NCBI RefSeq assembly: GCF_014640535.1
Contig: NZ_BMHD01000001.1
Coordinates: 1,180,214-1,244,213, forward strand
From: Cnuibacter physcomitrellae
GTDB lineage: Bacteria > Actinomycetota > Actinomycetes > Actinomycetales > Microbacteriaceae
Length of the DNA: 64,000 nucleotides
Reading direction: 5' to 3'
The position numbers and the translations under genes were made by a program. The notes below the pieces were generated by a model, which was not told the origin of the DNA, made no database searches, and saw nothing but the letters and a program-made list of their open reading frames with translations. This document shows positions 1-64,000 of this stretch, piece after piece. Each line of letters starts with the position of its first letter. The first letter of the stretch is position 1.

Positions 1-1486
<1,486 letters not shown>

Positions 1487-1489
1487 GGT

Positions 1490-3304
1490 CTACTCCTCAC
1501 CATCCCAGCTCGGCGCATGGTCTTTGGCGTACTGGATGTCGCTGTTCGACACGCCCTGCGGCACCATCGGCCACACCATCGCCTCGCGCGAGACGACGAA
1601 GTCAATCACCACGGGGCGGTCGTTCGTCTCGAGGGCGAGCTTGATCGCGGCGTCGACCTCCTCCTTCTTCGTGACCCGGATGCCCAGGGCGCCGTAGGCG
1701 TCGGCCATCTTCACGAAGTCGGGGACCATCACGGTGTCGTGGCCGGTGTTGAGGTCGGTGAACGAGAACCGTCCGTCGTAGAACAGGTTCTGCCACTGCC
1801 GCACCATGCCGAGCGACGAGTTGTTGATGATCGCGACCTTGATCGGGATCTTGTTGATCGTGCAGGTGGCCAGCTCCTGGTTGGTCATCTGGAAGCAGCC
1901 GTCGCCATCGATCGCCCACACCACGCGGTTGGGTTCGCCGACCTTCGCGCCCATGGCGGCCGGAACCGCGTAGCCCATCGTCCCGGCACCGCCGGAGTTC
2001 AGCCAGGCGTGCGGACGCTCGTACTTGATGAACTGCGCCGCCCACATCTGGTGCTGGCCGACGCCGGCGGCGTACACCGCCTCCGGTCCGGTGAGCTCGC
2101 CGATGCGCTGGACCACGTACTGCGGGGCGAGGAGTCCGTCGGACGGCTCGCTGTAGCCGAGCGGGTACTCGGCCTGCAGCGCGTGCAGACGCTCCCACCA
2201 CTCGGTGAGGTCGAGGTCGGCGCCTCCCGACACGTCGGCCCAAGCGGCGAGCAGGTCGGAGAGCACCTCCTTGACGTCTCCCACGATCGGGACGTCGGCG
2301 GTGCGGATCTTGCCGATCTCAGCCGGGTCGATGTCGACGTGCACGACCTTGGCGCCGGGCGCGAAGTCGGCCGCGCGACCGGTCACGCGGTCGTCGAACC
2401 GGGCGCCGAGCGAGATGAGCAGGTCGCTCTCCTGCAGGGCGAGCACCGCGGGCACCGTGCCGTGCATGCCGGGCATGCCCAGGTGCTGCGGGTGGGAGTC
2501 GGGGAACGCGCCCCGCGCCATCAGCGTCGTGACGATCGGCGCCCCCGTCGCCTCCGCGAACGCGAGCAGCTCGGCCGACGCCTCGGCGCGGATGACGCCG
2601 CCGCCGACGTAGAGGACCGGACGGCGCGACTCGCTGAGCAGCTGCGCCGCGGCCTGGATCTGCTTGCCGTGCGCCTTGGTGATCGGCCGGTAGCCGGGCA
2701 GGTCGACCTTCGGCGGCCACACGAACGGGGCCGTGTTCTGCTGGGCGTCCTTGGTGATGTCGACGAGGACCGGGCCGGGACGGCCGGTCGTCGCGATCTG
2801 GTACGCGGCGGCGATGGCCGCCGGCACCTCCTCCGCGCGCTTGACCAGGAAGGCGTGCTTCGTGATCGGCATCGTGATGCCGACGATGTCGGCCTCCTGG
2901 AACGCGTCGGTGCCCATGAGGTGCGAGAACACCTGGCCCGTGATGGCGAGCAGGGGCACCGAGTCGAGGTAGGCGTCCGCGATCGCGGTGACGAGGTTCG
3001 TCGCTCCCGGCCCCGAGGTCGCGATGGCCACGCCGACCTCGCCGGTCGCGGCGGCGTAGCCCTCGGCCGCGTGGCCGGCGCCCTGCTCGTGCCGGACGAG
3101 GATGTGACGGATCGCATCCTGCTGCATGAGCTCGTCGTAGAAGGGGATGATCGCGCCGCCGGGGAGGCCGAAGACGTCCTTGACGCCGAGCAGCTCGAGG
3201 GTGCGGAGGACCGCGCCCGATCCGGTCAGGAGCTCCGGTCCGGTCGGCGCCGCAGGGGCCGGGATGGTCGCTCTCGGGGGCACGGGTGTGGGATCCGTGG
3301 ACAT
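1490..3304 (-). CDS. ilvB: Acetolactate synthase large (catalytic) subunit
   Basis: 604-residue ThDP-dependent enzyme condensing two pyruvates, or pyruvate with 2-oxobutyrate: the first common step of valine/leucine/isoleucine synthesis. The cofactor-activating Glu is in [15 protein letters not shown], the FAD/central domain follows, and the ThDP/Mg site is [14 protein letters not shown] in the C-terminal third. The reading frame is open to 3475, but that part lies inside ilvD. The ATG at 3304 ([10 protein letters not shown]) was chosen because it has a Shine-Dalgarno (GGAGAAAG) and leaves the usual 25-30-residue actinobacterial N-terminal extension. It starts 40 nt after ilvD. Confidence 0.97.
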
Positions 3305-3344
3305 GACTGTCTTTCTCCGTTGTGAAGCAGGTGGATGCGCGCAG

Positions 3345-5039
3345 CTACCCGGTGATCGCGCCTTCGGCTGCTGAATGCACGAGCTTCGAGTACTTCGCGA
3401 GGACGCCGCGGGTGTAGCGGGGAGGAAGAGGAGCCCAGCCTTCTCGGCGGGCCTCCAGCTCTGCGTCGTCGACAAGTAGGTCGATCGAGCGAGCTGCGAT
3501 ATCGACCCGAATCAGATCACCATCGCGTACGAAGGCGATCGGACCAGCGTCGACCGCTTCGGGAGCTATGTGGCCGATGCACAGGCCGGTTGTGCCGCCT
3601 GAGAATCGTCCGTCCGTCAAGAGTAGTACATCCTTGCCGAGGCCTGCACCCTTGATGGCGGCGGTGATGGCGAGCATCTCCCGCATGCCGGGGCCGCCCT
3701 TGGGGCCCTCGTAGCGGATCACGACGACGTCGCCGGCGTTGATCCGGCCCTCGGTGAGGGCGTCCATCGCGGCGCGCTCACGCTCGAACACGCGCGCGGG
3801 GCCCTCGAACACGTCGGCGTCGAAGCCGGCCGACTTCACGACCGCGCCCTCGGGGGCGAGCGAGCCGGTGAGGATGGTGAGACCGCCGCTCTTGTGGATC
3901 GGCTTGTCGAGGGGCTTCAGCACCTCGCCGTCGAGCGGGGCGATGTCCATCTCGGCGAGGTTCTCCTCGACCGTCTTGCCGGTGACGGTGAGCGCGTCGC
4001 CGTGGATGAGCCCCTCCTCGAGGAGCGCCTTCATCACGGCCGGCACGCCGCCGTGGCGGTCGACGTCGTTCATGACGTACTTGCCGAAGGGCTTGAGGTC
4101 GCCGATGTGGGGGACCTTGTCGCCGATGCGGTTGAAGTCGGCGAGCGTGAGGTCGACCTCGGCCTCGTTCGCGATCGCCAGCAGGTGCAGGACCAGGTTC
4201 GTGGAGCCGCCGAAGGCCATGCCGATGGCGATCGCGTTCTCGAGCGACTTCTTCGTGATGATGTCGCGGGTGGTGATGCCCTGGCGCAGCAGGTTGACGA
4301 CGGCCTCACCCGAGCGGTGCGCGAAGTAGTCGCGGCGTCGGTCGGCGGACGCGGGGCTCGCCGAGCCCGGGAGGCTCATGCCCATCGCCTCGGCCGCGCT
4401 GGCCATCGTGTTCGCGGTGTACATGCCGCCGCACGAGCCCTCACCGGGGGCGAACGCGCACTCGATGCGCTTGGCATCCGCCTCGCTCATCTTGCCGGCC
4501 TTGACCGCGCCGACCGCCTCGAAGGAGTCGATGATCGTGATGTCCTTCTCCGTGCCGTCAGAGAGCTTCACCCAGCCGGGGGCGATGGAGCCGGAGTAGA
4601 GGAACACGCTCGAGAGGTCGAGCCGGGCCGCGGCCATGAGCATGCCCGGGAGCGACTTGTCGCATCCCGCCAGCAGGACGGAGCCGTCGAGGCGCTCGGC
4701 CATCATGACGGTCTCGACCGAGTCGGCGATGACCTCGCGGGAGACCAGCGAGAAGTGCATGCCCTCGTGGCCCATGGAGATGCCGTCGGAGACGGAGATG
4801 GTGCCGAACTGCAGCGGGTAGCCGCCTCCGGCGAACACGCCCTCCTTCGACGCCTGCGCGAGGCGGGCGAGCGAGAGGTTGCAGGGCGTGATCTCGTTCC
4901 ACGAGCTCGCGATGCCGATCTGGGGCTTGTCCCAGTCCTCGTCGCCCATGCCGACCGCACGCAGCATCCCGCGCGAGGTGGTGGCTTCGATCCCATCGGT
5001 GACCACGCGCGAGCGCGGCTTCATATCGATTTCCGGCAT
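3345..5039 (-). CDS. ilvD: Dihydroxy-acid dehydratase
   Basis: 564-residue Fe-S dehydratase giving 2-oxoisovalerate and 3-methyl-2-oxovalerate, the third shared step of branched-chain amino-acid synthesis. Cluster-binding motifs are present: [13 protein letters not shown] and [14 protein letters not shown], with [19 protein letters not shown] near the C-terminus. First gene of the ilv operon; it has no Shine-Dalgarno, but a TAAACT box lies 6 nt upstream of the ATG. Odd: the last roughly 105 codons (3345 to about 3660) use many A/T-ending codons (CTA, GTA, GCT, ACT, GAA) and are about 62 % G+C by hand count, against about 70-73 % upstream, although the protein stays in frame and family-like. 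See findings. Confidence 0.97.
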
Positions 5040-5045
5040 GGTATG

Positions 5046-5051
5046 AGTTTA
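5046..5051 (-). promoter_or_regulatory. Probable -10 box of the ilvDBNC operon (leaderless)
   Basis: On the minus strand TAAACT ends 6 nt before the ilvD ATG, and no ribosome-binding site is present. This spacing puts the transcript start at or next to the A of the ATG, the hallmark of leaderless mRNA in actinobacteria. No attenuator or leader peptide fits in the 65 nt between ilvD and otsB. Confidence 0.55.
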
Positions 5052-5104
5052 GGGCCGCGTCCGACATCGGCTGCACGCGGCGAGCACCGCCCCGCCGGAG
5101 GCCG

Positions 5105-5884
5105 TCACCTCGCGGCGCGCAGCGCGGCGAGGCGGGCGAGGAGGCCTGCGACCGCGGCCGGGTCGTCGACGCGGTACGCCGCCGCCGTCTCCCCCGGGCC
5201 GACCTTGAGGCCCAGGTCGCCCTCGCCCAGGACAGCGAACCCGTCCTCGTCCGTTACGTCGTCGCCGGCGAAGAGCACGCCGGTGGCCCCGGTCGACTCG
5301 CGCAGCGTCCGGAGCGAGTCGCCCTTGCTCGTCGCCTTCACGGCGAACTCGAGCACGCCCTTGCCCTCGCGCTCGGTGAGGCCGTCGATGCCCTCGACAG
5401 CGGATCGGGCCGCGGCGCGCGCGGCGGAGGCGGCCTCGTCCGACGCACGGCGGGTGTGCACGGCGAAGCCGGCGGGCTTGCCCTCGACCCAGACCCCGTC
5501 GTGATCGGCGACGGCCGACTCGAGGGCGCGGTGCAGCGCCTCGCGTCGTCCCCGCTCGTCGTCATCGAGCTCGACGTGGACGCCGTCGTCGTCCTTCACC
5601 TCGGCGCCGTGCGAGCCGACGAGGAGCACGTGCGCGGGCGACCCCGAGACGTGCTCGAGACTCGCCATCGACCGGCCCGAGACCAGGACGACCGTGGTGT
5701 CGGGCGCGGCGACGAGAGCCTGCAGCGCCTCGTCGGCCTCGGGGAGCGCTCGCGCCTCCTCGGGCCTCGGGACGATCGGCGAGAGGGTGCCGTCGAAGTC
5801 GAGGGCGATCAGGAGGCGCTCGGTGGCGGCGAGGCGCTCGAGCGCACGGTCCAGAGCGGCCGTGTCAATGGCGTCGGTGGTCAC
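5105..5884 (-). CDS. otsB: Trehalose-6-phosphate phosphatase
   Basis: 259-residue HAD-superfamily phosphatase that releases trehalose from trehalose 6-phosphate. HAD motif I with the nucleophile Asp is LIALDFDGTLSP (about residues 25-36), motif II is VVLVSGR, and motif IV is GDDVTDEDGF. The frame stays open far upstream only as a shadow of otsA. The GTG at 5884 overlaps the otsA stop as GTGA, so translation is probably coupled. Together with OtsA it forms the two-step UDP-glucose route to trehalose, an osmolyte and envelope glycolipid precursor. Confidence 0.93.
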   Translation of the reverse strand: MTTDAIDTAALDRALERLAATERLLIALDFDGTLSPIVPRPEEARALPEADEALQALVAAPDTTVVLVSGRSMASLEHVSGSPAHVLLVGSHGAEVKDDDGVHVELDDDERGRREALHRALESAVADHDGVWVEGKPAGFAVHTRRASDEAASAARAAARSAVEGIDGLTEREGKGVLEFAVKATSKGDSLRTLRESTGATGVLFAGDDVTDEDGFAVLGEGDLGLKVGPGETAAAYRVDDPAAVAGLLARLAALRAAR

Positions 5885-7449
5885 GAGCCCGCCTCCTCGG
5901 ACGGATCCGTCGGATCCGTCGCCTCGTTGGCCGCCGGGAGCGCGAGGCTCGTGCTCGGCGCGGCCAGGGCGGCGAGGAACTCGGAGGACCAGCGCTCGAC
6001 GTCGTTCTCGGTCACGCGCTTGCGCATGGCCCGCATCCGCCGCGATCGTTCGGCCCGCGGCATCCGCATGGCGGTGAGCATGGCCTCCTTGAGGCCCTCG
6101 ATGTCGTGCGGGTTCACGCGCAGCGCGGTCTTGAGCTCGTCGGCGGCGCCGGCGAACTCGCTGAGCACGAGCACGCCGTCGTTGTCGAACCGACACGCGA
6201 CGTACTCCTTGGCCACGAGGTTCATGCCGTCGCGGAGGGCGGTGACGAGCATCACGTCGGCGGCGAGGTAGAGCGCCACCATCTCCTCGCGCGGGTATCC
6301 GTGGTGGAGGTAGCTGATCGCGGTGTGGCTGAGCGTGGAGTAGTCGCCGTTGATGCGGCCGACCTGCAGCTCGATCTCGTCGCGGAGGCGCTGGTACGTG
6401 CGGACCCGCTCGCGGCTGGGCGAGGCCACCTGCACGAGCGTGACGTCCTCGACGTCGACGGCTCCGTCGGCCAGGAGCTCGCCGAACGCCTTCAGCCGGT
6501 GGCCGATGCCCTTCGTGTAGTCGAGCCGGTCGACGCCCAGCATGACGACGTCGGGGTTGCCGAGCCCCTCCCGGATCTCCTTCGCACGGGCCTGGATGTC
6601 GGGCCGCCGGGCGAGGTCCTCGTACGACTCGGCGTCGATCGAGATGGGGAAGGCACGGGCGACGACGGTACGCACGGGCTTGTTCGGGCGCACCGCGGAG
6701 ATCCGGTGCTTCGCGCTGGCCAGCTCGCTGTCGTCGAGCGGCACGTCGATGACGGATCCCTTGGCCTGGTATCCCAGGAGGCGGCGGACCGCGCGCGAGA
6801 AGTTGCCCGCATCCGCCGTGCGCTGGAAGCCGATCACGTCGGCCCCCAGCAGCCCCTCGACGATCTGCGTGCGCCAGGGCAGCTGCGAGAAGATCCCGTA
6901 CGCGGGGAAGGGGATGTGGTTGAAGAAGCCGATCGTGAGATCGGGTCGCGCCTGACGCAGCATGCGGGGCACCAGCTGCAGCTGGTAGTCCTGCACCCAG
7001 ACCGTAGCGTCCTCCGCGGCGATCTCGGCCGCGCGCTCGGCGAACCGGCGGTTGACCGCGACGTACCTCTCCCACCACTCACGGTGGTACGCCGGCGGGG
7101 CGATCACGTCGTGGTAGAGCGGCCAGAGCGTGTCGTTGCTGAAGCCCTCGTAGTAGAGCTCCACGTCGTCGGCGCTCAGCGCCACCGGGATGATGTGGAT
7201 GCCGTCGTGCTCGAACGGCTCGAGGTGGTCGTCGACCGACCCGGTCCAGCCCACCCAGGCGCCGTCCGCGGCCCGCATCACCGGCTCGAGAGCGGTGACG
7301 AGACCGCCCGGGGAGGTGCGGAACGACGGCTCGCCCTCCGGGGTCGTGATCCGGTCGACGGGGAGGCGGTTGGCCACCACGACGAAGTCGTAGGAGCCGT
7401 CGTCCGGGCTGTCGGTGGAGGGGCGGGATGGGGCGTCGTCGTCAGGCAA
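5881..7449 (-). CDS. otsA: Trehalose-6-phosphate synthase
   Basis: 522-residue GT20 enzyme transferring glucose from UDP-glucose to glucose 6-phosphate. N-terminal FVVVANRLPVDR, GWTGS, VWVQDYQLQLVPRML, IGFFNHIPFP, GVDRLDYTKGI and LRDGMNLVAKEYVAC are all typical. The start is a TTG (MPDDDAPSRP); no later start lies before the conserved FVVVANRLP block, and the Shine-Dalgarno is weak. A TAGGGT -10-like box at 7484-7489 (minus strand) would give a leader of about 28 nt. First gene of the otsA-otsB operon, divergent from the small gene at 7533. Confidence 0.95.
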   Translation of the reverse strand: MPDDDAPSRPSTDSPDDGSYDFVVVANRLPVDRITTPEGEPSFRTSPGGLVTALEPVMRAADGAWVGWTGSVDDHLEPFEHDGIHIIPVALSADDVELYYEGFSNDTLWPLYHDVIAPPAYHREWWERYVAVNRRFAERAAEIAAEDATVWVQDYQLQLVPRMLRQARPDLTIGFFNHIPFPAYGIFSQLPWRTQIVEGLLGADVIGFQRTADAGNFSRAVRRLLGYQAKGSVIDVPLDDSELASAKHRISAVRPNKPVRTVVARAFPISIDAESYEDLARRPDIQARAKEIREGLGNPDVVMLGVDRLDYTKGIGHRLKAFGELLADGAVDVEDVTLVQVASPSRERVRTYQRLRDEIELQVGRINGDYSTLSHTAISYLHHGYPREEMVALYLAADVMLVTALRDGMNLVAKEYVACRFDNDGVLVLSEFAGAADELKTALRVNPHDIEGLKEAMLTAMRMPRAERSRRMRAMRKRVTENDVERWSSEFLAALAAPSTSLALPAANEATDPTDPSEEAGS

Positions 7450-7532
7450 GAGGGTCCGTTCCGTGCTTCCGCAATCGGCGGCAACCCTACCAGGGGGCCA
7501 TCACGGTAGCGTGGGAGGCAGGTTCGAGAGAG

Positions 7533-7739
7533 ATGGTGGGCGACGTGCGCAAGTTCCTCTTCAACGGCAGCTTCCTGGCCGCGGTGTTCGGCGCCTGGTC
7601 GGTCGTGCAGACGACCCGCAAGGGTCCTCGCGACTGGCGTGTGATCCTGATGTGGGTCAGCTGGGGCATCAGCCTCGCGCTCGCCATCGGGAGCGTCCTG
7701 CAGGACGACGAGGAGGCCCGCGCCCTCGAGGACAAGTGA
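7533..7739 (+). CDS. Small conserved membrane protein, function unknown
   Basis: 68 residues. One or two hydrophobic segments are visible (FLFNGSFLAAVFGAWSVV, residues 8-25, and VILMWVSWGISLALAIGSVL, residues 37-56), followed by an acidic tail (DDEEARALEDK). The ATG at 7533 has a GAGAGAG ribosome site directly upstream; a GTG at 7545 is an alternative start that would give VRKFLFNGSF as the N-terminus. A TAGCGT box at 7507-7512 may be its promoter. I cannot assign a family. It is divergent from otsA and convergent with the channel gene. Confidence 0.7.
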   Translation: MVGDVRKFLFNGSFLAAVFGAWSVVQTTRKGPRDWRVILMWVSWGISLALAIGSVLQDDEEARALEDK

Positions 7740-7770
7740 CCGCCGCCGTCTGACGGCACGGGCATCCGCG

Positions 7771-9009
7771 TCAGCGGATCCGTCCGTCGCGTGAGCCGTC
7801 GGCAGCGTCTCGGCCCGCGGCGTCCCGACCGGAGCCCTCGAGGTCGGACGGGTCGATCCGAGCGGTCTGGATCGGGCCGGTGAAGAGGCTGGCGCGCCCC
7901 TCGGCACCGTCGTCGCCGTGGAACAGCCCGACCGCATCCGTGTCGGTGCGACGGTGCGCGGCCTCCACGTCGACCTCGGGCTCGAGGACGTTGACGCGGG
8001 TGCGCGGCAGCGACTGCGGGCTGCTGCGGTGCAGCCACGCCACCATCTCCTCGCGGATGTGGCAGCGCAGGTCGAACAGGGTGGGCGCGTCCACCGCGGT
8101 GACGAGGATGCGCACGCGCACGAAGCCCGCCGTCGCATCCGTCACCTGCAGGACGGAGACGCGGCCGTCCCAGAGGTCGGTGCGGCGGAGGATGCGCTCG
8201 AGCTCCTCGCGCATGAGCGCCGGCGTGACCCGCCAGTCGAGGTCGAACTCCACCGAGCCGAGCAGCTCGGAGTTGCGGCGGGTCCAGTTCTCGAAGGGCT
8301 TCGTCGTGAAGTAGGTGCTGGGGAGCACGAGGCGCCGGTCGTCCCAGATGTGCACGACGACGTAGGTGAGCGTGATCTCCTCGATCCGACCCCACTCCTT
8401 CTCGACGATGACCACGTCGTCGACCCGCAGCGCGTCGCTGAACGCGATCTGCATCCCCGCGAACACGTTCGCGAGGGTCGACTGAGCGGCGAGACCCGCG
8501 ACGATCGAGACGAGCCCGGCCGACGCCAGCACGCTCGCGCCCGCCGCCCTCGCTCCCGGGAACGTGAGCAGGATCGCGCCGAGGGCGATCACCACGATGG
8601 CGGCGATGCCGAGGCGCCGGAGGATGAGCACCTGGGTGCGCGCGCGGCGTGCGACGCGGTTGTCACGACGGTCGATGCGATAGCGCTCGAGCGCGATGTC
8701 CTCGAAGAACATGAGCAGCGTGCAGGCGAACCACGCCCCCACCCCGATCGAGACGATGAGGAACCCCTGGTTCACCCCGTCGAGCAGGTCGGTCACGGGG
8801 AGGGTCGCGGCGACCGCGGTCCACAGCAGCAGCACGAGCAGGAAGAGCCGGAAGGGCACCCGCGAGCGCCGGATCAGGGCCTTCGGCCACTCCACGCGCT
8901 TCGCCGTGACCCGCAGGACGAGGGCCACCACGGCCGTGGCGACGAGGGCGAGGACGAGGGCAGCGGCGCAGGCGATGGCGAACGCGAGCCAGGTGCGGTC
9001 TCCGGTCAT
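7771..9009 (-). CDS. MscS-family mechanosensitive ion channel
   Basis: 412 residues. Five hydrophobic segments (about residues 8-32, 50-68, 84-103, 133-150 and the Gly/Ala-rich pore helix 155-180 with LASAGLVSIVAGLAAQSTLANVFAG) precede the cytoplasmic MscS beta domain, where the signature reads DALRVDDVVIVEKEWGRIEEI, and then a C-terminal alpha/beta domain. Such channels release osmolytes on hypo-osmotic shock. The last 65 residues are polar and low in complexity (DAAGRDAADGSRD). The ATG follows AAGGAAGAC. Its nearness to otsAB fits an osmotic theme, though it is not in that operon. Confidence 0.88.
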   Translation of the reverse strand: MTGDRTWLAFAIACAAALVLALVATAVVALVLRVTAKRVEWPKALIRRSRVPFRLFLLVLLLWTAVAATLPVTDLLDGVNQGFLIVSIGVGAWFACTLLMFFEDIALERYRIDRRDNRVARRARTQVLILRRLGIAAIVVIALGAILLTFPGARAAGASVLASAGLVSIVAGLAAQSTLANVFAGMQIAFSDALRVDDVVIVEKEWGRIEEITLTYVVVHIWDDRRLVLPSTYFTTKPFENWTRRNSELLGSVEFDLDWRVTPALMREELERILRRTDLWDGRVSVLQVTDATAGFVRVRILVTAVDAPTLFDLRCHIREEMVAWLHRSSPQSLPRTRVNVLEPEVDVEAAHRRTDTDAVGLFHGDDGAEGRASLFTGPIQTARIDPSDLEGSGRDAAGRDAADGSRDGRIR

Positions 9010-9193
9010 GTCTTCCTTCGCGGATCGGGGAGCCGCGCTCCGTCGGAGCGGAGCGCGACGACGGGCTGGACGAACAGACGAAATTCCAGCCTAATCAGCC
9101 TTTCGGCGACCGGCACGCGGCGTGTCCCGAACGGACAGAGGATGTTCAGGACCGACAATGGTCGGGAGGGTGGCGACGGCGGAAGGACTGCTC

Positions 9194-9664
9194 ATGATCG
9201 GCTGGAGACGACGAGCACGGGCAGCGCGCGAGGCGGCGGTGAGCCGCGAGCGCCTCTACGAGCTGGTCAGCCAGACCCTCATGGAGAACTTCGGACCGCT
9301 GGGCTCGTTCGCGATCACGCGACGCAGCGGCGCCGACACCGACGACATCTTCCACACCGTGCTCGCCGCCTCGGTGGCGCGCGACATCGTCGTCAACCTC
9401 ACCGAGCACAACATCGTGATGCAGCTCGACCCGACCGGGAAGGGCTCCGCGGCTCCCGCTCTCGCGCCGGTCGATCGTGTCCCGCTCCCCCGCCCCGTCG
9501 CGCACCTCGTCCCCGTCGACCTGCCTGCCGCAGGGTCCTCGCCCGCGGCCGCCGCCGATCCTCGCGACGACGACGCGCTGCGCGCCCTGGTCGCGCACCA
9601 CGCCGAGGTCACCGAGGCTGCCGAGCGTCACCGCACCGAGACCGCCGGCTCCGCGTCCGCCTGA
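9194..9664 (+). CDS. Hypothetical protein, basic N-terminus and Pro/Ala-rich tail
   Basis: 156 residues, not recognised. Visible parts: a basic start (MIGWRRRARAAREAAVSRER), a compact central part from about residue 20 to 85 (ELVSQTLMENFGPLGSFAI ... HNIVMQLDPTG), then a Pro/Ala-rich linker and an Asp/Ala/Glu-rich C-terminus. The ATG at 9194 was preferred to one at 9122 because GGAAGGAC lies just upstream. No signal peptide or membrane segment is seen. Stand-alone, ended by a strong hairpin at 9708-9737. Confidence 0.65.
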   Translation: MIGWRRRARAAREAAVSRERLYELVSQTLMENFGPLGSFAITRRSGADTDDIFHTVLAASVARDIVVNLTEHNIVMQLDPTGKGSAAPALAPVDRVPLPRPVAHLVPVDLPAAGSSPAAAADPRDDDALRALVAHHAEVTEAAERHRTETAGSASA

Positions 9665-9692
9665 GCCTTCGCGGCGGCGCATCGCCGTCGCT

Positions 9693-9752
9693 CGTCACGG
9701 AATACGACGAAGCCCCCGCCTCTACGCGGGGGCTTCGCCGTTTCTCGTGACG
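9693..9752. terminator. Bidirectional terminator with nested stems
   Basis: A perfect 12-bp GC-rich stem (9708-9719 with 9726-9737, 6-nt loop) sits inside a second pair, CGTCACG (9693-9699) with CGTGACG (9746-9752). It lies between the convergent genes ending at 9664 and 9784, so it can serve both. Confidence 0.8.
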
Positions 9753-9783
9753 AACGACGCGCTCCGCGCGCCGCAGACGAGCG

Positions 9784-11160
9784 TCAGCCGATCGGGGTCC
9801 AGGAGGAAGGGCCCTCGCTGCCGGCCGGGTACTCGTCGAGCGGCACGTCGTCGGCCTTCCAGGCCGCGATGACGGGCTCGAGGATGCGCCAGCCCTCCAC
9901 CGCCGAGTCGCCACGGACGCTGAGCGAGGGGTCGCCGTCGAGGATGCCGGCGAGCACCTCGCGATAGGCCAGCAGCTGTCCGTCTCCGAACGTGGCCTCG
10001 AGGGAGGCCCGCTCGAGCTCGTACGGGTCGCCCGGGCCGTTGATGTCGATCTCGAGGGCCATCGTGTCGGGAGCCAGCATGATGCGCAGCACCGTCGGCG
10101 AGTTCTCGCCCTTGAGACCGACGGGGAGCCGCTGCGCGGGCTTGAACGTGATCACGATCTCGCGGCGTCGCCGTCCGAGCGCCTTGCCGGAGCGGAGCGT
10201 GATGGGCACCCCCATCCAGCGCCACGTCTGCACCTCGACGGTGACCTCCGCGAGCGTCTCCGTCTCGCGGGAGGGGTCGACGCCCTGCTCGTCGACGTAG
10301 CTCGGCAGGGATCGGCCGTCGATGGTCCCCGCGCTGTATCGAGCGCGGCGGCTCGAGGCCTCGGGGTCGTCGCCGTAGATGTGCGTCGCGCGGAGCACGA
10401 GCTCCTTGGCGTCGCGGAGGTCGTCGGACCCGAGCGTCGAGGGCGGCTCCATGGCCAGCACCGCCATCACCTGCAGCAGGTGGCTCTGGATCATGTCGAC
10501 CATCGCGCCCGCCTTGTCGTAGTACCCCGCGCGCCCCTCGAGACCGAGCTGCTCATCGTAGACGATGTCGACGCTCGCGATGTGGTCGGAGCTCCACACG
10601 GGCTCGAAGATGCGGTTCGCGAAGCGCAGGCCCAGGATGTTGAACACCGTCGACCGGCCGAGGAAGTGGTCGACGCGGTGCACGTGGTTCTCGGGCACGA
10701 TCTTCGCCAGCTCCGCGTTGAGCTTCTCGGCGCTGGCGACGTCGAGTCCGAACGGCTTCTCGAGCGCGAGGACGAGCCCGTCGGGTCGGTCGATCGACTG
10801 CAGCGTGGTCACGCAGGCGGCGGCGACCGCGGGCGGCAGGGCGAAGTAGATGGCGGGGACGCCATCGGACCGTCCCAGCAGGGAGGACAGCTGCTGCGCA
10901 TCCGTCACGTCGGCCTTGACGTACGTGGTGCGCGCCAGGACGTCGTCGACCGCGGCACCCTTCGCGTCGACCGTGGCGAACGACTTCTTCACCAGGTCGC
11001 GCCAGTCGTCGTCGGTCCAGTCGTTGCCGCCCGCTCCGACGAGCGTGAGACGGCGCTCCGGCTGAGCGGTCAGGAGCTGGGCGAGGCCCGGCAGCAGGAG
11101 GCGTGCGGTGAGGTCTCCACTGGCTCCGAAGATGAACAGCGTCCCGACGTGTTGGCTCAT
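9784..11160 (-). CDS. Glucose-6-phosphate dehydrogenase-like protein
   Basis: 458 residues, a little shorter than classical Zwf (about 490-510). The dinucleotide-binding start is FIFGASGDLTARLLLPGL and EKPFG is intact (LVLALEKPFGLD). The substrate-site block reads HRVDHFLGRSTVFN, so the Lys of the usual DHYLGK is Arg here. No pgl, opcA, tal or tkt is nearby, unlike the usual actinobacterial pentose-phosphate cluster, so this is probably a second, divergent G6PDH-family paralogue, with glucose 6-phosphate oxidation likely but unproven. The start at 11160 (MSQHVGTLF) was chosen because TACTGT lies 7 nt upstream. Confidence 0.85.
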   Translation of the reverse strand: MSQHVGTLFIFGASGDLTARLLLPGLAQLLTAQPERRLTLVGAGGNDWTDDDWRDLVKKSFATVDAKGAAVDDVLARTTYVKADVTDAQQLSSLLGRSDGVPAIYFALPPAVAAACVTTLQSIDRPDGLVLALEKPFGLDVASAEKLNAELAKIVPENHVHRVDHFLGRSTVFNILGLRFANRIFEPVWSSDHIASVDIVYDEQLGLEGRAGYYDKAGAMVDMIQSHLLQVMAVLAMEPPSTLGSDDLRDAKELVLRATHIYGDDPEASSRRARYSAGTIDGRSLPSYVDEQGVDPSRETETLAEVTVEVQTWRWMGVPITLRSGKALGRRRREIVITFKPAQRLPVGLKGENSPTVLRIMLAPDTMALEIDINGPGDPYELERASLEATFGDGQLLAYREVLAGILDGDPSLSVRGDSAVEGWRILEPVIAAWKADDVPLDEYPAGSEGPSSWTPIG

Positions 11161-11167
11161 GGTGCAC

Positions 11168-11173
11168 ACAGTA
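11168..11173 (-). promoter_or_regulatory. Probable -10 box for the G6PDH-like gene (leaderless)
   Basis: TACTGT on the minus strand is followed by 7 nt and the ATG at 11160; there is no Shine-Dalgarno. Confidence 0.45.
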
Positions 11174-11287
11174 CAGCCCGCGCGCATCCCTGCCAGGGAG
11201 GTTGCTCGACCCTGGTGAAGACGTCGCTCGGTGGCGCCTGTGCACTTGCTGTGCGAGCGGCGCTCGGCCGGGAACGACGGGGGAAGA

Positions 11288-11322
11288 GAACAGGGGCGGC
11301 CACCCGAAGGCCGCCCCTGTTC
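11288..11322 (-). terminator. Terminator after the LuxR-type regulator gene
   Basis: Perfect 14-bp stem (11288-11301 with 11309-11322), 7-nt loop; on the minus strand it is followed by a pyrimidine run (TCTTCCCCC). The rest of the 300-bp gap 11161-11460 holds no convincing gene: a 91-codon minus-strand frame there has no ribosome site or protein-like composition. Confidence 0.8.
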
Positions 11323-11460
11323 GAGACCCGCTGCCGGACCCGACGCACCGGAACTGACGAGTGGACCGGTGAGATGTCGTCGAGCACTGCAGCGGATCGG
11401 TCGGCGCCGGTTGGCGCCGCTGTCACCACCACGATTGTGCGCTGCGGCGGTCGCCGAGCG

Positions 11461-11480
11461 TTATGAGTACTTCCTACTCC
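11461..11480. promoter_or_regulatory. Dyad motif copy A (LuxR-site candidate)
   Basis: TTATGAGTACTTCCTACTCC, containing the exact inverted half-sites GAGTA and TACTC with 5 nt between. It overlaps the last codons and stop of the LuxR-type regulator gene. Related copies are at 14365-14384 and 18560-18579. Confidence 0.5.
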
Positions 11481-14232
11481 CCCGTTCGGCGCCCTCGCGG
11501 ACGTTCGAGTACGGGTTCTCGGCGCTCAGCGCACCGAGCTCGGCCGCCAGCTCCCGTCGGCTCGCGATGCCGAGCTTGCGGTAGATGCGGGCGAGGTGGT
11601 TGTCGACCGTGCGCACCGAGATGCCGTACTCGGCGGCGAGCTCGGCGCTCGTGCGCAGGGACGCCGCCCCCGAGGCGAGCTGCCACTCGCGGTCGGTCAG
11701 CGGTGTCATCCGCGGCTGGGTGTCGGTGCGCCGCGGGGTGATCGCCACGCCGGTCCGCACCGTCCAGGCATCGGCCAGGCGCGTCGCCTCGCTCTGCAGC
11801 GCGCGATCCTTCGTCGTCTCGGCGCACCAGCGGGCGGCATCGATGGCCGGCCCCAGCAGACCGGCGTCGGCGAGGTCCTTCGCCACCGGCAGCGTGTCGC
11901 CCCGGGCCAGGACCACGCGGACGTGCGCCAGCTGCGTGGGGAAGGCGTGCTGCGCCCGCGTGAGGTGCGGGAGCATGACGCTCGCGCCGACCACCGGCTC
12001 GATCCGCACCCCCTCGTAGGCGCAGAGCGCGCCGAGGTAGAGCTGTCCCCGGTCGACGGCCTCGGAGACGACGGTGGCGAGCGCTCGCACGGCGAAGCCC
12101 GGCCGGCCCGCCGCCGCCGTCACCCACGCTCGCGCCAGCTGGGCGTAGAGGGCGGCCTTGGGGTCCGCGATCGTGTCGGCCGGATGGCGGTCGAGCCAGC
12201 GACGCGCCACCGCGAACCGCCCCGTCCGAGCGGCGAGAGCGGCGTGCACGGCCTCGGCCGTCGGCAGCAGCCCCGCGATGTCGCGCCACAGCAGGTCGCG
12301 CCGGGCGTCGACGATCAGCTTCCACCCGCGGGCCGGGCATCCGGCGTGCAGCTCGACGATGGCCAGCACGAACTCCCACATGCCCCGCGCGCTGGGGTTG
12401 GCCGCGTCGGCCGCGGCGAGCTCCTCGCGAGCCTGCGTCCGCGCCCCTGCCACGTCGCCGCCGAACGCGCGAGCGAGCACGTCGCTCAGGGTGAGCAGGT
12501 CGCGGGCGTTCGGGAGCACGTCGGCGAAGCGCTCGGCCTCGCGCAGCCCCCGCACCGTCGCCGTCCGGGCCGCCTCGAGACTGCCTCCCGTCGTCTGGAT
12601 CATCGCGGTCATGATGAGCAGGTTCAGGTCACCGGGCGACTCGACGGACTGCAGGACGGGCAGCTCGTCGACGCTCTCCGGAAGCCCCTCCCCGGCCATC
12701 AGGCGCCACTTCACGAGGTCGGGATCGACGAACGCCCGCCACCGGGCATCGTGGATGCGGGTGAGGATCTCCTCCACCCGGCGCACCGCTGTCGCCGGTT
12801 GGAGGAGTCGGAACGCGAGGTGGTTCCCCTCGGCCTGCGCCAGGCGGGCGAAGAACTCCTGGGAGGGCCCCTGGGCGCCCTCCTCCGCCGCCTCGGAGGC
12901 GGTCGCCCAGGCGTCGGCGAACCACTCCGTCGCCTCGGCGATCCGTCCGATCTGCGAGGCGGCCTGTGCTCGGATCGCCTGGCCGGAGGCGCGGAGGGCC
13001 GCGTCGCCGTCGCTCTGGAGCACGGCGTGCTCGCCCAGCGTCAGCGCCGTGCCGTACCGCTGAGCGCGCAGCTCGCCGCGGGCCAGCAGGTCGAGCTCGC
13101 GAGGATCGACGGGGATGCCCGCCCGCAGCCGCAGGAGCGTGTGACGCACACGATGCGCCGGTGATCCGCTCAGCATGTCGGCACCGGCCGCGCAGTAGTC
13201 GTAGCGGCGGAGCGGGGAGACGTCCATGAGGACGACCGGCTCGAGCATCGGGTGGGCGAGGGCGACCCAGCGCCTGCCCTCCTCCTCGTACGACCTCACG
13301 AGTCCGAGCTGCTCGGCGTCGGCGGCGGATCGGGAGGAGGCCCCGGGCTCGCCCGCGAGCTCCAGCGGAAGGGGCCCGCAGACCGCCAGGAGGGAGAGCA
13401 GGTCGAGTACCGGCTCAGGTGCGGCGAAGGGATCGACCGGCAGCGCGTCGATGATCGCGCGCGACAGGGCGAGCCGGTCGGTGAGCGAGCCGTGCGCATC
13501 CGGCGGCAGGGGCGCGTCGCGCACGGCCTCGGCGAGCGCGACGAGGATGCGCGTACTGCCGTCGGCCAGACGGACGATCTCCTCGACCGTGTGCGGATGC
13601 GGCGACGCGCCGAGCAGGTTCGACACGACGAGCCGCTGGTCGGCGTCGTCGAGCGGCGCGAGCCGGAGGTGGAGCCCCTCCGCGGGGTGGGTGGCGGGGC
13701 CCGCGGCACCGGCCGGCCGGACCGCGGGGGCGGTCGTGCCGCCGGCGGGGCCGGCCGGGTGGCTGTGGGGGCCCGCCTCCTCGACGGTGGACGTGACGAC
13801 CGACACGTCGCCGGATCGCACGAGTTGGGCCACGACCCCGACCGACGCCTCGTCGAGCAGGTGGGCGTCGTCGACGAACACGACGGCCCCACCACCGAGC
13901 GCGCGATGGAGCCCCACGAGCACGCCCTCCGAGGCGGGATCGATGTCGAGCTCGGCGAGCAGCGGAGCGAGGGCCCCGAGCGGCAGCGACGCGAGGGCCC
14001 TGTCGCCGGCGACCCAGTAGGTGGGCGTCGCTGCCCCCATCCGCTCCCGGATCGCGCGGAGCACGGCGGTGCGGCCGGTTCCCCGCGGCCCGGTGATGGT
14101 CACGGCGAGGTCGGGATCGGCGGCGATCGCGTGGACGACCTGGTCGATCTGGCGCGTGCGGCCGACGAGGGTCTCGGCCGTCTCGTCGCGCCGCGTGGTG
14201 ATGCTGGTGGTCTCGGGCATGTGGATGCTCAT
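11461..14232 (-). CDS. Large LuxR-family regulator with AAA/NTPase domain (MalT/LAL type)
   Basis: 923 residues. An N-terminal NTPase domain (residues 1 to about 250) is followed by a long helical, TPR-like middle and a C-terminal LuxR/NarL HTH (about 855-905: LTDREWQLASGAASLRTSAELAAEYGISVRTVDNHLARIYRKLGI as separate helices). Walker B is GAVVFVDDAHLLDEA. Odd: the P-loop reads GPRGTGRTAV (about 48-57), with Arg in place of the invariant Lys, so nucleotide hydrolysis may be lost. Walker A changes of this sort exist in regulators that bind but do not hydrolyse ATP; that is inference. A dyad motif lies over its stop codon and again about 120-150 bp upstream of its start, suggesting autoregulation. 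Inducer and targets are unknown. Confidence 0.85.
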   Translation of the reverse strand: MSIHMPETTSITTRRDETAETLVGRTRQIDQVVHAIAADPDLAVTITGPRGTGRTAVLRAIRERMGAATPTYWVAGDRALASLPLGALAPLLAELDIDPASEGVLVGLHRALGGGAVVFVDDAHLLDEASVGVVAQLVRSGDVSVVTSTVEEAGPHSHPAGPAGGTTAPAVRPAGAAGPATHPAEGLHLRLAPLDDADQRLVVSNLLGASPHPHTVEEIVRLADGSTRILVALAEAVRDAPLPPDAHGSLTDRLALSRAIIDALPVDPFAAPEPVLDLLSLLAVCGPLPLELAGEPGASSRSAADAEQLGLVRSYEEEGRRWVALAHPMLEPVVLMDVSPLRRYDYCAAGADMLSGSPAHRVRHTLLRLRAGIPVDPRELDLLARGELRAQRYGTALTLGEHAVLQSDGDAALRASGQAIRAQAASQIGRIAEATEWFADAWATASEAAEEGAQGPSQEFFARLAQAEGNHLAFRLLQPATAVRRVEEILTRIHDARWRAFVDPDLVKWRLMAGEGLPESVDELPVLQSVESPGDLNLLIMTAMIQTTGGSLEAARTATVRGLREAERFADVLPNARDLLTLSDVLARAFGGDVAGARTQAREELAAADAANPSARGMWEFVLAIVELHAGCPARGWKLIVDARRDLLWRDIAGLLPTAEAVHAALAARTGRFAVARRWLDRHPADTIADPKAALYAQLARAWVTAAAGRPGFAVRALATVVSEAVDRGQLYLGALCAYEGVRIEPVVGASVMLPHLTRAQHAFPTQLAHVRVVLARGDTLPVAKDLADAGLLGPAIDAARWCAETTKDRALQSEATRLADAWTVRTGVAITPRRTDTQPRMTPLTDREWQLASGAASLRTSAELAAEYGISVRTVDNHLARIYRKLGIASRRELAAELGALSAENPYSNVREGAERGSRKYS

Positions 14233-14364
14233 CGCTCTCTCGTCATCCGGGCGCGCGCGGCGAAGGCCCCGTGCTTGCGCCCTGTTCTCGGATCAGGTAG
14301 GCGCCGACCGCTGGGTGGATGCGGCCGAACCTCTCGATGTTTCCCCCTGTGAGTAGTGCTCGGG

Positions 14365-14384
14365 TTATGAGCAGTTTCTACTCA
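14365..14384. promoter_or_regulatory. Dyad motif copy B upstream of the LuxR-type regulator
   Basis: TTATGAGCAGTTTCTACTCA. A further nested pair gives an extended inverted repeat from 14350 (GAGTAG.TGCTC ... GAGCA ... CTACTC). It lies in the 283-bp gap 14233-14515, which holds no gene and must contain the regulator promoter (minus strand). Nothing else was recognised in that gap. Confidence 0.55.
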
Positions 14385-14515
14385 CGCGCGCGCCCGAGAC
14401 GGACTTTGCGTAGTCGAAGCCGCGGAAGTACGTAGTCGGTGTCCGTCTACCTCATCGGGTGGCGCGCTGATCCGCATGGGCAGGATGTGGGCACACGCCC
14501 GCCGGCGATGAACGA

Positions 14516-14550
14516 CGAAGGCCCCGATCCATACCGGACCGGGGCCTTCG
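14516..14550 (-). terminator. Terminator after tRNA-Lys
   Basis: A 10-bp stem CGAAGGCCCC (14516-14525) pairs with GGGGCCTTCG (14541-14550); it begins 5 nt after the encoded CCA of the tRNA. Confidence 0.75.
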
Positions 14551-14555
14551 TTCAG

Positions 14556-14631
14556 TGGTGCACCCCCAGGGACTTGAACCCTGAACCCACTGATTAAGAG
14601 TCAGTTGCTCTGCCGATTGAGCTAGAGGTGC
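14556..14631 (-). tRNA. tRNA-Lys (anticodon CTT)
   Basis: Complete cloverleaf on the minus strand: acceptor GCACCTC/GGGGTGC, D-arm AGCTC..GAGC, anticodon arm ACTGA-CTCTTAA-TCAGT with CTT at positions 34-36, T-arm with GGTTCAAGTCC, discriminator A and encoded CCA (14556-14558). It is flanked by its own terminator and has a TGCTAT -10-like box about 35 bp upstream. Confidence 0.97.
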
Positions 14632-14695
14632 ATCGGCCCGACCGAGCGGGCCAGTCGTCAACGATAGCATGCTCCGCGCGGTGCTCGCGACACGG

Positions 14696-14701
14696 GATAC
14701 T
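14696..14701 (+). promoter_or_regulatory. Probable -10 box of the Bcp gene (leaderless)
   Basis: GATACT followed by 6 nt and the ATG at 14708; no Shine-Dalgarno. Confidence 0.5.
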
Positions 14702-14707
14702 GGGTGC

Positions 14708-15187
14708 ATGACCGACACGACCACGCGCCTCGCCGCGGGCGATCTCGCTCCCGACTTCACGCTCACCGATCAGGACGGCGACGACGTGTCGCTCCACGAT
14801 CTGCGCGGCCAGAAGGTCGTCGTCTACTTCTACCCCGCGGCCGGGACTCCGGGATGCACCACCGAGACGTGCGACTTCCGCGACAACCTGGGCTCGCTGA
14901 AGAGCGCCGGCTACACCGTGCTCGGCGTCTCGAAGGACGGCGTCGCCAAGCTCAAGGCGTGGCACGACGAGGAGTCGCTCACCTTCCCGCTGCTCTCCGA
15001 CGAGGGGCTCGAGGTGCACAAGGCCTACGGCGCCTACGGCGAGAAGTCGCTCTACGGCAAGACCGTCACCGGCGTGATCCGCTCGACCTTCGTGGTCGAC
15101 GAGGAGGGCCGGCTCACGCAGGCGCTCTACAACGTGAAGGCCACGGGGCACGTGGCGTCGCTCCGCAAGAAGCTCGGCATCGACTGA
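14708..15187 (+). CDS. bcp: Thiol peroxidase, Bcp/PrxQ peroxiredoxin
   Basis: 159 residues. Reduces hydrogen and organic peroxides with thioredoxin as electron donor, in the cytoplasm. The active site is TPGCTTETCDFRD with peroxidatic Cys50 and resolving Cys55 (the five-residue spacing of the PrxQ type); Pro43 and Thr47 of the PxxxT motif are present (YPAAGT). The start at 14708 (MTDTTTRLA) fits family alignments; an in-frame ATG at 14669 is only 20-odd nt from the tRNA promoter and is unlikely. Monocistronic; a hairpin at 15199-15224 follows. Confidence 0.95.
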   Translation: MTDTTTRLAAGDLAPDFTLTDQDGDDVSLHDLRGQKVVVYFYPAAGTPGCTTETCDFRDNLGSLKSAGYTVLGVSKDGVAKLKAWHDEESLTFPLLSDEGLEVHKAYGAYGEKSLYGKTVTGVIRSTFVVDEEGRLTQALYNVKATGHVASLRKKLGID

Positions 15188-15198
15188 GCCGCCGCCTC

Positions 15199-15224
15199 GC
15201 GCATCCGGAGCGGATCGGATGCGC
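15199..15224. terminator. Hairpin between convergent genes
   Basis: Perfect 9-bp stem GCGCATCCG/CGGATGCGC with an 8-nt loop between the Bcp gene and the convergent membrane-protein gene. There is no clear T-run on either side. Confidence 0.5.
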
Positions 15225-15250
15225 GGAGCGCCTCTCAGCGGAGCGCCTTC

Positions 15251-15673
15251 TCAGCGACGCGCCGCCGCGAGGGAGGCGCGGGTGAAGAGCAGGATGACGG
15301 CGAGCACCGCCGGGACGAGCAGGAACCAGCCGATGCTCGGCGATCCGATGATGCCCTGGAACGCGGCGATCGCGGCGACCACCTGGAAGATCTGCCAGAC
15401 GAGCGTCGCGGACCTGGTCCACACCTGCATCCGGAACGTGCCGATCGCCACGAACACGAGGAACAGCGCGGCGATCGCGGCGAGCACGAGGATCGCGACG
15501 GCGGTGACGAGGTACTCGGGCTGCGCCACGGCGGTCTCGATGCCCAGCCAGACGACGAGACCCACCATGACCAGGGCTTCTACCGACACGATGATGCCGA
15601 GCGCGGTCACCGAGGCGGGTCGGCGGAGGGTGCCCGCATCCGCCTCGTCGCCTGGATTTCGCTGATCGTTCAC
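15251..15673 (-). CDS. Four-helix membrane protein, function unknown
   Basis: 140 residues from the GTG at 15673. Four hydrophobic segments of about 20 residues each (SVTALGIIVSVEALVMVGLV, LVTAVAILVLAAIAALFLVF, WQIFQVVAAIAAFQGII, GWFLLVPAVLAVILLF) follow a polar N-terminus. The frame extends to an ATG at 15829, but that part is AT-richer and hydrophilic and overlaps the whiB1 upstream region, so I reject it. The pattern resembles small integral-membrane proteins common in Micrococcales; I know no function. Confidence 0.7.
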   Translation of the reverse strand: MNDQRNPGDEADAGTLRRPASVTALGIIVSVEALVMVGLVVWLGIETAVAQPEYLVTAVAILVLAAIAALFLVFVAIGTFRMQVWTRSATLVWQIFQVVAAIAAFQGIIGSPSIGWFLLVPAVLAVILLFTRASLAAARR

Positions 15674-15751
15674 GCCGTCAACCCCGCCCGTTCTCCACAA
15701 AAAATCCTTGATTTTGCACAAACCAGTATGCAACGATGGCTTGTCGATGTT

Positions 15752-15769
15752 GCTCACAGCGGCGTGAGC
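15752..15769. promoter_or_regulatory. Inverted repeat upstream of whiB1
   Basis: GCTCAC-N6-GTGAGC, perfect 6-bp arms, about 107 bp before the whiB1 start in a 202-bp, comparatively AT-rich gap (15674-15875). The arm orientation is opposite to a CRP/GlxR site (GTGA-N6-TCAC), so it is probably the operator of another regulator, or chance. Confidence 0.35.
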
Positions 15770-15875
15770 GGGTGCAGTCTCCTCTGATTGCAGCGTCCAC
15801 TGTGCCGTCGACAGATCACCCGAAATCACGTCGATCGCAGCGATCGATTCTTCCTGTTATCTAAGGAGCCCCCGC

Positions 15876-16124
15876 ATGGATTGGCGCGACAAAGCCGCCT
15901 GCCTCACCGCTGACCCCGAGCTGTTCTTCCCCGTCGGGAACACCGGACCCGCCGTCGACCAGATCGACAAGGCCAAGAGCGTCTGCGCGCGTTGCTCCGT
16001 CACCGAGATCTGCCTCCAGTACGCCCTCGAGACCGGCCAGGACTCGGGCGTCTGGGGAGGCCTCTCCGAGGACGAGCGCCGCGCCCTCAAGCGCCGCGCC
16101 GCCCGCGCCCGCCGCGCCTCCTGA
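15876..16124 (+). CDS. whiB1: WhiB1-type iron-sulfur transcriptional regulator
   Basis: 82 residues. WhiB proteins bind a [4Fe-4S] cluster and contact the primary sigma factor; WhiB1 of mycobacteria is essential and NO-responsive. Cluster Cys at 9, 37, 40 and 46 (C-x27-C-x2-C-x5-C), the GVWGG turn at 58-62, and a basic C-terminus (RRALKRRAARARRAS) for DNA contact. The MDWRDKAAC start and FFPVGNTGPA segment match the WhiB1 subgroup. The start ATG is preceded by AAGGAG. The neighbouring pdtaS on the opposite strand repeats the mycobacterial arrangement. Confidence 0.95.
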   Translation: MDWRDKAACLTADPELFFPVGNTGPAVDQIDKAKSVCARCSVTEICLQYALETGQDSGVWGGLSEDERRALKRRAARARRAS

Positions 16125-16220
16125 CCCCCGCGCCTCGCGCGCCCCGCTCCCCCTCGCGCCCTGACGCCTCGCGCTCAGGGCGCGAGCCCTTTCCGGGCGC
16201 CTTCTCCGCCCCCACCCGCC

Positions 16221-16610
16221 GCGCGCCAACTCCGGAATTCCGCCCCCCACCTGCGCCAACTCCGGACCTCCACCGGCGTGTCCCGCCAAATCTCCGGAAT
16301 TGGCCCAGCCCCAACGCCCGGCCCCGACTGCAGCGGCAAGCACCAGCACATCCGGCCACGCACTGCCCGCCGCGCGCTAACTCCGGAATTCCGCCCCCAT
16401 CGGTGCCAACTCCGGACTTCCACCGGCGTGTCCCGCCGAATCTCCGGAATTGGCCCAGCCCCGGCGCCCCGCCCCGACGGACAGCAGCAAGCACCAGCCG
16501 TCCAGCCGCGCACCCACCCACCGCGCGCTAACTCCGGAGTTCCGCCCCCATCTGCGCCAACTCCGGACTTCCCCCGGCGTGTCCCGCCGAATCTCCGGAG
16601 TTGGCCCAGC
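16221..16610. repeat. 151-bp tandem repeat, three cores, nine TCCGGA sites
   Basis: Cores at 16221-16310, 16372-16460 and 16523-16610 start exactly 151 bp apart and are nearly identical; the 61-62-bp spacers are also related. Each core holds three TCCGGA hexamers (16231, 16261, 16293; 16382, 16411, 16443; 16533, 16562, 16594), the outer ones forming an imperfect inverted repeat GCCAAcTCCGGA / TCCGGAATTGGC. Since 151 is not a multiple of 3, each copy falls in a different frame, so the open frames here are not genes. It fills most of the 695-bp gap between whiB1 and pdtaS. Confidence 0.92.
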
Positions 16611-16715
16611 ACGGATGCGCGCGAAGGCGCCCGCAGAACCGCACTACCCGCAGACCGAACGCCGAGGCGCGAAGCGCGAGGCGTCCTCCCCCACCCGAGC
16701 GCAGGATCGACGCGA

Positions 16716-16805
16716 GGTGGGCCGGGGGTGGGATGTCCTGCCGCCGAATATCGGGGCAGGGGCCCCCGCTGATTCGGCGGCAGGACATCCCACCCCCGGC
16801 CCACC
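16716..16805. repeat. Perfect 34-bp inverted repeat, 22-bp loop
   Basis: 16716-16749 is the exact reverse complement of 16772-16805; the loop is itself G/C-rich (GGGGCAGGGGCCCC). It begins 14 bp beyond the pdtaS stop codon (minus strand). It may act as the pdtaS terminator, but the stem is much longer than a normal intrinsic terminator and has no T-run. Confidence 0.9.
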
Positions 16806-16819
16806 GACCCCCGGAGGAC

Positions 16820-18313
16820 TTAGCGCTTCTTCAACCAGCGGAACGGCACCTCGATCGTGACGACGGTGCCGCTGCCGACCATGGTGTGCCAGTCGATCGT
16901 CCCGCCGAGCTCGCCCTGGATGAGGGTGCGCACGATCTGGGTGCCGAGCCCGGAGCCGACCTTGCCCTCGGGCAGTCCGGTCCCGGTGTCGCGCACCTCG
17001 ACGGTGAGGAGGTCGTCGGACCGGGTCGCCTTGATCTCGACCTCGCCCTCCTGGCCGGCCAGACCGTGCTCCACGGCGTTGGTGACGAGCTCGGTGAGGG
17101 CGAGCGCGAGCGGTGTGGCGTACTCGCTGGGGAGCACGCCGAAGCTGCCGGTCGACTTCGGATGCACGGTGGTGTTGTGCGCGGAGGCCACCTCGGCGAC
17201 GAGGAGGAGCACCCGGTCGAACACGGTGTCGAAGTCGACGCGCTGGTTGAGTCCCTCGGAGAGGGTATCGTGCACGACGGCGATCGCCGCGACGCGCCGC
17301 ATCGCCTGGTTGAGGGCCTCGCGCGCCTCGTCGGAGTGGGTCCGGCGGGCCTGGATGCGCAGCAGCGAGGCCACGGTCTGCAGGTTGTTCTTGACGCGGT
17401 GGTGGATCTCGCGGATCGTCGCATCCTTGGTGATGAGCTCGCGCTCCTGGTGCCGCAGCTCGGTGACGTCGCGGCTGAGGACGATCGCCCCGAACCGGTG
17501 CCCGCGTGTGCGCAACGGGATGGCACGCAGCGACACCGTGACGCCTCGCGCCTCGATCTCGGTGCGCCAGGGCGCGCGTCCGGTGACGACGAGAGGGAGC
17601 GACTCGTCGACGACGAGGCGTCCCGCCAGCAGCGCCGTGGTCACCTCGGCGAGCGACTCGCCCTCGAGCTCGCCCGCGAAGCCCATGCGGTTGAAGGCGG
17701 AGAGTCCGTTGGGGCTCGCGAAGGTGACGATGCCGTCGACGTCGAGGCGGATGAGGCCGTCGGATGCACGCGGAGCGCCCCGACGCGGCCCCGTCGGCGC
17801 TCCGAGGTCGGGGAAGTCTCCCGCTGCGATCATCGCGAAGAGGTCGTTGGCGCACTCGTTGAACGTCAGCTCCTGGCGGCTGGGGGTGCGCGCCTCGCTG
17901 AGGTTGGTGTGCCGCGTGATGACGGCGATGGGCCGCTCGGACGTCGTCTGCTCGGAGACGGAGAGGCGACGCATCACCGGGATCGCGCGGACGCGGGTGG
18001 GTGTCTCCTCATACCAGTCGGGGGCCGCGGTGTCGACGATCCGTGCGCTCTCGAACGCGTCGGTGACCTGCTTGCGCCACTCCGGCTTGATCGTCTGCCC
18101 GACGAAGTCGCGGTAGAACAGCGTCGCGGAGCCGGACGGACGGGCGTGTGCGACGGCGATGAACGTGCCGTCGACGGTGGGGACCCAGAGCACGATGTCG
18201 GCGAACGCGAGGTCGGCGAGGAGCTGGCAGTCGCTGACGACGAGGTGGAGCCACTCGATGTCGGCGTCGGTCGAGCTGCCGTGCGCGGAGACGAGATCGC
18301 TGAGGGTGGACAC
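16820..18313 (-). CDS. pdtaS: Sensor histidine kinase of the PdtaS type
   Basis: 497 residues. Cytosolic: GAF-like N-terminal domain (about 1-150), PAS-like domain (about 170-285), HisKA_2 dimerisation domain with EIHHRVKNNLQ (phospho-His at 304 or 305), and an HATPase domain to the end (TELVTNAVEHGL, DTGTGLPEG, GSGLGTQIV). In mycobacteria PdtaS phosphorylates the ANTAR antiterminator PdtaR; no pdtaR is in this window. The frame is open to 18499, but the GTG at 18313 (MSTLSDLVSAH) matches the known N-terminus and has TAGGCT 7 nt upstream. Convergent with whiB1 across the repeat block. Confidence 0.93.
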   Translation of the reverse strand: MSTLSDLVSAHGSSTDADIEWLHLVVSDCQLLADLAFADIVLWVPTVDGTFIAVAHARPSGSATLFYRDFVGQTIKPEWRKQVTDAFESARIVDTAAPDWYEETPTRVRAIPVMRRLSVSEQTTSERPIAVITRHTNLSEARTPSRQELTFNECANDLFAMIAAGDFPDLGAPTGPRRGAPRASDGLIRLDVDGIVTFASPNGLSAFNRMGFAGELEGESLAEVTTALLAGRLVVDESLPLVVTGRAPWRTEIEARGVTVSLRAIPLRTRGHRFGAIVLSRDVTELRHQERELITKDATIREIHHRVKNNLQTVASLLRIQARRTHSDEAREALNQAMRRVAAIAVVHDTLSEGLNQRVDFDTVFDRVLLLVAEVASAHNTTVHPKSTGSFGVLPSEYATPLALALTELVTNAVEHGLAGQEGEVEIKATRSDDLLTVEVRDTGTGLPEGKVGSGLGTQIVRTLIQGELGGTIDWHTMVGSGTVVTIEVPFRWLKKR

Positions 18314-18320
18314 GACTCCT

Positions 18321-18326
18321 AGCCTA
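18321..18326 (-). promoter_or_regulatory. Probable -10 box of pdtaS (leaderless)
   Basis: TAGGCT on the minus strand, 7 nt before the GTG start. An AGGAG lies only 2 nt from the start codon, too close to act as a normal ribosome site. Confidence 0.5.
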
Positions 18327-18376
18327 CGGCGTGCCACTGGGGCGGTCGTGTGCCCGGCGCCCCGCGCGGGGGCACC

Positions 18377-18508
18377 GCCGGCCTCGGCGCCGGCGGCCCG
18401 GCAGAGAGATCGGCCCCCGCGATCAGACGCCTTGAGCAACGTGATCACGGGGGCCTTTCCAGCCTGCTGAGACGATCGGTAGGTCGGGGGAACGGGCATC
18501 TCAGCAGG
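18377..18508 (+). other. Cluster of hairpins upstream of pdtaS
   Basis: The 472-bp gap 18314-18785 holds three inverted repeats: GCCGGC/GCCGGC (18377-18382 with 18389-18394, 6-nt loop); an interrupted 13-bp stem 18412-18425 with 18442-18455 followed by TTT on the plus strand; and a perfect 10-bp pair CCTGCTGAGA (18463-18472) with TCTCAGCAGG (18499-18508). The middle one looks like a plus-strand terminator although no plus-strand gene precedes it, so a short unannotated RNA starting near 18330 is possible. Dyad motif copy C follows at 18560. Confidence 0.4.
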
Positions 18509-18559
18509 TGGTCCTGGGGGTGTTGCAGAGACAGTTCACCACTGACGCGCCCGGCTGCG

Positions 18560-18579
18560 TTATGAGCAATTGCCACTCA
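18560..18579. promoter_or_regulatory. Dyad motif copy C upstream of the Rv3235-like gene
   Basis: TTATGAGCAATTGCCACTCA, preceded by GCG as in copy A. It lies 207 bp before the Rv3235-like start and 247 bp before the pdtaS start, between the divergent genes. Confidence 0.5.
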
Positions 18580-18785
18580 ACCTGCACAGCGACGACCCCC
18601 TCTCCACAGGGCACAAACGCTTCTGGACACTGGCGCGAGCGACCTGATTGAGTAACCACCGCCGCAGGGTGAGCAGGGGATGCTCATCCCGCGTCGGTAG
18701 GGCGGGACGATGAGGGGGTGGGTCGTCGCACGCATCCCGACCGAACGGCCGCGCCCTGCGCGGCCCGAGCAGAGGAAGCCGCCTG

Positions 18786-19250
18786 ATGACCGTGCCACCC
18801 GTCGTGGAGCTCGCCTGTCCCACCCCGACCGCCGACGACGACGTCACCCTGACCGACGACCTCGTCCGGCCTCCCTCACGCGGCGAGGAGGACGGCCAGG
18901 AGGACTCTGCTCCCCCGGACGCACGCGTCTTCGCCCAGAACATGGCGCGGTGCGTTGTCGAGGTGCTGGCGGGAACGCGCGCGCTCGATCAACTCGCCCG
19001 CTGGCTCAGCGACGACGTCTACGAGCATCTGCTGCTCCGCGACGCGCTGGGGCGACGCGGGAGGGCGGCCCGCGGGGAGGCGCCCGCACGGCTGGCCCTC
19101 ACGATGGGCAGCACGGTGCTGAGCGAACCGTCGACGGGCATCGTGGATGCGGTGGTCATCATCCACGGGCGCGCTCGGTCACGAGCCGTGGCGCTGCGCC
19201 TCGAATGGTCGCGGTCGCGCTGGCGCGCCACCGCCGTGCACGTCCTCTGA
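18786..19250 (+). CDS. Rv3235-like conserved actinobacterial protein
   Basis: 154 residues. N-terminal 45 residues are acidic and proline-containing; the conserved part (about 50-154) starts FAQNMARCVVEVLAGTRALDQLARWLSDDVYEHLLLR and ends with a beta-rich segment (AVVIIHGRARSRAVALRLEW). This matches the small protein found next to secA across actinobacteria (Rv3235 in M. tuberculosis). Its role is unknown; a link to secretion is only suggested by position. ATG preceded by GAGGAAG. Convergent with secA; the 102-bp gap between them holds three copies of GGCCG(T/C)AGCCGAGC. Confidence 0.8.
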   Translation: MTVPPVVELACPTPTADDDVTLTDDLVRPPSRGEEDGQEDSAPPDARVFAQNMARCVVEVLAGTRALDQLARWLSDDVYEHLLLRDALGRRGRAARGEAPARLALTMGSTVLSEPSTGIVDAVVIIHGRARSRAVALRLEWSRSRWRATAVHVL

Positions 19251-19263
19251 ACGGCGCTCAGGC

Positions 19264-19330
19264 GGCCGTAGCCGAGCACCACGGCCGTAGCCGAGCGCAG
19301 GACGCAGCCCGCGAGCGGCCGCAGCCGAGC
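19264..19330. repeat. Three short direct repeats between convergent genes
   Basis: GGCCGTAGCCGAGC at 19264-19277 and 19283-19296, and GGCCGCAGCCGAGC at 19317-19330, between the Rv3235-like stop and the secA stop. No stable terminator stem was recognised. Confidence 0.7.
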
Positions 19331-19352
19331 GGCGCCCGTAGAGGGAGGAGGG

Positions 19353-22286
<2,934 letters not shown>

Positions 22287-22405
22287 GGAGCTTCTCCCAC
22301 TGCGATCGTCGCTCGGCTGGCGAGCATCGCGGAACATACTACTTGCTCACGCCTGGACGTGGCCGGTGTGAGCGCAGGATGCGCAGTGGGAGAAGCCCTC
22401 GGCCG

Positions 22406-23113
22406 TCAGCGGGTGGCCGCGGCGACCCGCTTGATGCCCTCGCTCGCGGGCAGCGGTGTGGCGTCGGCGTTCTCGTCGAGATGGATCACGCCGTAGTTCC
22501 AGCCCTTGCGCCGGTACACGACGCTCGGCTGCATGGTGCCCGAGTCGACGAAGAGGTAGAAGTCGTGGCCCACGAGCTCCATCCGGTACAGGGCGTCGTC
22601 CACCGTCATCGGCACGGCGGGGAACACCTTCTCGCGGATGACCACGGGGCTGTAGTCGTCCGTCGCCTCGGCCGGCTCGTCGCCGGACGGCTCCGAGGCC
22701 GCGTTCGTGCCGTTCAGGACCCCGGCGTCGACCGGCTCGAGGGCGACCGCGCTGAACCCGCCCGTCGCCACCTCGTGGAGGGATGCGGGCCGATGCTGAC
22801 CGCGGTGCACCTTCTTGCGGTCCTTCGCCCGGCGGATGCGCTCCATCAGCTTCCCGATGGCCAGGTCAAAGGCGGCGTACTTGTCGGATGCGGCGCTCTC
22901 AGCGCGCACCAGCGGCCCGGGGCCGATCAGGGTGAGCTCGACCCGGTCGTCGCCGGACGACGCCATCTGGCTGCCCGTATGGTGGCGGCAGACCCGGATC
23001 TCGAGGGCGAGGGCCCGGTCGGCGAGATGAGCGACCTTCTCGGCCTTCTCGGTGGCGTACTCGCGGAACCGATCCGTGATTCCCACGTTCCGTCCGATGA
23101 TGTTCACGTCCAT
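22406..23113 (-). CDS. hpf: Ribosome hibernation promoting factor, long form
   Basis: 235 residues. The N-terminal HPF/RaiA domain (1 to about 105, MDVNIIGRNVGITDRFREYA) binds the 30S decoding region. A linker of about 60 residues follows, then the C-terminal dimerisation domain (about 165-225, KVFPAVPMTVDDALYRMELVGHDF) that pairs ribosomes into 100S particles. The long form is standard outside enterobacteria. Shine-Dalgarno AGGAGG directly upstream. It sits 119 bp upstream of secA on the same strand, as in mycobacteria (Rv3241c). Confidence 0.94.
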   Translation of the reverse strand: MDVNIIGRNVGITDRFREYATEKAEKVAHLADRALALEIRVCRHHTGSQMASSGDDRVELTLIGPGPLVRAESAASDKYAAFDLAIGKLMERIRRAKDRKKVHRGQHRPASLHEVATGGFSAVALEPVDAGVLNGTNAASEPSGDEPAEATDDYSPVVIREKVFPAVPMTVDDALYRMELVGHDFYLFVDSGTMQPSVVYRRKGWNYGVIHLDENADATPLPASEGIKRVAAATR

Positions 23114-23188
23114 GGAGACCTCCTAGCCGTCTGAGCCGCGAGGTCCTCGCCGTCAAGTGCGAGTCCCTTCGCGCCTTGTGTGCCGACC

Positions 23189-23217
23189 AACCTATCCGGG
23201 TGCGGACGGAATGTCAC
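23189..23217 (-). promoter_or_regulatory. hpf promoter
   Basis: GTGACA (23212-23217) and TAGGTT (23189-23194) on the minus strand with a 17-bp spacer, about 76 nt before the hpf start. The -35 touches the comF stop codon. It matches the vegetative actinobacterial pattern. Confidence 0.5.
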
Positions 23218-23927
23218 TGATCGTCCGCCGAGTGGTGGCCAGGCGTTTCCGAAGTGGTCTGCAGGCGGCGTTCGGCGTGCGCGAGACAGGCCGCGGCGAC
23301 CACCTGACCGCCCGCCGCGACGACGGCCCGCGCGGCCTCGGTGAGGGTCGCGCCGGTCGTCACGACGTCGTCGACGAGGACGAATCGACCGCCCCGGGCC
23401 CCGACCGCTCTCATCGCGCCGGAGACGTTCGCCCGCCTCTCCTCGCGCCCCAGATCGGCCTGGTCCCCGACCCGCCGGGTGAGCTCGAGACGGGTGCTCG
23501 ACGTGGCTCGGAGCCCCGCGCTCTGCAGCAGCCGGGCCACCGGCGCGTACCCCCGCCGACGGAGCGCGGGCCTCGACGCGGGGACGACCAGCAGGCCCGG
23601 CGGCTCCCCACCGGCGGCGACCGCGGGCCAGAGCTCGACGATCGACGCCCGCAGCGCGGGCGCGAGGGCGCGCGCCAGATCGACGCGCCCCGCATCCTTG
23701 TACCGGCGGAGGGCCGCCGCGACCGCGCCCTCGTACCGCAGGGCGGCGGTCACCCCTGGCGCCTCCGCCGGAAGGCCGTCGACGGCGGCCGGCTGCGGCG
23801 TCATCGAGGCCCGGCAGCGAGGACAGAGCGCGAGACCCGGCTGCCCGCATCCGCCGCAGTCGACGGGGAGGAGCACGGCGAGCGCGTCGCGGACGGTCGC
23901 GACCAGAGCGGACGGGAGATCGGACAT
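23214..23927 (-). CDS. comF: ComF-family phosphoribosyltransferase-like protein
   Basis: 237 residues. An N-terminal zinc finger (CGGCGQPGLALCPRC, about residues 24-38) precedes a PRTase fold with the PRPP loop FVLVDDVVTTGATL in the C-terminal third. ComF proteins help DNA uptake in competent bacteria, but most actinobacterial copies are of unknown use; position between lpqB and hpf equals Rv3242c. The ATG at 23927 (MSDLPSALVATVR) is the first that fits the domain start; the frame runs open to 24218 inside lpqB without protein-like content. Confidence 0.85.
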   Translation of the reverse strand: MSDLPSALVATVRDALAVLLPVDCGGCGQPGLALCPRCRASMTPQPAAVDGLPAEAPGVTAALRYEGAVAAALRRYKDAGRVDLARALAPALRASIVELWPAVAAGGEPPGLLVVPASRPALRRRGYAPVARLLQSAGLRATSSTRLELTRRVGDQADLGREERRANVSGAMRAVGARGGRFVLVDDVVTTGATLTEAARAVVAAGGQVVAAACLAHAERRLQTTSETPGHHSADDQ

Positions 23928-24018
23928 CCCCCGATCATGGCCGCGGCCGCCGGGGCGTGCGTCGCCGAGGCCAGCGCGGTGGAGAGGACGATCTCCCGAC
24001 GGGGCTGTGCAGGAGCGC

Positions 24019-25719
24019 TCAGTTCTGCACGGCCAGCACCGACACGTCGGAGGCCACGGTCTGCCACGCGCTCCCGCGCAGCTGGAGCAGCGTCCCCTCG
24101 GTCGTGCGCACCCGCAGACCGTCGAGGTCGTTCCCGCCGGCGACCGCGTCGGCGCCCGTGGGAGAGCCCAGCGCCGAGCTGCGTCCGCCGAGCAGCTGCG
24201 AGAGCGCCTGCGGTTCACTGGAGGGCGTGGCGTAGACCGCGGCGACGCTGTACTGGTCGACCCAGGTGGCGTCGATCGGCGTGCCGGACCCGCCCGCGAG
24301 CACGACGGGCTGCCCGAGCCCCGTCGGCGTCCCCGCCTGGTCGCGGAGCACCGCCGCGACCACCAGCTGGGGCACGCCCCCGCTCACGAGGTAGGCCACC
24401 GCGCGCGTGCCGTCGCGGGAGATCTCGAAGGACCGGATCTCGGTCGCGCCGCCCCACTGGGCGGGCACGTTCGACGCCGCGTTGCTCGGCGACACCGCGA
24501 CGACGGCGCCGGGGTCGGCCGCGGGGATGCTCCACACCCAGCCGAACGGGTCGACCGCCGGCGCGATGAGTCCCGACCGCTGGTCGACGACCGTGGTCGC
24601 TCCCCCGGCGCGGACCGCGGCCACGACGCCATCCCCGGCCCTGACCGCCGCGACCGTGGATCGGGCCGAGTAGGCCACCGCGTTCGGCTGCAGTGCGACG
24701 ACGGCGTCGCTCAGGCCCGGCACCTCCGCGACCGAGTCGGCGCTGAGGTAGCCGAAGCGATCGCCGGAGACCACGAGCGGGGTGAGCCCGACTCGGGGCG
24801 CCACCTCGGGCGCCGCGCGATCGGTCGAGGGCACGTCGACGATGTTCTGGTCGACGCTGATCGCCACCGACGACACCGAGGCCACCCCGCCCAGGCTCGC
24901 GGACAGCTGGAACCGCATCCGCTGCAGGTCGATCGTCGAGGCCTGGAGGACGTTGCTCGAGAGCTCGACGCGGGTGGTGCCTCCCGAGGTGACGACGCTG
25001 GAGGTCGACGTGCCGTCCGGGAAGGCGGTGACCACCGCCCCGTCGAGCCAGGGTGTCGGGCCTTCGAGCAGCGACCTCACGATGCGGGTGCCGACGGAGG
25101 CGGAGGTCGGGAACCAGCGGAGGTCGGGGACCAGGAAGGTGTAGGTGGGATCGAAGAAGTAGAGGGAGTGCGAGCTGAACACCTGCTCGAAGAAGACGTC
25201 CTCGATGAGCGTGCCGTCGGGCGCGGCGGAGATGCGCCACTCGCCGTCCTGCTGCACGAACGAGTAGTCGAGCGAGAGCGGCGCCGCCGCGGTCTCGCTG
25301 TAGCTGCCCTCCCCGTCGACACGGGCCTGGGGTGTGACGGTGAGCCGCAGCGACGTGTCGCCGGTGGGGGTGGTCGACCGCGGACCGCTGTCGACGATGA
25401 CGTCCGCCGTGGGCTTCCACTGAGCGGCGAAGCCCTGCGACAGGTAGTTGCGCGCCACCTCGTAGTCGTTCTGCGGATCCTTCGCGGCGTTGACGAACCC
25501 CGCCAGGATCTGCTCCTGCGTCGCGCCGGCCGAGGGACCCGCCGCGAGGAAGATGACGTCGATGTTGTCGTCGGTGGCGGGCCCCGACTCCGAGCCGACG
25601 TCGCCGGAACGCGGGATGGCGGCGCAGGACGCGAGCGAGACCGCGAGCGCCAGCACCGCGAGCACGGCCCCGACCCTGAGCGCCGCGCTCCTGCGCAGGA
25701 GGGCCAGTCGTTCACGCAT
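24019..25719 (-). CDS. lpqB: Lipoprotein LpqB (MtrAB-associated)
   Basis: 566 residues. Lipoprotein signal peptide: basic start, hydrophobic stretch and lipobox LASC with the lipidated Cys at 32. A GerMN-like domain lies in the middle (about 230-340) and a beta-propeller-like region fills the rest (SFEISRDGTRAVAYLV, DATWVDQYSVAAVY). In mycobacteria LpqB binds the extracellular sensor part of MtrB and modulates MtrA signalling for division and envelope homeostasis. The ATG at 25719 overlaps the mtrB stop by 8 nt, so the three genes form one operon. Confidence 0.93.
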   Translation of the reverse strand: MRERLALLRRSAALRVGAVLAVLALAVSLASCAAIPRSGDVGSESGPATDDNIDVIFLAAGPSAGATQEQILAGFVNAAKDPQNDYEVARNYLSQGFAAQWKPTADVIVDSGPRSTTPTGDTSLRLTVTPQARVDGEGSYSETAAAPLSLDYSFVQQDGEWRISAAPDGTLIEDVFFEQVFSSHSLYFFDPTYTFLVPDLRWFPTSASVGTRIVRSLLEGPTPWLDGAVVTAFPDGTSTSSVVTSGGTTRVELSSNVLQASTIDLQRMRFQLSASLGGVASVSSVAISVDQNIVDVPSTDRAAPEVAPRVGLTPLVVSGDRFGYLSADSVAEVPGLSDAVVALQPNAVAYSARSTVAAVRAGDGVVAAVRAGGATTVVDQRSGLIAPAVDPFGWVWSIPAADPGAVVAVSPSNAASNVPAQWGGATEIRSFEISRDGTRAVAYLVSGGVPQLVVAAVLRDQAGTPTGLGQPVVLAGGSGTPIDATWVDQYSVAAVYATPSSEPQALSQLLGGRSSALGSPTGADAVAGGNDLDGLRVRTTEGTLLQLRGSAWQTVASDVSVLAVQN

Positions 25720-27388
25720 CCCGATCGCCTCCCTCGGGGCGACGGACGTCGCCGAGGGACGCCTGCGCGCCCCGCACGTCGTCGGGCTCGAGCGGCAGCG
25801 GCGACGGCCCGCGGGTGACGCCACGCCGACGCGGGAGCGTCAGCCGGAAGTTCGAGCCCTCCCCGGGGGCCGACCACACCTCGAGCGCGCCGCCGTGGAG
25901 CGTCGCATCCTCGAGCGAGATCGCCAGACCGAGGCCGGTGCCGCCGATCGTCCGCTTGCGGGACGGGTCGGCGCGCCAGAACCGGTCGAAGACGCGCTCG
26001 GCGTCCTCGGGGCTCATCCCGACGCCGTAGTCGCGCACCGACAGCGCGACCGCCGTCGGCGAGCTGTCGACGGTGATCACGACGGGCCGGCGCTCCCCGT
26101 GCTCGATCGCGTTGCCGATGAGGTTGAGCACGATCCTGCGGATGCGGCGGGGGTCCATCTCGACCTCCGTGTACCCGCCCGGCGCCACCACCCGCAGATC
26201 CGAGCCCGCCTGCTCGGCGAGGGACCGCATCTGGTCCGCGGCATCCTCGGCGAGCCGGACGAGACTCGTCGGCTCGGTGTCGAGCGACGCCGAGCCCGCG
26301 TCGAACCGGCTGATCTCGAGCAGGTCGGAGAGCATCTCCTCGAACCGCTTCGTCTGCGTGTGCAGCAGCTCGGCCGTGCGCTCAGTGGCGGGCGGGAACG
26401 TGGAGCGCTGGTCGTAGAGCATGTCGCCGGCCAGACGGATGGTGGTCAACGGCGTGCGCAGCTCGTGCGAGACGTCGGAGACGAAGCGCTGCTGCACCTG
26501 CGACAGCTCCGCCAGCTGGTTGATCTGGGCGGCCATGCTGTCGGCCATCCCGTTGAACGAGCGCGCGAGCGTCGAGATCACGTCCTCCCCGCGTTCCGGG
26601 ATGCGCACCTCCAGCTCACCGGCCGCGAGCTTCTCGCTCGTCTCGGCGGCGAGGCGGATCGGCTCGACCACGAGCCGGACGATGACCCAGGAGACCAGCC
26701 CGATGAGCACGATCAGCGCCAGCCCGCCCAGCCACAGCGTCTGCTGGACGAACACCAGCGTCTGCTCCGCATCGGCGAGGTTGTAGCCGATGTAGAGCTG
26801 GAAGTTGCCCACCCCGGGGATGCTGAGGGGCGTGCCCACGATGATGCCCGGCTGGCTGTCGCCGCGCTCGTCGGCGAGCGAGACGGACTGCCAGTACTGC
26901 GTCTGCGTGCCGCCGTCGCTCGCGGCCACCTCGTCCTGGAGCTGGTCGGAGATGACGTCGCCGGTGAGCTCGGGACTGGAGAACGAGAGCACCGTCGAGG
27001 AGGGCGAGGTCTGGCCGGGGATCGCCAGCAGCGCGATCAGCCGCGAGGACGAGGACGCGATGATCGCCGACTTGGCGGAGTTCAGCAGCGACAGCGTCGA
27101 CGCATCCGACGCCGCGTCCGCCGCGTCGAAGATGTTCTGGGCGGCCGTGGCGGCGTTCCGCGACTCGGTCACGACCTGGTTGAGGCGCGACTGGAAGAGA
27201 TCGTTGCCGATGCTGATCGACATGTACGTGCCGGTCGCGACCACGGCGACGGTCGACAGCGCGACCGTGACCACGATGGTCCGGAACTGCAGCGATCGGC
27301 GCCAGGCACGGGCGATCTCGAGCGGCCAACGGCGCCAGGTGCGTACCACCGTCGGGCCGACCCGGGAACGCCGGACGTTCTCGGTCAT
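25712..27388 (-). CDS. mtrB: Sensor histidine kinase MtrB
   Basis: 558 residues. TM1 about 37-56, extracytoplasmic sensor about 57-217, TM2 about 218-240, HAMP 241-293, HisKA with phospho-His 308 (RFVSDVSHELRTPLTTIR), then the HATPase domain (LIGNAIEHGE, DYGVGM, RTIGGTGLGLAIS) and a short C-terminal tail. It phosphorylates MtrA. Starts 31 nt after the mtrA stop and overlaps lpqB. Family length and order are as in other actinobacteria. Confidence 0.95.
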   Translation of the reverse strand: MTENVRRSRVGPTVVRTWRRWPLEIARAWRRSLQFRTIVVTVALSTVAVVATGTYMSISIGNDLFQSRLNQVVTESRNAATAAQNIFDAADAASDASTLSLLNSAKSAIIASSSSRLIALLAIPGQTSPSSTVLSFSSPELTGDVISDQLQDEVAASDGGTQTQYWQSVSLADERGDSQPGIIVGTPLSIPGVGNFQLYIGYNLADAEQTLVFVQQTLWLGGLALIVLIGLVSWVIVRLVVEPIRLAAETSEKLAAGELEVRIPERGEDVISTLARSFNGMADSMAAQINQLAELSQVQQRFVSDVSHELRTPLTTIRLAGDMLYDQRSTFPPATERTAELLHTQTKRFEEMLSDLLEISRFDAGSASLDTEPTSLVRLAEDAADQMRSLAEQAGSDLRVVAPGGYTEVEMDPRRIRRIVLNLIGNAIEHGERRPVVITVDSSPTAVALSVRDYGVGMSPEDAERVFDRFWRADPSRKRTIGGTGLGLAISLEDATLHGGALEVWSAPGEGSNFRLTLPRRRGVTRGPSPLPLEPDDVRGAQASLGDVRRPEGGDRDA

Positions 27389-27419
27389 CCGCCGCTCGCT
27401 GCCCGCACGGCGGGCGGCG

Positions 27420-28100
<681 letters not shown>

Positions 28101-28250
28101 GTGCTGTTCTCTCCAGACGGGTGTGGCACCAGCGTAATCGAGCGCTGATCAGGAACGCGCGAGCGAGCACTGTGAAATCTCAGAACGAGAGTGCGTAGCA
28201 TGGGTGCCGGGGGCTGGGGGTTCCCTGCCGCCGCAGCGAGAAGGGCTTCG

Positions 28251-29756
28251 ATGAGCGACGACCACGGGTGGACCGCGCCGGGCACCGAGGGGCGTCGCGA
28301 CGAGCCCACCCCACCGCCGCCCTCCGGCCCCGCCCAGCCGCAGCACGGCCAGGACGCTCCCCCGCCTGCCGCGCCCCCGCAGCCCCAGTACGGGCAGTAC
28401 GCTCCCCCGCCGCAGGCTCCCGAGTACGGGCAGTACGCGCCTCAGGCGCCGGAATACGGACAGTACGCTCCCCTGCCGCAGGCACCGGAGTACGGACAGT
28501 ACGCGCCGCCGCCCGGCCAGCCCTCCTCCGCGCCGCCGCAGGCCCAGTACCCGCCGCCGCAGTACGCGCCTCCCCAGTACGGACAGCCCCAGTACCCGCC
28601 GCCCCAGTACGGGCAGCCCCAGTACCCGCCGCCCCAGTACGGGCAGCCGCAGTATCCGCCGCCCGGGAACGGCACGCCCGCCTACGCGCAGTACGGCGCG
28701 CAGTTCGCCGCGCCCGGCACCCCCGAGGGGTGGACGCCACCGCCCAAGCCCGGCCTCATCCCCCTCCGTCCGCTCGGCTTCGGCACCCTGCTCGGCGCAC
28801 CGTTCCAGGTGCTCCGGCGCAATCCGAAGGCGACGTTCGGCTCGGGCCTCATCATCCAGGCCGCCGTCGTCGTCGTCACCACGCTCTTCTTCGTCGGCCT
28901 CACCGTCTTCCTCGTCGGTCGCAGCCTCAACGCGGTCGGTGACGACGCCGACGTGATCGCCGCAGGCAACGTCGCGCTCGGCATCATCGGCACGATCGTG
29001 GTGCTGGCGGTCAGCCTCTTCGCCTCGGCTCTCCTGCAGGGCGTCCTGGTCGTCGAGGTCGCCCGGGGCACCCTCGGTGAGAAGCGGCGCCTGGGAGAGC
29101 TCTGGAAGGCCGCGTTCAAGCGCGTGCTCCCCCTCTCGCTGTGGCTGCTCATGCTCGTCGGAGCGGGCCTCATCGGACTCGCAATCGTGATCGGCATCAT
29201 CGTGCTCGGCGCGATCAGCGGGACGGGAGGCGGCGTCGCGGCCGCGGTCCTGGTCTCCGTGTTCCTCGGCCTCGGCTTCCTGGTCCTCGGGGCCTGGCTC
29301 GGGACGAAGACCGCGATGGTCCCGAGCATCATCGTGCTCGAGAGGAAGGGCGTCATCGCGGCGATCCGCCGCTCCTGGTCGCTCACGGGCGGCTACTTCT
29401 GGCGCACGTTCGGCACGATCGCGCTCGTCGGCGTCATCCTGTACTTCGCCAGCCAGATCCTCAGCACGCCGTTCTCCCTGCTCATCGGCATCGTCCCGTC
29501 CCTCATCGACCCCACGGGGACGGGCTCCGGCATCGTCGCGATCATCGTGCTCTACGTCGTGTTCATCGCGTTCACCACGGCCGTCAGCGCCATCACCTCC
29601 GTCGTCCAGGCCGCGGTGGTCGCCGTGATCTACATCGACCTGCGGATGCGCAAGGAGGGGCTCGACGTCGAGCTCACGCGGTTCGTCGAGTCGGCGCAGT
29701 CGCCCGACGAGGAGGGCCGCTGGCCCGATCCGTACCTCCCCAGGGCAGGTGCATGA
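28251..29756 (+). CDS. Membrane protein with Pro/Tyr/Gln-repeat N-terminus
   Basis: 501 residues. About 160 N-terminal residues are repetitive (units such as APEYGQYAP and PPQYGQPQY), then six or so membrane segments arranged as in proteins with a glycerophosphodiester-phosphodiesterase-type membrane domain (YciC-like): PFQVLRRNPKATFGSGLII, LLQGVLVVEVARGTLGEKRRLGELW, SIIVLERKGVIAAIRRSWSLTGG. No catalytic domain is seen. GAAGGG precedes the ATG. Its stop overlaps the DUF4129 gene (ATGA), so it leads a run of coupled genes. Function unknown; a scaffold or stress-related membrane role is inference. Confidence 0.85.
   Translation: MSDDHGWTAPGTEGRRDEPTPPPPSGPAQPQHGQDAPPPAAPPQPQYGQYAPPPQAPEYGQYAPQAPEYGQYAPLPQAPEYGQYAPPPGQPSSAPPQAQYPPPQYAPPQYGQPQYPPPQYGQPQYPPPQYGQPQYPPPGNGTPAYAQYGAQFAAPGTPEGWTPPPKPGLIPLRPLGFGTLLGAPFQVLRRNPKATFGSGLIIQAAVVVVTTLFFVGLTVFLVGRSLNAVGDDADVIAAGNVALGIIGTIVVLAVSLFASALLQGVLVVEVARGTLGEKRRLGELWKAAFKRVLPLSLWLLMLVGAGLIGLAIVIGIIVLGAISGTGGGVAAAVLVSVFLGLGFLVLGAWLGTKTAMVPSIIVLERKGVIAAIRRSWSLTGGYFWRTFGTIALVGVILYFASQILSTPFSLLIGIVPSLIDPTGTGSGIVAIIVLYVVFIAFTTAVSAITSVVQAAVVAVIYIDLRMRKEGLDVELTRFVESAQSPDEEGRWPDPYLPRAGA
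28581..28670 (+). repeat. 30-bp coding tandem repeat (3 copies)
   Basis: Three 30-bp units at 28581-28610, 28611-28640 and 28641-28670 code for the G-QPQYPPPQY decapeptide; the third has drifted (AAC end). Upstream, looser APEYGQYAP units continue the pattern back to about 28380. Confidence 0.85.
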
Positions 29757-30418
29757 ACCCCTTCGCCCTGCTCGACCCGCCGGTCCAGCCCGACGCCGAC
29801 CAAGGCCGTCAGTGGCTGCTCGACGAGCTGTCGAAGCCCGAGTACCAGGCGGCGCGGCCGACCTGGTTCGATCAGGCGTCGAAGGCGTTCCAGGACTGGC
29901 TCGGCTCGCTGCAGGCGCCGGGTGGCCCCAGCTTCGGGGCCCTCATCCCCCTGGGCGTCGTGCTCGTGGTCGCCGCCTTGATCGTGGTCGCGTTCCTCGT
30001 GTTCGGCCGCCCGCGCCTGAACACCAGGAGCGCGCTGCGGACGACCGAGCTGTTCGGCGCCGACGACGCCCGATCCGCCGCGGAGATCCGCGCCGCCGCC
30101 CGCCGAGCCTCGAGCGCGGGCGACTGGTCGACCGCGATCGAGGAGCAGTACCGCGCCATCGCGCGAGCCCTCGCCGAGCGGACGGTCGTCCTGTCGGCAC
30201 CGGGCACCACGGCGCAGGAGTTCGCGAGCCGCGCGGGCCGGTCCTTCCCCGACTCGGCCGAGGAGCTGCGTCTCGGCGCGCGCGCCTTCGACGAGGTGCG
30301 GTATCTCGATCAGCCCGGCACCAGCGCGGGCTACGACAGGCTCGTCGCACTCGACGGCGCCCTGGAGCGCGCCCGACCCACCCGCCTCGAGGCCGTCCCC
30401 TCGGCGGCCGCGCGATGA
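29753..30418 (+). CDS. DUF4129 membrane protein
   Basis: 221 residues. One transmembrane helix (about 66-84, FGALIPLGVVLVVAALIVVAFLVF region) separates a short N-terminal part from a cytoplasmic C-terminal DUF4129 domain (about 110-200, AIEEQYRAIARALAERTVVLSAPGTTAQEF read in parts). DUF4129 often accompanies transglutaminase or MoxR/DUF58 genes. ATGA overlap with the gene before, and again with DUF4350 after it. Exact role unknown. Confidence 0.85.
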   Translation: MNPFALLDPPVQPDADQGRQWLLDELSKPEYQAARPTWFDQASKAFQDWLGSLQAPGGPSFGALIPLGVVLVVAALIVVAFLVFGRPRLNTRSALRTTELFGADDARSAAEIRAAARRASSAGDWSTAIEEQYRAIARALAERTVVLSAPGTTAQEFASRAGRSFPDSAEELRLGARAFDEVRYLDQPGTSAGYDRLVALDGALERARPTRLEAVPSAAAR

Positions 30419-31596
30419 CCGCCACGGTCGTCGAGACGCCTCGCACGGGCCCCCGGCTGCGACGCTGGCTGTTCTGGATCCTCGCCTCGGTCGCCGCGAT
30501 CCTCCTCGCCGGGTTCACCCTGCTGTCGAGCTTCCGCGGCCTCGTCGATCAGGGCCTCTACTCCGCGACGAGCCCCAGCTCGGCTGGATCCAAGGCTCTC
30601 GTCGAGGTGTTGAAGCAGCAGGGCGTCGACGTCGTGGTGACGGGATCCCTCGACGAGACCCGCCGAGCCGTGTCGGGGGCGCAGGGCCCGGTCACCGTGA
30701 TGATGGCCGATCTCTACGGCTACCTCGACGACGACGGCCTCGAGGCGCTCGGCGACCTCGACGCCGACCTCGTCCTGCCGACGCCGTCGGACGACGAGCT
30801 CGACATCCTCGCCCCCGGGGTCCGTACCACGGCGGTCGAGTCGTCCGACGACACGGTCGACGCCGGATGCGGCATCCCCGCGGCCGAGCGCGCCGGCGAG
30901 GTGTCGCAGGCGGACATCGCCTACACGGCCGACCCGGGTGACGCCACCGGATGCTTCGACACGGGCGCGGGCGCCTACGGCCTGGTGCGACTCGACCAGG
31001 GCGACCGCACCGTCGACGTGCTCGGCGTGAGCGACGCCCTGCGGAACGACTCGATCCCGCTCGCCGGCAACGCCGCGCTGGCGCTGGGCCTCCTGGGCGA
31101 GAACCCGACCCTCGTCTGGTACCTGCCCACCTCCGCCGACCTCCCCGAGGACGCGCCGCCGACGATCCAGGAGCTCACCCCGGGGTGGGTCACGCCCGTC
31201 ATCCTGCTGCTCATCGTGGTCTTCGTGGCTGCGGCGGTCTGGCGCGGGCGCCGTCTCGGGCCGGTCGTCGTCGAGGAGATGCCCGTCGTCGTCCGGGCCC
31301 GCGAGACGGCCGAGGGCCGTGCCCGCCTCTACGCTCGCGAGGGGGCCACGCTCCGAGCGGTCGACGCCCTCCGCGTCGGGACCGTGCAGCGGCTCTCCAC
31401 GGCGCTGAACCTCTCCCGCTCGAGCGACCTGACGGAGGTCGTGTCGGCGGTGTCGGCGGTGACCGGTAGACCGTCCGCCGAGGTGTACGACACACTCGTC
31501 GGGGCGGTCCCCGCCGGCGAGGCCGACCTCCAGGCCCTCTCCGACCGGCTCCTCGTGCTCGAGCGCGAGGTCCGGGCGGCGACCAGGCCCGACTGA
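30415..31596 (+). CDS. DUF4350 membrane protein
   Basis: 393 residues. TM near the N-terminus (about 18-37), an extracytoplasmic DUF4350-like alpha/beta domain (about 45-250, with a possible Cys pair in DAGCGIPAAERAG and DATGCFDTGAG), a second TM (about 262-280, GWVTPVILLLIVVFVAAAVW) and a cytoplasmic helical tail. Member of the conserved DUF4129-DUF4350-MoxR-DUF58 set (Rv3691-Rv3693 region of M. tuberculosis, from memory). No enzyme motif recognised. Confidence 0.82.
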   Translation: MTATVVETPRTGPRLRRWLFWILASVAAILLAGFTLLSSFRGLVDQGLYSATSPSSAGSKALVEVLKQQGVDVVVTGSLDETRRAVSGAQGPVTVMMADLYGYLDDDGLEALGDLDADLVLPTPSDDELDILAPGVRTTAVESSDDTVDAGCGIPAAERAGEVSQADIAYTADPGDATGCFDTGAGAYGLVRLDQGDRTVDVLGVSDALRNDSIPLAGNAALALGLLGENPTLVWYLPTSADLPEDAPPTIQELTPGWVTPVILLLIVVFVAAAVWRGRRLGPVVVEEMPVVVRARETAEGRARLYAREGATLRAVDALRVGTVQRLSTALNLSRSSDLTEVVSAVSAVTGRPSAEVYDTLVGAVPAGEADLQALSDRLLVLEREVRAATRPD

Positions 31597-31657
31597 CGAC
31601 CCGCCGCACCGCGGCGGAGACGACCGACCACCATCGCAGGAACGAGGACACACGAGA

Positions 31658-32632
31658 ATGACGGATCGACCAGACCTCTCACCGGATGAGCTCCGCGCCG
31701 CGCTGGGCCGGGTGCGCACCGAGGTGGGCAAGGCCGTCGTCGCCCAGGACGGTGCCGTCACCGGCCTCATCATCGCGCTGCTCGCGCGCGGGCACGTGCT
31801 GCTCGAGGGCGTGCCCGGTGTGGCGAAGACGCTGCTCGTCCGGAGCCTCAGCCACGCGCTCTCGCTCGACACGAAGCGCGTGCAGTTCACGCCCGACCTG
31901 ATGCCCGGCGACGTCACCGGCTCGCTCGTCTACGACGCACGGTCCGGTGAGTTCACGTTCCGCGAGGGTCCGGTCTTCACGAACATCCTGCTCGCCGACG
32001 AGATCAACCGCACGCCGCCGAAGACGCAGTCGGCACTCCTCGAGGCGATGGAGGAGCGTCAGGTCAGCGTCGACGGCGTGAGCCGGGCGCTCCCGAGCCC
32101 GTTCCTCGTCGCCGCCACGCAGAACCCGATCGAGTACGAGGGCACGTACACCCTGCCCGAGGCGCAGCTCGACCGGTTCCTCGTCAAGCTCGTGCTCGAC
32201 CTCCCGGAGCGCGACGCCGAGGTCGCGGTGCTCGCCCGGCACGCGAGCGGCTTCGATCCCCGCGACCTCCGGGCCGCCGGCGTCACGCCGGTGCTCGACG
32301 CCGCCGGCCTCGAGTCCGCGCAGCGGGCCGTGCGCCAGGTGCAGGCCGCACCCGACGTGCTCGCCTACATCGTCGACCTCGCCCGCGCCACCCGGCAGAG
32401 CCCGTCCGTGAAGCTCGGCGTGAGCCCGCGCGGGGCGACCGCCCTCCTGGCGGCCTCGAAGGCGTGGGCGTGGCTCAACGGCTATCCCGCCATCACGCCC
32501 GACCACGTGCAGGCGATGGTGGTCCCGGTGCTGCGGCACCGCATCCAGCTGCGACCTGAGGCGGAGCTCGAGGGGGTCGCGGTCGACGCGATCCTCCGGT
32601 CGATCCTCACGCAGGTCCGGGTGCCGATCTGA
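31658..32632 (+). CDS. MoxR-family AAA+ ATPase
   Basis: 324 residues. Walker A GVPGVAKT, Walker B ILLADEINRTPPKTQSALLEAMEE, sensor 1 ATQNPIEYEGTYTLPEAQLDRF, and a C-terminal lid. MoxR ATPases act as chaperone-like machines that load cofactors onto, or assemble, VWA-domain partners; here the probable partner is the DUF58/VWA-like protein encoded 7 nt downstream. GAGGA lies about 12 nt before the ATG; 61 bp separate it from the DUF4350 gene, so the run may still be one operon. Confidence 0.93.
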   Translation: MTDRPDLSPDELRAALGRVRTEVGKAVVAQDGAVTGLIIALLARGHVLLEGVPGVAKTLLVRSLSHALSLDTKRVQFTPDLMPGDVTGSLVYDARSGEFTFREGPVFTNILLADEINRTPPKTQSALLEAMEERQVSVDGVSRALPSPFLVAATQNPIEYEGTYTLPEAQLDRFLVKLVLDLPERDAEVAVLARHASGFDPRDLRAAGVTPVLDAAGLESAQRAVRQVQAAPDVLAYIVDLARATRQSPSVKLGVSPRGATALLAASKAWAWLNGYPAITPDHVQAMVVPVLRHRIQLRPEAELEGVAVDAILRSILTQVRVPI

Positions 32633-32639
32633 TCCGCGC

Positions 32640-33947
32640 ATGGCACTGACCGGTCGCGTCGTCGCGTTCCTCCTCGTGGGCCTCGTCCCCGTGGTGGTGC
32701 TCGACGTGCTCTTCGACCTCGCCTATCCCACGCTGCTCGCGTGGCTGGCCCTCACCCTGCTGCTCGTGCTCGTCGACGTGGCGTTCGCCGCCTCGCCGCG
32801 GCGGGTGGCCCTCGAACGCGATCTCCCCGCGCGCATCCGACTCGGCGAGTCGGCCGTCAGCACCCTCTACGTCTCCAACCTCGGTCGGCGCCGGATGGTC
32901 GTCCTGGTCCGAGACGCGTGGCAGCCCTCGGCGGGCGCGGCACGCACGCGGATGCGTCTGGTGATCCCGGCCGGTGAGCGGCGCGCGATGCAGATCCCGC
33001 TCACGCCCTTCCGCCGCGGCGAGCGCCGGGTCGCGCGGGTGGCGCTGCGCTCGTTCGGTCCGCTGGGGTTCGCGGCCCGGCAGGCGGTGCTGCTCTCGCC
33101 CGGGCGACTGCGGGTGCTGCCGCCGTTCCTGTCGCGGCGGCACCTGCCCTCCCGTCTGGCGCGCCTGCGCGAGCTCGACGGCCGCACGAGCATCATGGTC
33201 CGTGGCCAGGGCACCGAGTTCGACAGTCTCCGCGAGTACGTCCGCGGCGACGACGTGAGGTCGATCGACTGGCGGGCCACGGCGAGGCACTCCGACGTGA
33301 TGGTCCGCACCTGGCGGCCGGAGCGTGATCGGCGCGTCGTGATCGTGATCGACACGGGCCGGACGTCCGCGGCCCGCATCGGCGACGAGGTCCGCCTCGA
33401 CACCGCGTTCGAGGCCGCCCTCCTCCTCGCCGCCCTCGCCACACGAGCGGGCGACCGGGTCGATCTCGTGCTCTACGACCGGCGGCTCCGCGGTCGCGTG
33501 CACGGCGCATCCGGTCCCGAGCTGCTCTCCCGGATGGTCGACGCCATGGCCCCGGTCGACCCCGACCTCATCGAGACGGACTGGACCGCCGTCCCGGCGC
33601 TCGTGAGGCAGGTCACGACGCAGCGCGCCCTGGTCGTGCTCGTCACGGCCGCGGACTCGCCGGGCGGGTCCTCGGGACTGCTCGCGACCGTGCCGCAGCT
33701 CAGCCGCGATCACCTGGTGGTGGTGGCGTCGGTCACCGACCCCGATCTCGCGGCCGCCGTGTCCGAGCGATCGACCCGAGAGGAGACGTACCGGGCCGCC
33801 GCGTCCGAGCGGGCGCTCCTCGACGTGCAGCGTGTCTCGACCGCTCTCCGACAGGAGGGCGCCGAGGTCGTGACGGCCCCGCCCGGCGACCTGCCGCCCG
33901 CCGTCGCCGACCGCTATCTCGCGCTCAAGGCCGCCGGCCGGCTCTGA
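32640..33947 (+). CDS. DUF58 (VWA-like) protein, MoxR partner
   Basis: 435 residues. Two N-terminal membrane helices (about 5-45), a beta-rich domain, then the DUF58 signature RGQGTEFDSLREYVRGDDVRSIDW split around residue 190-210 and a von Willebrand A-like C-terminal domain with VVIVIDTGRTS in place of a full DxSxS metal site. No Shine-Dalgarno; the start codon lies 7 nt after the moxR stop, so reinitiation is likely. Function of the MoxR-DUF58 pair is not established. Confidence 0.9.
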   Translation: MALTGRVVAFLLVGLVPVVVLDVLFDLAYPTLLAWLALTLLLVLVDVAFAASPRRVALERDLPARIRLGESAVSTLYVSNLGRRRMVVLVRDAWQPSAGAARTRMRLVIPAGERRAMQIPLTPFRRGERRVARVALRSFGPLGFAARQAVLLSPGRLRVLPPFLSRRHLPSRLARLRELDGRTSIMVRGQGTEFDSLREYVRGDDVRSIDWRATARHSDVMVRTWRPERDRRVVIVIDTGRTSAARIGDEVRLDTAFEAALLLAALATRAGDRVDLVLYDRRLRGRVHGASGPELLSRMVDAMAPVDPDLIETDWTAVPALVRQVTTQRALVVLVTAADSPGGSSGLLATVPQLSRDHLVVVASVTDPDLAAAVSERSTREETYRAAASERALLDVQRVSTALRQEGAEVVTAPPGDLPPAVADRYLALKAAGRL

Positions 33948-33952
33948 CTGGG

Positions 33953-33974
33953 TGAACGGCCTAGGATCCGTTCA
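33953..33974. terminator. Short hairpin between convergent DUF58 and SpoIIM genes
   Basis: TGAACGG (33953-33959) pairs with CCGTTCA (33968-33974); it fills the 24-bp gap and touches the spoIIM stop. Confidence 0.5.
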
Positions 33975-34967
33975 GGCCGCCGTGAGCGTCCGGGCTCCGG
34001 CCTCGAACTCCTCGAGGTCGCCGGTCTGCCCGGCCCGGTAGGCCCGCCCGCCGACGAAGAGCATGTAGAAGAGGAACGCGCCCAGCGCGACCACGCCGAT
34101 CCCGATCTTCACCGGCCAGGGCAGCGGCGACGGCGTGACGAAGCCCTCGATGACGCCCGAGACGAAGAGCACGATCACGAGCCCCAGGGCGATGGTGAAG
34201 AGCGCCCGGCCGTCCTCGGCGAGCGCCTGGCCGCGAGTGCGGGCCCCCGGCGCGATCCAGGCCCAGAACAACCGTGTGCCCGCGGCGGCCGCGACGAAGA
34301 TCGCGGTGAGCTCGAGCAGCCCGTGCGGGAGGATGTAGAGGAAGAACGTGTCGCCGTGGCCGTACTCGAACAGCACGGCGGCGTTGATGCCGAGGTTCTG
34401 CGCGTTCTGGAGGATGACGAGCGGCACCCAGACCCCGAGGATCCCGAAGGCGAGGCACTGCGCCGCGATCCAGGCGTTGTTGGTCCAGACCTGCCCGGTG
34501 AAGCTCGCCGCGGGGTTCTCGCTGTAGTAGTCGACGAAGTCCTCGTTGGCGAGCTTCTTGAGCTGCTCGTCGTCGCCGAGGTTGGCCATGACCGCGGGAT
34601 CGCCGCCGATCCAGAGCGCCCAGAGCGTGGCGATCAGCACGGTGGCCAGCGCCATCGCCAGCGTGAGCCAGCGGATGCGGTACAGGGCTGCCGGGAGCTG
34701 CAGGGCGAAGAAGGCGGGGACGGCCCGCAGCACGTTCGCGCTGGCGCCGGTGAAGCGCAACCTGGCGCGGGACAGCGACACCGACAGTCGATCGCCCTGC
34801 GCCGTGGAGCCGGCGACCGTCTTCAGCGCCGAGAGCTGGGTCGCGCCGGACTGATAGCGCTCGATGAGCTCGTCGGCCTCCTGGCCGGTGAAGGCGCGCT
34901 TGCGTCCCAGCTCGTCGAGGCGAGCCCACTCCTCGGAGTGAGCCGCTGTGTAGGCGTCGAGGTCCAT
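33972..34967 (-). CDS. Stage II sporulation protein M family membrane protein
   Basis: 331 residues. A cytoplasmic N-terminal helical part (about 1-95) is followed by 5-6 membrane segments typical of SpoIIM/DUF95 proteins (ASFTGQVWTNNAWIAAQCLAFGILGVWVPL, LYILPHGLLELTAIFVAAAAG as separate helices). In Bacillus SpoIIM takes part in engulfment; in non-sporulating actinobacteria it is conserved next to RDD and MoxR/DUF58 genes with unknown role. The start codon is only 17 bp from the divergent RDD gene; TATCAT lies 8 nt upstream. Confidence 0.88.
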   Translation of the reverse strand: MDLDAYTAAHSEEWARLDELGRKRAFTGQEADELIERYQSGATQLSALKTVAGSTAQGDRLSVSLSRARLRFTGASANVLRAVPAFFALQLPAALYRIRWLTLAMALATVLIATLWALWIGGDPAVMANLGDDEQLKKLANEDFVDYYSENPAASFTGQVWTNNAWIAAQCLAFGILGVWVPLVILQNAQNLGINAAVLFEYGHGDTFFLYILPHGLLELTAIFVAAAAGTRLFWAWIAPGARTRGQALAEDGRALFTIALGLVIVLFVSGVIEGFVTPSPLPWPVKIGIGVVALGAFLFYMLFVGGRAYRAGQTGDLEEFEAGARTLTAA

Positions 34968-34984
34968 CTGATTAGATGATATCC
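34968..34984. promoter_or_regulatory. 17-bp divergent gap with overlapping promoters
   Basis: The entire space between two divergent ATGs. Plus strand: TTAGAT (34972-34977) then 7 nt to the RDD ATG. Minus strand: TATCAT (34976-34981) then 8 nt to the SpoIIM ATG. The -10 boxes overlap and the -35 regions must lie inside the opposite genes. Confidence 0.6.
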
Positions 34985-35896
34985 ATGAGCCGACCGCCTG
35001 TCTCGGACCCGGGCCGGACGGGCGCGAGCTCCGCCGGCGCCCCTGTCGCGGGGGCGTCCGGGGCCGCCGCCGTCGTGGGCGTCGGAGACGACGAGCTGCT
35101 GACCGGGGAGGCCGTCGCCCTGGACGTGAGGCCCACCGGGTTCCTCCTGCGCAGCGCCGGCGGAGCGATCGACTGGCTGGTGTTCACCCTCCCGTTGATC
35201 GCCGTCCTCACCTGGTACGGGCAGCTCCTGCCCGCCCTCCCCATCGACCAGGCGCTCGCGACCGCGCTCGTCACCGCGACGACCGTGTTCTTCTGGGTCG
35301 TCGCACCGATCGTGGTGGAGGTGCTGACGAGAGGCCGGTCGCTCGGTCGACTCGCGGTCGGGTCGAGGATCGTGCGCGACGACGGCGGGGCCGCCGGACT
35401 CCGGCACGCCATCATCCGCGGCCTCCTGGGCTACGTGGAGATCTTCGTCAGCTTCGGATCCATCGCGTTCATCGTGTCTCTCCTCAACCGGAGGTCGAAG
35501 CGGCTCGGTGACCTGATCGCCGGGACGTACAGCCAGCACGAACGGGTGCCGCATCCCGTGCCGCACGGCTACGCGATGCCGCCTGAGCTCTTCGCGTGGG
35601 CGCAGATCGCGGATGTGGCGAAGCTGCCCGACCGCCTCTCCCGGAGGATCGCCGCGCACCTGGCGTCGGCCCCGCGCACCGATCCGCGCATCCGCGCCCG
35701 CCTGTCGTTCGAGCTCGCGGCGGAGGCGTCGCGATTCGTGTCCCCGCTCCCGGACGTCGACCCGTTCGTCTTCCTGGTGGGGGTGGCGGTGATGCGCCGC
35801 GACCGCGACTACGCCGCCCTGCTCGGCGAGCGCCGCCGCCTGGAGCGCCTCCAGCCCGCCCTGCGCAGCCTCCCCCACGGCTTCCCCGACCGCTGA
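34985..35896 (+). CDS. RDD-family membrane protein
   Basis: 303 residues. The RDD domain (about 45-180) begins VRPTGFLLRSAGGAIDWLVF, where the conserved R...D pair lies in the first helix; three TM segments and the family's closing LLNRRSKRLGDLIAGTY follow. The cytoplasmic C-terminal half (about 190-303) is Arg-rich and helical. The start at 34985 (MSRPPVSDPG) fits the TTAGAT box 7 nt before it; the ATG at 34976 lies inside the promoter. Partner of the divergent SpoIIM gene by conserved neighbourhood. Confidence 0.87.
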   Translation: MSRPPVSDPGRTGASSAGAPVAGASGAAAVVGVGDDELLTGEAVALDVRPTGFLLRSAGGAIDWLVFTLPLIAVLTWYGQLLPALPIDQALATALVTATTVFFWVVAPIVVEVLTRGRSLGRLAVGSRIVRDDGGAAGLRHAIIRGLLGYVEIFVSFGSIAFIVSLLNRRSKRLGDLIAGTYSQHERVPHPVPHGYAMPPELFAWAQIADVAKLPDRLSRRIAAHLASAPRTDPRIRARLSFELAAEASRFVSPLPDVDPFVFLVGVAVMRRDRDYAALLGERRRLERLQPALRSLPHGFPDR

Positions 35897-35913
35897 CGAG
35901 CACGCCCTCCCAA

Positions 35914-35978
35914 CCCCGCCGAAAGGCGAGAAGGGGCCCGCCCGCGGGTGCGGAAGGACCCCTTCTCGGGCGGCGGGG
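35914..35978. terminator. Bidirectional terminator, RDD gene / ahcY
   Basis: Inner stem CGAGAAGGGG (35927-35936) with CCCCTTCTCG (35959-35968), outer stem CCCCGCC (35914-35920) with GGCGGGG (35972-35978), between convergent stops. Confidence 0.8.
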
Positions 35979-37460
<1,482 letters not shown>

Positions 37461-37520
37461 TGCCTCATCATCCCATGCGGAGATGGGAGAGGCCTTGCAG
37501 CACGGGTGCTGCGGGACGAC

Positions 37521-37724
37521 TCAGTCGGCGACGACGTACCGGACGATCTGCCACCCCTGCGGGGCCGAGAGCCGATCGGTGTGCACGGCGCAGAGGTCGT
37601 AGCTGTGGGGCTCGGGCGTCGGGCTGAGTGGACCGACCACGACGAGGGAGTCGCGGTAGTCGTAGGTGAGCGTCGTCACAGCCTCGCCGCGGCACGAGGG
37701 TCGCGAGCACTCCCTGATGATCAT
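37521..37724 (-). CDS. DUF3499 protein
   Basis: 67 residues. MIIRECSRPSCRGEAVTTLTYDY and DLCAVHTDRLSAPQGW carry the Cys pair (C6, C11) and the Cys-His pair (CAVH) expected to bind one metal. The family is conserved in actinobacteria next to a zincin-like gene and whiB2 (Rv3258c). Here it is short, with no C-terminal extension. ATG at 37724 chosen because TATCGT lies 7 nt upstream. Function unknown. Confidence 0.85.
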   Translation of the reverse strand: MIIRECSRPSCRGEAVTTLTYDYRDSLVVVGPLSPTPEPHSYDLCAVHTDRLSAPQGWQIVRYVVAD

Positions 37725-37731
37725 CGTGTTC

Positions 37732-37737
37732 ACGATA
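37732..37737 (-). promoter_or_regulatory. Probable -10 box of the DUF3499 gene (leaderless)
   Basis: TATCGT on the minus strand, 7 nt before the ATG; no Shine-Dalgarno. Confidence 0.5.
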
Positions 37738-37795
37738 GTCGTCTCCCTGGCCGCTGGATCGGCGGCTCGCCGACGTGTCGCCGGACGCCGTCTCC

Positions 37796-37801
37796 TAGAC
37801 T
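37796..37801 (+). promoter_or_regulatory. Probable -10 box of the zincin-like gene (leaderless)
   Basis: TAGACT on the plus strand, 6 nt before the ATG at 37808; no Shine-Dalgarno. Confidence 0.5.
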
Positions 37802-37807
37802 GGGCGC

Positions 37808-38248
37808 ATGCCCCGAGCACGACGGACGAGCCGAGCATCCGCGGCCAGCCGGAGGTCCCGATCGAGGCACGGCCGTGACCTGAGGTCCTCCGCCACCGGC
37901 CCCTTCCTGCCTCCGCTGCGCTCCCGCCTCGACTTCTTCGACCTCGTCGTCGCCGATACCGCGGAGTACCTGCGGAGCGTCTTCCCCAACGAGCTCGCCA
38001 CGACCTCGTTCGAGGTCGCGCCGATGCCGTTCGGTCGCTTCGGGTCGCCCGACCACGTCGACCGCTGGGCCGTCGGCGACGACCGCGTGATCCTCTTCCG
38101 TCTGCCCATCCAGCGGATGTCGAACCTCCACCGCGACGACGAGTCGCATCGGAGGATGGCCATCGAGGCGTGCGTCTTCCGTGCGGTCGCGGAGATGCTC
38201 GGCAAGGATCCCTGGGACGTCGCGCCCGAGGGCTTCACCCACCTCTGA
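37808..38248 (+). CDS. Zincin-like metallopeptidase-family protein, no HExxH
   Basis: 146 residues. The basic N-terminus (about 1-28, eleven Arg) is followed by a domain that I relate to the Rv3259/PF06262 group: LRSRLDFFDLVVADTAEYL ... FEVAPMPFG ... VILFRLPIQRMS ... RRMAIEACVFRAVAEMLGKDP. Where zincins have HExxH this protein has ACVFRAVAEMLG, so metal-dependent proteolysis is unlikely; the actinobacterial branch seems to share this loss (from memory). Divergent from the DUF3499 gene with 83 bp between. Function unknown. Confidence 0.75.
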   Translation: MPRARRTSRASAASRRSRSRHGRDLRSSATGPFLPPLRSRLDFFDLVVADTAEYLRSVFPNELATTSFEVAPMPFGRFGSPDHVDRWAVGDDRVILFRLPIQRMSNLHRDDESHRRMAIEACVFRAVAEMLGKDPWDVAPEGFTHL

Positions 38249-38291
38249 GCGCGGAGCCCACGGCCTCTGAGCGCGAGCTCCGCCGCGGACG

Positions 38292-39728
38292 TCAGCCGTA
38301 GACGAGGACCGGCGGCGACGCGGCGTCCGGAGGCATCAGGCCCATCCCGGCGAGCCTGCCGTCGCCGACGAAGGACAGCGACGCCGCGACGGGGCCGTTC
38401 GACTCGACCCTGTAGCCCTGACCGGAGTCGAGGTAGATGAAGCGCGTGGAGTGCGCGGGGATGGTGACCGACGCGGGCGCGGCCGAGCCCGTCACCGTCA
38501 CCGACAGCTCCGAGTCGCCGGGGTTGTACAGGTGGATGCGCGAGGCCGCCGCGGCGGGGACGGCGGCGACGAACGACTCCGCCTGCGCCTGGACGGAGGG
38601 GAACCAGGCCAGATCGGGGCTGCTGCCGTCGACCCGCGAGGTGCGTGCCGCCGTCACGACCGGATGATCGGACTCGAGCGTCACCGTGTACGTGCCGTCA
38701 GGCACGTCCTGCAGCGGGAAGTCGGTGACGACCCCGGGTGTGAGCCCGACCTGGTAGTCGGTCGAGGCACTGCCCTCGGTCTCGCCCTGGATGTGGATGC
38801 GGACCGCGGCGGGCTCCGTGCCGGGCAGGTAGAGGCGCAGGATGCTCTGGAGGTCGCCCTCGTCCGCGTCGGCCAGGCGCCCCGAGATCGCGGCCGACGA
38901 GGTGATCTCGATGCCGGGGACGGTCGCCTCGGTCGAGGGGGGCGCGGAGGGACCCGCCAGCTCCACTCCCCCGGGCTCCAGTCCGCGCACGACGCTCTGC
39001 TGCACGGCAGCGGTCACCGCTCCGACGGTCGTCGTCACGTGCAGGACGGGCGAGGTCGCGTCGGGCGCGAGCCCGGCCAGCGAGAGGATGCGCGTGCTGC
39101 GCGCGGGGATGTCGATGCCGCGAGCACCGGGAGCCTCGACCTGACCCTTCTCGTCGAAGATCGCGATGTCGGCCTTCGCCGCCACGTCCTGAGGGTTCGC
39201 CAGGATGACGAAGCTCGTGCGGCCGGTGGTGGTCGCACCGGCGACGAGCCACGTGTCGGACGTCGGCTGCGTGCAGGACGCCACCGCGAGACCGGAGATC
39301 TCGGGGGTGCCGGCCACCTGCGCCTGGCCCGCGCCGAAGAGCGTGTCGCCGTCCTGAGCCCCGGCCGGCAGCGCCACCCGCACGGGTGCGGCGTCGGCGC
39401 GACCGGCGCGGTCGTCCGGGGAGGCCAGCTGCTCCGTGGTGAGCGGGTCGGGCGAGACGTTCACGTAGTCCGTCACCGTGGGCGCCCCGATCGACGAGAT
39501 GGCCGTGGCGTCCTGGCCGGAGTCGTCGGACAGCCGGACGAGACCACCGGGGCACGCTCGCACCTCCGCCGCGGGCGTCGGATCGACCACCGTGGAACGA
39601 GGCTCGGCGGTGACGCTCGGCAACGGGACGAAGAAGGCGACTCCGATTGACGCGGCCACCGCCACCACACCCACGACCCCTGCCGCGATGCGCGCCCCTC
39701 TCGCCACCATCCTGCGATCAGCGGGCAT
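38292..39728 (-). CDS. DUF5719 secreted/membrane-anchored protein
   Basis: 478 residues. One N-terminal TM or signal anchor (about 11-33, RIAAGVVGVVAVAASIGVAFFV), then an all-beta extracytoplasmic region: repeated VTVTGSAAPASVTIPAHSTRFIYL-like segments suggest several Ig-like modules. A probable Cys pair lies in EVRACPGGL and AVASCTQP. It overlaps the 3' end of the large glycosyltransferase gene by 11 bp and is co-transcribed with it; this pair is conserved near whiB2. Likely acts outside the membrane with the transferase, but that is inference. Confidence 0.8.
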   Translation of the reverse strand: MPADRRMVARGARIAAGVVGVVAVAASIGVAFFVPLPSVTAEPRSTVVDPTPAAEVRACPGGLVRLSDDSGQDATAISSIGAPTVTDYVNVSPDPLTTEQLASPDDRAGRADAAPVRVALPAGAQDGDTLFGAGQAQVAGTPEISGLAVASCTQPTSDTWLVAGATTTGRTSFVILANPQDVAAKADIAIFDEKGQVEAPGARGIDIPARSTRILSLAGLAPDATSPVLHVTTTVGAVTAAVQQSVVRGLEPGGVELAGPSAPPSTEATVPGIEITSSAAISGRLADADEGDLQSILRLYLPGTEPAAVRIHIQGETEGSASTDYQVGLTPGVVTDFPLQDVPDGTYTVTLESDHPVVTAARTSRVDGSSPDLAWFPSVQAQAESFVAAVPAAAASRIHLYNPGDSELSVTVTGSAAPASVTIPAHSTRFIYLDSGQGYRVESNGPVAASLSFVGDGRLAGMGLMPPDAASPPVLVYG

Positions 39729-42700
39729 CGTCGTCTCCTCGTCGCTGGGCGTCGTGGCGGGCGATCGCGTCGCGCACGCTCAGCACCGTCTCGTCGTCGG
39801 GGTCGTAACCGGGATCCGTCGCCCCCGCCGGGGAAGCGTCGTCGGCCGCGGCCGGCTCCTCGAGGTCGGGCGTCGGAGCGACGGGCTGCGCGACGGGCGA
39901 CGCTGAAGCGTCGGAACCGGCGGCGTCGGACGCGGCCGAGTCGGAGTCGGCGTCAGCGCTCTCGGCATCCGAGACCCGAGCGTCCGAGATCCTGGCATCG
40001 GAGACCCCGCCGTCGGCACCGCGGGCGTCGGCCGGACCGGGGGCAGGCGCCACGACGGCGTCCTCCGCGCTCCCCGGGTCCGCGAGGACGACCACGTCGA
40101 CCTCCTCGGCAGCGGGACCCGACTCGGAGGGGACCTCGACTACCGAGTCCGGTGCGGGCCGTTCGTCCTCGACGAGGATGACCGGGCCGGCCGGAGCCGC
40201 GGCAGTCGACGCCGCGGCCGCACCCGTCGTGGCGGGCGCCGTGGGCGCCGGGGGCTCGACCGGCACGAAGCCGGATCCCCCCACGATGGTGCCCACCGGT
40301 ACCTCGCGCACCGGGGTCTCCTCGTCGGCCCGGACCTCGTCGAGCATCTCGGGCTCGTCGCCGGCGACCTCGTCGTCGTCGTACTCGCTGGTCTTGTCCT
40401 CCGCGATGGCCTCCGCCGTCGAGTGCGCCGCCGCGACGTGCGCGGTCGAGCTCACGGCGCGTCCGCCCTGCACCTGCAGGCGTCCCGCGGGCAGGGCGAG
40501 CAGCAGGGCAATGAGGAAGACGGCGCCCTGCACCACCAGCACCAGGATGCCGAGCGGGGTGCCGACGTTGCTCGGCACCGGAGCGGGCAGGCTCGGCAAC
40601 GGCTGGGCCGACCCCACCTGCCAGAGCCCGCCGACCGAGGTGTCGCCCACGAGGGTCAGCGAGGGGTTGCTTCCGAGGGCGTTCGAGGTGCGGGCGACGG
40701 TCGCCGCCGCCTCGGTGCTCGACTCGGCAGCGCTGACCGGCTGCAGCAGCACGAACGCGATGCCGAGCGCGTTCAGCTCGCCCGAGACGTCGGATCCGCT
40801 GATCGACGCGGCGTTGCCGACCAGCTCGTCGAGCGTGTCCGATCCCGCGCCGGAGAGCGCGGACGTGGAGGCGAGCGTCGACTGCTGGTCGAGCGTCGGC
40901 CCGGCACCGTGGACGACCGAGGCGGCGAGGCCGCCGTCCGCCTGCGGGGAGAGGACGAGGGTGCCCACCCGGGGGTTGGCGATGGCCTCCGCGACGACGA
41001 AGGCGGGCATCTGCCGACCGCTGCCGGGCACCACCTCGGCCGTGCCGAGGAGCACGCCCAGTCCGAGCGGCAGGACGAGGACGCCGATCGCGACGGACCC
41101 GATCACGGCGGGGACGGCGGCGAAGGAGCGGAGGGAATGCAGGGCGAGCACGGCTGCGCCCACCATGCCGAGCCAGTAGAGGCTGAGCCCCGAACCGGAC
41201 CAGATCGCCACGGAGTGGCTGCCGCTGGTGGCCAGCTGGAGCTGTCCGGCCAGGAGCGCGGTGCCGAGCCCGAGGATCGCGATCCCGATCGACGCGAGCG
41301 CCGCGTAGCTGCGCGGGAGGAAGAGGGCGACGAGCGCGGTCAGCGCGAGCGGCACGATGAGGACGACGGCGATGATCCCGACGAGCGTCGACGAGATGCC
41401 CACCTGTCCAGCGAGGTCGACCCAGCCCGAGAGCCCGCGCTGGGGCAGACCGAGGAGGAGGTCGACGGCGCCGGCCGGATCGCGCCAGACCGGCACGCCG
41501 GGGTCGGCCAGCAGGGCCAGCGGGGTCCCGCGCATCCACTGGTCGTACGCCAGCGGGGCGAAGAGCACGAGGGCGGGGATGGGGATGCCGATGAGCCGAG
41601 CCACGTCGCGCCTGCTCGCGATGGTCGCGGCGACCCACATGACCAGGAGAGCAGGCCAGAGCGACGGCGCCGCGGCGGCGACCGCGGCGAAGAGGATCGC
41701 CGCCATGCCCGATGCCGACCAGGAACGCGGCGCCGACAGAGCCGCGAGGACCAGCCACGGCAGGAGGAGGTGGGCGATGACCGGGCCGATCATGCCCGCG
41801 TCGAGCCCGGAGAGCAGCGGCGGCGCGATCGCCCAGAGCACGGCCGCGGTCGTGCGGGCCAGCGGCCGGTCGGTCAGCGCTGCGGCGCAGAACCAGGCCG
41901 CGAGGGCGGCGAGGGGCAGCGTGACGAGGTACAGGCAGACCAGCACGAAGCTGGGCGACCAGAACGTGATCGAGCCGAGGACCGCGAGCACGGCGGCGAA
42001 CGGGTCCGCGGCGCCGGTGAACCCGAGCCCGATGTCGCGGAAGCCGACGCCGATCTGCGCCCACAGGCTGCCCGCATCCGACGACAGCGGCAGGGCGCCG
42101 CCACCCAGGAGCGCTGCGGCGCCGAAGAGCGGGATGAACAGCACGAACCCGACCAGCGCCATGACGAGTACGGTCGCCAGCCCGCCGCTGGCGATGAACT
42201 GGATGCGGTCACGATCGCCGCGGAGGTAGGTGAGGGCGATCTCGCGCTGCAGCGAACGCCGTCTCCGCACCTCGTCGCCGGGCATGCGGAGCGGAGCGAT
42301 CGCGCTCCAGCCGACCCGCTTCGCGGCCTTCAGCCTGCGACGCGCCTCGCCGATGTGCGATCCGAACGCCGTCCGGAAGGCGGCGGAGAACTCGCCTCCC
42401 ACCGCTCCGGGCTGCTTGCGCACGAGTTGGAACAGCGCGCGGACGACCGCGAGGGGCACCAGCGACAGCCAGAGCAGGGCCACGGCCGCCCCGGGTGCGT
42501 AGACGAGTCGGCGGTGGAGCTGAGCGGCGCGAGCGGCAGCCTGGCGGCGCCGCCGGGCGGACCCCTTCTGCGAGCGGCCGGGCCCGGAGAGGCCGTCGCC
42601 GTCGGTCGCGACGCGCGCCGCCGGCACGGCGAGCACCCGGTGCCCGGCGAGCCGGACACGGATGGAGAAGTCGAGCGCGTTGTCGGCCGTCGGGAGCGCG

Positions 42701-43257
42701 GGGTCGAAGCCGCCGAGCTCGTTCCAGACGCGGTGGCGCACCAGCAGGCCCGCCGCCCCCATGCCGAGCACGTCGCTCATCCGATCGTGCTGCGCCTGAT
42801 CGAGCTCGATCTCCGTCAGCTGCACGCTCGCGCCGAAGCGCGTGACGGTCTCGCCGAACGCGGCCAGGTAGGCCGTGTCGTCCCACTCCATCTGCTTCGG
42901 GCCCGCCGCCGCGACGGAGGGGTTGACCTCGACGGCGGCGAGCAGCGCCGCCAGGGCATCGGGTTCGGGAGCGGTGTCGTGGGCGAGGAGCCAGAGCCAC
43001 TCGTCCTGGTGCTCGGGCGGCGCGACCACGCCGAGCGCGTGGTCGATCGCCGTGCCGAACGACAGCCGGCCGGAGGCCTGGATGAAGTGGTCGGGCTTCG
43101 ACTTCGCCAGCAGCGACTGGGTGTCGTCGGTGGAGGCGCAGTCGACCACGATGATGGTGTCGGGGCGCCGGGTCTGAGCCGCGAGCGCCTCGAGGGTGCG
43201 CGGAAGGTGCTCGCCGCCATTCGAGGCGACGAGAACGGCTGTGACTCGAGCGTGCAT
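39718..43257 (-). CDS. Large membrane glycosyltransferase (GT2 fused to polytopic domain)
   Basis: 1179 residues. N-terminal GT2 domain (1 to about 230): VTAVLVASNGGEHLPRTLEAL, IIVVDCASTDDTQ, LLAHDTAPEPDALAAL, GFDPALPTADNALDFSIRVRL. Then about 14 membrane segments (about 240-300 and 350-860). The last 250 residues are cytoplasmic or external, highly acidic and low in complexity (Asp/Ser/Ala/Val/Pro), e.g. DSDSAASDAAGSDAS. Conserved near whiB2 and DUF5719 across actinobacteria; donor and acceptor unknown, cell-wall glycan assembly probable. TAGCAT lies 9 nt before the ATG. Confidence 0.87.
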   Translation of the reverse strand: MHARVTAVLVASNGGEHLPRTLEALAAQTRRPDTIIVVDCASTDDTQSLLAKSKPDHFIQASGRLSFGTAIDHALGVVAPPEHQDEWLWLLAHDTAPEPDALAALLAAVEVNPSVAAAGPKQMEWDDTAYLAAFGETVTRFGASVQLTEIELDQAQHDRMSDVLGMGAAGLLVRHRVWNELGGFDPALPTADNALDFSIRVRLAGHRVLAVPAARVATDGDGLSGPGRSQKGSARRRRQAAARAAQLHRRLVYAPGAAVALLWLSLVPLAVVRALFQLVRKQPGAVGGEFSAAFRTAFGSHIGEARRRLKAAKRVGWSAIAPLRMPGDEVRRRRSLQREIALTYLRGDRDRIQFIASGGLATVLVMALVGFVLFIPLFGAAALLGGGALPLSSDAGSLWAQIGVGFRDIGLGFTGAADPFAAVLAVLGSITFWSPSFVLVCLYLVTLPLAALAAWFCAAALTDRPLARTTAAVLWAIAPPLLSGLDAGMIGPVIAHLLLPWLVLAALSAPRSWSASGMAAILFAAVAAAAPSLWPALLVMWVAATIASRRDVARLIGIPIPALVLFAPLAYDQWMRGTPLALLADPGVPVWRDPAGAVDLLLGLPQRGLSGWVDLAGQVGISSTLVGIIAVVLIVPLALTALVALFLPRSYAALASIGIAILGLGTALLAGQLQLATSGSHSVAIWSGSGLSLYWLGMVGAAVLALHSLRSFAAVPAVIGSVAIGVLVLPLGLGVLLGTAEVVPGSGRQMPAFVVAEAIANPRVGTLVLSPQADGGLAASVVHGAGPTLDQQSTLASTSALSGAGSDTLDELVGNAASISGSDVSGELNALGIAFVLLQPVSAAESSTEAAATVARTSNALGSNPSLTLVGDTSVGGLWQVGSAQPLPSLPAPVPSNVGTPLGILVLVVQGAVFLIALLLALPAGRLQVQGGRAVSSTAHVAAAHSTAEAIAEDKTSEYDDDEVAGDEPEMLDEVRADEETPVREVPVGTIVGGSGFVPVEPPAPTAPATTGAAAASTAAAPAGPVILVEDERPAPDSVVEVPSESGPAAEEVDVVVLADPGSAEDAVVAPAPGPADARGADGGVSDARISDARVSDAESADADSDSAASDAAGSDASASPVAQPVAPTPDLEEPAAADDASPAGATDPGYDPDDETVLSVRDAIARHDAQRRGDDDAR

Positions 43258-43394
43258 ATCGCGTCGATGCTATGCGGGACGATCGACGCGGATCGCCTCA
43301 TCTGCGGCGTGCCGCCGCTTATGTGAGCCCTCTATGAGACCCGGCATCCCAGGATGGAGCGCGGATCGAGCGCGGATCGCCCGCGGGGCGCGGA

Positions 43395-43718
43395 TCAGCC
43401 CGCGCGCTTGCGGAGCTTGCGACGCTCGCGCTCGGAGAGCCCGCCCCAGATGCCGAACCGCTCGTCGTTCGCGAGCGCGTAGTCGAGGCACTGCGCCTTC
43501 ACCTCGCAGGAGGCGCAGATGCGCTTCGCGTCGCGGGTGGAGCCGCCCTTCTCGGGGAAGAAGGCCTCGGGATCGGTCTGCGCGCAGAGCGAATCGGCCT
43601 GCCAGGCGAGGGCGTCATCGTCGTCGGCAGCGACCTTGCGGACACCCGGGACACCGAGGTTGACCGGATCGACGAACCAGTCGTCGGGGACGCCTGCGCG
43701 ATACTCGGACATTGCCAT
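43395..43718 (-). CDS. whiB2: WhiB2/WhmD-type transcriptional regulator
   Basis: 107 residues. [4Fe-4S] Cys at 45, 68, 71 and 77, with the GIWGGLSERERRKLRKR turn and basic tail. The N-terminal 40 residues (acidic, ADDDDALAW) are longer than in WhiB1, and DSLCAQTDPEAFFPEKGGSTRDAKRIC in parts matches the WhiB2/WhmD subgroup, which controls septation genes in mycobacteria and streptomycetes. ATG at 43718 has AAGGGTGG upstream (MAMSEYRAG; the third codon is also ATG). 137 bp upstream of the large glycosyltransferase gene. Confidence 0.93.
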   Translation of the reverse strand: MAMSEYRAGVPDDWFVDPVNLGVPGVRKVAADDDDALAWQADSLCAQTDPEAFFPEKGGSTRDAKRICASCEVKAQCLDYALANDERFGIWGGLSERERRKLRKRAG

Positions 43719-43767
43719 ATCACGGCCACCCTTCTGAATTCGCTGCGACCTGCCGGAGAACCCCTTT

Positions 43768-43801
43768 AACTAATTACACCGATGTAGTTCGAATGCGTCA
43801 A
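43768..43801 (-). promoter_or_regulatory. whiB2 promoter with overlapping dyad
   Basis: Minus strand: TTGACG (43796-43801), 17-bp spacer, TGTAAT (43773-43778), predicted start near 43766, giving a leader of about 48 nt with a Shine-Dalgarno. A dyad covers the -10: AACTA (43768-43772) with TAGTT (43785-43789), and TACA-N4-TGTA (43775-43786). This is the best sigma-70-type promoter in the window and a likely operator. Confidence 0.7.
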
Positions 43802-43889
43802 GTCGCAGATGCTAAACCCTCAACCGATCCTCGAGGGTCCGACACGGTTCGTGTCGCGGTCGCGGTGGCGAAGAGGCGACGGACGTCGA

Positions 43890-43895
43890 TATCCT
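43890..43895 (+). promoter_or_regulatory. Probable -10 box of the GlxA-type gene (leaderless)
   Basis: TATCCT followed by 6 nt and the ATG at 43902; no Shine-Dalgarno. Confidence 0.5.
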
Positions 43896-43901
43896 GCCGT
43901 C

Positions 43902-44855
43902 ATGCTGCGTCGTGTCGCCCTCCTCGCCGTCCCCGGTGTCGCTCCGTTCGAGTTCGGGGTGGTGTGCGAGGCGTTCGGGATCGACCGCAGCGAGATGGGC
44001 GGCCCGAGCTTCGACTTCTCCATCGTCACCGCGGAGCCGGGGCCCGTGCCGACCAGCCTGGGCTACGACATGATGATCCAGGCCGGGCTCGAGAGCGCGT
44101 ACGCCGCCGACCTGATCGCCGTGCCCGCGCACCGGATCGACGACGACGTGCATCCCCAGGTCGTGGACGTGCTGCGTGACGCGGTCGAGCGCGGCGCCTG
44201 GGTGCTGAGCGTGTGCAGCGGCGCCTTCACCCTGGCGAAGGCGGGGCTCCTCGACGGCCGTCGGGCGACCACCCACTGGATGCACGCGGCCCGGCTGGCG
44301 ACGGAGTTCCCGACGATCGAGGTCGATCCCGACGTGCTCTTCGTCGAGGACGGGAACGTCGTGACCAGCGCCGGGACCGCGGCGGGCATCGACGCGTGCC
44401 TCCACCTCATCCGCAAGGAGCTCGGAGCGGCGTCGGCCAACGTCGTCGCCCGGCGCATGGTCGTACCGCCCCAGCGCGACGGCGGCCAGTCGCAGTACAT
44501 CGCCAACCCGATCCCCGCCCAGCAGACCGACTCGTTCGCCGCGGTGACCGACTGGATGCTGAAGAACCTCGACCAGGACCTGACCGTCGACCAGCTCGCC
44601 AAGCGGGCGATCATGTCGCCCCGGACCTTCGCGCGCCGGTTCAAGGCGGAGCTGGGTGCGACCCCGGGCGCGTGGCTGAACCGGCAGCGCCTGCTCCGGG
44701 CGCAGGAGCTGCTCGAGCAGAGCGACCTCCCGCTCGACGCGGTCGCGGCGGAGAGCGGCTTCGGGACGGCGGCGGTCATGCGCCACCACTTCGCCAGGAC
44801 GCTGGCCACCACCCCCGCCGCCTACCGTCGCACCTTCTGCGTCCAGTCGGCCTAG
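43902..44855 (+). CDS. GlxA-family AraC-type regulator
   Basis: 317 residues. N-terminal DJ-1/PfpI-like domain (about 1-190) with the nucleophile-elbow VLSVCSGAFTLAKAGLLDGRRATTHW, then a C-terminal AraC double HTH (about 220-315: DLTVDQLAKRAIMSPRTFARRF and LPLDAVAAESGFGTAAVMRHHF). Such proteins usually regulate amine, amino-acid or nitrogen metabolism; target unknown. Start at 43902 (MLRRVALLAVPG) fits the family and the TATCCT box; the in-frame ATG at 43809 is upstream of the promoter. Confidence 0.9.
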   Translation: MLRRVALLAVPGVAPFEFGVVCEAFGIDRSEMGGPSFDFSIVTAEPGPVPTSLGYDMMIQAGLESAYAADLIAVPAHRIDDDVHPQVVDVLRDAVERGAWVLSVCSGAFTLAKAGLLDGRRATTHWMHAARLATEFPTIEVDPDVLFVEDGNVVTSAGTAAGIDACLHLIRKELGAASANVVARRMVVPPQRDGGQSQYIANPIPAQQTDSFAAVTDWMLKNLDQDLTVDQLAKRAIMSPRTFARRFKAELGATPGAWLNRQRLLRAQELLEQSDLPLDAVAAESGFGTAAVMRHHFARTLATTPAAYRRTFCVQSA

Positions 44856-44887
44856 GCCGCGCGACCACGCGGGGTCGCTCGGCCTTT
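44854..44887. terminator. Terminator between GlxA-type gene and manA
   Basis: GGCCG...CGACC (44855-44866) pairs with GGTCG...CGGCC (44873-44884) around a small internal mismatch, followed by TTT on the plus strand; convergent genes. Confidence 0.7.
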
Positions 44888-44893
44888 CGCGGA

Positions 44894-46144
44894 TCAGCCC
44901 GCCGTGCGAGAGGGGGCGGCCAGGAAGAGGGTCGCCGTCCCGGCGAGGGTGAGACTGCCCTCGTCGGCCGACACGTACGCGGCCTGACCGCGCACGAGCG
45001 TGATCGAGCCGTGGGCGCCGGCGATCGAGGCCGCGCCGGACGTGCAGAGCACGATGGCGCCGCCCGCGGGCTCGTACTCGGCCGACGACGGCCCCGCCTC
45101 CCCGTCGAGGTCGGCGCGCACCAGCTCGAAGTCGGGCACCGGCGGCGCGAAGACGCTGAGGCCCGGCGCCGGGTGGGCCGGCTCGAGGTACGGCACGGGC
45201 AGCACGCCGAACTCGAGCACCTCGAGCAGCTCGGCGACGTCGACGTGCTTCGGGGTGAGCCCCCCGCGCAGCACGTTGTCGGAGGAGGCCATCACCTCGA
45301 TGCCGAGCCCCGACAGGTAGGCGTGGATGTTCCCCGCTGGCAGGAAGAGCGACTGACCGGCTGTCAGGGTGACGCGGTTCAGCAGCAGGGAGACGACGAT
45401 GCCCGGGTCACCCGGGTACTCCTCACCGAGGCGCACGACGGTCTCGACCGCCTTCGTGTAGGGCTCGGTCATGTGGGCGTGAGCCGGGTGGAGGGCCATC
45501 TCCGCCAGCAGGACCACGAGGGAGACGAGCTCCTCGACCTCGGGACCGCCCGCGACGAGCCACTCGAATGCCCTCTGCAGCACCTCCGCATCGGGTCGGC
45601 CGATCGCCTGCGAGTCCTCGAGGTAGTGCACCAGCCTGCCGAGCACGTCCCAGCTCGGCGCCGAGCGCGCGCTGTCGATGGTGACGAAGAGGTTCACGAT
45701 GTCGCGCACCTCCTCGACCGGGCGGAAGCCGCAGAGCGCGTCGAAGGTCGGGCTCAGGGCCACGATGATCTCGGGCTTGTGCGAGGCGTCGCGGTAGTTG
45801 CGGTGGGGCGCGTCGATCGGCACGCCGGCCGCGTTCTCGCGCTCGAAGCCCTCGCGGGCGCGCTCGGGGGTCGGGTGCGCCTGCAGCGACAGCGGCCGCT
45901 CGGCGGCCAGCACCTTGAGCAGGAAGGGCAGCGGCGGCTGACCCTCGCGGCGCAGCAGCTCCGCGAGGTCGGCGGCTCCGCCGACCGCATCCGGATGCAC
46001 GACCCGGCTCGGATTGGACGGATGCGTCCCGAGCCAGAGCTCGGCCTGCGGATCGCCGGTCCGGGGGGAGCCGAGCAGATCGGGGATGGCGGTCTCCGAC
46101 CCCCAGGCGTAGTCGCGCGGCGTGTTGGTGATCTCGACGAACAC
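44894..46144 (-). CDS. manA: Mannose-6-phosphate isomerase, class I
   Basis: 416 residues. Interconverts fructose 6-phosphate and mannose 6-phosphate with Zn2+, feeding GDP-mannose for glycans. RDYAWGS start, QAHP (zinc ligands), HKPEIIVALSPTFDALCGFRP, and LPAGNIHAYLSGLGIEVMASSDNVLRGGLTPKHVD read in parts. The GTG at 46144 (MFVEITNTPRDY) has GGGAGGAAC ten nt upstream and fits the family; the frame extends to 46213 without a ribosome site. Position matches Rv3255c near whiB2. Possible supplier for the glycan locus to its right. Confidence 0.94.
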   Translation of the reverse strand: MFVEITNTPRDYAWGSETAIPDLLGSPRTGDPQAELWLGTHPSNPSRVVHPDAVGGAADLAELLRREGQPPLPFLLKVLAAERPLSLQAHPTPERAREGFERENAAGVPIDAPHRNYRDASHKPEIIVALSPTFDALCGFRPVEEVRDIVNLFVTIDSARSAPSWDVLGRLVHYLEDSQAIGRPDAEVLQRAFEWLVAGGPEVEELVSLVVLLAEMALHPAHAHMTEPYTKAVETVVRLGEEYPGDPGIVVSLLLNRVTLTAGQSLFLPAGNIHAYLSGLGIEVMASSDNVLRGGLTPKHVDVAELLEVLEFGVLPVPYLEPAHPAPGLSVFAPPVPDFELVRADLDGEAGPSSAEYEPAGGAIVLCTSGAASIAGAHGSITLVRGQAAYVSADEGSLTLAGTATLFLAAPSRTAG

Positions 46145-46214
46145 TGTCTCGTTCCTCCCGTAGGACGTCTCACCGGTTGGCACCTGCCTACAATCCGTCG
46201 GAGGCGTCGACACG

Positions 46215-46226
46215 GGTCTTTAGACC
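46215..46226. promoter_or_regulatory. Palindrome between manA and acyl-CoA dehydrogenase genes
   Basis: GGTCTTTAGACC (5-bp arms, TT centre) in the 172-bp divergent gap. It may be an operator. A TAGGCT -10-like box (46267-46272) points to the acyl-CoA dehydrogenase gene. Confidence 0.35.
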
Positions 46227-46316
46227 AAAGTACCAACCGCTCGTCGCTCATCCTGACAGCGCCGTTAGGCTCCCCGTCGAACACCCCCCCGCCTCACCCG
46301 CACTGGAGCATCACCG

Positions 46317-47495
46317 ATGACGTTCGAGCCCCTCGCCAGCGACTTCTACGGATACGCCGACCTCCTCACCGATCGCGAGAAGGAGGCTCTCGCCTCGCTC
46401 CGCGACTACCTCGAGACGGAGGTGAAGCCGATCGTCAACGGGCACTGGGAGGCCGCCACCTTCCCCCACGAGACCGTGAAGGGCCTCGCCGCCCAGGACG
46501 TCTACAGCTTCGCCTGGGAGGAGACCCGCCCGTTCGAGAACTCGGCGGTCTTCCGCGGGTTCGTCGCCCTCGAGCTCGCCCGCGTCGACGCGTCGATCGC
46601 GACGCTGGTCGGCGTGCAGAACGGCCTCGCCATGGGCTCGATCAGCGTGGCGGGCTCGCAGGAGCAGCGCCGGGAGTGGCTGCCGAAGATGGCCGCGGGC
46701 GACGTGGTGGGCTCGTTCGGGCTCACCGAGCCCGACTCGGGCTCCGACTCCGCGCAGGGCCTCAGGACGGTCGCGACCCGCGACGGCGACGAGTGGGTGC
46801 TGAACGGCTCCAAGCGCTGGATCGGCAACGCCACGTTCGGCGACATCACCGTGATCTGGGCCAAGTCCGCGGAGGACGGCCAGGTGAAGGGCTTCATCGT
46901 CCCCCGCGCCACCCCCGGCTTCACGGCGACGAAGATCGAGGGCAAGCAGAGCCTCCGCATCGTGCAGAACGCCGACATCACCCTCGAGGACGTCCGGGTG
47001 CCCGAGGCGAACCGCCTGCAGAACGCGAACTCGTTCCGCGACACCGCGAAGGTGCTGCGCCTCACCCGCGCCGAGGTCGCCTGGGCCGCGGTCGGCAACT
47101 CCATCGGCGCCTACGAGGCTGCTCTCCGCTACGCCCGCGAGCGCGTCCAGTTCGGGAAGCCCATCGCCTCCCACCAGCTGGTCCAGGACCACCTCGTGAC
47201 CTGCATGGGCAACATCACCGCGAGCCTCGGGATGGTGGTGCGGGTGTCGCAGATGCTCGACGCCGGCACCCAGCGCGACGAGCACTCGGCCCTCGCGAAG
47301 GCGTACACCACGGCCCGGATGCGCGAGACCGTCTCGCACGCCCGCGAGGTCCTCGGCGGCAACGGCATCGTGCTCGAGTACGACGTGGCGAGGCACTTCG
47401 CGGATGCGGAGGCGCTCTACTCCTACGAGGGCACGCGTGAGATGAACACCCTCATCGTCGGGCGCGCGCTCACCGGGTCGGCCGCGTTCGTGTGA
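46317..47495 (+). CDS. Acyl-CoA dehydrogenase (glutaryl-CoA dehydrogenase-like)
   Basis: 392-residue FAD enzyme. N-terminal helices, FAD-contact SFGLTEPDSGSDSAQGLRT, the W-rich NGSKRWIGNATFGD strand, the C-terminal RVQFGKPIASHQLVQDHL and EVLGGNGIVLEYDVARHF, with the catalytic Glu expected in SYEGTREMNTLIVGRALTG near residue 370. Closest in pattern to glutaryl-CoA dehydrogenase; the substrate cannot be fixed from sequence. GGAGC lies about 7 nt before the ATG. Single gene between manA and the glycan locus; no ETF gene nearby. Confidence 0.9.
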   Translation: MTFEPLASDFYGYADLLTDREKEALASLRDYLETEVKPIVNGHWEAATFPHETVKGLAAQDVYSFAWEETRPFENSAVFRGFVALELARVDASIATLVGVQNGLAMGSISVAGSQEQRREWLPKMAAGDVVGSFGLTEPDSGSDSAQGLRTVATRDGDEWVLNGSKRWIGNATFGDITVIWAKSAEDGQVKGFIVPRATPGFTATKIEGKQSLRIVQNADITLEDVRVPEANRLQNANSFRDTAKVLRLTRAEVAWAAVGNSIGAYEAALRYARERVQFGKPIASHQLVQDHLVTCMGNITASLGMVVRVSQMLDAGTQRDEHSALAKAYTTARMRETVSHAREVLGGNGIVLEYDVARHFADAEALYSYEGTREMNTLIVGRALTGSAAFV

Positions 47496-47527
47496 TCCGT
47501 GCCGCGGCGGAGCCGCGCCGGCGTCGA

Positions 47528-47533
47528 TAGGAT
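47528..47533 (+). promoter_or_regulatory. Probable -10 box opening the glycan locus (leaderless)
   Basis: TAGGAT followed by 6 nt and the GTG at 47540; no Shine-Dalgarno. Confidence 0.5.
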
Positions 47534-47539
47534 CCCTGG

Positions 47540-48700
47540 GTGCGCTATCCGATCGACGTAAGCGGCCGTGGGCTCGCCGTCGCCGCCCTCCTGGTCGGCT
47601 TCGGCGCGGGTCTCTGGCGCGATCTGCTCGGCGTCTGGGGCTACCTCTGCCTGGCCGGCGTGCTGGTCGCGGTCACGGTGGTCCACCTCACCCGGACCAG
47701 GCTGTGGCGGAACCTCCCGCTGTCGCGGCTGCCGAAGACGCTGCTGCTGTACGTGCTCGTCCTGGTGGTCATGATCCCGTTCACGCTGCGTCCGGGCGAG
47801 GACGCCCTCGTGGCGTTCGCCCAGCTGGCCGGTCTCGTGGTCGGTCTGTTCCTCGCTGCCGGGCTGACCTGGCCGGTCCTGCTCTCCGCGCTCACCAGGG
47901 CGTTCTCCCTCCTCATCGGGTTCTCGCTGCTGTTCGAGCTGGTCGTCGCGGTGTTCGTGCGGCAGCCCGTCCACCCCCTGGTGCCCCGCGAGGGCGAGCC
48001 GGTGTGGACGTACGGCGACCTGTTCCGCTACGGCCATGTGCAGGGGCTCGTCGGCTCCTCCGCCGCGCTCGGGTTCATCGCGCTCCTGCTGGTGATCACG
48101 GTCGGCATCCAGTGGGCGCAGTCCCTGCGGCCGACCGCATCCGCCGTGATCTGGGTCGTGCTCGGCGCAGCGACGATCGTCCTCACGCGCGACCTGCCGG
48201 TGCTCACGGCCACCGGCGTGTGCGCCCTCATGCTCGGCGTGATGGTGCTCGCCCGCCGCCTCGGCCCGGTCGCCCGCGTCGTGCTCCTGGTCGCCATGGG
48301 GGCGGTGAAGCTCGGCGTCGTGCTCGCCCTCGCCTGGTCGGCACAGTCCGCCGGTGCGTGGGCCGACGTCCAGCAGCACGCGGGGATCGTCGGAGTGCTG
48401 CTGCTCGCCGCCCTGATCGCCGGCCTGTTCTACCGGCTCTGGTGGTTCGCCGTCGACCGGCCGCTCGACTCCCGCGGCGTGCCCGGCGAGCACGTGCCAA
48501 TGACCCTGTATCCGGCTCTCGTCTCCACGGCGCTGGTCACCGTGAGCGTCTGGAACGACGTCATGATCGTGACCGGCGGCTGGATGCTGCTCGTCGCCCT
48601 CGCGGTGCACTCGAAGCTCGACAACCACCGCGTCGGCCTCGACCTGGGTGTGCCGCGCCGGTCCTTCGTCGCCTCTGCCTCCGCGGTCGCCGTCCGATGA
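47540..48700 (+). CDS. O-antigen ligase/polymerase-like membrane protein
   Basis: 386 residues with about 11 membrane segments and a larger extracytoplasmic loop in the middle (about 130-165: FVRQPVHPLVPREGEPVWTY in part). The layout is that of the Wzy/O-antigen ligase superfamily, which polymerises or attaches lipid-linked glycans on the outer face. Motif support is weak, so this is by topology and context. GTG start at 47540 with TAGGAT 6 nt upstream. ATGA overlap with the next glycosyltransferase gene shows an operon. Confidence 0.7.
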   Translation: MRYPIDVSGRGLAVAALLVGFGAGLWRDLLGVWGYLCLAGVLVAVTVVHLTRTRLWRNLPLSRLPKTLLLYVLVLVVMIPFTLRPGEDALVAFAQLAGLVVGLFLAAGLTWPVLLSALTRAFSLLIGFSLLFELVVAVFVRQPVHPLVPREGEPVWTYGDLFRYGHVQGLVGSSAALGFIALLLVITVGIQWAQSLRPTASAVIWVVLGAATIVLTRDLPVLTATGVCALMLGVMVLARRLGPVARVVLLVAMGAVKLGVVLALAWSAQSAGAWADVQQHAGIVGVLLLAALIAGLFYRLWWFAVDRPLDSRGVPGEHVPMTLYPALVSTALVTVSVWNDVMIVTGGWMLLVALAVHSKLDNHRVGLDLGVPRRSFVASASAVAVR

Positions 48701-49581
48701 CGCTCGACGTCATGATGCCGTTCTACGGCAGGGCGGATCACCTCCGCGTGGCGGTCGAGAGCGTGCTCGCCCAGACCGACCCGGACTGGCGCCTGGTGGT
48801 GGTCGACGACCGCTACCCGGACGAAGCCCCGGGCGAGTGGGTGCGCGCGATCGAGGACCCTCGGGTGGAGTACCGGCGCAACGCCCGGAACCTCGGGGTC
48901 ACCGGGAACTTCCGCGAGTGCGTACGCCTGGTCGAGCACGAGCGCGCCGTCATCCTCGGCAGCGACGACCGGATGCACCCGGGCTACGTCGCGCGCGTGG
49001 CCGAGCTCGCCGAGCGGTTCCCCGACGCCGCCATCCTCCAGCCCGGCGTCGACGTCATCGACGCCGAGGGCGCCGAGCACACCCCGATGGCCGACCGCAT
49101 CAAGGCCCTCCTGCGCCCGCGCGGGTCCGGACCGCGGGTGCTCGGGGGCGAGGACCTCGCCGCGAGCCTCCTCCGCGGCAACTGGCTCTACTTCCCCGCC
49201 CTCGTCTGGCGTGCCGACGAGCTGCGCCGATTCGACTTCCGGGAGGAGTTCGAGGTCGTCGAGGACCTTGCGCTCATCCTCGAGATCCTGCTGGCCGGCG
49301 GCGACCTGGTGCTGGACGACGAGGTGGTGTTCTCCTACCGACGGCATCGCGCGAGCGTCTCGGCGCTCCGCGGGCCCGACGGCGCGAAGTTCCTCGAGGA
49401 GCGCGCCCTGTTCCACGAGATGGCCGACCGGATGCGTGCCCGCGGATGGCGCCGCGCCGCGCGTGCCGCGCGCCTCCACCTCACGTCGCGCTTGAACGCC
49501 GCGAGCGAGCTGCCGTCAGCCCTCCGAGCGCGCGACTCCGCCGGGGTCAGGACCCTGCTGCACCACGTCGTCGCGCGCTGA
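48697..49581 (+). CDS. Family 2 glycosyltransferase
   Basis: 294 residues, soluble GT-A fold: MPFYGRADHLRVAVESVLAQTD, LVVVDDRYPDE, and a DxD-type VILGSDDRMHPGY (about 82-94), with EEFEVVEDLALILEILLAGG providing the usual acidic base region. No membrane helix. The sugar donor is unknown. The start overlaps the preceding stop (ATGA). Its 3' end overlaps the convergent gene at 49547 by 35 bp, so the last 11 codons are read on both strands. Confidence 0.88.
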   Translation: MTLDVMMPFYGRADHLRVAVESVLAQTDPDWRLVVVDDRYPDEAPGEWVRAIEDPRVEYRRNARNLGVTGNFRECVRLVEHERAVILGSDDRMHPGYVARVAELAERFPDAAILQPGVDVIDAEGAEHTPMADRIKALLRPRGSGPRVLGGEDLAASLLRGNWLYFPALVWRADELRRFDFREEFEVVEDLALILEILLAGGDLVLDDEVVFSYRRHRASVSALRGPDGAKFLEERALFHEMADRMRARGWRRAARAARLHLTSRLNAASELPSALRARDSAGVRTLLHHVVAR

Positions 49582-50329
49582 CCCTCGCCCGCCGACGGCG
49601 CGCGGCCTCGACGATGAGTCGCGCGAACACGGCTCGGGCCCGCAGGATCGTGCCCAGCCCTCGGATGCCGAGCGGCGTCTGGTTGGAGTCGTGGAGGCGG
49701 CGCTCGACGACGACGTCCTCGAGATGACGGATGCTCCGCCACACGTTCCCGACGATGGCGATCCAGACGTCGTGCGACTCGTGGAGGTAGGACGGGATGG
49801 GCAGGATGCCCGCGTCGATCGCCTCGCGCCGGAAGCCCATCGCGCATCCGAAGTAGGGGCGGTATCCGATCATCACGGCGAAGAGGTTCGCCCACCACCT
49901 CCCCGACTGGCGTGCCGTGAGGGGCGGGTACCAGAGGCGGGCCCCGTTCCGCCCCAGGATGCTGTGGTTCGCCGCCACGACGAGCGAGTCGGAGAGTCCG
50001 GCGATCATCGCCTCGTGCCGGCCCGGGGTCCAGACGTCGTCCTGGTCCGAGAGGAAGACGTAGCGCCCGCGAGCGCGGCGGATGGCCGTCTCGAACGCTC
50101 GCACGTAGCCGACGTTCCGGTCGGTGCTCGTGAGGAGCACGCGCGACTCGCCGAGGCGCGCCACGGTCTCCACGATGACCGCACGGGTGTCGTCCGGGGA
50201 GCAGTCGTCGACGATGACGAGCTCGTCGTCCGGGCCCAGCTGTGCGACGATCGACTCGATCTGCTCCGCCACGTAGGCGGCGCCGCGGTAGGTGGCCATG
50301 CAGACGCTGGCCCTGATCCCGTCGGTCAT
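49547..50329 (-). CDS. Family 2 glycosyltransferase, rhamnosyltransferase-like
   Basis: 260 residues. ASVCMATYRGAAYVAEQIESI, VIVDDCSPDDT, RGRYVFLSDQDDVWTPGRH (metal-binding SDQDD, about 93-97), then FGCAMGFRREAIDAGIL and a C-terminal YLHESHDVWIA. This pattern is common in rhamnosyl-type GT2 enzymes; donor unproven. The frame is open to 51277, but only as a shadow of the flippase gene; the ATG at 50329 overlaps the flippase stop (ATGA). Convergent with the gene at 48697. Confidence 0.88.
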   Translation of the reverse strand: MTDGIRASVCMATYRGAAYVAEQIESIVAQLGPDDELVIVDDCSPDDTRAVIVETVARLGESRVLLTSTDRNVGYVRAFETAIRRARGRYVFLSDQDDVWTPGRHEAMIAGLSDSLVVAANHSILGRNGARLWYPPLTARQSGRWWANLFAVMIGYRPYFGCAMGFRREAIDAGILPIPSYLHESHDVWIAIVGNVWRSIRHLEDVVVERRLHDSNQTPLGIRGLGTILRARAVFARLIVEAARRRRARVSARRRGAAGS

Positions 50330-51594
50330 GCCGGCTCCTCCTCGGTCGTGGTCGGCAGCGGCTCGCGCGCAGCCCGTCTGATCGCCACCGCATGCACCGC
50401 GAGTCCGGCGAGCGGGCCGACCGCGAGGGCCAGGACGGCGCGGGCGTCGACCCCGAGCGGGAGCAGGAGCACGAGGATCGCCACGACGGTGGCGGTGATC
50501 CATCCCGCGGAGTACGCGGAGTGGCGGTCGAGCGCGAGGCAGAGCGCACCGGTGACCGTGACCAGCGCGAGCAGGCCGGCCGCGAGGACCAGGGCCCCGA
50601 CGACCCAGGCCTCCAGCGAGTAGTCGGGCCCGTACCACCACACGAGGAGCGGCGGTCCCGCGAAGTAGGCGATCACCCCGCCCACCACGGCCACGGCCGC
50701 GATGAGCCCTCCGATCGGCAGCATCGCGCGGAAGCCCGCGGCGCGGTTGTTCAGGAAGTGGGCGATCGCGACACCCTGGTACGCGTTCAGCGGGATGAGC
50801 AGCGGGGCGCGCGTGAAGGTGATCGCGAGGAGGAGGGGCGCCGCGGCCGCGTACGCCGCCTCGCTCGAGGTGAGCTTCAGGATGACGGGGAAGCCGACCA
50901 CGAGGATCGCGCTGGAGCCCGAGGCGACGCAGGCGTGCCCGAAGCGGCGCAGCAGCGCACCGGCCGATCCGTCGCTGCGGGCGCGGGCGGCGGCGCGGAG
51001 CGTGGGCGAGAACGCCAGACCGATCAGCCACGTCACGCTCGAGACGCTCACCGCGACGGCGAGGCCGCCGAGCACGGCGGCGACGAGGGCGGCGACGACG
51101 ACCAGCACGAGCCGGAGCAGGGACTCGGCGGTGACCAGTCGCGCGAAGGTCGGCCACTGGATCCGGCCGCCCAGCACGCCGACGATCACGGCGTGGCCCG
51201 AGAACAGCGCGACCGAGCAGCTGAGCGGGACGGCGAGCCAGGCGTGGGCCGCATCGAAGACCAGGGCGCCCCACCACAGGCTCGTGACCCAGAGCAGCAC
51301 TCCCACGGCGACCCCGAGCGCGAGGCCGACCGGCAGGATGCGCGGTCGTCTGCCGTCGGCCGGCATCCGGTCGCTCGCGTGGACGGCCCTCGTGGACTCG
51401 GCGGACAGCCCGCCGAGGATGCCGAACCAGGCGAACAGGAACGACCAGAACGCGATGAAGAGCGCCGTGTCGGCGGGGTCGAGGATGTGCGGGACGAGGA
51501 GCAGCACGACGAAGCCGACACCCGCGGAGATGCCGGAGGCCGCGCCCACCCCCAGGAAGGAGCGGCGGCTGATCGTCTGAGCCTGGCCCGTCAT
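50326..51594 (-). CDS. Polysaccharide flippase-like membrane protein
   Basis: 422 residues, about 12-13 membrane segments evenly spread: SFLGVGAASGISAGVGFVVLLLVPHIL at the start, VVGALVLAAGLLALVTVTGALCLAL and ALAVGPLAGLAVHAVAIRRA near the end. Size and layout match MOP-superfamily Wzx-type exporters that flip lipid-linked oligosaccharides. The C-terminal tail is polar (PLPTTTEEEPA). Upstream partner of the rhamnosyltransferase-like gene (ATGA overlap). Frame extends far upstream as a shadow only; MTGQAQTISRRS is the sensible start. Confidence 0.8.
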   Translation of the reverse strand: MTGQAQTISRRSFLGVGAASGISAGVGFVVLLLVPHILDPADTALFIAFWSFLFAWFGILGGLSAESTRAVHASDRMPADGRRPRILPVGLALGVAVGVLLWVTSLWWGALVFDAAHAWLAVPLSCSVALFSGHAVIVGVLGGRIQWPTFARLVTAESLLRLVLVVVAALVAAVLGGLAVAVSVSSVTWLIGLAFSPTLRAAARARSDGSAGALLRRFGHACVASGSSAILVVGFPVILKLTSSEAAYAAAAPLLLAITFTRAPLLIPLNAYQGVAIAHFLNNRAAGFRAMLPIGGLIAAVAVVGGVIAYFAGPPLLVWWYGPDYSLEAWVVGALVLAAGLLALVTVTGALCLALDRHSAYSAGWITATVVAILVLLLPLGVDARAVLALAVGPLAGLAVHAVAIRRAAREPLPTTTEEEPA

Positions 51595-51645
51595 CAGACG
51601 GCCGGTCCCCGGCAGTGCGGAGTCGTGGCGCTCATGGGCTCCAAG

Positions 51646-51651
51646 CATAAT
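51646..51651 (+). promoter_or_regulatory. Probable -10 box of the GT gene at 51658 (leaderless)
   Basis: CATAAT, one mismatch from TATAAT, followed by 6 nt and a GTG. Confidence 0.55.
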
Positions 51652-51657
51652 GGGGCC

Positions 51658-52551
51658 GTGCAGCCCGGATCCGTCGCCGTCATCACGGCCTACCGTCCCG
51701 ACGGCGACTCTCTCGCCTCCCTCGTCGCCGCCCTGCGGCCTCAGGTGGAGGCCGTCGTCGTCGTCGACGACGGTTCGGGCGCGACGGCCCCGTTCGACGA
51801 CGCGGCGGAGGCCGGAGCGATCGTCGTGACGCACGACGAGAACCGGGGCATCGCGGCGGCGCTGAACACCGGGATCAGGACGGCGCGGGCCCACGTCGAC
51901 GCGCGGTGGGTCCTCACCTTCGACCAGGACTCCACGGTCGCGCCCGACTACGTCGCCTCCCTCGTCGCGACCGCGCAGGCGGCGACGGCCGCCGGGATCC
52001 GGGTCGGCCTGGTCGCGCCGCGCCGGGTGGAGGGGCTCCCCGCGCTGGAGGCCGGGGTGCGCGACGGGTTCGTCCTCGGCTCCGAGCCGATCCAGTCCGG
52101 CCTCCTCATCCCCGTCGCCGTGCTCGAGGCCGTCGGCCCCTTCGCCGAGGCGCTCTTCATCGACTGCGTCGACACCGACCTCTGGCTGCGTGTCCGCGAC
52201 CACGGGTTCGAGGTGGTGCTCGATCCGCTCGCCGAGCTCGGCCACGCCCTGGGCCGCCGGCACGTCGTGCGCGCGCTGGGACGCGAGCTCCACGTCACGC
52301 ACGCGGCCACGTTCCGCTACTACTACCTCGCGCGCAATCGCATCCTCATGAACCGGATGCACGGCCGCGGGCGCCGGGCGTGGGCGCTCCAGCAGACCGC
52401 GGCGGACCTGCGCCACTTCGTGATCGCCCTGGTCCTCGTGCCCGACCGCGGTCGCCGCCTGCGGATGATCGTCGCGGGCATCCGCGACGGCTGGCGCGGC
52501 CGCACGGGGCGGATGCCCGTGGAGGTCGAGCGGGTCGCCACAGCGGCCTGA
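51658..52551 (+). CDS. Family 2 glycosyltransferase, rhamnosyltransferase-like
   Basis: 297 residues. VAVITAYRPDGDSLASLVAAL, VVVVDDGSG, the metal site WVLTFDQDSTVAPDYV (DQD about 88-90), QSGLLIPVAVLEAVGPFAEALFIDCVDTDLWLRVRD in parts, and YYYLARNRILMNR at the C-terminal side, as in WbbL/RfbN-type rhamnosyltransferases. GTG start at 51658 is 6 nt after CATAAT; the in-frame ATG at 51634 overlaps that box and is unlikely. Single gene, divergent from the flippase operon (63 bp apart). Confidence 0.88.
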   Translation: MQPGSVAVITAYRPDGDSLASLVAALRPQVEAVVVVDDGSGATAPFDDAAEAGAIVVTHDENRGIAAALNTGIRTARAHVDARWVLTFDQDSTVAPDYVASLVATAQAATAAGIRVGLVAPRRVEGLPALEAGVRDGFVLGSEPIQSGLLIPVAVLEAVGPFAEALFIDCVDTDLWLRVRDHGFEVVLDPLAELGHALGRRHVVRALGRELHVTHAATFRYYYLARNRILMNRMHGRGRRAWALQQTAADLRHFVIALVLVPDRGRRLRMIVAGIRDGWRGRTGRMPVEVERVATAA

Positions 52552-52577
52552 CTCCCGGGGCCTCCAGGCGCCCCCGG

Positions 52578-52583
52578 TAGGAT
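52578..52583 (+). promoter_or_regulatory. Probable -10 box of the DPM1-like operon (leaderless)
   Basis: TAGGAT, 7 nt before the ATG at 52591; no Shine-Dalgarno. Confidence 0.5.
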
Positions 52584-52590
52584 GGCGGGC

Positions 52591-53346
52591 ATGTCGCACT
52601 CCCCCTCGAGAATCCTCGTGGTGATGCCTGCGTACAACGAGGAGGAGGCCGTCGCCGACGTCGTGCGCGAGGTGTTCGCCACCGTCCCGGGCGTCGGGGT
52701 CCTCGTGGTCGACGACGGCTCGAGCGACGCCACCAGTCGTCGTGCGGCGGAGGCGGGGGCCACCGTGCTCCGCCTGCCGATCAACCTTGGCGTGGGCGGA
52801 GCGATGCGCGCCGGCTTCAAGTACGCCCTGCAGTACGGATACGACACGGTCATCCAGGTCGACTCCGACGGGCAGCACGACCCCCGCTCGATCCCCGAGC
52901 TCGTCTCCGCTCTCGAGACCCACGACGTCGTCATGGGAGCACGCTTCGCCGGCGTCGGCGACTACCGGGTCAGCGGGCCGCGGCACTGGGCGATGGTGGT
53001 GCTGTCCGCCGTCCTCAGCCGCATCGCGAAGACGAGGCTCACCGACACCACCTCGGGCTTCCGCGCCAGCGGCCCCCGGGCGGTGCGGCTGTTCGCGGTG
53101 CACTACCCGTCGGAGTACCTCGGCGACACCATCGAGTCCCTCGTCATCGCCCAGCGCGCGGGCCTCAGCATCGCCCAGGTGCCCGTGGCCATGCGTCCCC
53201 GTGCCGGTGGCGTGCCGTCGCACAACCCGTACAAGGCCGCCGTGTACCTCGGCAGGGCGGGCATGGCGCTCTTCGTCGCGCTGATCCGCCCGCGGCTCCC
53301 GCTGTCCGCGACCGTCGCAGAACCGAGCGTGAACGCCCCCGCATGA
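52591..53346 (+). CDS. DPM1-like family 2 glycosyltransferase
   Basis: 251 residues without the C-terminal membrane helices of many polyprenyl-phosphate transferases. RILVVMPAYNEEEAVADVV, VLVVDDGSSDAT, LPINLGVGGAMRAGFKYA, and VIQVDSDGQHDPRSIPELV with the DSD metal site (about 91-93). It probably makes a polyprenyl-phosphate sugar or adds sugar to a lipid carrier. It is coupled (ATGA) to a DUF2304 gene, which may provide the missing membrane part. The first ATG at 52582 overlaps the -10 box, so MSHSPSRIL at 52591 is preferred. Confidence 0.88.
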   Translation: MSHSPSRILVVMPAYNEEEAVADVVREVFATVPGVGVLVVDDGSSDATSRRAAEAGATVLRLPINLGVGGAMRAGFKYALQYGYDTVIQVDSDGQHDPRSIPELVSALETHDVVMGARFAGVGDYRVSGPRHWAMVVLSAVLSRIAKTRLTDTTSGFRASGPRAVRLFAVHYPSEYLGDTIESLVIAQRAGLSIAQVPVAMRPRAGGVPSHNPYKAAVYLGRAGMALFVALIRPRLPLSATVAEPSVNAPA

Positions 53347-53768
53347 GCATCACCATCTACATCGTCGGCATCGTGGCCGCCCTGTTCACCCTCGCCGTGG
53401 TGATCGAGTCCCTCCGACGGCACCACCTCCGAGAGCGGCACGCCGTGTGGTGGCTGCTGGCCGGCCTCGTGGCGCTCGTCTTCGCGGTGTTCCCGGGCCT
53501 GCTCGACCGGGCGGCGAGCCTCCTCGGCGTCACCGTCCCGATCAACCTCGCCTTCTTCCTCAGCATCGCCGTGCTGTTCCTGGTCTCGATCCAGCACAGC
53601 GGTGAGCTCACCAAGCTCGAGGGCCAGGTGCGCACGCTGACGGAGGCGGCCGCCCTCCAGGAGCTCCGTGTGAAGCGGCTGGAGGACGCACTCGAGTCGT
53701 ACCGGAGCCGCCAGGAGAGCCCCCGCGACGTCCCGGAGCAGGGCAGACAGGAGCAGCGGCGCGAATGA
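53343..53768 (+). CDS. DUF2304 small membrane protein
   Basis: 141 residues: three membrane helices (about 4-24, 38-55 and 69-87), then a cytoplasmic coiled-coil-like tail (HSGELTKLEGQVRTLTEAAALQELRVKRLEDALESYR, in parts). DUF2304 is often found directly after DPM1-like GT2 genes. Overlaps both neighbours by ATGA, so the three genes 52591-55312 are one translationally coupled unit. A partner or anchor role for the transferase is inference. Confidence 0.87.
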   Translation: MSITIYIVGIVAALFTLAVVIESLRRHHLRERHAVWWLLAGLVALVFAVFPGLLDRAASLLGVTVPINLAFFLSIAVLFLVSIQHSGELTKLEGQVRTLTEAAALQELRVKRLEDALESYRSRQESPRDVPEQGRQEQRRE

Positions 53769-55312
53769 CGGCGACCACCGGTCCCGACGTCACGGTCCCC
53801 CGCCGACGTCCTCTCTGGCGGTCCCTGCTGCTGCCCTGGCTCCTGCTCGCCGTCGTGACGAGCATCTGGGCGCTGGCCACGCCCCCGGGCGGCTCTCCCG
53901 ACGAGCCCGCCCACATGGTCAAGGCCGCCTCGGTGGCCCGCGGCGAGCTGACGCCGTCGGCGATGATCGAGAAGGGCGGCGTGCTCCAGGTCCCGGCCTG
54001 GGTCGCCTTCGAGTACGAGCAGACCTGCTACGCCTTCTTCGCCACCCAGCCCGTGGACTGCATCCCGCAGTTCTCCGGCGATCCGGCCGCCATGGTGTCG
54101 AGCTACTCCTCCGCGAGCCTGTACGACCCCGTCTACTACGCCCTCGTCGGATGGCCGAGTCTGCTGTTTCAGGACGAGTCGGGCCTCTACGCCATGCGCA
54201 TCGTGAGCGGCATCCTGTGCTCGTTCCTCGTCGCGCTGTCGATCCACCTCGTCGGCGGCTGGCGGCGCGGGCGGCTGCCCGCCACCGCGGTGCTCGTCGC
54301 CCTCACCCCGATGGCCGTCTTCATCATGGCGTCCGTCAACCCGAACGCCCTCGAGTTCACCGGGGCCCTGGCGGCATTCACCGCCCTCCTCTCGATCGTC
54401 CTCTCGCCCGACGAGTCCCGGCTGAGAGGACGGGTGACGGTCGTCGCCGTCGCCACGGCGCTCGTCGTCCACGCCCGTTCGATCTCACCGCTCTGGATGG
54501 CCGTGCTGCTGCTGGCCCCGCTGCTGCTGCTCGGGTGGCGGGACCTCCTCGCCCTCCTCCGACGCCGCGCCGTCATCGTCGCCGCCGCGGTGATCGTGGC
54601 CGCCACGCTGCTGAGTGTGTGGTGGACCCTGACCAGCAACTCGCTCGGCACCGCGCCGACGACCGGGCCCGATGTCGCGCCGCCCGCCAAGGGCGTGGGG
54701 ACGCCGTTCCTCCAGGGCTTCCTCCAGAGCATCGGCGACTTCTACACGCAGATCCGGCAGATGATCGGCGTGCTCGGCTGGCTCGACACGATCTTCAACC
54801 CGCTGGTGTACATCGCGTTCTACGCGATGATCGGACTGCTGGCCGTCGGCGTCCTGATCTGGGTGCGTGGAAGACGGTTGGTCTTCGCGGCCGTGCTGGC
54901 CGCGGCCTTCTTCTTCCTGCCGCCCTTCGTGCAGGCGCTCTACATCACCCGGGGCGGGTACATCTGGCAGGGTCGCTACAGCCTCGTCCTGCTGATGTGC
55001 CTGATCGTCGGTGCGGCCGCCGTCATCGCGACGTCGCCGCGCTTCCTCGCCGGGCGCAGGTCGGGCCGGGCGACGACGATCGTCGTGTGGGCGTTCGCGG
55101 CGATCTGGACCGCGTGCAGCGTGTGGGCGTTCGCGACCGCGATGCGTCGCAACACCGTCGGCTACCTCGGATCCTGGGGCGAGATGCTGGGCAGCCCCGG
55201 ATGGGCGCCCCCGCTGGGCCCCGTCGTGCTGCTGACGCTTTTCACCGTGGCCACCGCGGGCCTCGCCGTCTCCGTCGTGCGGTCGTCGGACGACGAGCTC
55301 ACGAGGCGATAG
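53765..55312 (+). CDS. DUF2142 multi-pass membrane protein
   Basis: 515 residues with about 11-12 membrane segments. The N-terminal first loop holds TPPGGSPDEPAHMVKAASVARGELTP, where the DE pair recalls the catalytic acid region of GT-C glycosyltransferases; family DUF2142 is usual in actinobacterial and streptococcal glycan loci. Probably a polyprenyl-sugar-dependent transferase acting outside the membrane; not proven. Third gene of the coupled unit; its 3' end overlaps the convergent gene at 55299 by 14 bp. Confidence 0.82.
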   Translation: MTATTGPDVTVPRRRPLWRSLLLPWLLLAVVTSIWALATPPGGSPDEPAHMVKAASVARGELTPSAMIEKGGVLQVPAWVAFEYEQTCYAFFATQPVDCIPQFSGDPAAMVSSYSSASLYDPVYYALVGWPSLLFQDESGLYAMRIVSGILCSFLVALSIHLVGGWRRGRLPATAVLVALTPMAVFIMASVNPNALEFTGALAAFTALLSIVLSPDESRLRGRVTVVAVATALVVHARSISPLWMAVLLLAPLLLLGWRDLLALLRRRAVIVAAAVIVAATLLSVWWTLTSNSLGTAPTTGPDVAPPAKGVGTPFLQGFLQSIGDFYTQIRQMIGVLGWLDTIFNPLVYIAFYAMIGLLAVGVLIWVRGRRLVFAAVLAAAFFFLPPFVQALYITRGGYIWQGRYSLVLLMCLIVGAAAVIATSPRFLAGRRSGRATTIVVWAFAAIWTACSVWAFATAMRRNTVGYLGSWGEMLGSPGWAPPLGPVVLLTLFTVATAGLAVSVVRSSDDELTRR

Positions 55313-56612
55313 ACGTCAGCACGGCGGCCACGCCGAGCACCGCCGTCGCCGGACCCGCCCAGCGGAGACGGCTGACCAGCATCCCGACGCCGGCGACGAA
55401 CCCCGGCAGGAGGACGATGCCGTAGCGGAGCGGGAGCTCGATGATCGTCCGCGAGGACATCCAGACCAGGAACAGCAGCGCCGGGCCCATCAGGAGCCCG
55501 ATGACGCCGAGCCCCCAGGCCAGTGACGTCTCCTCGTCCGACCCCTTCACCAGACGCGTGATCATGACCACGAGGAAGGTGGCCGTGGCCATGGTGAGCA
55601 GGTACCCGAAGAAGGTCCCGATCGCGCCGACGTTGGTCTGGTCGAGTCCGACGTTGCTGACGAAGAGGAAGACGTTCTGCACCAGGCTGACCGGGTTGAG
55701 CTTCTCCGCCTCCAGGTAGCCCCCGTCGACGCTCGGCTTGGCCAGGACGGTCCGGACGACCAGCCAGACGGCCTGGGCGATCACCCCCGCCACCACGCTC
55801 ACCACGACGGCGACCACGGCGCGATCGCCGAGGAGGGAGCGGACGAGGCCGGGGTCGCGGTCGCGACGCCACGCGAGGATGCGCATGACGATGATCGCCA
55901 GCCCGACCGCCAGCACCGGGAAGATGAACTGGACCTTGAGGGCGACGGCGATCACCGTGAACGGCAGCAGCCACCAGGGCGAGCGCTCGCGACGCATCAC
56001 CGCGACGCCGAGGAGGAAGGCGCCCGCCGAGACCAGGATCGCCGGCGCGTCGGTGCTCAGGTAGGTCGTGGCCCAGTACGCCGACGGGGTGGCCACCACG
56101 CCCAGTCCGAGGCCCGTCGCGAGGAGCCGCCCCACCCCGAGCCGGCGGAGCAGCGCGTACAGCACCAGCACTCCCCCGGCGAGCCACAGCATGCCCACGA
56201 GCCTTCCGGCATCGAGCAGACCGATCCCGAACCAGGTGAAGGGCTGCGCCGCGACCCAGGTGACGGCGAAGTAGAGCGGCGTGTAGATGTCGGCGCCCGT
56301 GCGCCCGCCGTAGGGGAAGTACTTGTCGTCCGTGATGTCGTACGACTCGCAGTTCGACTTGGGATCGGTGATGTTCACCACGCCCCGGCAGAGGATGGCG
56401 CTCCGGGCCTCGGGGCCCGTGCGCTCCCCCGTGACCACGAGCCCCTGGGTGGGGACCTTCACCAGGTAGTCGTAGTACACGTACTCGTCGTAGAGCGAGA
56501 GCGCGGAGTGCTGGGGCGCCTGGACGGCGACCAGGGCGACGCTGGCCAGCGAGAGCACGACGGCGGGAAGCACCCGCCACGACCCGAGGCGGGCGAGGAG
56601 AGCACGGATCAC
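55299..56612 (-). CDS. Multi-pass membrane protein, GT-C-like
   Basis: 437 residues with about 10-11 membrane segments. After TM1 an extracytoplasmic loop (about 35-105) has SLYDEYVYYDYLVKVPTQG and two Cys (ILCRGVVN and SNCESYD) that could form a disulfide. The DE in this first loop again suggests a GT-C transferase. GTG start at 56612 with a weak ribosome site (AGGGTCG). Divergent in role from its neighbours only by inference; no family name can be fixed. Confidence 0.75.
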   Translation of the reverse strand: MIRALLARLGSWRVLPAVVLSLASVALVAVQAPQHSALSLYDEYVYYDYLVKVPTQGLVVTGERTGPEARSAILCRGVVNITDPKSNCESYDITDDKYFPYGGRTGADIYTPLYFAVTWVAAQPFTWFGIGLLDAGRLVGMLWLAGGVLVLYALLRRLGVGRLLATGLGLGVVATPSAYWATTYLSTDAPAILVSAGAFLLGVAVMRRERSPWWLLPFTVIAVALKVQFIFPVLAVGLAIIVMRILAWRRDRDPGLVRSLLGDRAVVAVVVSVVAGVIAQAVWLVVRTVLAKPSVDGGYLEAEKLNPVSLVQNVFLFVSNVGLDQTNVGAIGTFFGYLLTMATATFLVVMITRLVKGSDEETSLAWGLGVIGLLMGPALLFLVWMSSRTIIELPLRYGIVLLPGFVAGVGMLVSRLRWAGPATAVLGVAAVLTSIAS

Positions 56613-56848
56613 AGCGCGCGACCCTGATTCAGAGGGCCGCGGGGGCGGCCCGGCGGTCGCCCTGTCTTCTGGACTCTGTGGTGGTGCAACAGGGGTTCCT
56701 CACGGTGCGGTGGTTCTCTGGAGCGGTGCGCTCGCGGATCGTCCGAGCGGTGCACCCACCCGAGCGGGTGGCGCGGGCACATCTTACGCGGGCACGCCTT
56801 AACCGTAGAGCAGGGACGAGACCGTCCGATGGCGGCCGCGGCGGGCGA

Positions 56849-57439
56849 TCAGACGTCGCGGACGGTCTGGGGCGGCAGACCGAGGACGGCGGCCTCCGCG
56901 GCGAGCCGCTCCTTCTCCTGCAGCGCGGCGAAGCCGTCGGCCCGCTTGGGCGAGAAGACCCAGTACCGGTAGAGCAGGAACCGGAACAGCGTGGCCAGCA
57001 CGAGGCCGATCACGTTCCCCGAGATGTTGTCGGCCACGAGGTTGTCGAAGCCCAGGACGTAGTGCGACACCCAGAGGCAGCCGAGGCTGATGCCGAGGCC
57101 CACCACGGCGATGGCGGTGAACTCGACGAACTCGAGGACGACGTTCTTGCGGCGGTTCTCCCGGAAGGTCCAGTACCGGTTGCCGAACCAGGTCGCGATC
57201 GTGGAGCAGGTCACGGAGACGAACTTCGCCCCCAGCGGGTCGGACCACCAGCCGTCGCCGAGCCAGTCGAGGCGGAGCACGTTGAAGACGCCGACGTCGA
57301 TCAGGTAGCCCGCGAGTCCGACGACACCGAACTTCAGCGCGTGCCGGATGAACTTGTCGTACGCGTAGGTCCAGACCCGTCTCACTCGCTGCACCAGTCG
57401 ACCGCTCCCTACGATAGCTCTTGGGCGAAGAATCCTCAT
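56849..57439 (-). CDS. GtrA-family membrane protein
   Basis: 196 residues. The GtrA domain (about 33-165) has four membrane helices: HALKFGVVGLAGYLIDVGVFNVL, a TWFGNRYWTF(R) signature after helix 2 (about 83-92), then two more ending FRFLLYRYWVFSP. GtrA proteins help move or use polyprenyl-phosphate sugars. The basic N-terminus and C-terminal helical tail (GFAALQEKERLAAEAAVL) are cytoplasmic. The gap 56613-56848 before the gene at 55299 shows only C/G-rich, non-coding sequence with no clear signal. Confidence 0.9.
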   Translation of the reverse strand: MRILRPRAIVGSGRLVQRVRRVWTYAYDKFIRHALKFGVVGLAGYLIDVGVFNVLRLDWLGDGWWSDPLGAKFVSVTCSTIATWFGNRYWTFRENRRKNVVLEFVEFTAIAVVGLGISLGCLWVSHYVLGFDNLVADNISGNVIGLVLATLFRFLLYRYWVFSPKRADGFAALQEKERLAAEAAVLGLPPQTVRDV

Positions 57440-57572
57440 GGTCGACCCGAAGATATCTCAGCCGTCCCACCGCGCCGAAACAAGAGAATCATAACCGCCA
57501 TGTATTCTTGGCTGGTTCAAGCACGCGGGCCGGGGGTCGGCTGGGGCGTGTCCTTCCTCTTCAGGAGCAGAA

Positions 57573-58778
57573 TTGCCTACGAATTTCGAGAACGACGTGG
57601 TGGTGATCGGTGGGGGCGGACATGTCGGTCTCCCCCTGGCGATCGCCCTCGCGGACCGGGGATCCAAGACCGTCGTCTACGATCTGAGCGCCACCGCGGT
57701 CGAGACCATCCTCCGGGGCGAGATGCCCTTCAGCGAGCCCGGCGCCGAGGAGGTGCTGCAGCGGGTCCTCGCCAACGGCATGTTCACCGCGTCGACCGAC
57801 GCCGCGGTCGTGGGCACCGCCGAGAACGTCGTCGTGGTCATCGGCACCCCGGTCGACGAGCACCTGAACCCCGACCCGAACGCCATCCCCGCCGCCCTCG
57901 AGAGCTGCAGCCCCTACTTCCACGACGACCAGCTGCTGATCCTCCGCAGCACCGTCTACCCCGGCGTCACGGCTCTGGTCGAGCGCATGCTGCGCGACAA
58001 GGGCCTGGCCACCGAGGTCGCCTTCTGCCCCGAGCGCATCGCCGAGCACAAGGCGATGGAGGAGCTGTTCACGCTCCCCCAGATCGTCTCCAGCCGGACG
58101 CAGAGCGGCCGCGAGCGCGCCTCGACGCTGTTCCGCACGCTCACCGACGAGATCGTCGACCTCGAGCCCGAGGAGGCGGAGCTCGCGAAGCTCTTCACCA
58201 ACACGTGGCGCTACATCAAGTTCGCCGCGGCCAACCAGTTCTACATGATGGCCAACTCCCGCGGGCTCGACTTCGAGCGCATCCGCGCCGGCCTGACGTA
58301 CAACTACCCCCGCGCGAAGGACCTGCCCGGTCCCGGCTTCGCCGCCGGCCCGTGCCTGTTCAAGGACGCGATGCAGCTCGCCGCCTTCAGCGACAACCAG
58401 TTCTCGCTCGGCCACTCCGCGATGCTCGTGAACGAGGGGCTCCCGCTCTACATCGTGACCCAGCTCGAGAAGCGCTTCGACCTCGAGAACCTCACGGTCG
58501 GCATCCTCGGCATGGCCTTCAAGGCGGGCTCCGACGACATCCGCTCGAGCCTGTCCTACAAGCTGCGGCGCGTGCTGAAGTTCCGGGCCAAGGCCGTCAT
58601 CGGGACCGACCCGTACGTGCCCGAGCACATCGACGACACCCTCCTCCCCCTCGATGCCGTGCTGGAGAAGGCCGACATCCTCATCGTCGCCACCCCGCAC
58701 AAGGAGTACCGCGGCCTGACGACCGACAAGCCGGTCGCCGACGTCTGGAACCTCCTCGGCAACGGGGTCGTGGTGTGA
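57573..58778 (+). CDS. Nucleotide-sugar dehydrogenase (UDP-ManNAcA dehydrogenase-like)
   Basis: 401 residues. NAD loop VVVIGGGGHVGLPLAIALADRG (in part), STVYPGVT, and the active-site block LPGPGFAAGPCLFKDAMQL with the catalytic Cys, whose GPCLFKD form resembles WecC-type UDP-N-acetylmannosamine dehydrogenases more than UDP-glucose dehydrogenases (SCFPKD). The central EEAELAKLFTNTWRYIKFAAANQFY carries the Lys/Asn of the family. It makes a uronic acid donor. Unusual start: TTG with AGGAG five nt upstream. First of four coupled or closely spaced genes (57573-61969). Confidence 0.88.
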   Translation: MPTNFENDVVVIGGGGHVGLPLAIALADRGSKTVVYDLSATAVETILRGEMPFSEPGAEEVLQRVLANGMFTASTDAAVVGTAENVVVVIGTPVDEHLNPDPNAIPAALESCSPYFHDDQLLILRSTVYPGVTALVERMLRDKGLATEVAFCPERIAEHKAMEELFTLPQIVSSRTQSGRERASTLFRTLTDEIVDLEPEEAELAKLFTNTWRYIKFAAANQFYMMANSRGLDFERIRAGLTYNYPRAKDLPGPGFAAGPCLFKDAMQLAAFSDNQFSLGHSAMLVNEGLPLYIVTQLEKRFDLENLTVGILGMAFKAGSDDIRSSLSYKLRRVLKFRAKAVIGTDPYVPEHIDDTLLPLDAVLEKADILIVATPHKEYRGLTTDKPVADVWNLLGNGVVV

Positions 58779-59572
58779 CCTCCCCGGATCGACCCGATCG
58801 CCCGAGCGACGACGCCGGCGAGCGGGAGGGGCCACGGGCCTCGATCGTCATCCCGGCGTACAACGAGGGCGAGGACATCGTCCCCGGGCTCGACCGGATC
58901 TTCGAGGCGGTCCACGTCGACGCCGAGGTGATCGTGGTGGTCGACTCGCCGACCGACACGACCGCCCCCGTGGTGACCGCCTACGCCGAGGCGGAGCCGC
59001 GTCTGAAGCTGGCGGTGAACGACTACGGCCGAGGACCCGCCCATGCCATCCGGTACGGCATCGACCACGCCACGAGCGAGACCGTCGTGGTGACGATGGC
59101 CGACGGGTGCGACGACCCGAGGCAGATCGACGACCTCGTCCGGCTCGTCGAGCGCGGTGTCGTCGTCGCCTGCGCCTCCCGCTACATGCCGGGCGGCCAG
59201 CAGGTCGGAGGCCCCCGGTTCAAGAGCCTGCTCTCCCGGTTGGCGGGACTGACCTTCCAGCTGTTCACGAACACCGGCACCCGCGACGCCACCAACTCGT
59301 TCAAGGCGTACAACGCCGAGTTCGTCCGCAGCGTCGGGATCCACAGCCGCGACGGCTTCGAGATCGGACTCGAGCTGACCGCGAAGGCCCACCGGCTCCG
59401 CGCCCCCGTCGCCGAGATCCCCACCATCTGGCTCGACCGCACCTTCGGGCAGTCCAACTTCAAGCTCGCGAAGTGGATCCCCAAGTACCTCCGCTGGTAC
59501 CGTTTCGGCTTCGGCCGGAAGCTGACCGCACCCGAGGTGCGCGCCCTCGCCGACACGATCACGAACCCCTGA
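58775..59572 (+). CDS. DPM1-like family 2 glycosyltransferase
   Basis: 265 residues. A 20-residue polar start is followed by ASIVIPAYNEGEDIVPGLDRI, VIVVVDSPTDTT, DYGRGPAHAIRYGIDHA, and VVTMADGCDDPRQID, where the metal-site DxD reads ADGCDD. The SRLAGLTFQLFTNTGTRDATNSFKAYN block is typical of polyprenyl-phosphate transferases. GTG start overlapping the previous stop (GTGA). Always with the flanking dehydrogenase and epimerase in this type of locus (from memory), so it probably uses their product. Confidence 0.87.
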   Translation: MTSPDRPDRPSDDAGEREGPRASIVIPAYNEGEDIVPGLDRIFEAVHVDAEVIVVVDSPTDTTAPVVTAYAEAEPRLKLAVNDYGRGPAHAIRYGIDHATSETVVVTMADGCDDPRQIDDLVRLVERGVVVACASRYMPGGQQVGGPRFKSLLSRLAGLTFQLFTNTGTRDATNSFKAYNAEFVRSVGIHSRDGFEIGLELTAKAHRLRAPVAEIPTIWLDRTFGQSNFKLAKWIPKYLRWYRFGFGRKLTAPEVRALADTITNP

Positions 59573-59601
59573 CACTCCCTACGGAGAGGAACACCCACCC
59601 C

Positions 59602-60627
59602 ATGAAGAAGGTCCTCGTCACCGGCTCCGCCGGATTCATCGGCGGCTACATCGTCGAAGAGCTGCTCGCCAAGGGCTACCAGGTCGTCGGCGTCGACAAC
59701 TACTCGAAGTACGGCCCGGTGAAGAAGTCCTACGACGACGACCCGAACTACGAGCTCGTGGTCGGCGACGTCCAGGACGTCGAGCTCATGACCAAGCTCC
59801 TCGCGGACGTCGACCACTTCATCGCGGGCGCCGCGCTCATCGGCGGGATCTCCTACTTCCACACCTACGCCTACGACCTGCTGGCGCAGAACGAGCGCAT
59901 CATCGCCTCGAGCGTCGACGCCGCGATCGCCGCCCACAAGTCCGGTCGCCTGGAGAAGGTCACCTACATGTCGAGCTCGATGGTGTTCGAGTCGACCGAC
60001 CGGTGGCCGTCGAAGGAGGGCGACGAGCGCGAGGTGCCGCCGCCGCTGTCGTCCTACGGCTTCCAGAAGCTCGCGGTCGAGTACTTCGCGCGCGCCGCGT
60101 GGGACCAGTACAAGCTGCCCTACACGATCCTCCGCCCCTTCAACTGCGTGGGCATCGGCGAGAGCCGCGCCCTGGGCGACGTCGAGATCGACTCGGGCAA
60201 CGTGAAGCTCGCCATGAGCCACGTGGTCCCCGACCTCGTGCAGAAGGTCCTCAAGGGCCAGGACCCGCTCCACATCCTCGGGTCCGGCGAGCAGGTCCGC
60301 CACTACACCTACGGCGGCGACCTGGCGCGCGGCATCGTGCTCTCGCTCGACCACCCCGCCGCGCTCAACAACGACTTCAACATCTCCACCGCCGAGGGCC
60401 ACTCGGTGAAGGAGCTGGCCGAGGTCATCTGGCGCAAGATCAAGGGCCCCGACGTGCCGCTCAACCTCGTCAGCGACCCCGGCTTCGAGTACGACGTCGC
60501 CAAGCGCGTCCCGGACGTCAGCAAGGCCAAGGAGCTCCTGGGCTTCGAGGCGACGACGTCGCTCGAGACCATGCTCGACGAGGTCATCCCGTGGATCGAG
60601 AACGCCGTCGCCGACGGCACGATCTGA
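59602..60627 (+). CDS. NAD-dependent epimerase/dehydratase (extended SDR)
   Basis: 341 residues. GSAGFIGG NAD loop (residues 8-15), MSSSMVFE, catalytic Tyr152 and Lys156 (SYGFQK) and a C-terminal substrate domain (GSGEQVRHYTYGGDLARGI). The family includes UDP-glucuronate and UDP-GlcNAc 4-epimerases; the exact sugar is undecided. Context (dehydrogenase two genes upstream) suggests a uronate donor. GGAGAGGAAC lies about 12 nt before the ATG. 29 nt after the glycosyltransferase stop, so same operon. Confidence 0.88.
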   Translation: MKKVLVTGSAGFIGGYIVEELLAKGYQVVGVDNYSKYGPVKKSYDDDPNYELVVGDVQDVELMTKLLADVDHFIAGAALIGGISYFHTYAYDLLAQNERIIASSVDAAIAAHKSGRLEKVTYMSSSMVFESTDRWPSKEGDEREVPPPLSSYGFQKLAVEYFARAAWDQYKLPYTILRPFNCVGIGESRALGDVEIDSGNVKLAMSHVVPDLVQKVLKGQDPLHILGSGEQVRHYTYGGDLARGIVLSLDHPAALNNDFNISTAEGHSVKELAEVIWRKIKGPDVPLNLVSDPGFEYDVAKRVPDVSKAKELLGFEATTSLETMLDEVIPWIENAVADGTI

Positions 60628-60658
60628 GCAGGCGGCGGATCCCGCAGCGGAGGCACGG

Positions 60659-61969
60659 ATGAAGCGGCTGCCCCTCCTGTTCCACCTGGCCTCACTCGGT
60701 GCGGCGTTCGCGCTGATCATGTACCTGGGTCGGGCCCAGTGGTTCTTCTACGACGAGTGGCTCTTCATCTCCCTCCGGGCGACCGACTGGATCACACCGC
60801 ATCTCGGGCACTGGAGCACCATCCCGATGCTCCTGACCCAGGGGCTGGTCCGCACCATCGGGCTCGATCAGTACTGGCCGTACCTCGCGCTGGCCGTGCT
60901 GGCGCACCTGGCCCTGGCGCACCTCCTCTGGCGCGCGATGAACCGCCTCGGCGTGCGCCCGTGGCTGTCCACTCTCATGGCGGCGGTGTTCCTCTTCTAC
61001 GGTGCGGGCTCGGAGAACCTCTTCTGGGCGTTCCAGGTCGGGTTCGTGGGCGCCATCGCGCTCGGCGCCCTCACGCTCCTGCTCGCCGATCGGCTGACCC
61101 GCGAGAACTACCTCCGATGGCTCGCGCCCTTGAGCCTCATCTCGATCGTCAGCCTGATGTTCGCGGGCACCGCGCTGGCGATGATCGCGGGGCTCGCGAT
61201 CATCGCGTTCCGCCGCGTCGGCCTGTGGCGCGCCGCGCTCCTGGTGGCCGTACCCGGCGCCGTGTACTCCGTCTGGTACGTGTGGGTCAAGACGCACCCG
61301 ATCTACTTCATGCCCTCCGACTGGCAACCGCGCTCGATCTCCGAGCTGCTGCTCGCCGTGCCGCTGTACGCGCTCAACATGATCCAGGTCGCGCTCAGCT
61401 CGCTCACCCCGGTGCAGTACGTGGGCATCGTCCTGGGCGTGGCGCTCCTCGTGTTCGCCCTCGTGAGGTTCCGCAGGATCTGGCGGGACCAGCCCCTGGC
61501 CTTCGCGTTCGCCTTCGCCGGGATCGTCTTCGCGCTCCTGACCGGCTTCTCGCGCCTCAATCTCTCCTTCGAGGCGTCGGGGTCGAGTCGCTACATCTAC
61601 TTCGCCTTCGCCATGCTCGTCCCCCTCATCGCCGTCGGGCTCGACACCGTCCTGCGGGGCCGGATCCTGGCGGCCGTCGGAGCCACTCTGCTGGCGGGGT
61701 CGATCGTGTGGGGTGTGTGGGGCATGCGGATCTCGGCCGATGCGCAGTCGCGCAATGAGCTGCACACGAGGGAGGTCCTCTTCGCCGCCGCGGCGATCCG
61801 GGAGGAGCACCCCGATCTCGTCGACGAGAAGGCCGAGCCCGAGCCCAACTACGCGCCGCTGTTCACGCTCGGCGAGCTCGGTGAGCTGGTGGACGCCGGA
61901 TACCTCCACATCGGACCGTACGACGACGAGGCGTACCGCGAGGCCTGGCACAACATCGTCGAGAAGTGA
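60659..61969 (+). CDS. Multi-pass membrane protein, GT-C-like
   Basis: 436 residues with about 10-11 membrane segments and a C-terminal extracytoplasmic or cytoplasmic tail of about 70 residues (EVLFAAAAIREEHPDLVDEKAEPEPNYAPL in part). The first loop has GRAQWFFYDEWLFISLRATDW, where YDEW is the likely catalytic or metal-binding acid pair of GT-C transferases. 31 nt after the epimerase stop. It may transfer the lipid-linked sugar made by the three genes before it; unproven. Confidence 0.78.
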   Translation: MKRLPLLFHLASLGAAFALIMYLGRAQWFFYDEWLFISLRATDWITPHLGHWSTIPMLLTQGLVRTIGLDQYWPYLALAVLAHLALAHLLWRAMNRLGVRPWLSTLMAAVFLFYGAGSENLFWAFQVGFVGAIALGALTLLLADRLTRENYLRWLAPLSLISIVSLMFAGTALAMIAGLAIIAFRRVGLWRAALLVAVPGAVYSVWYVWVKTHPIYFMPSDWQPRSISELLLAVPLYALNMIQVALSSLTPVQYVGIVLGVALLVFALVRFRRIWRDQPLAFAFAFAGIVFALLTGFSRLNLSFEASGSSRYIYFAFAMLVPLIAVGLDTVLRGRILAAVGATLLAGSIVWGVWGMRISADAQSRNELHTREVLFAAAAIREEHPDLVDEKAEPEPNYAPLFTLGELGELVDAGYLHIGPYDDEAYREAWHNIVEK

Positions 61970-61984
61970 GCCGGCGGCAGGCGG

Positions 61985-64000
61985 TCAGGGAACGACGACC
62001 GTCCGACAGCCGAGGTTCGCTCCGTCGAAGGTCGCGGTGACGCAGACCTGGTGCGATCCCGGCGAGGCCGCGATCACCCCGTCGATCCCGTGGTTCGGTC
62101 CGACGCCCGGGAAGTAGGAGTCGATCCACGACAGCGGCTTGTCGGCCGCGAGCGGTCCGCCCGCGCCGTCGACGAACACCCAGACGTACGTGGTCTCGGT
62201 CGTCGCCCGGTTGACCGCCCAGCCCTGGACGCGGACGCCGCCCTTCACCCCGGTCACCGAGTCGATGCTCGCGGCGCCCGTCGACGGCACGTTCACCGTG
62301 CGGCAGCCCAGGTCCTGGCCGTCGTGGGTCGCCCGCACGCACACCGTGTGGTTGCCGACCGTGGCGGGGATGTCGATGAGGAACCCGTGGTTCGGTCCGA
62401 CACCGGGGAAGTAGTTGTTGATCCAGTCCAGCGGCCGATTGGCGGCGTACGGGCCGCCGACGCCGTCCACCGTCACCCAGACGTACGTCGTCGCCGTGGA
62501 CAGACGGTCGACCGCCCACCCGCTGAGCGTGATCTTCCGGTCGGAGGTGGTCACGGAGTCGAGGCTGGCCGCCCCGCTCGTGGGGACGTCGACGGTCTTG
62601 CAGCCGTAGGAGACGTTCTCCTGCGTGCCGACGATGCAGACCTGGTGGGTGCCCGCCGAGGCGCGGAACGAGCCGGAGAAGCCGTGATTGGCGCCCTTGC
62701 CGAACATCCCGTCGATCCAGTTCAGGGGCTGGTTGGCGGCGAGCGGCCCGCCGACGCCGTCGATGAAGACCCAGACGTACGTCGACTTGGTGCTGGTCCG
62801 ATCCATCGACCAGCCGCTCACCGTGACCGTGCCCATCGTCGCCGTGACGGTGTCGAAGGAGCCGATCTCGTTGTGCGGGACCGTGACGGTCTGGCAGCCG
62901 TAGTCGGTCTGCAGGCTCGTCCCGATGACGCAGACCCGGTGGTCGCCAGGGGATGCGGGCAGGGTGGCGGAGAAGCCGTGGTTCTTGCCCAGTCCCGGAT
63001 AGGCCGCGGCCGCGGTGTCGGAGGGCTGGTTGGCCGCGTACGGTCCCCCGTTGCCGTCGACGGTGATCCAGACGTAGGTGGACTCGCTCTTGCGCTGGTC
63101 GAGGCTGTACCCCTTGACGGTGATGCCTCCCACGATGCCCGTGGCGCTCTCGACCTTGCCCGCCTCGTAGGGCGGCACCGTCACGACCTTGCAGGCGAGC
63201 AGGATCGAGTCGACGCCGTAGACGCAGACCTCGCGGATGCCGGGGTCGGCCGGGATGGTCAGGTCGAACCCGTGGGTGGTGCCGGTGCCGGGGTACGCCT
63301 GCCCGGTCCAGGGCAGGTCGATGTTCACCGGCTGAGGACCGCCCGCGCCGTCCTTGACGCTCACCCAGAGGTAGACGGGAGCGGACGAGGTCTTGTTGAC
63401 GGCCCAGCCCGAGATGTGGATCCCCCGCGGCGTCCCCTCCGCCACGTCGAGGTAGCCGGCGGCCCTGGCGTTCGACGGGACCGTCACCACCTTGCAGCCC
63501 AGGTCGATGCCACCCTGCTTGACGACGCAGACGGTGTGCCTGCCGGGGCTCGCGCCGAGGATCGAGGTGAACCCGTGATTGGCGCTCTTGCCGGGGAACA
63601 TCGCCGAGATCCAGTCGAGGCGGTAGTCGGCCGTGATCGTCGCAGCGAGGTTGCCGTCGATCGAGACGTTGAGGGTCTGGGTCGCGTCGGTCGCGGAGTC
63701 GACCGCCCAGCCGGTCACCTGCACCCCGCCCGCGACGGGGTACGCGTTGTCGTAGGAGCCGTACTTGTTGTTGCTCGACCGGGGGTCGCCGAACCAGTCG
63801 GTGTAGAGCCGCCAGAAGTTGCGGTTGCCGTAGGAGGAGCAGCCGTCGGTCTGGCCGCCGTACACGTTCGACATCGCCGTGGCGTTGGGCTGGTAGGGCG
63901 TGTAGTAGTACAGCCCCGCCGTGGCCTTGTTCTTGATGAGGACGGGGCCGGAGCCGCAGGCCGCGTTCGGGTTGTACAGGATGTTGGAGGTGCGGCCGAC
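61985..64000 (-). CDS. Secreted repeat protein, 5' end beyond the window
   Basis: 671 codons visible; the frame stays open across the right edge. The N-terminal visible part (VGRTSNILYNPNAACGSG ... NKATAGLYYYTPYQPNA ... NRNFWRLYTDWFGD) resembles a domain of actinobacterial secreted hemagglutinin- or hydrolase-like proteins. Then six repeats of about 98 residues, each with the pattern V.GWA.D, YVWV.VDG, (Y)PG.G.NHGF and a Cys pair C-x10/11-C before TVxVP, which suggests one disulfide per beta-sandwich module. No sortase motif or TM follows the last repeat. Function unknown; adhesion or wall binding is inference. Confidence 0.8.
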   Translation of the reverse strand, partial: VGRTSNILYNPNAACGSGPVLIKNKATAGLYYYTPYQPNATAMSNVYGGQTDGCSSYGNRNFWRLYTDWFGDPRSSNNKYGSYDNAYPVAGGVQVTGWAVDSATDATQTLNVSIDGNLAATITADYRLDWISAMFPGKSANHGFTSILGASPGRHTVCVVKQGGIDLGCKVVTVPSNARAAGYLDVAEGTPRGIHISGWAVNKTSSAPVYLWVSVKDGAGGPQPVNIDLPWTGQAYPGTGTTHGFDLTIPADPGIREVCVYGVDSILLACKVVTVPPYEAGKVESATGIVGGITVKGYSLDQRKSESTYVWITVDGNGGPYAANQPSDTAAAAYPGLGKNHGFSATLPASPGDHRVCVIGTSLQTDYGCQTVTVPHNEIGSFDTVTATMGTVTVSGWSMDRTSTKSTYVWVFIDGVGGPLAANQPLNWIDGMFGKGANHGFSGSFRASAGTHQVCIVGTQENVSYGCKTVDVPTSGAASLDSVTTSDRKITLSGWAVDRLSTATTYVWVTVDGVGGPYAANRPLDWINNYFPGVGPNHGFLIDIPATVGNHTVCVRATHDGQDLGCRTVNVPSTGAASIDSVTGVKGGVRVQGWAVNRATTETTYVWVFVDGAGGPLAADKPLSWIDSYFPGVGPNHGIDGVIAASPGSHQVCVTATFDGANLGCRTVVVP

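Follow-up and report, generated by a model that had tools for sequence, protein, structure and literature searches.

The actinobacterium Cnuibacter physcomitrellae carries a series of glycan genes at positions 47540-61969 of the 64,000-nucleotide stretch of DNA analyzed here (the window), which raises the question of what glycan they serve and how it is started and exported. An earlier note on this DNA had described a surface-glycan locus with neither an initiating phosphoglycosyltransferase nor an ABC exporter, and suggested that these lie outside the window or that the glycan is built sugar by sugar on polyprenyl-phosphate.

Gene calling and family searches of the window yielded 14 genes in the interval, in groups on alternating strands (Table 1), consistent with the mini-operons described previously. 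The divergent pair g080/g080b had been merged by the codon-based gene caller and was separated manually at 51594/51634. PF00535 is matched by exactly five genes (contig positions C1:1228922, 1230027, 1231892, 1232831 and 1239054), the number of GT2 enzymes given before; both DPM1-like transferases listed beside them are present, but they are counted within the five. DUF2304 (88.1 bits, cut-off 25.5), GtrA (89 bits, cut-off 26.1), the dehydrogenase and the epimerase were all recovered by their families. The three GT-C-like proteins stand on different grounds: g089 on its structure model and fold matches, g083 on PF09913, and g084 on topology only.

Table 1. Genes of the interval and its right neighbour, in window coordinates
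Gene	Feature	Position	Strand	Evidence
g077	O-antigen ligase/Wzy_C family member, 386 aa, 11 predicted TM	47540..48700	+	alignment with family
g078	GT2, 4-base overlap with g077	48697..49581	+	PF00535 7.9e-19
g079	GT2	49547..50329	-	PF00535 9.7e-26
g080	MOP-superfamily (Wzx/MATE/MurJ-like) flippase candidate, 12 predicted TM	50326..51594	-	Foldseek, weak
g080b	GT2, start codon uncertain	51634..52551	+	PF00535 3.7e-15
g081	DPM1-like GT2, no predicted TM, start 52582 or 52591	52582..53346	+	PF00535 1e-22
g082	DUF2304 small membrane protein	53343..53768	+	PF10066 5.8e-25
g083	DUF2142 polytopic protein, probable GT-C, PDE in first loop	53765..55312	+	PF09913 4.3e-40
g084	Polytopic, GT-C-like by topology and first-loop YDE only	55299..56612	-	no Pfam match
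g085	GtrA/DPMS-TM protein, divergent from triad	56849..57394	-	PF04138 3.2e-25
g086	Nucleotide-sugar dehydrogenase, triad gene 1	57573..58778	+	PF03721/PF00984/PF03720
g087	DPM1-like GT2, triad gene 2	58775..59572	+	PF00535 6.8e-23
g088	Extended-SDR sugar epimerase, triad gene 3	59602..60627	+	PF01370 4.6e-41
g089	GT-C glycosyltransferase, 3' of triad	60659..61969	+	predicted structure
g090	Probably secreted, six ~99-residue repeats	61985..64000, runs on to 64558	-	no Pfam match

Probable rhamnopolysaccharide genes beyond the window

The supposedly absent ABC exporter was found to the right: a Wzm/Wzt-like pair lies at C1:1251480-1253590, 7.3-9.4 kb beyond the window's right end, and its apparent lack is explained by the window edge cutting through the locus. 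Profile searches of this side identified ABC2_membrane, an ABC ATPase with Wzt_C, RmlC, RmlB, RmlD, LCP genes and two RgpF-family proteins, one fused to WbsX; an NTP_transferase gene is a candidate RmlA, the name being read from its sequence. In window coordinates, the locus runs from 47540 to about 93780 (~46 kb), with the interval as roughly its left third. The gene set of a rhamnose cell-wall polysaccharide (Rha-CWPS) locus (dTDP-rhamnose genes, an RgpF-type transferase, an ABC exporter and LCP together) is present, and the assignment as a surface-glycan locus is supported.

A position outside the window thus proved right for the exporter, Rml and LCP genes, but not for the phosphoglycosyltransferase, of which the locus was correctly said to have none. 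The genome has a single PF02397 gene, at C1:1399605, ~155 kb from the window, and we rejected it as part of the ~46-kb locus. It belongs to a separate Wzy-type locus (C1:1388-1403 kb, core 56-58% GC) that encodes a UDP-glucose-dehydrogenase-family protein, GDP-mannose dehydratase, pyruvyl transferase, Wzy_C, WecG and an AAA_31/ParA-like protein, and that also holds the genome's sole PF04932 gene above the cut-off. The dehydrogenase of that locus, a second one, scores 185 bits with PF03721, versus 104 for g086. PF00953 was matched by two genes, which we call WecA-like and MraY because of their neighbours, ATP synthase subunits in one case, and Mur ligases with a MurG-like GT28 in the other.

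We consider it likely that the ~46-kb locus makes a wall rhamnopolysaccharide, with the interval as its decoration half and the backbone genes outside the window. This explanation is based on gene content, families and folds, linkage and conservation, from which we infer its substrates, order of steps, acceptors and linkages. The backbone would be started by the WecA-like enzyme of the ATP-synthase operon, built from dTDP-rhamnose by RgpF-type and other transferases, exported by the Wzm/Wzt-like pair, and attached to peptidoglycan by an LCP protein; if true, the missing phosphoglycosyltransferase is explained. Sugar-by-sugar assembly on polyprenyl-phosphate fits the side-group donors, given the GT2 and DUF2304 pair and the second DPM1-like GT2, but not the backbone, for which there is an ABC exporter.

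Among 10 relatives chosen from the 56 loci that carry the dehydrogenase, all have a DUF2304 protein and a Wzt-like ATPase, the latter 6.7-19.7 kb from the dehydrogenase (same contig assumed). Two of the ten, both Agreia genomes, have no close RmlD, only a 41% match that, on the assumption of a single contig, lies ~310-360 kb away; therefore, rhamnose need not be the backbone sugar there. In the wall-sugar data of PMC10011130, H. oxytropis has glucose, rhamnose and ribose, and Herbiconiux daphne glucose only. The H. daphne genome contains the locus, the Wzt-like ATPase and a close RmlD, so that its reported glucose-only wall counts against the rhamnan reading.

The GT2 and DUF2304 pair, and the ligase-family protein

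The DUF2304 gene g082 overlaps g081 by 4 bases and follows this DPM1-like GT2 at once, the gene order described as typical of GacI/GacJ-like pairs in the part of PMC8327497 that deals with them; the enzymology of WpsA/WpsB and the model of a rhamnan plus decoration are treated in PMC10821137. By family and gene order, g081 is a candidate GacI/WpsA/PpgS-like polyprenyl-phosphate sugar synthase, and g082, by its DUF2304 domain and position, its candidate GacJ/WpsB-like partner. The best NCBIfam model for g081 is the PpgS equivalog NF058614, at 94.4 bits, under the cut-off of 370. PF10066 is single copy in the genome (g082), and was matched in 3 of 14 controls (Lactococcus lactis, Corynebacterium glutamicum and Methanocaldococcus jannaschii).

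For g080, we found no family match above cut-off and no match in the PDB profile search. Its AlphaFold2 model is poor (pLDDT 49.4), and its 32 best Foldseek matches are MATE, MurJ and WzxE proteins, the best E being only 5.7e-3; it is a candidate MOP-superfamily (Wzx-like) flippase. The DUF2142 match of g083 reaches 138 bits (cut-off 30.1), and we take this family to belong with the GT-C proteins. No homologue of g084 was detected in the 56 loci (tblastn, 1e-6). The pair, a candidate MOP flippase and the GT-C proteins fit a rhamnan that is decorated outside the membrane. In this first module (g077-g083), g081 with g082 would join polyprenyl monophosphate to a sugar, probably a HexNAc, which the GT2s may extend; g080 would flip it, and g083 would transfer it to the chain outside.

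The protein at 47540, described as polymerase- or ligase-like, does belong to the O-antigen ligase family, but our alignment showed that g077 lacks the ~60-residue segment bearing the conserved GR..W and HN/HD motifs. It matched neither PF04932 nor any other Pfam family, while PF04932 was matched by 5 of 7 aligned family members (best 1.7e-20). Homologues were found in 62 of 119 genomes, its own included. In the 40 homologous frames from 30 fetched loci of these genomes and the 56 earlier loci, some of them near-identical (L019, L076), the segment is kept in 36, and 35 of these have the His motif (L020 being the exception). The segment is absent from four frames: the window's own (L075), that of L015, the second of the L095 pair, and that of L096, which we take to be cut by a contig end.

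We also considered that the interval makes its own Wzx/Wzy polymer, unrelated to the rhamnan at right. A flippase-like g080, an O-antigen-ligase-family g077 and three further GT2s standing together would suit two independent glycans. However, g077 is without the motif segment, the genes for PF04932 above cut-off and for PF02397 are both in the other locus, and the DUF2304 gene and the ABC ATPase co-occur in all ten relatives, so that we regard separate glycans as quite improbable.

The dehydrogenase, GT2 and epimerase triad

Genes g086, g087 and g088 form a close triad in 47 of the 56 loci and not in the other nine, a triad counting as close when its three matches share one strand, fall within 4.5 kb and reach an identity of at least 55% for the epimerase and 42% for the GT2. 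Three close triads lie outside Actinomycetota, one in Bacteroidota (Dysgonamonadaceae) and two in Lentisphaeria. Gene calls place the genes directly adjacent in 42/56 loci (order DPE in 40, DEP in 2); the remaining close triads are from loci with failed gene calling or a cut dehydrogenase. The proteins were aligned at coverage of at least 85% and identity of at least 44% (dehydrogenase), 40% (GT2) and 60% (epimerase, the most conserved member), giving 54, 43 and 52 rows, window included. The g086 motif AGPCLFKD, or AGPCLLKD, occurs in 54/54 rows, the g087 motif TMADG replaces the DAD of DPM synthase in 43/43, and the g088 motifs SSSM and YGFQK are both in 52/52. The distances of the triad proteins are correlated, as plain vertical descent would also give.

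No curated substrate-level cut-off was reached by the triad among the NCBIfam models. The label WecC-like holds for g086 at the level of the nucleotide sugar dehydrogenase subfamily TIGR03026 (251.9 bits, cut-off 189.8) and fails with the named models: WecC itself was rejected, the UDP-ManNAc dehydrogenase equivalogs scoring 167.4 versus 750 and 149.6 versus 459 bits. Similarly, g088 remains under the cut-off of the GalE equivalog TIGR01179 (102.9 versus 262.3 bits). Where g088 has SSSM, dehydratases and decarboxylases have an acidic residue, which disfavours both activities for g088. The best PDB match of g087 is DPM synthase (5mlz, 1e-14), with ArnC also among ten matches. A uronic-acid donor, proposed earlier from the dehydrogenase and epimerase, is plausible, and we infer that the triad would yield a polyprenyl-phosphate-linked uronic acid.

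The surroundings of the triad vary. GtrA, with three copies in the genome including g085, adjoins it in 12/56 loci, one a weak match. The AlphaFold2 model of g089 (pLDDT 93.6) has a predicted GT-C fold, matching protein O-mannosyltransferases, oligosaccharyltransferases, ArnT and AftB at Z 16.6-20.9 (best in Foldseek, AftB 1.5e-4 and ArnT 2.1e-4). Its position is a variable slot in relatives, and a Pfam search of 17 g089-like members gave nothing meaningful. A large polytopic protein lies within two genes of the triad in 43/51 loci; since 139/600 other genes are of this kind, four neighbours would be expected to include one in ~65% of loci. In L035, L040 and L068, the next gene lacks any predicted TM. 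Proteins of the g090 type, the right neighbour here, are near the triad in several relatives too. In the pathway proposed for this second module (g085-g089), g086 would make an NDP-uronate and g088 would epimerise it, probably at C4; g087 would then attach the uronate to polyprenyl phosphate, with g085 (GtrA) acting either as flippase or as membrane partner, and g089 would transfer it outside.

Two other readings of the triad were weighed. Were it to feed a soluble cytoplasmic transferase, the uronate entering the chain before export and g087 being an ordinary GT2, the lack of predicted TM in g087 and its TMADG in place of DAD would be accounted for; this is unlikely in view of the best-scoring solved relative of g087, a dolichol-phosphate mannose synthase, the ArnC match, the GtrA genes in those 12 loci (the weak match included) and the GT-C g089 that follows the triad here. 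We give equally little credence to a lipid-linked neutral or amino sugar, with the dehydrogenase product modified further: in two Rhodospirillales loci (L057, L059) and one Terriglobia locus (L066), a related dehydrogenase does have aminotransferase-like genes and another epimerase beside it, but the three-gene unit contains neither an aminotransferase nor a decarboxylase, and SSSM occupies the acidic position in g088. Tentatively, the triad may be an unrecognised cassette for one specific polyprenyl-phosphate hexuronate (e.g., GalA from UDP-GlcA), which would serve exchangeable GT-C enzymes in decorating surface polysaccharides. We found no description of it among open-licence PMC papers. The dehydrogenase (with PCLFKD or PCLLKD), the GT2 (with MAD for DAD) and the epimerase would each form a subfamily of its own.

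Known systems and implications

The two-part rhamnan architecture is already known elsewhere and would here occur in a Microbacteriaceae. As described in sections of PMC8327497 and PMC10821137, the streptococcal and lactococcal gac and rgp/wps loci share with it the Rml genes, RgpF-type proteins, ABC exporter and LCP, as well as, for candidate genes here, the initiating GT2 and DUF2304 pair, Wzx-type flippase, GT2s and GT-C. In contrast, the present locus is actinobacterial, adds GtrA, the triad and further GT-C-like proteins, has a polymerase-like gene without the motif segment, and has its proposed initiating WecA-like enzyme far away.

The galactosamine decoration of arabinogalactan (PpgS, Rv3632, Rv3779 and the epimerase Rv3634c; in C. 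glutamicum ppgS, cgp_0391, cgp_0393, cgp_0396 and cgp_0658), as outlined in parts of PMC3485146 and PMC9671496, likewise combines an epimerase, a polyprenyl-phosphate GT2, a small membrane partner and a membrane transferase. Both systems are actinobacterial and g081 has PpgS as its best NCBIfam model, but it is well under the PpgS cut-off and the acceptor here is presumably rhamnan. RgtE, like g087, is a GT2. The passages of PMC7663294 on RgtE/RgtD/RgtF describe a bactoprenyl-phosphate-GalA transferase and GalA transferases that add uronate to lipid A, a similar scheme whose acceptor, unlike here, is Gram-negative LPS. The three- or multi-component GtrA/GtrB/GtrC transmembrane glycosylation systems, as presented in part of PMC8035078, have the same set of GT2, GtrA and GT-C, whereas the unit described here also includes the dehydrogenase and epimerase that would make the donor.

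If these readings are true, a compact cassette has been named whose product is testable with three purified proteins, the two-part rhamnan design of streptococci and lactococci also serves the walls of Microbacteriaceae, and Gram-positive lipid-linked uronate donors would supply some of the acidic sugars in walls, and perhaps some phage receptors.

Extent of the locus and its neighbours

The window, at C1:1180214-1244213, is part of a 4.35-Mb genome, and its GC content is 66-75% in 2-kb steps. Gene calling on the 200 kb around it, together with a Pfam scan, revealed that the window edge cuts the locus. The earlier note had described an unusual set of parts and supposed that a missing ABC exporter might lie outside the window. 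Its genes are indeed found there (see table). With these neighbours in view the set is no longer unusual and reads as a rhamnan-type locus in two parts. Its flanks, WhiB/ManA on one side and LCP/PurEK/BirA/AccD on the other, may resemble the mycobacterial wbbL1-rmlD-cpsA region.

Two genes near the edges were also observed. In two relatives belonging to Microbacterium (L032, L033), genes like that of the GT2-domain protein on the left also lie left of the dehydrogenase-GT2-epimerase triad. The repeat protein on the right, without a Pfam match, has counterparts near glycan genes in several relatives.

Coordinates and content of the features (bare positions, window; L006 and L106, own-genome stretches; L015, locus of a relative; C1, genome contig)
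Feature	Position	Content
GT2-domain protein	39718-43257	1179 aa; adjoins WhiB, left of locus
Left boundary		WhiB, DJ-1/AraC-type regulator, phosphomannose isomerase, acyl-CoA dehydrogenase (Pfam)
g077	47540-48700	PF04932 family
g077-like copy	L015:1-918	
Repeat protein	61985-64558	Probably secreted; six ~99-residue repeats (GWxVD/N ... VxVP)
Right of window		RgpF/WbsX fusion; second RgpF; GT2/GT4 fusion; ABC-2 permease; Wzt_C-domain ATPase; several GT2/GT4-type enzymes, methyltransferase, RmlC, DegT aminotransferase (Pfam)
The same RgpF/WbsX domain fusion	L006:4725-6767	
Right of window		Nucleotidyl transferase, candidate RmlA (our naming)
Right of window		GT2s, GtrA, RmlB, RmlD, GT4, LCP (Pfam)
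Right boundary		LCP, PurE, PurK, bPH protein, biotin ligase, carboxyl transferase (Pfam)
Separate Wzy-type polysaccharide locus	L106:5128-19856 = C1:1388127-1402855	Core 56-58% GC

Chain initiation and assembly

Consistent with the earlier note, which had seen no initiating phosphoglycosyltransferase, none of the genome's PF02397 or PF00953 proteins is located in the studied locus. A genome profile search identified a single PF02397 protein. It lies 155 kb beyond the right edge of the window, in a separate locus that also encodes a dehydrogenase (UDP-glucose-dehydrogenase family), GDP-mannose dehydratase, pyruvyl transferase, Wzy_C and WecG. This locus was probably acquired. Of the two PF00953 proteins, one adjoins ATP synthase subunits and the other lies among Mur ligases.

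The O-antigen-ligase-family protein g077 lacks the segment bearing the GR..W and HN/HD motifs, which is kept in 36 of 40 homologous frames and missing also from the L015 copy. Such loop-less proteins are possibly pseudo-enzyme partners. The window has a single shortened copy, whereas some relatives have tandem pairs, followed by g078 in L017 and L019 (where the second paralogue has ALNA in place of AHDA) and present also in L014, L025, L032, L033 and L037; in L095, a shortened copy stands beside a full-length one. With the motif segment missing and only one shortened copy left, g077 is unlikely to polymerise a chain; decoration with single units, as seen in GAC, would be the more likely role of the system.

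The GT2 gene g081 (0 predicted TM segments) and the DUF2304 gene g082 overlap by four bases; a DUF2304 gene directly downstream of a gacI homologue is described in a review as typical of GacJ-like proteins (PMC8327497). The WpsA/WpsB product is reported to be GlcNAc-P-C55; the authors propose that it is extended, that a Wzx-type protein flips it and that a GT-C enzyme attaches it to a rhamnan (PMC10821137). Parts of this type are present in the interval: the flippase candidate g080 (a weakly supported MOP fold by structure search), the GT2s g078, g079 and g080b, and g083 (DUF2142), a GT-C candidate. PpgS/Rv3632/Rv3779 are an actinobacterial counterpart of such decoration in the cited reports (PMC3485146, PMC9671496).

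Relatives and wall sugars

At the level of the dehydrogenase, the closest named loci belong mainly to Agreia, Herbiconiux and another Microbacteriaceae (86-89% identity), which makes a Microbacteriaceae the probable source of the window. In ten genomes picked from the 56 loci retrieved with g086, where "same locus" is inferred from matching coordinates, the Wzt-like ATPase (62-73% identity) and the DUF2304 protein (56-72%) were found in all ten, and RmlD (65-87%) in eight. The two Agreia genomes had a best RmlD match of only 41%, far from the locus, and in L021 RmlD and the ATPase are on different contigs. In Agreia and L030, the DUF2304 gene lies some 24-33 kb from the dehydrogenase, assuming the same contig.

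Wall sugars reported for Herbiconiux are mixed: H. oxytropis has rhamnose and ribose besides glucose, while glucose is the only one given for H. aconitum and H. daphne (PMC10011130). The H. daphne genome has both the locus and RmlD, yet its wall is reported as glucose-only, which counts against the rhamnan reading: rhamnose may have escaped the assay, the species may not produce the polymer, or the reading itself may be mistaken.

The dehydrogenase-GT2-epimerase triad

Homologues of g086 (dehydrogenase), g087 (DPM1-like GT2) and g088 (epimerase) lie within 4.5 kb on the same strand in 47 of the 56 loci, which were picked with g086 as query regardless of neighbours, are mutually related and reach near relatives only. 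The window's order is found in 44, and dehydrogenase-epimerase-GT2 in three (L055, L063 and L065, from Dysgonamonadaceae and Lentisphaeria MAGs). Among the remaining nine, four have the dehydrogenase adjoining the epimerase, with the GT2 not close or not similar (L056, L060, L061, L067), and five have neither arrangement (L042, L057, L058, L059, L066); the genome of L042 carries a complete triad elsewhere (L068). In L057, L059 and L066, a related dehydrogenase adjoins aminotransferase-like genes and another epimerase, perhaps a sister pathway with an amino-uronate.

The epimerase is closer to the window's copy than the dehydrogenase is in all 47 triad loci. Motifs are invariably kept in the aligned rows: AGPCLFKD or AGPCLLKD in the dehydrogenase (54/54), TMADG in the GT2 (43/43), SSSM and YGFQK in the epimerase (52/52). 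None of the three proteins attains an equivalog cut-off in a curated profile search.

The genes surrounding the triad are variable. The slot 3' of it often holds large polytopic proteins, distant or unrelated, and modestly enriched as triad neighbours over the locus background; the window's occupant, g089, has a clear GT-C fold by predicted structure and fold comparison. GtrA adjoins the triad in 12 of 56 loci. The triad is the part of the locus that deserves an experiment.
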